Both the position numbers and the translations under genes were made by a program. Shown here piece by piece: positions 1-20,526 of a stretch of 20,526 nt of DNA. Numbering within the stretch: the first letter of the stretch is position 1; each line of letters opens with the position of its first letter. This DNA is from a virus. The stretch is taken from positions 1 through 20,526 of the IMG/VR virus record IMGVR_UViG_3300040801_004580. One strand, written 5' to 3'. The notes beneath the pieces were generated by a model. It had not been told where the DNA came from and made no database searches. It saw only the letters and a list, made by a program, of their open reading frames with translations.

Positions 1-1167
1 GACCCGTGCAATATCCGCTACACCAATCAGCATGAAGGGGTAGTGCATTCTAGTAACCTTTGTACCGAAATCACCTTACACACCAAACCTAGCAAGTACG
101 ACCAAGGCATCAAAACTAACATCGGTGAAACCGCCGTGTGCAACTTGGCGTCACTCAACCTCGAGCAACACTTTGACGCCACCACAGGTGAGCTTGACTG
201 GAGAGCTCTTCAGGATTCCATCCACACCGCCATGCGCATGCTCGATAACGTTATCGACCTCAATTTCTACCCCACCAAAGAAGCTGAACAGTCTAACCTC
301 AAACATCGTCCAGTAGGTTTAGGAGGCATGGGGTGGCAGAACCTGTTTTACCTGAGTGGCGTTCATTACGAGTCGGATGAAGCCGTAGCACTAGCGAGTA
401 AGGTCTACGAGTTCATCGCTTATCACGCCATTGATGCCAGCAGTGACTTAGCAGGTGAGCGTGGGGCATACGAAACTTATCAAGGTTCGACGTGGTCACA
501 GGGCAAGATGCCACAGGATACCTACCGTGACTTGTGTGATGCTCGCGGCATGACGTATGACGTGATTGAAACGTTACCTTGGGATTCAGTACGCGCCAAA
601 GTAGGCAAGCAAGGCATGCGAAATAGCAACACCATGGCGATTGCACCCACGGCAACGATTAGCTATATCGCAGGGACATCACAGTCGATTGAACCCAACT
701 TCAGCGTGTTGTTTGTCTATTCGACGCTATCGGGCGAATTCACGCTGATTAACGAGTTCTTTGTAGAAGACATGAAAGCACGCAACTTGTGGAATGACCA
801 CATGATTGATGTGGTGAAGCATGTCGATGGGGATTTGTCGCTGGTACCAGATAGCGTGATTCCAGCAGACATCAAAGCTAAATACACCACAGCATTCAAC
901 CTTGACCAAACCAAAGTCATTGATGTAAACGCAGCGCGGCAAGTGTGGGTTGACCAAGCCATTAGTTTGAACTTGTACAACAACAAGACCAGCCTGAAGT
1001 TTTTGAATGACTTGTACATGCACGCCTATGAGCGGGGGCTCAAGACGACGTATTACCTTAGGACGGTGGCGGCGTCGAAGGTGGAGAAGTCTACTGTTAC
1101 ACCTGGGATGCTCGAGAGTTTGCAGCCAGCGAATCAATTAACGGTAGAAGACAGTGTCAACGGCTAG
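1..1167 (+). CDS. nrdA: Class I ribonucleotide reductase, large (alpha) subunit, 3' part, lacking its cysteine tail
   Basis: Reduces ribonucleoside diphosphates to deoxyribonucleotides together with a radical-generating small subunit. The frame is open from base 1, so the gene begins left of the window. The first visible GTG (43) is internal. Visible catalytic landmarks are SSNLCTEI (active-site Asn, Cys and Glu on the finger loop), the partner redox Cys in GETAVCNLASLNL, APTATISYIAG, and the tyrosine pair of the radical path in LKTTYYLRT near the end. The first redox Cys would lie upstream. The chain ends LTVEDSVNG soon after EKSTV and lacks the thioredoxin-facing C-terminal cysteine pair that class I enzymes use for re-reduction. 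That tail is found as a separate ORF at 2715-2876. The family call is firm. Whether the shortened protein works alone cannot be seen. Confidence 0.95.
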   Translation, partial: DPCNIRYTNQHEGVVHSSNLCTEITLHTKPSKYDQGIKTNIGETAVCNLASLNLEQHFDATTGELDWRALQDSIHTAMRMLDNVIDLNFYPTKEAEQSNLKHRPVGLGGMGWQNLFYLSGVHYESDEAVALASKVYEFIAYHAIDASSDLAGERGAYETYQGSTWSQGKMPQDTYRDLCDARGMTYDVIETLPWDSVRAKVGKQGMRNSNTMAIAPTATISYIAGTSQSIEPNFSVLFVYSTLSGEFTLINEFFVEDMKARNLWNDHMIDVVKHVDGDLSLVPDSVIPADIKAKYTTAFNLDQTKVIDVNAARQVWVDQAISLNLYNNKTSLKFLNDLYMHAYERGLKTTYYLRTVAASKVEKSTVTPGMLESLQPANQLTVEDSVNG

Positions 1168-1499
1168 CAGCTTCATACCCACTCGAGCAACACTTTGACG
1201 CCACCTCGAGCAACATGGAAAGTTAACTCCCTCCCAAGCCACCGATATTACAGGGGGGAATAAGCGGCTATGTGCATGGGCATTAGGGTGGCTCGAGGGA
1301 CATGCTTACTGCACCCATAAGGAAGGTATGTACGAAATCAGCCCTACTGGACAAGTGGCTGCCCAGAAAACCCTTTACGTCCAAGCTTCCTAACCAAGGG
1401 ACGCTCAAAGCCTCCCCAAAGCGCCAACATTCCACCAAAGGAGGTCAGTACCACATCCGCCCCGAAACCTTAAACCCACTTTCCGAAAGGTAAATTCTG
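1168..1499. other. Gap between nrdA body and tnpB element: no credible gene, rearranged sequence
   Basis: No convincing coding sequence. A 63-codon frame at 1302-1493 has no family resemblance that I recognise and an unusual Lys/Pro-rich composition. The stretch contains a 24-base copy of an internal nrdA segment (1182-1205), three CTCGAG sites, a 7-bp inverted repeat (1237-1243 with 1287-1293) enclosing 43 nt, and an AAAGGAGGT ribosome-binding-like string near 1437-1445 with no start codon behind it. I looked for group I and group II intron core motifs and an intein and found none. Confidence 0.5.
1182..1205 (+). repeat. 24-bp direct repeat of an internal nrdA segment (160-183)
   Basis: Bases 1182-1205 match 160-183 exactly. 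The nrdA copy encodes LEQHFDAT. The match starts at a CTCGAG site and stops just before another CTCGAG (1204). The flanking bases differ, so this is a bounded duplication and not part of a longer homology. Confidence 0.85.
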
Positions 1500-1640
1500 T
1501 AAACGACCACCTACTAAAGTAGGTAGCTTTGCAGTTAGGACTAAAGTCCTACCGCGTTTAGCAGGTTTACAGACTGCCCAGCCCGTGTTGAAATGTTACG
1601 AGCCGCGATGTGGTCAGCACTCCCAGAGGTAGAACAATGC
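1500..1640 (-). ncRNA. Candidate omega RNA scaffold at the tnpB 3' end
   Basis: Known TnpB nucleases use an RNA made from the 3' end of tnpB plus the element's right end, with a guide read from the flanking DNA. Here the stop codon sits in a perfect 7-bp hairpin (1536-1551) followed by a second one (1509-1524), the expected arrangement. The exact 5' and 3' ends and the guide start, near 1500 and reading toward lower coordinates, are inferred. Confidence 0.35.
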
Positions 1641-2623
1641 TCACACACAAATACATCCCTAGTTTTGCGATTAGCTTTAGCGATATGCCCACATTCGGGG
1701 CAGGTTTGCGAGGTATAGGCAGGGTCAACATATACAAGTGGTACACCCGCCCGCTTAGCCTTGTACTCAATCTTGGCACTCAAATCAGCAACCGCCCAGC
1801 TATACAGCCGAATCCTCTGAGGCTTCCTAACCCTTACTCGCTTTGTAATCCCTTTGAGTTGTTCAAAGGCAATACCTTGCGAGTGCGTTCTAGCCTTTTC
1901 GACAATAGCTTTGGCAATGCGGTGATTCTCAGTACGCTGGAATCGTTTCTCTTTACCGCTAAGGCGCTTCAAGACACGCTTAGCAGACTTTGTACCCTTC
2001 TTTTGCAGGCGTTTACGCTGGCGGCGTCTGCGCTCACGAATGCCATTAACTTTAGCGCCGCCGTGGTGTGTCCCTTGGCTATCTACAGCAATGTTGGCAA
2101 TACCCAAGTCAACACCCAAGTAACCCTCAACATCACTAGGGGTTGGCTCGGGAATATCACAAGTGGCAAGCAAGTAAAACACGCCTTTGATGTAAACAAG
2201 ATCAGACTCACCTTGCTGATTTTTAAGCAACTCTTGCTGTTTATCACCAGCTTGGTAAGCAATCTTTTGCCTACCTTCAAGTGTCCAAATGTTAACCGTT
2301 TGTGCGTCTTGCTTCCACGTAAGAATGCGGCTGTCATAGGCAATAGCGCCGTGAGGCTTAAAGGTGCGCTTAGTCTTTTTGTCCAGCTTGTAAGCGTCTG
2401 CCACCTTCGACTCGCAGCGCACAACCATCTGTGCAGACAAGTCAAAGCGGTCTTTGGTGTCGTAGTAGGTAAGTTTGTGCAGACTAAACTGACGCCACAC
2501 ACGTTCACGCCATGCCACATCCGATATGTAGTTACACGCTGCGTTAGCTCGTTCCAACGTCTCAAGCAGCAACTTATGCTGTTCAGGACTAGGGCAAAGC
2601 TTTACTTTAGCGGTCAACTTCAC
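1541..2623 (-). CDS. tnpB: TnpB, RNA-guided DNA endonuclease of an IS200/IS605 element
   Basis: 360 residues with a GTG start, preceded by TAAGG. TnpB proteins are omega-RNA-guided nucleases that help their transposon persist. The RuvC triad appears complete: D172 in GVDLGI, E254 in IAFEQLKGI and D337 in SADHIAARNI. A four-cysteine zinc ribbon (C308, C311, C327, C330) lies between the last two, and a basic stretch (about 196-232, rich in Arg and Lys) follows the first. The length is close to the usual 370-400. The gene runs antisense to nrdA and lies between its body and tail. It looks intact and potentially active. Whether it is expressed cannot be judged. Confidence 0.93.
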   Translation of the reverse strand: MKLTAKVKLCPSPEQHKLLLETLERANAACNYISDVAWRERVWRQFSLHKLTYYDTKDRFDLSAQMVVRCESKVADAYKLDKKTKRTFKPHGAIAYDSRILTWKQDAQTVNIWTLEGRQKIAYQAGDKQQELLKNQQGESDLVYIKGVFYLLATCDIPEPTPSDVEGYLGVDLGIANIAVDSQGTHHGGAKVNGIRERRRRQRKRLQKKGTKSAKRVLKRLSGKEKRFQRTENHRIAKAIVEKARTHSQGIAFEQLKGITKRVRVRKPQRIRLYSWAVADLSAKIEYKAKRAGVPLVYVDPAYTSQTCPECGHIAKANRKTRDVFVCEHCSTSGSADHIAARNISTRAGQSVNLLNAVGL

Positions 2624-2714
2624 ACCTTAGATAATAACATATCTTCAAGCCTTGAACAACCTATGTTGAAACAACCGACTGAAGTCGGGGGTATCAAAGA
2701 CCCAAGGAGGGACT

Positions 2715-2876
2715 ATGAACGACGTTATCGTGCTCGAGCCACAACCCAACATTGACCCCACCCCCACACCTCAAGACGATGAGTGGGGCGAACTTAATCT
2801 TGCTGACTCGCAGGTAGTCACTACACCCGCTAAGGCGTGCCGTATCGGTGACCCTGAATGCGAGAGTTGCCAGTAG
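2715..2876 (+). CDS. Detached C-terminal cysteine tail of NrdA (53 aa ORF)
   Basis: Too short for most gene callers but preceded by a strong AAGGAGG (2704-2710) 4 nt before ATG. Residues 1-40 form a Pro/Thr/Asp-rich flexible stretch. The end, ACRIGDPECESCQ, has the cysteine spacing and acidic CE.C pattern of class I ribonucleotide reductase C-termini, where it shuttles electrons from thioredoxin or glutaredoxin into the active site. The upstream nrdA body lacks this tail and is in another frame, 1.5 kb away. The peptide may be made separately and assist NrdA in trans, or it may be the stranded end of a gene broken by rearrangement and tnpB insertion. The identity of the tail is well supported. 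Its function as a free peptide is inference. Confidence 0.75.
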   Translation: MNDVIVLEPQPNIDPTPTPQDDEWGELNLADSQVVTTPAKACRIGDPECESCQ

Positions 2877-2971
2877 ACACACAGCTTTTAGGGGCATCCC
2901 ACCACTAAACTAATCTTGGGTTTTTTCATGCCCATCTCCTAACGTGGCTTGACCGACCACACCCCGAGCAC

Positions 2972-3007
2972 CCCCTCGAGTACCACACGCAGCTCGAGGG
3001 GATTTTT
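2972..3007 (+). terminator. Rho-independent terminator after the nrdA tail ORF
   Basis: A 9-bp perfect stem, CCCCTCGAG (2972-2980) with CTCGAGGGG (2993-3001), has a 12-nt loop and is followed by five T (3003-3007). Both arms contain the iterated CTCGAG hexamer, so the motif has been built into the stem. It separates the nrd region from the next operon. Confidence 0.75.
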
Positions 3008-3075
3008 ATACCTTAAATAGCCTGTTTATATTGAGATTAAGCATAGGATTTACGCCTATTTCATCGTGTTTTTAC

Positions 3076-3104
3076 TTGACTATAGCAAGCTAGTATGCTA
3101 TATT
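3076..3104 (+). promoter_or_regulatory. Strong sigma-70 promoter of the rightward operon
   Basis: TTGACT (3076-3081), a 17-nt spacer and TATATT (3099-3104) sit about 48 bp before the first gene (3152). A smaller inverted repeat, ATAGG with CCTAT (3043-3059), lies just upstream. This is the only good promoter seen for the genes 3152-6902. Confidence 0.75.
3082..3101. promoter_or_regulatory. Palindromic operator candidate between -35 and -10
   Basis: ATAGCA (3082-3087) and TGCTAT (3096-3101) form a perfect inverted pair around a central CTAG (3090-3093), filling the promoter spacer. A repressor dimer bound here would block polymerase. The string TATAGCAAG also occurs on the minus strand near 13953-13961, inside the first codons of the initiator gene. 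Which of the three HTH proteins in the window would bind is unknown. Confidence 0.5.
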
Positions 3105-3151
3105 TAATTCAGTTAAGGGAGTTCCCCCTCCCTCGCTAGATTGGAGACTCA

Positions 3152-3598
3152 ATGACCACTTTAATCACTCTTTTCACCGAGGCTTGGCTTATCGCGCAAA
3201 TCAGCTTTCGCGCTCGCTTTGAACCCAAAAGCGCCGCCGCTGCCATCCTTGATGGTGATTTTGCTGAAACCACTATTGCCAAACTGCGCGAGATTGCCCA
3301 CAAACGTGCCAATCAAATTACTTGGGAGGTTGGTAATCCTGCGTTTTACGCGGTGGAGCGTGACAGGCTCGAGCATGCCATTGAGCAAGCATCTGGCTTG
3401 ACTTTGCGCCCCATTCCTGAGACCCTTCGCGCTGGCTTCGGTACGCAATGGTTGATGCGCAAAAGCCGCGAAAGCGCAGCCAACAAAGCCCTTGTGAGCA
3501 AAATCCTCACGGGCAAAGCGTTTACTGACTGCGAAACCAAAGTCGTGAAACAGTGGGCTATGGAGCACGGTATCAACATAGACGGGTTGGTGGGTTAG
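3152..3598 (+). CDS. Unknown protein, 148 aa, first gene of the rightward operon
   Basis: I do not recognise a family. TGGAGA precedes the ATG at good spacing. The short N-terminal stretch TLITLFTEAWLIAQISF is hydrophobic but interrupted, and probably not a signal peptide. The rest is mostly predicted helical, with many Ala, Arg and Lys residues. The next gene's ATG follows the stop directly (TAG then ATG), so translation is probably coupled. Being first behind the strong promoter suggests an early, well-expressed phage protein. Confidence 0.75.
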   Translation: MTTLITLFTEAWLIAQISFRARFEPKSAAAAILDGDFAETTIAKLREIAHKRANQITWEVGNPAFYAVERDRLEHAIEQASGLTLRPIPETLRAGFGTQWLMRKSRESAANKALVSKILTGKAFTDCETKVVKQWAMEHGINIDGLVG

Positions 3599-3889
3599 AT
3601 GCCCGCCCTCCCTTTTCAAAAGCGCCTCGAGCGCACCTCGTACGACCCCGAGTTGTTTAAAGCAATTAGCGGTTTAAGCATCCAAGGTTCACAATACGCA
3701 GCATGTTGGCCGAGAATCATCACCAATGCTGAGCACTATTTTGAAATGGAAGTTTTGGCAATTGGTGAACGGGCAAAGGTTGTAGCTTCTAAGATGTTTG
3801 CTAATTACGGAGCGGGCGACGATTTGTACGGATGCGTACCAGTGGCATTGATTCAAAAGGCTTTGGATATGCTCGAGGAGAAATCATGA
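3599..3889 (+). CDS. Unknown protein, 96 aa
   Basis: No recognised domain. It starts immediately after the previous stop and shares ATGA with the next start, so it sits firmly in the operon. The sequence is a small soluble alpha/beta mix with two cysteines (C36 in YAACWPRI and one in DLYGCVPV). Position in a replication and early-function operon is the only hint of role. Confidence 0.7.
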   Translation: MPALPFQKRLERTSYDPELFKAISGLSIQGSQYAACWPRIITNAEHYFEMEVLAIGERAKVVASKMFANYGAGDDLYGCVPVALIQKALDMLEEKS

Positions 3890-4365
3890 CGAAATGCCGC
3901 CCTATCATTTTTGATGAACACTCTGTTCGCGCCATTCTCGCCGGCAACAAAACCCAAACGCGACGGGTAGCCAAGGGTGCATATGCCCCGCTACCTGAGT
4001 TTGTCAAAAACCCCTACGGGGAAGCAGGCGATTTGTTATGGGTCAAAGAACGCCACTACCGCGATGTCAAGCGTATTGTTTTTGACCGCCGTCCGGCAGG
4101 TTGGCGCACAATGTCACCGATGTTTATGCCCAAGGCGCAATCACGGATTACCTTGCGGATTACTGAGTATCGCCTCGAGTACTTACAAGACATCACCGAT
4201 GAAGACATTGTTGCTGAAGGTGTGGGAATTAACGAAACAACGTTTTACGAAGGCAAGTTGCGCGAAATGTGGATTGAACGTTGGGACAGTATCAACGCCA
4301 AGCGCGGGTATTCGTGGGAAAGCAATCCCGTGGTGCACGTGATTGGGTTTGAGGTGGCGCAATGA
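3886..4365 (+). CDS. ASCH-domain-like (PUA fold) phage protein
   Basis: 159 residues. The start at 3886 is chosen because GAGGAGAAATC precedes it and its ATGA overlaps the previous stop. A longer frame to 3832 would run deep into the preceding gene. The opening RPIIFDEHSVRAILAGNKTQTRRV, then NPYGEAGDLLWVKE, and ITLRITEYRLEYLQDITDEDIVAEG match the pattern of phage ASCH proteins, a PUA-like fold that binds RNA or nucleotides. The C-terminus keeps the common WESNPVVHVIGFE ending. The family is known mostly from sequence, and the substrate of phage members is not established. The next small gene overlaps by 4 nt. Confidence 0.8.
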   Translation: MTKCRPIIFDEHSVRAILAGNKTQTRRVAKGAYAPLPEFVKNPYGEAGDLLWVKERHYRDVKRIVFDRRPAGWRTMSPMFMPKAQSRITLRITEYRLEYLQDITDEDIVAEGVGINETTFYEGKLREMWIERWDSINAKRGYSWESNPVVHVIGFEVAQ

Positions 4366-4484
4366 GCCACAAACGCAGACGGAGAGCTGCTGCCCTTGTT
4401 GTGTTATTGGTGCTTTTTCTTACGACTTGTGTTCAAGAAACAGCCCCACTGCGGGTTGAGCTTGTTCAGATGGAGGCAAAGTAA
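4362..4484 (+). CDS. Small lipoprotein-like peptide, 40 aa
   Basis: Not in most gene calls because of its size. It overlaps the ASCH gene by ATGA and the next gene by one base (TAATG), leaving no gap in the operon. The peptide opens with MSHKRRRR, continues with a hydrophobic core AAALVVLLVLFLTT, then Cys and a short polar tail of 17 residues. This is a textbook lipoprotein signal layout with a lipobox-like LTTC. Small outer-membrane spanin subunits (Rz1) look similar, but no lysis genes are nearby. The gene is supported by perfect coupling. Function is unknown. Confidence 0.6.
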   Translation: MSHKRRRRAAALVVLLVLFLTTCVQETAPLRVELVQMEAK

Positions 4485-4828
4485 TGGTCGTTTTGGTTAC
4501 GGGGGGACGCAGCTACCACGGTGATGTTTCATGTCTCGAGCAAATCAATGATATCGACATGCTCATTCACGGCGGTGCAAGTGGCGCAGACATCAAAGCA
4601 GCACAATGGGCGCAATCAAAGGGCATTCATACAGCTCGAGTTGACGCTCTTTGGAATCACTACAACAAAGCGGCTGGCTACAAACGCAACAGCGCCATGT
4701 TGTTACTCAAGCCTGATTACTGTGTAGCATTCCCGGGTGGGCGCGGCACAGCGATGATGATTGATTTGTGTAGGCGGAGCGGTATTCCTGTTTGGCAGCC
4801 CTACTCAACAGAAAGTGAGACCAACTAA
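4484..4828 (+). CDS. SLOG-superfamily protein (DUF2493/YpsA-like nucleotide binder)
   Basis: 114 residues with the Rossmann-like SLOG signature. VLVTGGRSY opens the fold, HGGASGAD (29-36) is the nucleotide-binding loop, GYKRNSAM (65-72) follows, and FPGGRGTA (83-90) is the second glycine loop. SLOG proteins bind nucleotides or NAD-derived ligands. DUF2493 members are frequent in phages, where their role is unproven. The start overlaps the preceding stop by one base, and the ssb start overlaps its stop by one base. Confidence 0.85.
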   Translation: MVVLVTGGRSYHGDVSCLEQINDIDMLIHGGASGADIKAAQWAQSKGIHTARVDALWNHYNKAAGYKRNSAMLLLKPDYCVAFPGGRGTAMMIDLCRRSGIPVWQPYSTESETN

Positions 4829-5652
4829 TGGCTCGAGGATTCAACAGCGTTCAACTCATCGGCACGGTCACCCAACAACCCGAATTACGCTACAGCGCAA
4901 GCGGTCTTGCCATCCTTGACATCCAACTGGCAGGCAGCGACAGCATCATCGACGATGACGGTAAACCCCGTGACATTGCTTGGTATCACCGCGTAACCGT
5001 ATTTGCCAAACAAGCCGAGATACTCGCAGACATTTTAGACATCGGCATGCCCGTCTTTGCGGAAGCCCGTCTTAACTACAACAGTTGGGAAGACAAGACC
5101 AGTGGTCGGCGCAAAAGCAGCCTCAACCTGAAAGCCCTGCGCGTGCAAGCCCTCACCGAAGGAACGCGGGGCGATGATGCGGTGTTATCTGATGCACGCG
5201 GGCAGCCTCGCCTCAAAAACGCCCTCAACAACGTGCTGGTGATTGGCAACCTGACCAAAGACGCCGAACTGCGCTACACGCCCAACGGGCACGCGGTCAC
5301 CCGCCTCAGTCTTGCCGTGAACGAGTCGTACAAAGACCGCAGCGGCAATGACCAAGAGAACGTGCACTTTGTTGATGCGCAAGTGTGGCGCAGCCTCGCT
5401 GAAGCCTGTGGCGAACTGAAAAAGGGCGCACCTGTGCTGATAGCTGGGCGCTTTGTGACCGACAGTTGGGATGACAAGGACGGCAACAAACGCTATCAAA
5501 ACCGCATCGAAGCCAGTCGGGTGGAGTTTTTGACGCGGGGAAATGGGCAGACGCAGCAGCCGGCTGACAGCAACCGACCCGCGCCGCCATCGCCTTCTCG
5601 CAAGTTAGACATTGACGAAGAGTTTCCCCCAGAAGACGATTTGCCGTTTTAA
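4828..5652 (+). CDS. ssb: Single-stranded DNA-binding protein with two OB folds (Deinococcus type)
   Basis: 274 residues. OB fold 1 spans about 1-115 (MARGFNSVQLIGTVTQQPELRY, WYHRVTVF) and OB fold 2 about 127-245 (NNVLVIGNLTKDAELRYTPNG, HFVDAQVWRSLAE). A Pro/Gln-rich linker and the acidic tail DIDEEFPPEDDLPF follow, the protein-interaction tip that recruits replication and repair partners. Two OB folds per chain is the special arrangement of Deinococcus and Thermus SSB, which act as dimers, so this gene marks the host lineage. It covers ssDNA during phage replication and probably works with the DnaB, clamp and initiator encoded further right. It contains only one CTCGAG, at its start. Confidence 0.97.
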   Translation: MARGFNSVQLIGTVTQQPELRYSASGLAILDIQLAGSDSIIDDDGKPRDIAWYHRVTVFAKQAEILADILDIGMPVFAEARLNYNSWEDKTSGRRKSSLNLKALRVQALTEGTRGDDAVLSDARGQPRLKNALNNVLVIGNLTKDAELRYTPNGHAVTRLSLAVNESYKDRSGNDQENVHFVDAQVWRSLAEACGELKKGAPVLIAGRFVTDSWDDKDGNKRYQNRIEASRVEFLTRGNGQTQQPADSNRPAPPSPSRKLDIDEEFPPEDDLPF

Positions 5653-6902
5653 TGAAATGGCATTCGATGAACTACAGTGACGGCTTGCAATGGGAGCTTG
5701 ACGTCCCAGACGCAGTAGCCAAGTGCAAAGTCATTCAGCTTGCCTCGGGTGACTGGCAAGGACGTCTTGAGTGGCTCGAGGATGGAGAAAAGCGGGTCAT
5801 GCACACCGAACCTTATGAATCCGACGTTGACGCCATATCTGCTACTGAAAAGCTGTTGGTGAAGCTCGAGTTGCAAATAGAGGGCGCACCTGAGATGGCT
5901 AAGATTTTAGAGAACTGGGTACAAGTTGACGCAAACTCCTTTGTACCAAAACTGCCCACGACGCATGAGGTGGTGCTCGGGGGACGCTATGTCGATTATG
6001 GGGAAGGCGAAAAACTACAATGGAAAGGGCGCGTTAAGATTGGCGAAACTGAGACTTTGTTAACAGAAGAAATACCTAGCATAAACAAGGTAGCAAATCA
6101 GGCTAAGCAACTCATGAGGTCTTACTACGTTAAAACTATCAATGACTTAAACGAATGTGACAGTGATACGCAGCTTTGGTATCAAGGCAACTGGCAAACT
6201 ACTCGAGACATCATTACAAAGCATACGTTTGCGCAGCAGTTTATTAAGCCACCTACACCTATCGATATTGATACCGCTAAAGCGTTCTTGGATAGGACTG
6301 AAGAAGGGTTGGAAATAGAGGGCGCACCTGTTGTTGACACCCCAGACGCAGCAGCCAAGCGCCTATGGCTACCTGAAAGTGAAAGTTGTTATCGCCCTTC
6401 GCTCGAGACCGTTGGTGGCGTAGCTGAAATAGTTCGTAATGATAATGGCAAATGGTACGGCGCGATTGGCGTTGAGGGATATGTGTACACCACAAAAATC
6501 CATGAGGAATTTTCTGATGCTCGGATAGAGACTGAGAAGCTCATGGCAGCACACCACGTGATGTTTGCAACGCACAATCCACATGAGGATACCGAAGCGC
6601 CAAAACAAACCCGCTTTGCCATCCTTACCAAAGCCAGTCATGCCCTCGAGCGCGGCATCATCAAGCATGGCAACCCTGAAACGTCTTTTGCCTGTATTAG
6701 GCGACTGTGGAATGCCTATCTGCAAAACCGTCCTGACCCAACAGCACCTTTGTCTGACAGTGAAACAGCAGATTTGATGGAACTGATGAAGGTAGGACGG
6801 GGGCAGGTACGGCCACAGATTGATGACTACGTTGATAGAGCAGGATATGCCGCGCTTGCAGGGGAATTGTGGGAACGGCAAAACACTGTTGACGGGGGGT
6901 AG
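5652..6902 (+). CDS. Repeat-containing protein with C-terminal DUF6378-like domain
   Basis: 416 residues, last gene of the operon, starting one base inside the ssb stop. The C-terminal part, from about residue 315, resembles the phage DUF6378 family: ILTKASHALERGIIKHGNPE, an aromatic/Leu-rich helix RRLWNAYLQNRPD, then DLMELMKVGRG and DDYVDRAGYAALAGE. The first 300 residues hold about three degenerate copies of one unit (a W.G core, then an EKLLVKL or EKLMAAHH helix). Two DNA stretches still nearly match between copies: 5875-5892 equals 6313-6330, and 5705-5723 resembles 6341-6359. The duplications therefore look recent. Function unknown. DUF6378 proteins sit among phage nucleotide and replication genes. 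Confidence 0.75.
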   Translation: MKWHSMNYSDGLQWELDVPDAVAKCKVIQLASGDWQGRLEWLEDGEKRVMHTEPYESDVDAISATEKLLVKLELQIEGAPEMAKILENWVQVDANSFVPKLPTTHEVVLGGRYVDYGEGEKLQWKGRVKIGETETLLTEEIPSINKVANQAKQLMRSYYVKTINDLNECDSDTQLWYQGNWQTTRDIITKHTFAQQFIKPPTPIDIDTAKAFLDRTEEGLEIEGAPVVDTPDAAAKRLWLPESESCYRPSLETVGGVAEIVRNDNGKWYGAIGVEGYVYTTKIHEEFSDARIETEKLMAAHHVMFATHNPHEDTEAPKQTRFAILTKASHALERGIIKHGNPETSFACIRRLWNAYLQNRPDPTAPLSDSETADLMELMKVGRGQVRPQIDDYVDRAGYAALAGELWERQNTVDGG

Positions 6903-6918
6903 CTCGAGCTAAGCTACC
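6898..6918. other. Hairpin over the end of the rightward operon
   Basis: GGTAGCT (6898-6904) and AGCTACC (6912-6918) form a 7-bp stem with a 7-nt loop over the stop codon (6900-6902). There is no T tract, so it may protect or process the mRNA end before the terminator at 6952. Confidence 0.4.
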
Positions 6919-6951
6919 ACTATCCCCCCTGCGGCTTAGGCTTCAGGGTGC

Positions 6952-6977
6952 GCCGCTCGCAAGGGCGGCTGCTTTTT
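6952..6977 (+). terminator. Terminator between convergent operons
   Basis: GCCGC (6952-6956) pairs with GCGGC (6965-6969) and is followed by five T (6973-6977). The T tract includes the stop codon of the converging minus-strand gene, so the two operons meet at this point. The stem is short, hence moderate confidence. Confidence 0.55.
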
Positions 6978-7341
6978 ATGCCGCTAAGCCCATATCAATC
7001 AACCTGTACCCAATCCGCTGCACCACCTCGGTAGCACCTGAATAGTCTCCGAGATATTCGGGGGTAGCCATGTTGGACGAACTAGCAAACACGTTGAACG
7101 TGCGTAGGTGGTCGTGATGATGGGCAACGTGGCGGAATACGAACACTTGAAACTCGAGCGACGGCAACATCGAGAACCTGATAAACAAGCCTGCTGTGCG
7201 GCTGTAGCGATAGTGGGCATTGGACATGTACTTGAGGCCAAGCGTTTTGCTGAAGTGCTCGAGCACCCTATCAAACTCGAGTAAGTACGGGGAAATGTCG
7301 ATTAACTCCCACGCAGCACTTAATCCTATTTTTTCAACCAT
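6976..7341 (-). CDS. Unknown protein, 121 aa, last gene of the leftward operon
   Basis: No family recognised. It contains a His cluster FRHVAHHHDHLR around residues 69-80 that could hold a metal, and an aromatic-rich N-terminal half (HYRYSRTAGLFIRF). Its start overlaps the preceding gene's stop by 8 nt, a spacing repeated at several junctions of this operon, which supports the start. Being last in the transcript, it meets the rightward operon tail to tail. Confidence 0.7.
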   Translation of the reverse strand: MVEKIGLSAAWELIDISPYLLEFDRVLEHFSKTLGLKYMSNAHYRYSRTAGLFIRFSMLPSLEFQVFVFRHVAHHHDHLRTFNVFASSSNMATPEYLGDYSGATEVVQRIGYRLIDMGLAA

Positions 7342-7576
7342 CGAACCCCAACGCGGCTTTTGTCACCTTCAGCAAGCTAGGCTTGACTATACCTGTCATC
7401 TGTTTAATAGGTTGGCCGTTACGCGTGACCGCTACAACCTCAACCTTGCCATCAGCGGCGTCAACAACTGTGAACTCGTAGTGCGCACCCGTTAAGGCTG
7501 ATTTGCGGCTGAAGGTCACGCGGTCAGTAGGAATAGCCACAGGCGGTTCAAGCAAAGCGGTTTGGGTTTCAGGCAT
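7334..7576 (-). CDS. Unknown protein, 80 aa
   Basis: No family recognised. The middle (RVTFSRKSALTGAHYEFTVVDAADGKVEVVAVTRNGQPI) reads as a small beta-sheet domain. It overlaps both neighbours by 8 nt, so it is very likely translated by coupling. It could be a small phage inhibitor or accessory factor, but nothing in the sequence says which. Confidence 0.65.
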   Translation of the reverse strand: MPETQTALLEPPVAIPTDRVTFSRKSALTGAHYEFTVVDAADGKVEVVAVTRNGQPIKQMTGIVKPSLLKVTKAALGFDG

Positions 7577-7769
7577 TTTCTACCACCCCTTGACCGTCTA
7601 CAACACCCGTGAGGTCAGTGTGAATCTCAAAGCGCGGCAACGTGTCATCTGTGAATATGGCCTTGTCGCGCTTGATGTCAGTTTCAACATGCCGCAAGTC
7701 TAGTGTTTGCAGATATTGAATGCCTTGCTCGAGTGCCTCAATCGTAATATCTGGATATTTGTTTACCAT
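7569..7769 (-). CDS. Unknown protein, 66 aa
   Basis: No family recognised. It is acidic and short, with an N-terminal helix (IEALEQGIQYLQTLDLRHVETDIKR) and the segment FTDDTLPRFEIHTDLTG. It is the first gene after a 153-bp gap. On its own strand CATAAT lies 8 nt before the ATG, which could be a -10 box giving a nearly leaderless mRNA, but I see no good -35. The downstream gene overlaps its end by 8 nt. Confidence 0.6.
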   Translation of the reverse strand: MVNKYPDITIEALEQGIQYLQTLDLRHVETDIKRDKAIFTDDTLPRFEIHTDLTGVVDGQGVVENA

Positions 7770-7922
7770 GTTTTTAGATTATGTGAGTATGCATGTTTGT
7801 GTCTGTGCAAGCCCAAAAAAGGGACGCACTCTCAAACAAGCTCACGCTTGCTTCCCCTGAGATATGCGCCCAAGCAACCGTCGATTGGAGAAAAGCGGTT
7901 GCGGATTGATTGTAACAGAAAA
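7770..7922. other. Gap in the leftward operon with a weak hairpin
   Basis: No gene seen. CAAGC/GCTTG (7837-7850) makes a 5-bp stem with a 4-nt loop. On the minus strand it is followed 17 nt later by six T (7815-7820). It may weaken transcription toward the last three genes, but it is not a convincing terminator. Confidence 0.3.
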
Positions 7923-8165
7923 CTACTCCAAAACTATCTGCTCAGGCGGCTGTGGTAACGCCCGCCAGTGTGTAACGGTAACAATTTTGAACGTTTGCCC
8001 ACATACTTGTAAAAACCACGATTCACCTCGGCGGAACGCGACACGATATGTTTCAGCGTTGCCGTCAACCATCCCTACGGTCAAAACAAGCACTTCTTCA
8101 GGTGGTAACAAATCACTAGCAGATACCCAGTCGTTGTACAGCTCGAGAAATTCAGCCCATGTCAT
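7923..8165 (-). CDS. DUF551-like phage protein, 80 aa
   Basis: The C-terminal VTVTHWRALPQPPE matches the hallmark VTHWMPLPEPP end of DUF551, and WVSASDLLPPEEVLVLTV fits the WISV.ERLP....VLV opening of the same family. These small proteins are common in early regions of tailed phages and their function is not known. It overlaps the upstream gene by ATGA. A 153-bp gap follows it. Confidence 0.8.
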   Translation of the reverse strand: MTWAEFLELYNDWVSASDLLPPEEVLVLTVGMVDGNAETYRVAFRRGESWFLQVCGQTFKIVTVTHWRALPQPPEQIVLE

Positions 8166-8359
8166 GTGGGGCTGTTAATCTGTTGCTCGAGCCATGCCAC
8201 ATTATCCTCGAGCAACCTAATCACCTCATCACGTGACGTTGGTTCAGCAGCCCCCAAACGCCGTGCATAGCCTCGTGCCATATCCCAGGCAGACGCAACG
8301 TCTTTGCCCGCCTTCAGTGTCTTTATAACAGCGCGTTTGTGCGTGATTTCGTGAATCAT
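8162..8359 (-). CDS. Unknown protein, 65 aa
   Basis: No family recognised. It is a basic, largely helical small protein (KRAVIKTLKAGKDVASAWDMARGYARRL, then RDEVIRLLEDNVAWLEQQI). It overlaps the clamp gene upstream and the DUF551 gene downstream by ATGA, so its start and its place in the operon are secure. Coupling directly behind dnaN could mean a clamp-linked role, but there is no direct evidence. Confidence 0.7.
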   Translation of the reverse strand: MIHEITHKRAVIKTLKAGKDVASAWDMARGYARRLGAAEPTSRDEVIRLLEDNVAWLEQQINSPT

Positions 8360-9510
8360 GATGTCCTCAGAGGCACGACCATTGCCAATGACTGCTCACC
8401 TTCAGGTTGAAACAGCGCTGGCGATGTCGCACCCGAAAACTTAACCCGCACGTTTTGACCACGAAACTGCTGTAAAGCGTCGGTGAGATATGAGCCGTTA
8501 AATGCCCATGCACCCGCGTTACCTGACATACCATCAACTGCGGCTTCGTCAGACGCCTCACCGCTGCTTGACTCTGCCGTGAGAGTAAGGTTGCCACCCT
8601 CGAGCAACCCTAAGTCCACTCGGTTATTTGCGTGGGTATCAGAAAGCAACAACACCCGCTTCGTAACATCGGCAAAGTCATCAGCGGCAACATCAAACTC
8701 ACTCACAAAATCAGCCGGAATCACCCGCTCGTAGTCGGGAAATGACCCTTCCATTAGTTCGACCATCAGTAGCGTCTTATCGGTAGCAAACACAACCTGT
8801 GAAGGACGCTTTAAAGTTGGCGTAACGTCAAGCACACCAACGTCACCGCCGCTGCTAACGAACGTCACATTAATGCTAGTGGCATCAGCAAACGTTTTGG
8901 CAACGGCAGGAACAAGCGCACGGCTCAAGATAGCCTTGTAGGGAAATGTGGTGTCTAATGCTAGTTCCTTGTACGCCATACGAAAACCATCCGTAGCCAC
9001 AACCCGCACACCATCCGCTTGCGGGTCGAGCAAAACGCCTCTAAAGACGGCTTGGTACTCTTGCGCTGAACTGGCATAAAGTACATCGTTCATGGCTGCC
9101 AACACAGCGTCATCTGGCAAAGTGGTGTGCGACTCGAGCGCCCCTAACTCAGGCATACCCACAAGCTGATTGGCAGCGCCATATTCATCGGAAAGCAGCG
9201 ACAAACGCGGTTTGAATGTGCCACACGATAGCTCGAGCCTGTTGTCATCGGCCAACGAAAGTGCGGTCAGTTCGCCCGCTTTGCCCAGAGCGCGTACGAC
9301 ATCACCAAAGGTGTGAACGTTGACGTAGAACTCGAGCGGTGCTTCAACATCCGCTTTGACCTTATGGGCAATACCGTACTGACCGTAGAGGCGAAACAAC
9401 ACACCGTCACCAGCAGCTTTGACGTGTAGCGGCGAGATACTCGAGCCTTTGGCCGCAGGCGTAATGATGCTCATAGCCTCGGCAAGGGGCTTGTTTGGAA
9501 TATGAATCAT
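8356..9510 (-). CDS. dnaN: DNA polymerase III beta sliding clamp, phage-encoded
   Basis: 384 residues. The start at 9510 (MIHIPNK) has GGAG five bases upstream and overlaps the preceding stop by ATGA. The longer open frame to 9633 runs through another gene. The beta clamp ring tethers polymerases to DNA. Family marks are AVFRGVLLD, VRVVATDGFRMAY, the EGSFPDYERVIP motif, NNRVDL, AWAFNGSYLTDAL and the closing VVPLRTS (usual end VMPMRL). The three-domain length is normal. Phages seldom bring their own bacterial-type clamp. Here it travels with DnaB, SSB and an initiator, suggesting the phage supplies much of its own replisome. An acidic insert (ESSSGEASDEAAVDG) lies near the C-terminal domain. 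Confidence 0.95.
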   Translation of the reverse strand: MIHIPNKPLAEAMSIITPAAKGSSISPLHVKAAGDGVLFRLYGQYGIAHKVKADVEAPLEFYVNVHTFGDVVRALGKAGELTALSLADDNRLELSCGTFKPRLSLLSDEYGAANQLVGMPELGALESHTTLPDDAVLAAMNDVLYASSAQEYQAVFRGVLLDPQADGVRVVATDGFRMAYKELALDTTFPYKAILSRALVPAVAKTFADATSINVTFVSSGGDVGVLDVTPTLKRPSQVVFATDKTLLMVELMEGSFPDYERVIPADFVSEFDVAADDFADVTKRVLLLSDTHANNRVDLGLLEGGNLTLTAESSSGEASDEAAVDGMSGNAGAWAFNGSYLTDALQQFRGQNVRVKFSGATSPALFQPEGEQSLAMVVPLRTS

Positions 9511-9860
9511 GAAAACTCCAATCTGGGTTGCAAATTTAGTAGCCGTGGAACGCAGTATTTCAGCCGCAAGCTTGATATGTCTGCGAGGGGTGGGGTGGCA
9601 AAACCTAGTAACGCGTCTTCGTAGCTCAGGCAACGCTCGAGATGCTGATACAGCAGCGCGTTTTGCTTGGCTACCTCGAGCATGGTGGCAATTTCTACAA
9701 ACGGCGGGGATGCGGTGGTATCAATAAGCAATGGTGGCTCTAAACGACCCGCTAAGCATTGGGTAAAGACGCGGTAACCTTTTGCGTGGTGAGCGGCGAT
9801 AAGTGTCGCTGATTGATATTCAAAACACACCTGCTTGGGATAAAACCAAATTGTCACCAT
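9507..9860 (-). CDS. Unknown protein, 117 aa
   Basis: No family recognised. It reads as a mixed alpha/beta protein (VTIWFYPKQVCFEYQSATLIAAHHAKG, then FVEIATMLEVAKQNALLYQHLERCL). Its end overlaps the dnaN start by ATGA, so it is translated immediately before the clamp. A CTCGAG site encodes its Leu-Glu pairs. Confidence 0.65.
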   Translation of the reverse strand: MVTIWFYPKQVCFEYQSATLIAAHHAKGYRVFTQCLAGRLEPPLLIDTTASPPFVEIATMLEVAKQNALLYQHLERCLSYEDALLGFATPPLADISSLRLKYCVPRLLNLQPRLEFS

Positions 9861-9866
9861 GCGACC

Positions 9867-10067
9867 CTAGAGTTCTTCATCCCAGCCTTTGGGCGGCGGG
9901 GCTTCGTGAACACGTTCAAAGTTTTGCAAAAAGGCAGGCTTGGCAATCTCAAAAGTGATGCCACCATTACCGAAAGCCCGAACATGCACACTTTCTGCTG
10001 TTACATCGTCGGCAACGTACACGCGTTTGGTGTATTTGTGCTGGTACGGCACACCTGTAAGAATCAT
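9867..10067 (-). CDS. Unknown protein, 66 aa
   Basis: No family recognised. It is a small beta-rich protein (RVYVADDVTAESVHVRAFGNGGITFEI) ending in an acidic PPPKGWDEEL tail. It overlaps the nuclease gene by ATGA upstream and is 6 nt from the next gene. The acidic tail recalls protein-interaction tips, but that is only a resemblance. Confidence 0.65.
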   Translation of the reverse strand: MILTGVPYQHKYTKRVYVADDVTAESVHVRAFGNGGITFEIAKPAFLQNFERVHEAPPPKGWDEEL

Positions 10068-10549
10068 GCAACCTCCAAAGGCGCTGGATAAACAGGTGCA
10101 TTATCCAACTGCCCTTTTTCGTACATCAGAGCCAGCTTGAAAGCCTGTTCGGCTTTATGAACGACCTGCACAAAGTGACCGTTGGCAACCATGTCGCGCA
10201 AGAATGCGTCTTGATCGCTACCTGCACGCACCTTGGCGTGGCGTTTATAGGCAGGCTGGTCTTCTGCGAGTAGTTTGTTGGCGGGGCGTTTGAACTCGAG
10301 CCAACACCCCACATACCGCCCCCGTGGGATGGGATACTGCACATCAGCCACACCTGCTTTTGCACCCATCTGCTTGAGTTTGGCAGCCACTGCGATGTGG
10401 CGGTCTTCCCCATTAGGGATGTGAAGCCAGTAGCGCCACGTCGAGTAAGTGGTGAGGTATGGCTCGAGCAACTCGAAGAACAAGATTTGCTCGGTTTGCT
10501 CGAGGGTGTGGCGTTTGCGTTGTTTGTAGACGTGGGAATGCTTAGGCAC
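10064..10549 (-). CDS. VRR-NUC family nuclease (PD-(D/E)XK fold)
   Basis: 161 residues, taking GTG at 10549 as start because it overlaps the preceding gene by 8 nt, as other junctions here do. An ATG at 10606 is possible but lies far inside the upstream gene. The VRR-NUC core is plain: HIPNGEDRHIAVAAKLKQMG (43-62), the catalytic Asp in AGVADVQYP (D69), WLEFKRP (E85 and K87), then Q98 in DQPAYKRH. The family includes structure-specific nucleases and phage Holliday-junction-like resolvases. In this operon it probably processes replication or recombination intermediates. Confidence 0.85.
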   Translation of the reverse strand: MPKHSHVYKQRKRHTLEQTEQILFFELLEPYLTTYSTWRYWLHIPNGEDRHIAVAAKLKQMGAKAGVADVQYPIPRGRYVGCWLEFKRPANKLLAEDQPAYKRHAKVRAGSDQDAFLRDMVANGHFVQVVHKAEQAFKLALMYEKGQLDNAPVYPAPLEVA

Positions 10550-10892
10550 TGGTTGTGTTGTCAATCTGAACCAGCTCGTGACGCAACAGGTCTTCCAAGG
10601 ACGCATGAGCCGTGATGACCTCGGCGGTTGGGTTTGGGCGTAATACCAAAGCGTGGAAAAGTGGCTGTAAGCAACGTGGCGCGGTCATAGCTTGCATAGT
10701 GACGTTGACACCTTCAAGCGCATAACGACGCCACATTTCAGCCCGCACACGACTGACATCAACCTCCCCTGCGTACTCGCACGACCATCCACCACCCTCA
10801 AAAGCAATCTCGTTGGCATAGTCCGCGTCGATGGGATGCCAAGCGTGGTAGCTCGAGCCATCATGAGTAATCTTGTACGCCTTGGCTTTCAT
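10542..10892 (-). CDS. Unknown protein, 116 aa
   Basis: No family recognised. The start at 10892 is chosen for GAGGTG upstream and the ATGA overlap with the previous stop. The frame is open to 10925 but that extends into the neighbour. It is rich in Trp, Tyr and His near the N-terminus (SYHAWHPIDADYANEIAFEG, WSCEYAG) and more helical later. The nuclease gene overlaps its end by 8 nt. Confidence 0.65.
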   Translation of the reverse strand: MKAKAYKITHDGSSYHAWHPIDADYANEIAFEGGGWSCEYAGEVDVSRVRAEMWRRYALEGVNVTMQAMTAPRCLQPLFHALVLRPNPTAEVITAHASLEDLLRHELVQIDNTTSA

Positions 10893-11389
10893 GGCGTCAC
10901 CTCGGGATACCAGCGCACAGGACAAAGTGCGTCGGCATACACCTCAACACGGCCCACCCACTCTGGCGTGAGTAATTCGCTTCGCTTGGGCAAACTGGCT
11001 TCGGAGAGTACAACGAACATCACGCGCTCAGTTGGGCTTGGCAGGGCTTCGCTAAGGCTGTCGCAGGCTGTAGCGAGGCGGTAAGGGACGTTGAGGATGC
11101 TCGAGAGTGCCTTGACCACTTTGCCAGTGTCGCTTGCGTCTTCATCCTGCTGTGAGATACCAACAATGAGGTTTGGCAGGCGGCCATGAACGGTTAGAAA
11201 GTGCTGATACTGTTGCTGCATAGGTAGTGGCGTCGTTGCCACGATGCGCTTAGCAGCCGCTATCTTGCGTTTGGCGCGTTTGATGGCTTTACCCATATCG
11301 CGTTGTTGCTCGCGGCGGGCATGGCGCGTAGTTGGTTTAGGCATGAGGGTAGTATCTCGAGCTTGTAAACGGTTTGTCTGTGTGGTCAT
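10889..11389 (-). CDS. Unknown basic protein, 166 aa, downstream of dnaB
   Basis: No family recognised. The N-terminal third is strongly basic (TRHARREQQRDMGKAIKRAK and onward), like a nucleic-acid-binding or polymerase-tethering tail. The rest is a compact alpha/beta stretch with VVLSEASLPKR and WVGRVEVYADALCPVRWYPE. The start codon overlaps the dnaB stop by ATGA. An internal ATG 16 codons in is an alternative. Coupling to the helicase suggests a replication accessory role. Confidence 0.65.
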   Translation of the reverse strand: MTTQTNRLQARDTTLMPKPTTRHARREQQRDMGKAIKRAKRKIAAAKRIVATTPLPMQQQYQHFLTVHGRLPNLIVGISQQDEDASDTGKVVKALSSILNVPYRLATACDSLSEALPSPTERVMFVVLSEASLPKRSELLTPEWVGRVEVYADALCPVRWYPEVTP

Positions 11390-12732
11390 AATTGCGGCGT
11401 CCTTGCAAGGCTAGCAAAGCGGGTGTGCTTACCATTCCACGAGAGGTCAACTGTTCCAACAGGGCCATTGCGTTGTTTGCCGATGATGAATTCCGCCAGC
11501 CCTCGCACACTTGGGTCATCGGGGTTGTAGTATTCATCTCGATACAAAAACGCCACAAGGTCAGCGTCTTGCTCGAGCGCGCCTGATTCGCGCAGGTCAC
11601 TCAACTGTGGCCGCTTGTTGGGACGTGATTCAACTGCTCGGCTTAACTGTGATAGTGCCAAGATGGGCACATGAAGCTCACGCGACAGATTTTTAAGTTG
11701 GCGGCTGATCTTGCCGTATTCCTGCACGGGATTGCCGTTACCAATAGACATAATTTGCAAGTAATCTAAAACAATTAAACGCACGTTACCCAATTTGGCG
11801 CACTGTTGGCGGGCGCGGCTGCGTAAGGTGGCGATATCAAGCTCAGCACTGTCATCGATGTACACACCACGTTGGGTGACTGTTTCAATGGAGTGCTCGA
11901 GCAACTTGGCATCGCGCTCGCCAAGCATCGTCTTAGGCTTTTTTAGCTTGTCAGCTTCGATGCTACCAATGACGCTCATGCAACGCCCAGCCAATTCTCG
12001 AGCTGACATCTCGAGCGAAAACACTAAGCTCGAGCCTTCTTTGGCTGCCGTGAGCGCCATCAACAGTGCTAATGCCGTTTTACCCATTGAAGGACGGGCA
12101 GCAAGAATCGCCAACTGCCCCCCAACAAGGCCACCTGTCTTAGCGTCAACGTCGTGTAAGCCGCTCGAGATACCTGGTAAACCGTCTGGTTGCTCTTGCA
12201 TGGTCTTGACGTATTCACGCACTTCTTCGGCGGCCTCACCGATAGGAACGAAGGCGTTTTGGCTGCGTAGTTTTTGAGTAAGGGCGAAGGTCTTTTGCTC
12301 GAGCTGTTCAAAGTACGCCGTCACGTTATCAGCTTCATAGCCTTGCTGCATAAGCTGCCCAAGTGTCGAGATGGACTGACGCAACAGAGACTTGTCTTTG
12401 ACAATGCGAGCATAATTTTGCGCGTAAGCGGCGGTAGGCACGCTGTCAGCAAGACCAATCAGGTAAGAAATGCTACCAACTTGTTCGAGATTGCCAAGGG
12501 TGCGCAATTTGTCGGTCATCATCACTAAGTCAACAGGCTCGAGATTGTTGTATAGCTCGAGTGCTACACGATAAATCACACGGTGCTTTTCAGAGTAAAA
12601 ATCTTCAGGGGAAAGCACATCACGAATAACTTCAATCGTGTCATTATCAAGGAATATCGAACCCAACACACTCTGTTCAGCCTCGAGATTTTGTGGTGGT
12701 AAGCGGTATGCTGTCGTTGGAGCTACGGTCAT
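11386..12732 (-). CDS. dnaB: Replicative DNA helicase DnaB
   Basis: 448 residues, full length. DnaB is the hexameric 5'-3' helicase that opens the fork. The N-terminal domain (PPQNLEAEQSVLGSIFLD, FYSEKHRVIY) leads to the RecA-like core, with Walker A ARPSMGKT (212-219), Walker B LIVLDYLQI (319-327), LALSQLSRAVE and the arginine-finger region LRESGALEQDAD (380-391). Reading begins 10-17 nt behind a GAAAGGA string and a hairpin at 12750-12772. It directly follows the initiator gene, the classic phage order of origin-binding protein then helicase. As it brings its own helicase, no separate loader is evident unless the initiator does that job. Confidence 0.97.
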   Translation of the reverse strand: MTVAPTTAYRLPPQNLEAEQSVLGSIFLDNDTIEVIRDVLSPEDFYSEKHRVIYRVALELYNNLEPVDLVMMTDKLRTLGNLEQVGSISYLIGLADSVPTAAYAQNYARIVKDKSLLRQSISTLGQLMQQGYEADNVTAYFEQLEQKTFALTQKLRSQNAFVPIGEAAEEVREYVKTMQEQPDGLPGISSGLHDVDAKTGGLVGGQLAILAARPSMGKTALALLMALTAAKEGSSLVFSLEMSARELAGRCMSVIGSIEADKLKKPKTMLGERDAKLLEHSIETVTQRGVYIDDSAELDIATLRSRARQQCAKLGNVRLIVLDYLQIMSIGNGNPVQEYGKISRQLKNLSRELHVPILALSQLSRAVESRPNKRPQLSDLRESGALEQDADLVAFLYRDEYYNPDDPSVRGLAEFIIGKQRNGPVGTVDLSWNGKHTRFASLARTPQL

Positions 12733-12777
12733 AAGCTTAGTTCCTTTCTGGCTAGGGGCGCAATCCCTAGCCTTTTT
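12733..12777 (-). promoter_or_regulatory. Hairpin plus GAAAGGA start module of dnaB
   Basis: An 8-bp perfect stem (GGCTAGGG with CCCTAGCC, 12750-12772) is followed, in the direction of the minus-strand mRNA, by AGAAAGGAACTA and the dnaB ATG. Its T tract (12773-12777) lies on the plus-strand side, so as a terminator it would stop antisense transcription, not the operon. The same layout is found before the initiator gene and before the 166-aa membrane protein gene. Confidence 0.6.
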
Positions 12778-12785
12778 CTATGAAT

Positions 12786-13976
12786 TTAGTCGCCCGCTAG
12801 TGCCGCGTGTGCGGGTTGCACCCACTTGGGAAAAATGTTGTGGGCAAAGTTGCCGTCAGCGTCTTCTAGCTCGAGGAAAACCTCATCTGCATCAATGATG
12901 GTGTACAACTTGCCCTCAAACAGGACTTGCTCACCCTCGCTGTATAGATCATCTGCTCGTGAAAAATTACGCAAGCGCGGAACATTTAGCGAGTTGTCGT
13001 CAATCCGTACGTGTTGTTTGAGTTGAGGGTACTGTCCGAAATCTTCGAAGAGGTCAATAAATGTCCACAGGCGTTTTTTGCCAGTGCGTTTGGCAACGCT
13101 TTTAGAAAGCTGCCACGCGGTCTCTATAAACTCGCGGGAGAACTCGCTGTACCAGCGTTGCCAGTTGTCTTTGACTTGGCGGTAGCTAGCATTTTGCGTG
13201 CCGATAGTTTGCCGGAGGTGGTTAAGCTGTTCGGATTTTTCGGGGGAGAAGGGGGAGCTGTAGGTGCCGTTGGCACGTTGGCGCATTTCTTCGGCGAAGC
13301 GATCTTCGGATGATGGGATATAGGCGGCGTCACTTTTTGGCTGCTCGCCCTCCTCCTTCTTATTAACCTTCTTATTAAGTTCTTCTTCCTTATATGACAT
13401 GGGGCATGTACTGATAGCTTGCCGTTGGGTATGGTCTACGTACTGGCGTTGGCTATGGTCTATCCCTTGTTCTGGGACATGTCCCATATCTGATAGGAAA
13501 GGGCTTTTTGGCGTTTCTACGTACTCTTGTTCTGGGGTATGGTCTGTTACTGATGGGAAAGGCATTTTTTGCACTTCACCTGTGACGCCGTATTGTTCCA
13601 AAAGCACCGTTAAAGCATCGTCAAGATGTGGCTCGAGCAACTCAGCCAATACATCAATGTGAATGGTGTAGTGAGTTTTGCAAGGGATACCTTTGCGATA
13701 TTCCGAGAGAATGCCAAGCGATTTAAGTAAACCTCGAGCGGTACGTTGAGCGTCATATCCTAAGCCCGTCTGGGTTTTGATGGCATCTTGGTTGAAGGTG
13801 AAACTATCACCTTTCAAACGACGCCGATATAAGAATTGACCGAGTAAAAGAACGGCGTCGCCATTATGAATAGCTAACCTAAACTCAGGCAGTATGCAGA
13901 TAAATGAACGCATGAACTTTCTCCCTTGGTTCTTACTGTTAGTAGTTGACTTACTTGCTATACTGCTTGCAGTCAT
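12786..13976 (-). CDS. Lambda-O-like replication initiator candidate
   Basis: 396 residues. The start at 13976 lies 6 nt behind GGAAAGGA. An ATG at 13913 (MRSF), behind AGGGAGAAAG, is a plausible alternative. Residues 22-112 look like a winged-helix DNA-binding domain (FNQDAIKTQTGLGYDAQRTARGLLKSLGIL). Residues 135-215 are a low-complexity linker with tandem 8- and 20-residue repeats. The last 180 residues form a separate Trp- and acid-rich domain that could contact DnaB. Winged helix, repetitive linker carrying DNA repeats, and position just before dnaB all match the organisation of lambda O, which binds the origin inside its own gene. Family membership is inferred, not proven by a sequence match. 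Confidence 0.65.
   Translation of the reverse strand: MTASSIASKSTTNSKNQGRKFMRSFICILPEFRLAIHNGDAVLLLGQFLYRRRLKGDSFTFNQDAIKTQTGLGYDAQRTARGLLKSLGILSEYRKGIPCKTHYTIHIDVLAELLEPHLDDALTVLLEQYGVTGEVQKMPFPSVTDHTPEQEYVETPKSPFLSDMGHVPEQGIDHSQRQYVDHTQRQAISTCPMSYKEEELNKKVNKKEEGEQPKSDAAYIPSSEDRFAEEMRQRANGTYSSPFSPEKSEQLNHLRQTIGTQNASYRQVKDNWQRWYSEFSREFIETAWQLSKSVAKRTGKKRLWTFIDLFEDFGQYPQLKQHVRIDDNSLNVPRLRNFSRADDLYSEGEQVLFEGKLYTIIDADEVFLELEDADGNFAHNIFPKWVQPAHAALAGD
13350..13560. other. Putative replication origin with iterons and an AT-rich segment
   Basis: TATGGTCT occurs at 13430, 13454 and 13538. A degenerate copy falls at 13478, so three successive copies are 24 bp apart and the last is 60 bp further on. 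CTTGTTCTGGG and the TGAT.GGAAAGG block recur with the same 60-bp step. Beside them is an AT-rich tract with two tandem copies of CTTCTTATTAA (13356-13366, 13368-13378), like unwinding-element repeats. Location inside the initiator's linker mirrors ori-lambda. The repeats are seen directly and the origin function is inferred. Confidence 0.5.
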
Positions 13977-14027
13977 TGTTAATCCTTTCCACTAAGGGAT
14001 TTGGGCGTGCTAGGAACACGCCCTTTC
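13977..14027 (-). promoter_or_regulatory. Hairpin plus GAAAGGA start module of the initiator gene
   Basis: GGGCGTG and CACGCCC (14003-14023) form a 7-bp stem with a 7-nt loop. Downstream on the minus strand comes GTGGAAAGGATTAACA and then ATG. The stretch is the whole gap between two genes. The T-rich side again faces the plus strand. Confidence 0.6.
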
Positions 14028-14357
14028 TTATTGCCGTTGCCGCTCGAGCTGCGCTGCTGCCATCAAGAGATAGCCTAGTGCGGCTTTCCAGTCTTCTTCG
14101 GGGTCGTGGGCAGGTAAATTGCCGCTGTCGGCCACTTTCTCACAAGCGTCCAAAATCTCGGCATGTCTAAGGGTCACCTTGGCTTTGCCTGTTTCGTAGA
14201 GCGCCACGCGTTCGCGGGGGCAGTCGAGCAAGACAGCTACTTGGTGCTGGCTGTAGTTGAGTTTTTCCCGAATGGTGCGCACTTCTTCGGGGGTCATGTA
14301 GGACTCTTCTTCCAAAGGCGCATTAAAGGTCACGTCAAACAACGCAAGCTGTTCCAT
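14028..14357 (-). CDS. HTH (XRE/Cro-type) DNA-binding protein
   Basis: 109 residues. The start at 14357 is picked because GGAG lies 5 nt before it. GTG at 14363 and ATG at 14360 overlap the preceding stop but are too close to that site. The XRE helix-turn-helix covers MTPEEVRTIREKLNYSQHQV through RVALYETGKAKV. A C-terminal helical region (about 60-109) is acidic then rich in Ala and Arg. It may regulate the middle of the operon, sitting just ahead of the initiator module. It resembles antitoxin-type regulators, but no toxin is adjacent. Confidence 0.8.
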   Translation of the reverse strand: MEQLALFDVTFNAPLEEESYMTPEEVRTIREKLNYSQHQVAVLLDCPRERVALYETGKAKVTLRHAEILDACEKVADSGNLPAHDPEEDWKAALGYLLMAAAQLERQRQ

Positions 14358-14359
14358 CA

Positions 14360-14938
14360 TCACTCCAAACTGAATTTGAGATTCTCGAGATAGCGCCGCA
14401 AACTGGCGGCATACTGCGGGGCAAGGGAATACGACAGGCTTTCCACGGTGGTCTTTTCGCTCATATTTGACGCACTTGCGATACCCTCTGCTTTGACGTC
14501 AATTTGAGTTAAGATGTTGCCTTCTTTGTCGCGTTTGCCAGAGGTAACTTTGACCTCCCAACCACGCGACACCGCCCACCACCACAAAGCGTTAAAGATA
14601 ATGGCATCTTGCTCAGCGCTTAGGTGATGGTTGCTATCAAGCGTGAGATGGGTCTCTTGGCTGTTGTAGGGGTAGCGAAAAGTGACCTCGTAATGACCGT
14701 GTACGTCTTCGGGGCGCAGATCGTCTTCACTAAAGTCGCCTTCTACCGCTTCACCTTTGACCATGGCGACGGCTGCTGCTCGCATCTTCTCGGGCAAATG
14801 GTTAAAGGTTGGCTCGAGTTCTACGATGGGTTTCGTACCAGCTTGACCATGCAAGTCAGCAATTTCCAGCAAACACGTAATCACATGCCACGAGGTGGTG
14901 TGTGGGGCGCTGTCGGTAAACAGTGGGGCGTCAAGCAT
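14360..14938 (-). CDS. Unknown protein, 192 aa
   Basis: No family recognised. The visible regions are a helical N-terminus (SWHVITCLLEIADLHGQAG), an acidic middle (GDFSEDDLRPEDVHGHYEV), a helix with three Trp in a row (FNALWWWAVSRGWEVKV), and a Ser/Tyr-rich end. The start overlaps the upstream gene by 8 nt with a CGAGGGA ribosome site. The end overlaps the HTH gene. It may be a recombination or replication accessory protein by position only. Confidence 0.65.
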   Translation of the reverse strand: MLDAPLFTDSAPHTTSWHVITCLLEIADLHGQAGTKPIVELEPTFNHLPEKMRAAAVAMVKGEAVEGDFSEDDLRPEDVHGHYEVTFRYPYNSQETHLTLDSNHHLSAEQDAIIFNALWWWAVSRGWEVKVTSGKRDKEGNILTQIDVKAEGIASASNMSEKTTVESLSYSLAPQYAASLRRYLENLKFSLE

Positions 14939-15419
14939 CGCGTCCCTCGAGCTGATTCAAGATGCGGTTCACGATGTCAACTTTGGCGCGTGATAAGAAT
15001 GGGCGAATGATGCCGTTACCTTTATCGTTTAGGCGTCCCCTCGAGCAACGCAGTAGGGTGCTTTTGGTCATAGGTTTCATCGGCTCGCCTTTTTGTGTCG
15101 TCCACAAGGGGGAGGTGTTGATGATGCGCAATACCACCTCTGGACTGGCTGCGCCTGATTCAAGAAACGTACTAAGGCGTTTGCCAAGCTCGAGATAGGC
15201 ATCCATGTCTGCATCAGGGGTAGGTGTTTTGTCGCGGCCACTGTTGGGCTGTGAGATAGCAGATAGTGCATCAGACGGGGTAGTAAGGCGCTGTTCGTAC
15301 AACGCCTCTACCAAGCCTCGGAGTTGGGCAACTTCATGACGAAGCGCCCGTAACTCTTTGGCTGTCTCGCTATCAGATAGCCCAAAGATGCCATCTTGCC
15401 GACTATGCAAGCCAGACAT
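14931..15419 (-). CDS. Unknown coiled-coil protein, 162 aa
   Basis: ATG at 15419 shares one base with the HU stop (TGATG). Residues 17-45 (SETAKELRALRHEVAQLRGL and onward) should form a short coiled coil. A Ser/Pro/Thr linker follows, then a helical C-terminal domain (AYLELGKRLSTFLESGAASPE ... RAKVDIVNRILNQLEG). No family recognised. A dimer-forming helix plus globular tail directly after HU suggests a DNA-associated or scaffolding role, not testable from sequence. Confidence 0.65.
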   Translation of the reverse strand: MSGLHSRQDGIFGLSDSETAKELRALRHEVAQLRGLVEALYEQRLTTPSDALSAISQPNSGRDKTPTPDADMDAYLELGKRLSTFLESGAASPEVVLRIINTSPLWTTQKGEPMKPMTKSTLLRCSRGRLNDKGNGIIRPFLSRAKVDIVNRILNQLEGRDA

Positions 15420-15712
15420 CAAAACGGTGACTTGTTCACCGCGTCTTTGAAGCTTTTGCCGGCTTTGAACGCGGGGTAGTCGCTTGCAGGGACTTTGATT
15501 CGTTCGGTGGTACCAGGCTTAACCGCGTCTCTTGCTTGACGGTGGCGCTTTTCAAAAGTACCGAAGCCTGTGATTGATACGCTTTTACCTTCGGCGAGGC
15601 TGGTTTCGATGCCTTGGGTAAATGCCTCGAGCACGTTCTTGACAGTTTTCTTGCTTTCGCCTGTGGCTTCGGCAATCAGGTCGATGAGTTCAGACTTTCC
15701 TACTTTTGACAT
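15419..15712 (-). CDS. hup: HU family DNA-binding protein
   Basis: 97 residues. HU proteins are small dimers that bend and compact DNA and help origins open. The family pattern is complete: MSKVGKSELIDLIAEATGES at the N-terminal helices, FTQGIETSLAEGKSVSITGFGTFEKR in the core, the DNA-clasping arm RQARDAVKPGTTERIKVPAS with the conserved Pro, and PAFKAGKSFKDAVN. The ending resembles Thermus/Deinococcus HU. AAAGGAGA precedes the ATG. Encoded among replication genes, it probably assists initiation or packaging-ready compaction. It could equally be a regulatory partner of integrase. Confidence 0.95.
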   Translation of the reverse strand: MSKVGKSELIDLIAEATGESKKTVKNVLEAFTQGIETSLAEGKSVSITGFGTFEKRHRQARDAVKPGTTERIKVPASDYPAFKAGKSFKDAVNKSPF

Positions 15713-15721
15713 AAGTCTCCT

Positions 15722-16222
15722 TTACTTCAAAAGCGCAGCGACGTCGGGGTCTACCCCTTCGATGCGCGGTTTTGACTGAGTGATTTTGGTTTGCTCATAA
15801 GGTGGCAAACCGTTTTCATTGCGTGCCTCGAGGCGTTCAATGTGCGCCTCTACTTGTGAACGCCGCCAGCCTTTTTCGCGCCCACTGAGCTTGACGCAAG
15901 GCACATACTTCAGATGACGTTTGACTGCGCCAAACTTAAAATTGGGAAAGTATTCATCCCATACTTCCTTAGCAGTCAATACGTGGTTAGGGTTCTTTTG
16001 TTCACTGGCTAGCAGTGTCTCGAGCACATCCAAGCGGTCTTGAATGGCGTCGATTTCGGGTAAGTCAACTTTGAGGTTCAACGTTGTTCCTTTCTTGGGC
16101 TTGACAGTGCGTAGGGTTAAGAACGTAAATGCGGCTTGGACGATGAGAAAGCTACCCAAAACAAAACGACCAATCGTGTCAAGGTCGCCAGCAAGGGCGA
16201 TGGCTTCACGAAGGGTCGTCAT
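15722..16222 (-). CDS. Membrane-anchored protein with coiled coil and possible HTH
   Basis: 166 residues. One transmembrane helix (about 18-37, FVLGSFLIVQAAFTFLTL) is followed by KPKK, placing the rest in the cytoplasm. Residues 50-75 (LPEIDAIQDRLDVLETLLAS) look like a coiled coil. The C-terminal part (VLTAKEVWDEYFPNFKFGAVKRHLKYV, GWRRSQVEAHIERLEAR) resembles excisionase or MerR-type winged helices. I do not recognise a named family. If the reading is right, this is a membrane-tethered DNA-binding protein next to HU, possibly holding phage DNA at the membrane. The start is fixed by an in-frame TGA 8 codons upstream. Confidence 0.6.
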   Translation of the reverse strand: MTTLREAIALAGDLDTIGRFVLGSFLIVQAAFTFLTLRTVKPKKGTTLNLKVDLPEIDAIQDRLDVLETLLASEQKNPNHVLTAKEVWDEYFPNFKFGAVKRHLKYVPCVKLSGREKGWRRSQVEAHIERLEARNENGLPPYEQTKITQSKPRIEGVDPDVAALLK

Positions 16223-16247
16223 AATTAGTAATTTGTGGTAAACTCAC
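16206..16247 (-). CDS. Possible 13-codon leader peptide
   Basis: GTG at 16247 lies 5 nt behind GAAAGGAAT, the same place that ATG occupies in the sister module at 13976. It encodes MSLPQITNYDDPS and its stop lies 15 nt inside the 166-aa gene, in another frame. Its translation could couple or limit initiation at 16222, whose own ATG is 34 nt from the GAAAGGA. Seen only as a layout. Confidence 0.3.
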   Translation of the reverse strand: MSLPQITNYDDPS

Positions 16248-16303
16248 AGTAATTCCTTTCTATTCTTAAAGGTTTTGGCGACGTTCCTACCGTCGCCTTT
16301 TTT
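16223..16303 (-). promoter_or_regulatory. Hairpin plus GAAAGGA start module, third copy
   Basis: GGCGACG and CGTCGCC (16277-16297) form a 7-bp stem with a 7-nt loop. Six T follow on the plus-strand side (16298-16303), overlapping the stop codon of the Cro-like gene. On the minus strand the hairpin is followed by AGAAAGGAATTA. As in the other two modules, terminator polarity is opposite to the operon. Confidence 0.6.
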
Positions 16304-16595
16304 AATTGCCTAGCCAGACAACTCCGTTTTTGACCGTGCCTTGATTACTAGGGGGTGGAATGTGGTTAGCAAGCTCATCTGGTAGGCTCTGTCGGTGCCA
16401 CTCCACGTCAATGCCCAAGACGTAGCAAGCCAGTAGCGCCGTAGCGGTGTGGGGTGTTGACTCCCCTTTGAACCAGCGATACAGCGTAGGCGGTTGAACA
16501 CCCAAAAGCTTGGCAAGCTTGCGTGGATTCATGCCCTTGGCACGCATCTTGGCAATGATTTCTTGCTTGATTCTTTCTTGGATTTGCTCAGACAT
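16302..16595 (-). CDS. Cro-like HTH regulator, first gene of the leftward operon
   Basis: 97 residues. The XRE-type helix-turn-helix spans about 20-50 (MNPRKLAKLLGVQPPTLYRW, FKGESTPHTATALLACYVLGI). It is divergent from the repressor gene and first in the lytic-type operon, the position of Cro in lambdoid phages. The ATG lies 6 nt beyond a -10 box, so transcription should start at or next to the A of ATG, giving a leaderless mRNA. No ribosome-binding string is present. It probably represses the repressor promoter or its own. Confidence 0.85.
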   Translation of the reverse strand: MSEQIQERIKQEIIAKMRAKGMNPRKLAKLLGVQPPTLYRWFKGESTPHTATALLACYVLGIDVEWHRQSLPDELANHIPPPSNQGTVKNGVVWLGN

Positions 16596-16598
16596 TTT

Positions 16599-16636
16599 CC
16601 AATCATACTCTTATCAATTTTTTGAGTCAAGATTGG
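16599..16636. promoter_or_regulatory. Inverted operator pair flanking the leftward promoter
   Basis: CCAATC (16599-16604) and GATTGG (16631-16636) are exact inverted copies about three helical turns apart. They lie over the -10 box and just upstream of the -35 box. The symmetry extends weakly (TTTTCC on one side, GGGAAAG on the other). A repressor dimer pair could bind here. The assignment is inferred from position. Confidence 0.45.
16602..16630 (-). promoter_or_regulatory. Leftward early promoter giving a leaderless transcript
   Basis: On the minus strand TTGACT (plus 16625-16630), a 17-nt spacer and TATGAT (16602-16607) are followed by only six bases and then ATG (16595). Start of transcription is expected at the initiation codon. 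Deinococcus is known for many leaderless mRNAs with a -10 box at this distance. Confidence 0.75.
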
Positions 16637-16682
16637 GAAAGTTGTCAGTAAATCTTTGCGCCTTCTGATGCAAAAACAGCGC

Positions 16683-16706
16683 ATAGCGGCTAAAATGCCG
16701 TATAGT
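16683..16706 (+). promoter_or_regulatory. Rightward (repressor) promoter candidate with imperfect inverted repeat
   Basis: TATAGT (16701-16706) lies 11 nt before the small ORF at 16718. No good -35 is seen at 17 nt, which suits a weak or activated repressor promoter. ATAGCGGC and GCCGTAT surround TAAAAT (16691-16696) as an imperfect inverted repeat, a second operator candidate. Confidence 0.4.
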
Positions 16707-16717
16707 GAAAATCGAAA

Positions 16718-16795
16718 ATGACAAATTCTTTGGACGATCCGCTCGAGATAAAGCCCCTCCGTCTCTTGAAAACCATTAGCGGAGGGGCAATGTGA
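16718..16795 (+). CDS. Small ORF (25 aa) coupled to the repressor start
   Basis: It reads MTNSLDDPLE to TISGGAM and ends in ATGTGA, so its stop overlaps the repressor's GTG by 3 bases. Its last codons contain GGAGGGG, the ribosome site for the repressor. It could be a leader peptide that couples repressor synthesis to translation from a short-leader mRNA, or simply an open stretch. No homology is recognised. Confidence 0.4.
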   Translation: MTNSLDDPLEIKPLRLLKTISGGAM

Positions 16796-17505
16796 CCATC
16801 ATTTCTGACTTAATGGAGCGATACGGCCTCGGCAATCGCGAAGTGCTCGAGGAACTGAGCAAGCGCAATGCTGGCATTAGCGAAGGGTATTTTTCCAAAA
16901 TAAAAAATGGCAAGATACCTCTGGAGCGGGTGAAGATAACCACCCGCGAGGCCTTGCGAGATATTTTTGGGTTGTCGGTTGAAGCGTGGCGCGAGCTAAC
17001 CGGCTTGGAGATACCTGCTTTTGCACTCAAAAAAACGCCTGCGGTCGTTTCATTGTCCGAGGATTCAGAAAAAAAATCTGCTAACCAGGCAGACATAGCG
17101 TTCTTTGACACACGATACTCTCATGAAATGACTGTTCGCTCGGTATCTTCTGAACTGCTCAATCTACTTGCATTAACACCACAACGCACCGTCATTGTTA
17201 AAGTGCGTAACGATATGTATCTCGAGAAGACGATCCGAGATAAGTATCCGCATGGCTCGAGGCTCATTTTTTACACCCAACGGGTTCCTACTGATGGGCA
17301 AACAGTACTAATAAAGCTCAAGATGGCAAACAAAGATGTCTACGCCGTCGTCGAGTATCAAAAGACAAATCCGTTTTTTTCTATCCAGCAAGAAGGTGGC
17401 GAACCCAAAGTTGTTGCTGAGCCTGATGTGGAATACATCGGCGTGCTGGCTTATGGGCTTGTGCCAGAGCTCGAAGACATTCTTGACCGCTTGATGGAGG
17501 AATAA
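16792..17505 (+). CDS. CI/LexA-fold repressor without self-cleavage residues
   Basis: 237 residues, GTG start 4 nt behind GGAGGGG. The N-terminal 75 residues are a helix-turn-helix (LEELSKRNAGISEGYFSKIK). The rest resembles the S24 domain of CI and LexA: TVIVKVRNDMYLE stands where GDSMYP is usual, followed by PHGSRLIFYTQRVPTDGQTVLIKL and YIGVLAYGLV. The nucleophile Ser position is Asp (D141) and the region DVYAVVEY lacks the expected Lys, so autocleavage seems impossible. It sits opposite the Cro-like gene and directly before integrase, the expected place for the lysogeny repressor. Induction would need another route than RecA-stimulated cleavage. Confidence 0.8.
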   Translation: MTIISDLMERYGLGNREVLEELSKRNAGISEGYFSKIKNGKIPLERVKITTREALRDIFGLSVEAWRELTGLEIPAFALKKTPAVVSLSEDSEKKSANQADIAFFDTRYSHEMTVRSVSSELLNLLALTPQRTVIVKVRNDMYLEKTIRDKYPHGSRLIFYTQRVPTDGQTVLIKLKMANKDVYAVVEYQKTNPFFSIQQEGGEPKVVAEPDVEYIGVLAYGLVPELEDILDRLMEE

Positions 17506-18713
17506 TGCCTCGCTATACCATCACGGGCGCACTTACCCCTAAGCTGTGGTCATCAAGTAAGTCTAAAAGCACTAAGTATCAAATTCAAAAAATAGTGAAG
17601 TTTGCTGATGGCTCATCTAAACGCCTTACTGCTTATGGGACAACCAAGACTGCTTGTATTGACAATTTGCATGCTAAAGCGCAAACCTTAGCTGATTCTA
17701 TCGTCACCGCTGACACCATGACGTTTCGGGATGCCGCCGTGAGGTGGCTTTCCGATAAAAAGCGCTCAGGTCGTAAGTACGGCACGATTTACACGTATTC
17801 CAAAAAACTCAATACGCATTTGTTACCCGCGCTTAGTGATATGCCTTTGCATACAATCACATTCCAACATATAGAAAGCATCCTGTTTGGACTTACCGAT
17901 GAAGGTAAGTACCGAACAGCCGAACAATGTCGCATCATTCTTAATAATCTTTTCAAGTGGGCTATGCGCTATTATCGTGATGACTATCAATTACAAAACC
18001 CTGTTGACTACATCGCACCGCTGCCCAAAAAACGCCGCTCACCAAACAGCCCACAACGCGCCAACAACCTATGGACAGATGACCAACTCAAAGCGTTCTT
18101 GAATGAATCCAAGCGGCTATACGACCAGCGCAAAAGTTTGTACTATCCGTTTTATCTGCTAGCCATTGGCGCAGGCTTGCGTAGAAGTGAGCTTATCGGT
18201 TTGTCGTGGCGTAACGTCTACACAAATGAGCATGGCTGTTTTGTTGATGTCGTTGAACAGTATGTTAGCTATGACATCAGCTTCTACGAAACGCCAAAAA
18301 CTGAACACGGTACTCGAGAAATACCTATCTCAAAAGAACTTTATAACGCGCTGTTAGACCATCGTCAAATAATAGAAAAAGAATATGCCACCCGCAAAGG
18401 ATGGCAAAAAAATAATCTTGTATTTCCAAGCATCAACGGCACACCAATCACAGAGCGCAACGTATACCGTAGCCTATACAAGTTGATTCGAAAACTAGGC
18501 TTACCCAAAATCACACCGCACGATTTTAGACGGCTCTACAGTAGCCATCTAGCAAACGCCATTCATAAACAGGGCAAGTTCCCCGTCAAAATCATCCAGC
18601 AACGTCTAGGTCATGCCCGCAGTGATGTGTCGATGGAAGTCTACGTCAAGATGCTACGTGACAACGATGAACCTGCCACAGTCACAGTGCTTGCTGATGA
18701 AAGTGACGTATAA
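17505..18713 (+). CDS. int: Tyrosine integrase
   Basis: 402 residues. It recombines attP with attB at a tRNA gene. The N-terminal arm-binding region (about 1-65) is followed by the SAM-like core-binding domain (70-175; FRDAAVRWLSDKK, TYSKKLNTHLLP) and the catalytic domain. All catalytic residues are present: R226 in GAGLRRSEL, K265 in ETPKTEHG, H339 and R342 in PHDFRR, H370 in QRLGHA and nucleophile Y380 in MEVYVKM. The ATG overlaps the repressor stop by one base, so both are made from one transcript. Only one CTCGAG occurs here, so the gene may have a separate history. The attachment site follows at once. Confidence 0.96.
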   Translation: MPRYTITGALTPKLWSSSKSKSTKYQIQKIVKFADGSSKRLTAYGTTKTACIDNLHAKAQTLADSIVTADTMTFRDAAVRWLSDKKRSGRKYGTIYTYSKKLNTHLLPALSDMPLHTITFQHIESILFGLTDEGKYRTAEQCRIILNNLFKWAMRYYRDDYQLQNPVDYIAPLPKKRRSPNSPQRANNLWTDDQLKAFLNESKRLYDQRKSLYYPFYLLAIGAGLRRSELIGLSWRNVYTNEHGCFVDVVEQYVSYDISFYETPKTEHGTREIPISKELYNALLDHRQIIEKEYATRKGWQKNNLVFPSINGTPITERNVYRSLYKLIRKLGLPKITPHDFRRLYSSHLANAIHKQGKFPVKIIQQRLGHARSDVSMEVYVKMLRDNDEPATVTVLADESDV

Positions 18714-18730
18714 AATGACGTACAAACACA

Positions 18731-18767
18731 AAGACGGCATCCTCAGAAGCTCGAGAAATACCGTCTT
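18731..18767. other. Inverted repeat between integrase and att core
   Basis: AAGACGG (18731-18737) and CCGTCTT (18761-18767) form a 7-bp inverted repeat with a 23-nt loop containing CTCGAG. There is no T tract. It could be an accessory-protein site or the end of the integrase message. Confidence 0.35.
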
Positions 18768-18772
18768 AGACG

Positions 18773-18817
18773 TGGTGCGCCTGACAGGAATCGAACCTGT
18801 GACACGAGGCTTAGGAG
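18773..18817 (-). pseudogene. 3' part of a tRNA-Arg (anticodon CCU), attachment-site core
   Basis: On the minus strand the segment runs from the anticodon loop CTCCTAA through GCCTC, a T arm ACAGG-TTCGATT-CCTGT and the acceptor strand CAGGCGC to ACCA. The 5' half does not match: the bases before the loop do not pair with GCCTC, and no GCGCCTG acceptor strand lies at the right distance. It is therefore a tRNA remnant that restores the 3' end of the host gene upon integration. CCA is encoded. Confidence 0.8.
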
Positions 18818-18959
18818 TTCTATCAACAAACTACCCCATAACCGCTCGTAAATGTCGATAAGTGTCTTGCAGACGCTGCTTTTCGGATATTTATTATCAA
18901 TTACCCCGCTTGACTATCCAATGACTTAACGTCACTAATGACGTATAAATGACGTACGC

Positions 18960-19397
18960 TTATTGCTTTTCGAGCCACCGCTTGACCTTACGCCGAAGCC
19001 GCTCATCATCAACCTGCTCAACATAGGCTTGCGCCAACTCGGTGTAGTTGCTTGTCAGTTCTTCATACAACGCCTTAGCGCGACGCAAACGGGTACGCAG
19101 CGTGCGAATATAGTCACCCCGCGCTGCCGCCCTTGCTCTTGTCCGCTGCAACTCGTTGTAAATCTGCCGCACTTCCTCTTGGTATTTGCGGACTTCTATC
19201 TTGAGGTCAACGATGGCGTTTTCGCGCTCGAGCATTGTCACCTGCTTACTGCGAGCGTATTCCTTGAGGCGTTCATACTTGGCGGTTAGCTCAACGAGTT
19301 CTTGCACCAACTCGTCACGGTCACTGGGATGCTCGGGCATCGTGTCCTGGGAAAGATTGCTCACGCCACGGTGGGTAGTTTTGTTCGGGTCTTTCAT
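18960..19397 (-). CDS. Coiled-coil protein, 145 aa, function unknown
   Basis: Start at ATG 19397, 5 nt behind GGAGAG. An upstream GTG (19403) has worse spacing. From about residue 25 nearly the whole chain is charged heptad-like helix (ELVQELVELTAKYERLKEYA, IEVRKYQEEVRQIYNELQRT), turning strongly basic (RARAAARGDYIRTLRTRLRR) before a KRWLEK end. No family recognised. The ATG and its ribosome site lie in or at the right end of the neighbouring tnpB element, so that insertion may have changed its start or expression. Confidence 0.7.
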   Translation of the reverse strand: MKDPNKTTHRGVSNLSQDTMPEHPSDRDELVQELVELTAKYERLKEYARSKQVTMLERENAIVDLKIEVRKYQEEVRQIYNELQRTRARAAARGDYIRTLRTRLRRAKALYEELTSNYTELAQAYVEQVDDERLRRKVKRWLEKQ

Positions 19398-19540
19398 TGA
19401 CACTCTCCACAGCTAAAGCAGGGGGATTCTTGCGTCAACGGATGGAGCTAACGTAGTGCTAGCCTTACCCTTCCTCAGCAATTTTAGACTGGGAATATCA
19501 TGCCCAGTTGCGCCTTCTAACAAGATATTTAGGGCGGCAT
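19398..19540 (-). ncRNA. Candidate omega RNA scaffold of the second tnpB element
   Basis: As in the first element, the tnpB stop codon sits in the right-end hairpin. The guide would be read from just beyond 19397, into the coiled-coil gene's first codons. The hairpin has mismatches, so the RNA may be decayed. Limits are approximate. Confidence 0.28.
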
Positions 19541-20526
19541 TCTCATCACGGTTTATGGTTTCGCCGCAAGCGCACGTCCATATTCTGTCAGAAAGCGTTA
19601 AGTCTTTATTGATAGTGCCGCAAGCGGCATGGAGTTTGGAGCTAGGAAAAAATCTGTCTACTTTGTTTGTAACTTTGCCACGCCATGCTGACTTGTATTC
19701 AAGCTGCCTTACAAACTCACTTAACGCGGCATCTAACACTGACTTGGCTAGCTTGGTTTTAGCCATACCCTTGATACTCAAATCTTCAAGGCAGATTAGG
19801 TCGTATTCGTTTACTAACTTGTTGGTGACTTGGTGCAACCAGTTTTTGCGCAAGCTGGCTATCCGCTTGTGGAGCTTGGCAACTTTGAGCTTGGCTTTCG
19901 CTCGGTTGTTGCTACCTTTTTTCTTGCGAGATAGCGCACGTTGTGCTTTGGCTAATTTCTGTTCATATTCCCGAAACCACTTAGGAGGTGCGATGTGTTC
20001 GTAGTTGACGCCGTCAGTAATTACGGCAAAGTCTTTCAATCCCAAGTCAATACCGACAGCATTGCTAGGTTGCTTAACAGGCTGTGCAACAAATTCAGTC
20101 ACGCACGCAGCAAACCACTCACCCGTAGGCGTTTGTTTGACGGTGACGCTTTTAACCTTGCCGTGGTCATGGCTGTTATGGCAACGCACCCAACCAAGTT
20201 TAGGCAGCTTGATACGTTTACGCTCAAGGACGCAGCCGTTGGGGTGTCTGATGGCTGGTTGAGTTCTGTGTTTACTTTTGAATCTAGGGAATCTAGCGCG
20301 TTTCTCAAAGAAGTTTTTGAACGCACGTTCGACATCTTTAAGAGCATGCTGCAAGCTGTTAGAAGGGGCGTCATAAAGCCAGCGGTTAGCCTGTTTATAC
20401 GCGGTCATCTCAGCAGATTGTTGGTTGTAGGTAAGCCCTTTTTTGGTGGCCTCGTAAACCTCAATACGCCTAGCAAGTCCCCAATTAAAGATATGCCGCA
20501 CAAGGCTGCACTGATACATCAACGCA
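19413..20526 (-). CDS. tnpB: TnpB, RNA-guided endonuclease, N-terminus outside the window
   Basis: 371 residues visible, open at the window end. The first possible starts (TTG at 20522, ATG at 20519) are probably internal, since the family normally has about 25 more residues before VRHIFNWGLA. The RuvC triad is present (GIDLGL, ICLEDLSI, INRDENAALNIL). The zinc ribbon is unusual: HAACG replaces CxxCG and TCACG replaces CPxCG, giving His-x2-Cys and Cys-x-Cys. FEKRARFPRFKSKHR is a typical family stretch. It differs clearly from the other TnpB here, so this is a separate arrival and not a copy. Activity is uncertain because of the ribbon. Confidence 0.9.
   Translation of the reverse strand, partial: ALMYQCSLVRHIFNWGLARRIEVYEATKKGLTYNQQSAEMTAYKQANRWLYDAPSNSLQHALKDVERAFKNFFEKRARFPRFKSKHRTQPAIRHPNGCVLERKRIKLPKLGWVRCHNSHDHGKVKSVTVKQTPTGEWFAACVTEFVAQPVKQPSNAVGIDLGLKDFAVITDGVNYEHIAPPKWFREYEQKLAKAQRALSRKKKGSNNRAKAKLKVAKLHKRIASLRKNWLHQVTNKLVNEYDLICLEDLSIKGMAKTKLAKSVLDAALSEFVRQLEYKSAWRGKVTNKVDRFFPSSKLHAACGTINKDLTLSDRIWTCACGETINRDENAALNILLEGATGHDIPSLKLLRKGKASTTLAPSVDARIPLL

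Follow-up and report, generated by a model that had tools for sequence, protein, structure and literature searches.

A probable iteron origin of replication within the linker-coding DNA of a phage O-like initiator gene

The initiator genes of phages P22, L and lambda are distantly related to one another, and the iterons that they contain are mutually unrelated (PMC8022706). In P22, and likewise in phage L, the O-like initiator gene 18 contains its repeats past the part encoding the winged helix; in P22 an AT-rich tract lies past the last repeat and is followed by a DnaB-type helicase gene, gene 12 (PMC8022706). In lambda, four iterons about 20–24 bp apart occupy the middle of the initiator gene O and are followed by an AT-rich segment, with the phage encoding the loader P and borrowing the DnaB of its host. 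In lambdoid phages, replication is lost when silent mutations in the iterons keep O from binding (PMC7466680). Among plasmids, the RepA_N initiator of pSK41 binds, through its N-terminal domain, four boxes that lie centrally in the rep gene, the central region of Rep being a dispensable linker, and the origin of the RepA_N family lies within the rep gene (PMC5703833). The in-gene origin arrangement itself is already known from phages lambda and P22.

Here we analysed a fragment of a phage genome, the 20,526-nt IMG/VR record IMGVR_UViG_3300040801_004580 (the window), for which a first-pass annotation had proposed an origin of the lambda type inside an initiator gene. We conclude that positions 13356–13544 are very probably the replication origin of this phage, lying within the stretch of its own O-like initiator gene that codes for the linker. 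This gene belongs to the O-like initiator family: its product matches phrog_9773, ‘replication initiation O-like’, over residues 41–304 (E 1.9e-12) and is weakly similar to initiators of Vibrio, Salmonella, Acinetobacter, Synechococcus and Eggerthella phages. As the annotation had stated, the gene directly precedes dnaB; both are on the minus strand, the helicase gene lying immediately 3′ of the initiator gene (Table 1).

Table 1 Features of the candidate origin and of its surroundings in the window
Feature	Positions	Strand	Basis or remark
O-like replication initiator gene, 396 aa	12786..13976	(-)	phrog_9773, AF2, VIA-align
Part coding for the winged-helix DNA-binding domain, residues 21-130	13587..13916	(-)	AF2; conserved in alignments A1, A2
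Iteron 1 core GACCATACCCCAGAACA	13528..13544	(-)	motif script; 60 bp to next
Iteron 2 core, degenerate, GGACATGTCCCAGAACA region	13468..13484	(-)	overlaps 14-bp palindrome; repeat search and motif script
Iteron 3 core GACCATAGCCAACGCCA	13444..13460	(-)	motif script
Iteron 4 core GACCATACCCAACGGCA	13420..13436	(-)	motif script
Possible iteron 5 GTACATGCCCCATGTCA, weak match	13395..13411	(-)	motif script; 25 bp from iteron 4
Easily melted AT-rich segment carrying CCTTCTTATTAA in tandem; probable DNA unwinding element	13356..13395		nearest-neighbour dG
DnaB-type replicative helicase, next gene downstream of the initiator	11386..12732	(-)	DnaB_C E 2.5e-86; phrog_19 E 8.1e-104
SSB with two OB folds, Deinococcus/Thermus type	4828..5652	(+)	best full-length matches: Thermus phages Lalka, Deinococcus plasmids

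The AF2 model of the initiator, computed from a 30-row alignment after a single-sequence model reaching a pLDDT of only 38 had been discarded, places a winged helix at about residues 41–125 (pLDDT above 90 in most blocks). It predicts residues 142–221 to be a disordered linker (pLDDT below 50), giving the succession of winged helix and unstructured linker that characterizes O-like proteins with in-gene origins. The repeats and the AT-rich tract described below code for this linker, in agreement with the place that the annotation had given them. The best four solved structures found by VIA-align were 4pql, 4pt7, 5kbj and 4pta (Z 9.6–10.2, 101–110 residues aligned), which we take to be RepA of staphylococcal multiresistance plasmids, with one Rep–DNA complex among them. 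The RepA-like winged-helix fold is a likeness of fold, which does not by itself establish a common function. RepA_N initiators such as those of pSK1 and pSK41 share with our protein the N-terminal winged helix (Z about 10) and repeats within the gene (PMC5703833), but they serve plasmids rather than a phage, and a Pfam scan with a cut-off of E 0.1 gave no RepA_N (PF06970) match in our protein. Neither the family profile nor lambda O found a match when searched against PDB sequences.

No other region of the window scores as high for repeats as the linker-coding DNA. The octamer TATGGTCT, which reads AGACCATA on the coding minus strand, occurs on the plus strand at 13430, 13454 and 13538; no other 8-mer of the window has three non-overlapping copies inside 150 bp. 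The first two copies are 24 bp apart and the third follows 84 bp further on; between them, at about 13478, lies a degenerate copy, 24 bp from that at 13454 and 60 bp from that at 13538, which is linked to the latter by a 52-nt pair at offset 60 that is 73% identical. A perfect 14-bp palindrome, TGGGACATGTCCCA (13473–13486), falls inside the degenerate copy. Applied to the initiator gene, our motif script returned sites at gene nucleotides 433, 493, 517 and 541 and a weak one at 566, that is, four clear iterons and one weak one on the coding strand, spaced 60, 24, 24 and 25 bp apart. The repeats and the 60-bp duplication reported by the first-pass annotation are therefore present, and together they make up the window's strongest cluster of repeats. 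Its 24-bp step holds for 13430, 13454 and about 13478 but does not extend to an even array, given the interval of 60 bp. The degeneracy of site 2, the weakness of site 5 and this 60-bp interval speak against the origin reading.

Directly after the last iteron in the coding direction, the DNA becomes AT-rich. This segment (Table 1) has a nearest-neighbour dG of -42.3 and ranks second in the window for low stability, with 0.01% of 40-mers being less stable. It contains the two tandem copies of CCTTCTTATTAA that had been noted at first pass, which we confirmed at 13355–13378 and found to be 100% identical. An AT-rich peak just past the last iteron is common to lambda, P22 and the window. The lowest stability of any 40-mer in the window is found between genes, at 3002–3041 (dG -42.0). 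The DnaA-box consensus TTWTNCACA has no match in the window.

DNA repeats inside a gene also repeat the peptide, and the copies here encode the similar peptides TDHTPEQ, GHVPEQ, IDHSQRQ and VDHTQRQ. Units of the form DHT/DHS-QRQ or PEQ could have been selected as short motifs that bind DnaB or some other partner, with the DNA repeat a by-product. The four clear iterons are all separated by multiples of three, as such a peptide repeat would have them, so that in this gene alone the frame argument cannot separate DNA repeats from peptide repeats. Similarity of the DNA can do so. The repeat score of the array was reached by none of 300 codon-order shuffles, and the summed score by none of 3,000 synonymous recodings that kept the peptide, whether these drew on codon usage or permuted codons within the linker; the single best repeat was matched by 3 to 9 of the 3,000. 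Because no peptide-preserving recoding reached the summed score, the repeats exceed what the protein requires, as an in-gene origin had been expected to show. The prediction of disorder for the linker likewise counts against a repeated peptide, and together with the family survey below it makes this explanation very unlikely.

To place the array among known systems, we ran the motif script on lambda O and P22 gene 18 as controls. It returned gene nucleotides 349, 369, 393 and 416 of lambda O, exactly the four annotated iterons, and four sites in gene 18, spaced 20, 24 and 23 bp, inside the annotated rep_origin. We then scanned IMG/VR with an alignment of relatives of the initiator, keeping 80 loci with 71 distinct genes, many of which are mutually related and do not stand for 71 independent events (29 are left at 80% identity). 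All 71 carry direct repeats at the same place, with a median centre 34 nt past the winged helix, and all 71 score at least 10 for repeats there, a value reached by 1.9% of stretches of equal length in other parts of these loci. Every family member sampled, in phages of several bacterial phyla, thus has repeats immediately past the winged helix. The best offset is 23 bp in 63 of the 71; since 23 is not a multiple of three, each copy is read in another frame than the one before it, so that a peptide repeat is excluded as their cause, and the repeated linker peptides differ wholly from relative to relative. The survey and the two controls together strongly support the in-gene iteron origin proposed at first pass. 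Burkholderia phage BcepIL02 shows a weak repeat peak, but the motif finder did not recover a convincing set of iterons from it. Searches of viral and genome contigs by initiator, DnaB, integrase and RNR found no close relative of this phage, and the conservation of repeats covers the layout among distant relatives rather than these particular iterons.

The same comparison bears on a recent local duplication of the 60-bp unit, without function, in an unconstrained linker. Such an event would account for the 52-nt pair, and a linker predicted to be disordered could tolerate it. It would not explain why three to four short copies recur at 24-bp steps while their flanks have diverged, why the AT-rich tract abuts them, or why repeats occupy the same location in 71 of 71 relatives as well as in lambda and P22, and we regard it as highly improbable.

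Replication initiators often autoregulate. The repeats might accordingly be sites for a regulator rather than an origin, bound by the initiator itself or by another helix-turn-helix protein of the phage, several of which are encoded in the window. The array, however, sits more than 400 nt inside the gene, a search for a promoter-like site near it found none, and the AT-rich melting segment directly adjoins it. Where such a layout has been studied experimentally, it has proved to be an origin (PMC7466680, PMC8022706, PMC5703833). We therefore give a purely regulatory role little credence and retain the origin reading.

Within the known systems, the plan of the window is closer to P22 genes 18–12 than to lambda O–P, because a DnaB helicase follows and no P-type helicase loader gene lies beside the initiator. 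P22 and the window share the O-like initiator with repeats past the winged helix, the AT-rich tract and the helicase gene; they differ in host group, in the sequence of the iterons and in their spacing (20-24-23 in P22, 60-24-24-(25) here), and the proteins are less similar than hhalign can score. The likeness to lambda lies in the iterons mid gene and the AT-rich segment, whereas the iteron sequence is unrelated, lambda encodes P in place of a helicase, and homology to lambda O is not significant: hhalign of the family alignment A1 against lambda O gave E 0.26, the family against P22 gp18 alone or lambda O alone gave no confident match, and lambda O matches phrog_9773 by its C-terminal part only. 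The ‘lambda O plan’ of the first-pass annotation thus stands for the in-gene iterons and the AT-rich flank, and gives way to P22 for the neighbouring gene. The phrog_9773 initiators of Vibrio, Escherichia, Acinetobacter and other phages share the PHROG, the winged helix and, in every case examined, the place of the repeats. They differ in mostly having a 23-bp period with TGCGGAAANNCCGCA-like or related motifs, in less than 47% winged-helix identity to our protein and in that many have a DnaC-like loader in place of DnaB; dnaB follows the initiator in about 10 relatives. The present phage adds one more unrelated iteron set to those of P22, L and lambda.

The annotation had also proposed that the cumulative GC-skew minimum should lie at the repeats. 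It lies at 3321, away from them. In lambda, used as a control, the minimum falls at 103 with the origin at 39.0 kb; because it misses the known origin, skew neither supports nor refutes an origin here, and we did not count this result as a refutation.

The repeats, the winged helix with its linker, the AT-rich flank in the order seen in lambda and P22, the dnaB gene and the layout of the family constitute the anatomy of the locus and the constraint on it, and from lambda and P22 we infer how the origin would work. The N-terminal winged helix would bind four, perhaps five, iterons of 17–20 bp about 24 bp apart, and the bound initiator would form a nucleoprotein complex on them. This complex would melt the adjoining AT-rich tract at 13356–13395. 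The C-terminal part of the initiator may then recruit the phage's own DnaB, the product of the next gene, and hand it to the opened strand, allowing initiation. As the record is a 20.5-kb fragment, a further origin may lie outside it.

Several features touch on the host. The double-OB SSB is 38–44% identical to proteins of Thermus phages and Deinococcus plasmids, which match best over its full length, and mainly on this ground the sequence suggests a host in Deinococcota. The first-pass claim of a phage from a phylum unrelated to that of the lambda host is accordingly plausible through the SSB; other genes gave no diagnostic signal, and the RNR fragment is uninformative on the host. The initiator family is known in Vibrio, Synechococcus and Eggerthella phages, so that another phylum is not in itself unusual. 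When phages of the same host were sought by means of the SSB, most of the SSBs retrieved had a single OB fold and no second initiator came to light. Our literature search found no paper on a temperate-phage origin in Deinococcota.

Other features of the window stand apart from the origin. The phage encodes its own sliding clamp (DnaN-like, 8356–9633, minus strand) and an HU-like protein (15419–15712, minus strand), which with the double-OB SSB and DnaB make up a set of replication proteins that is unusually complete for a fragment of a temperate phage. TnpB-type (IS200/IS605-like) genes lie near either end of the record (1541–2623 and 19413–20522, both on the minus strand), the second reaching the border. 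Directly 3′ of the integrase gene, at 18775–18850, is a tRNA-like 3′ part on the minus strand with the T-arm-like CAGGAATCGAACCTG, which is probably the attachment site; ARAGORN found no complete tRNA there. The palindrome CTCGAG occurs 70 times in the window (160 to 19227) against 5.1 expected from base composition and far exceeds its single-mismatch neighbours, with 1–12 copies each; across 17 genes, it encodes 32 of the 48 Leu-Glu dipeptides. Its abundance resembles that of the HIP1 iterated palindrome of cyanobacteria. The enrichment is absent in two Deinococcus plasmid stretches and in lambda, and a search for CTCGAG-rich contigs returned only generic DnaB and integrase matches and one weak match to the protein encoded at 10064–10606.

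Taken as a whole, the analysis gives about an even chance that the repeats form the in-gene iteron origin of a Deinococcota phage, with an iteron code of its own, AGACCATA, spaced at 24 bp where nearly all relatives use 23. The origin, the protein that would bind it and the helicase that it would load can be tentatively placed in a phage without a close relative in the collections searched, and the locus may offer a replicon for a poorly served host group. A lambda- and P22-style origin hidden in the initiator gene holds as a layout across every relative of the initiator family that we examined, which would make phage origins predictable from sequence in this O-like family. If true, the rule of repeats past the winged helix at about 23 bp, seen in 71 of 71 relatives, would let origins be read directly from the sequences of many uncultured phages.
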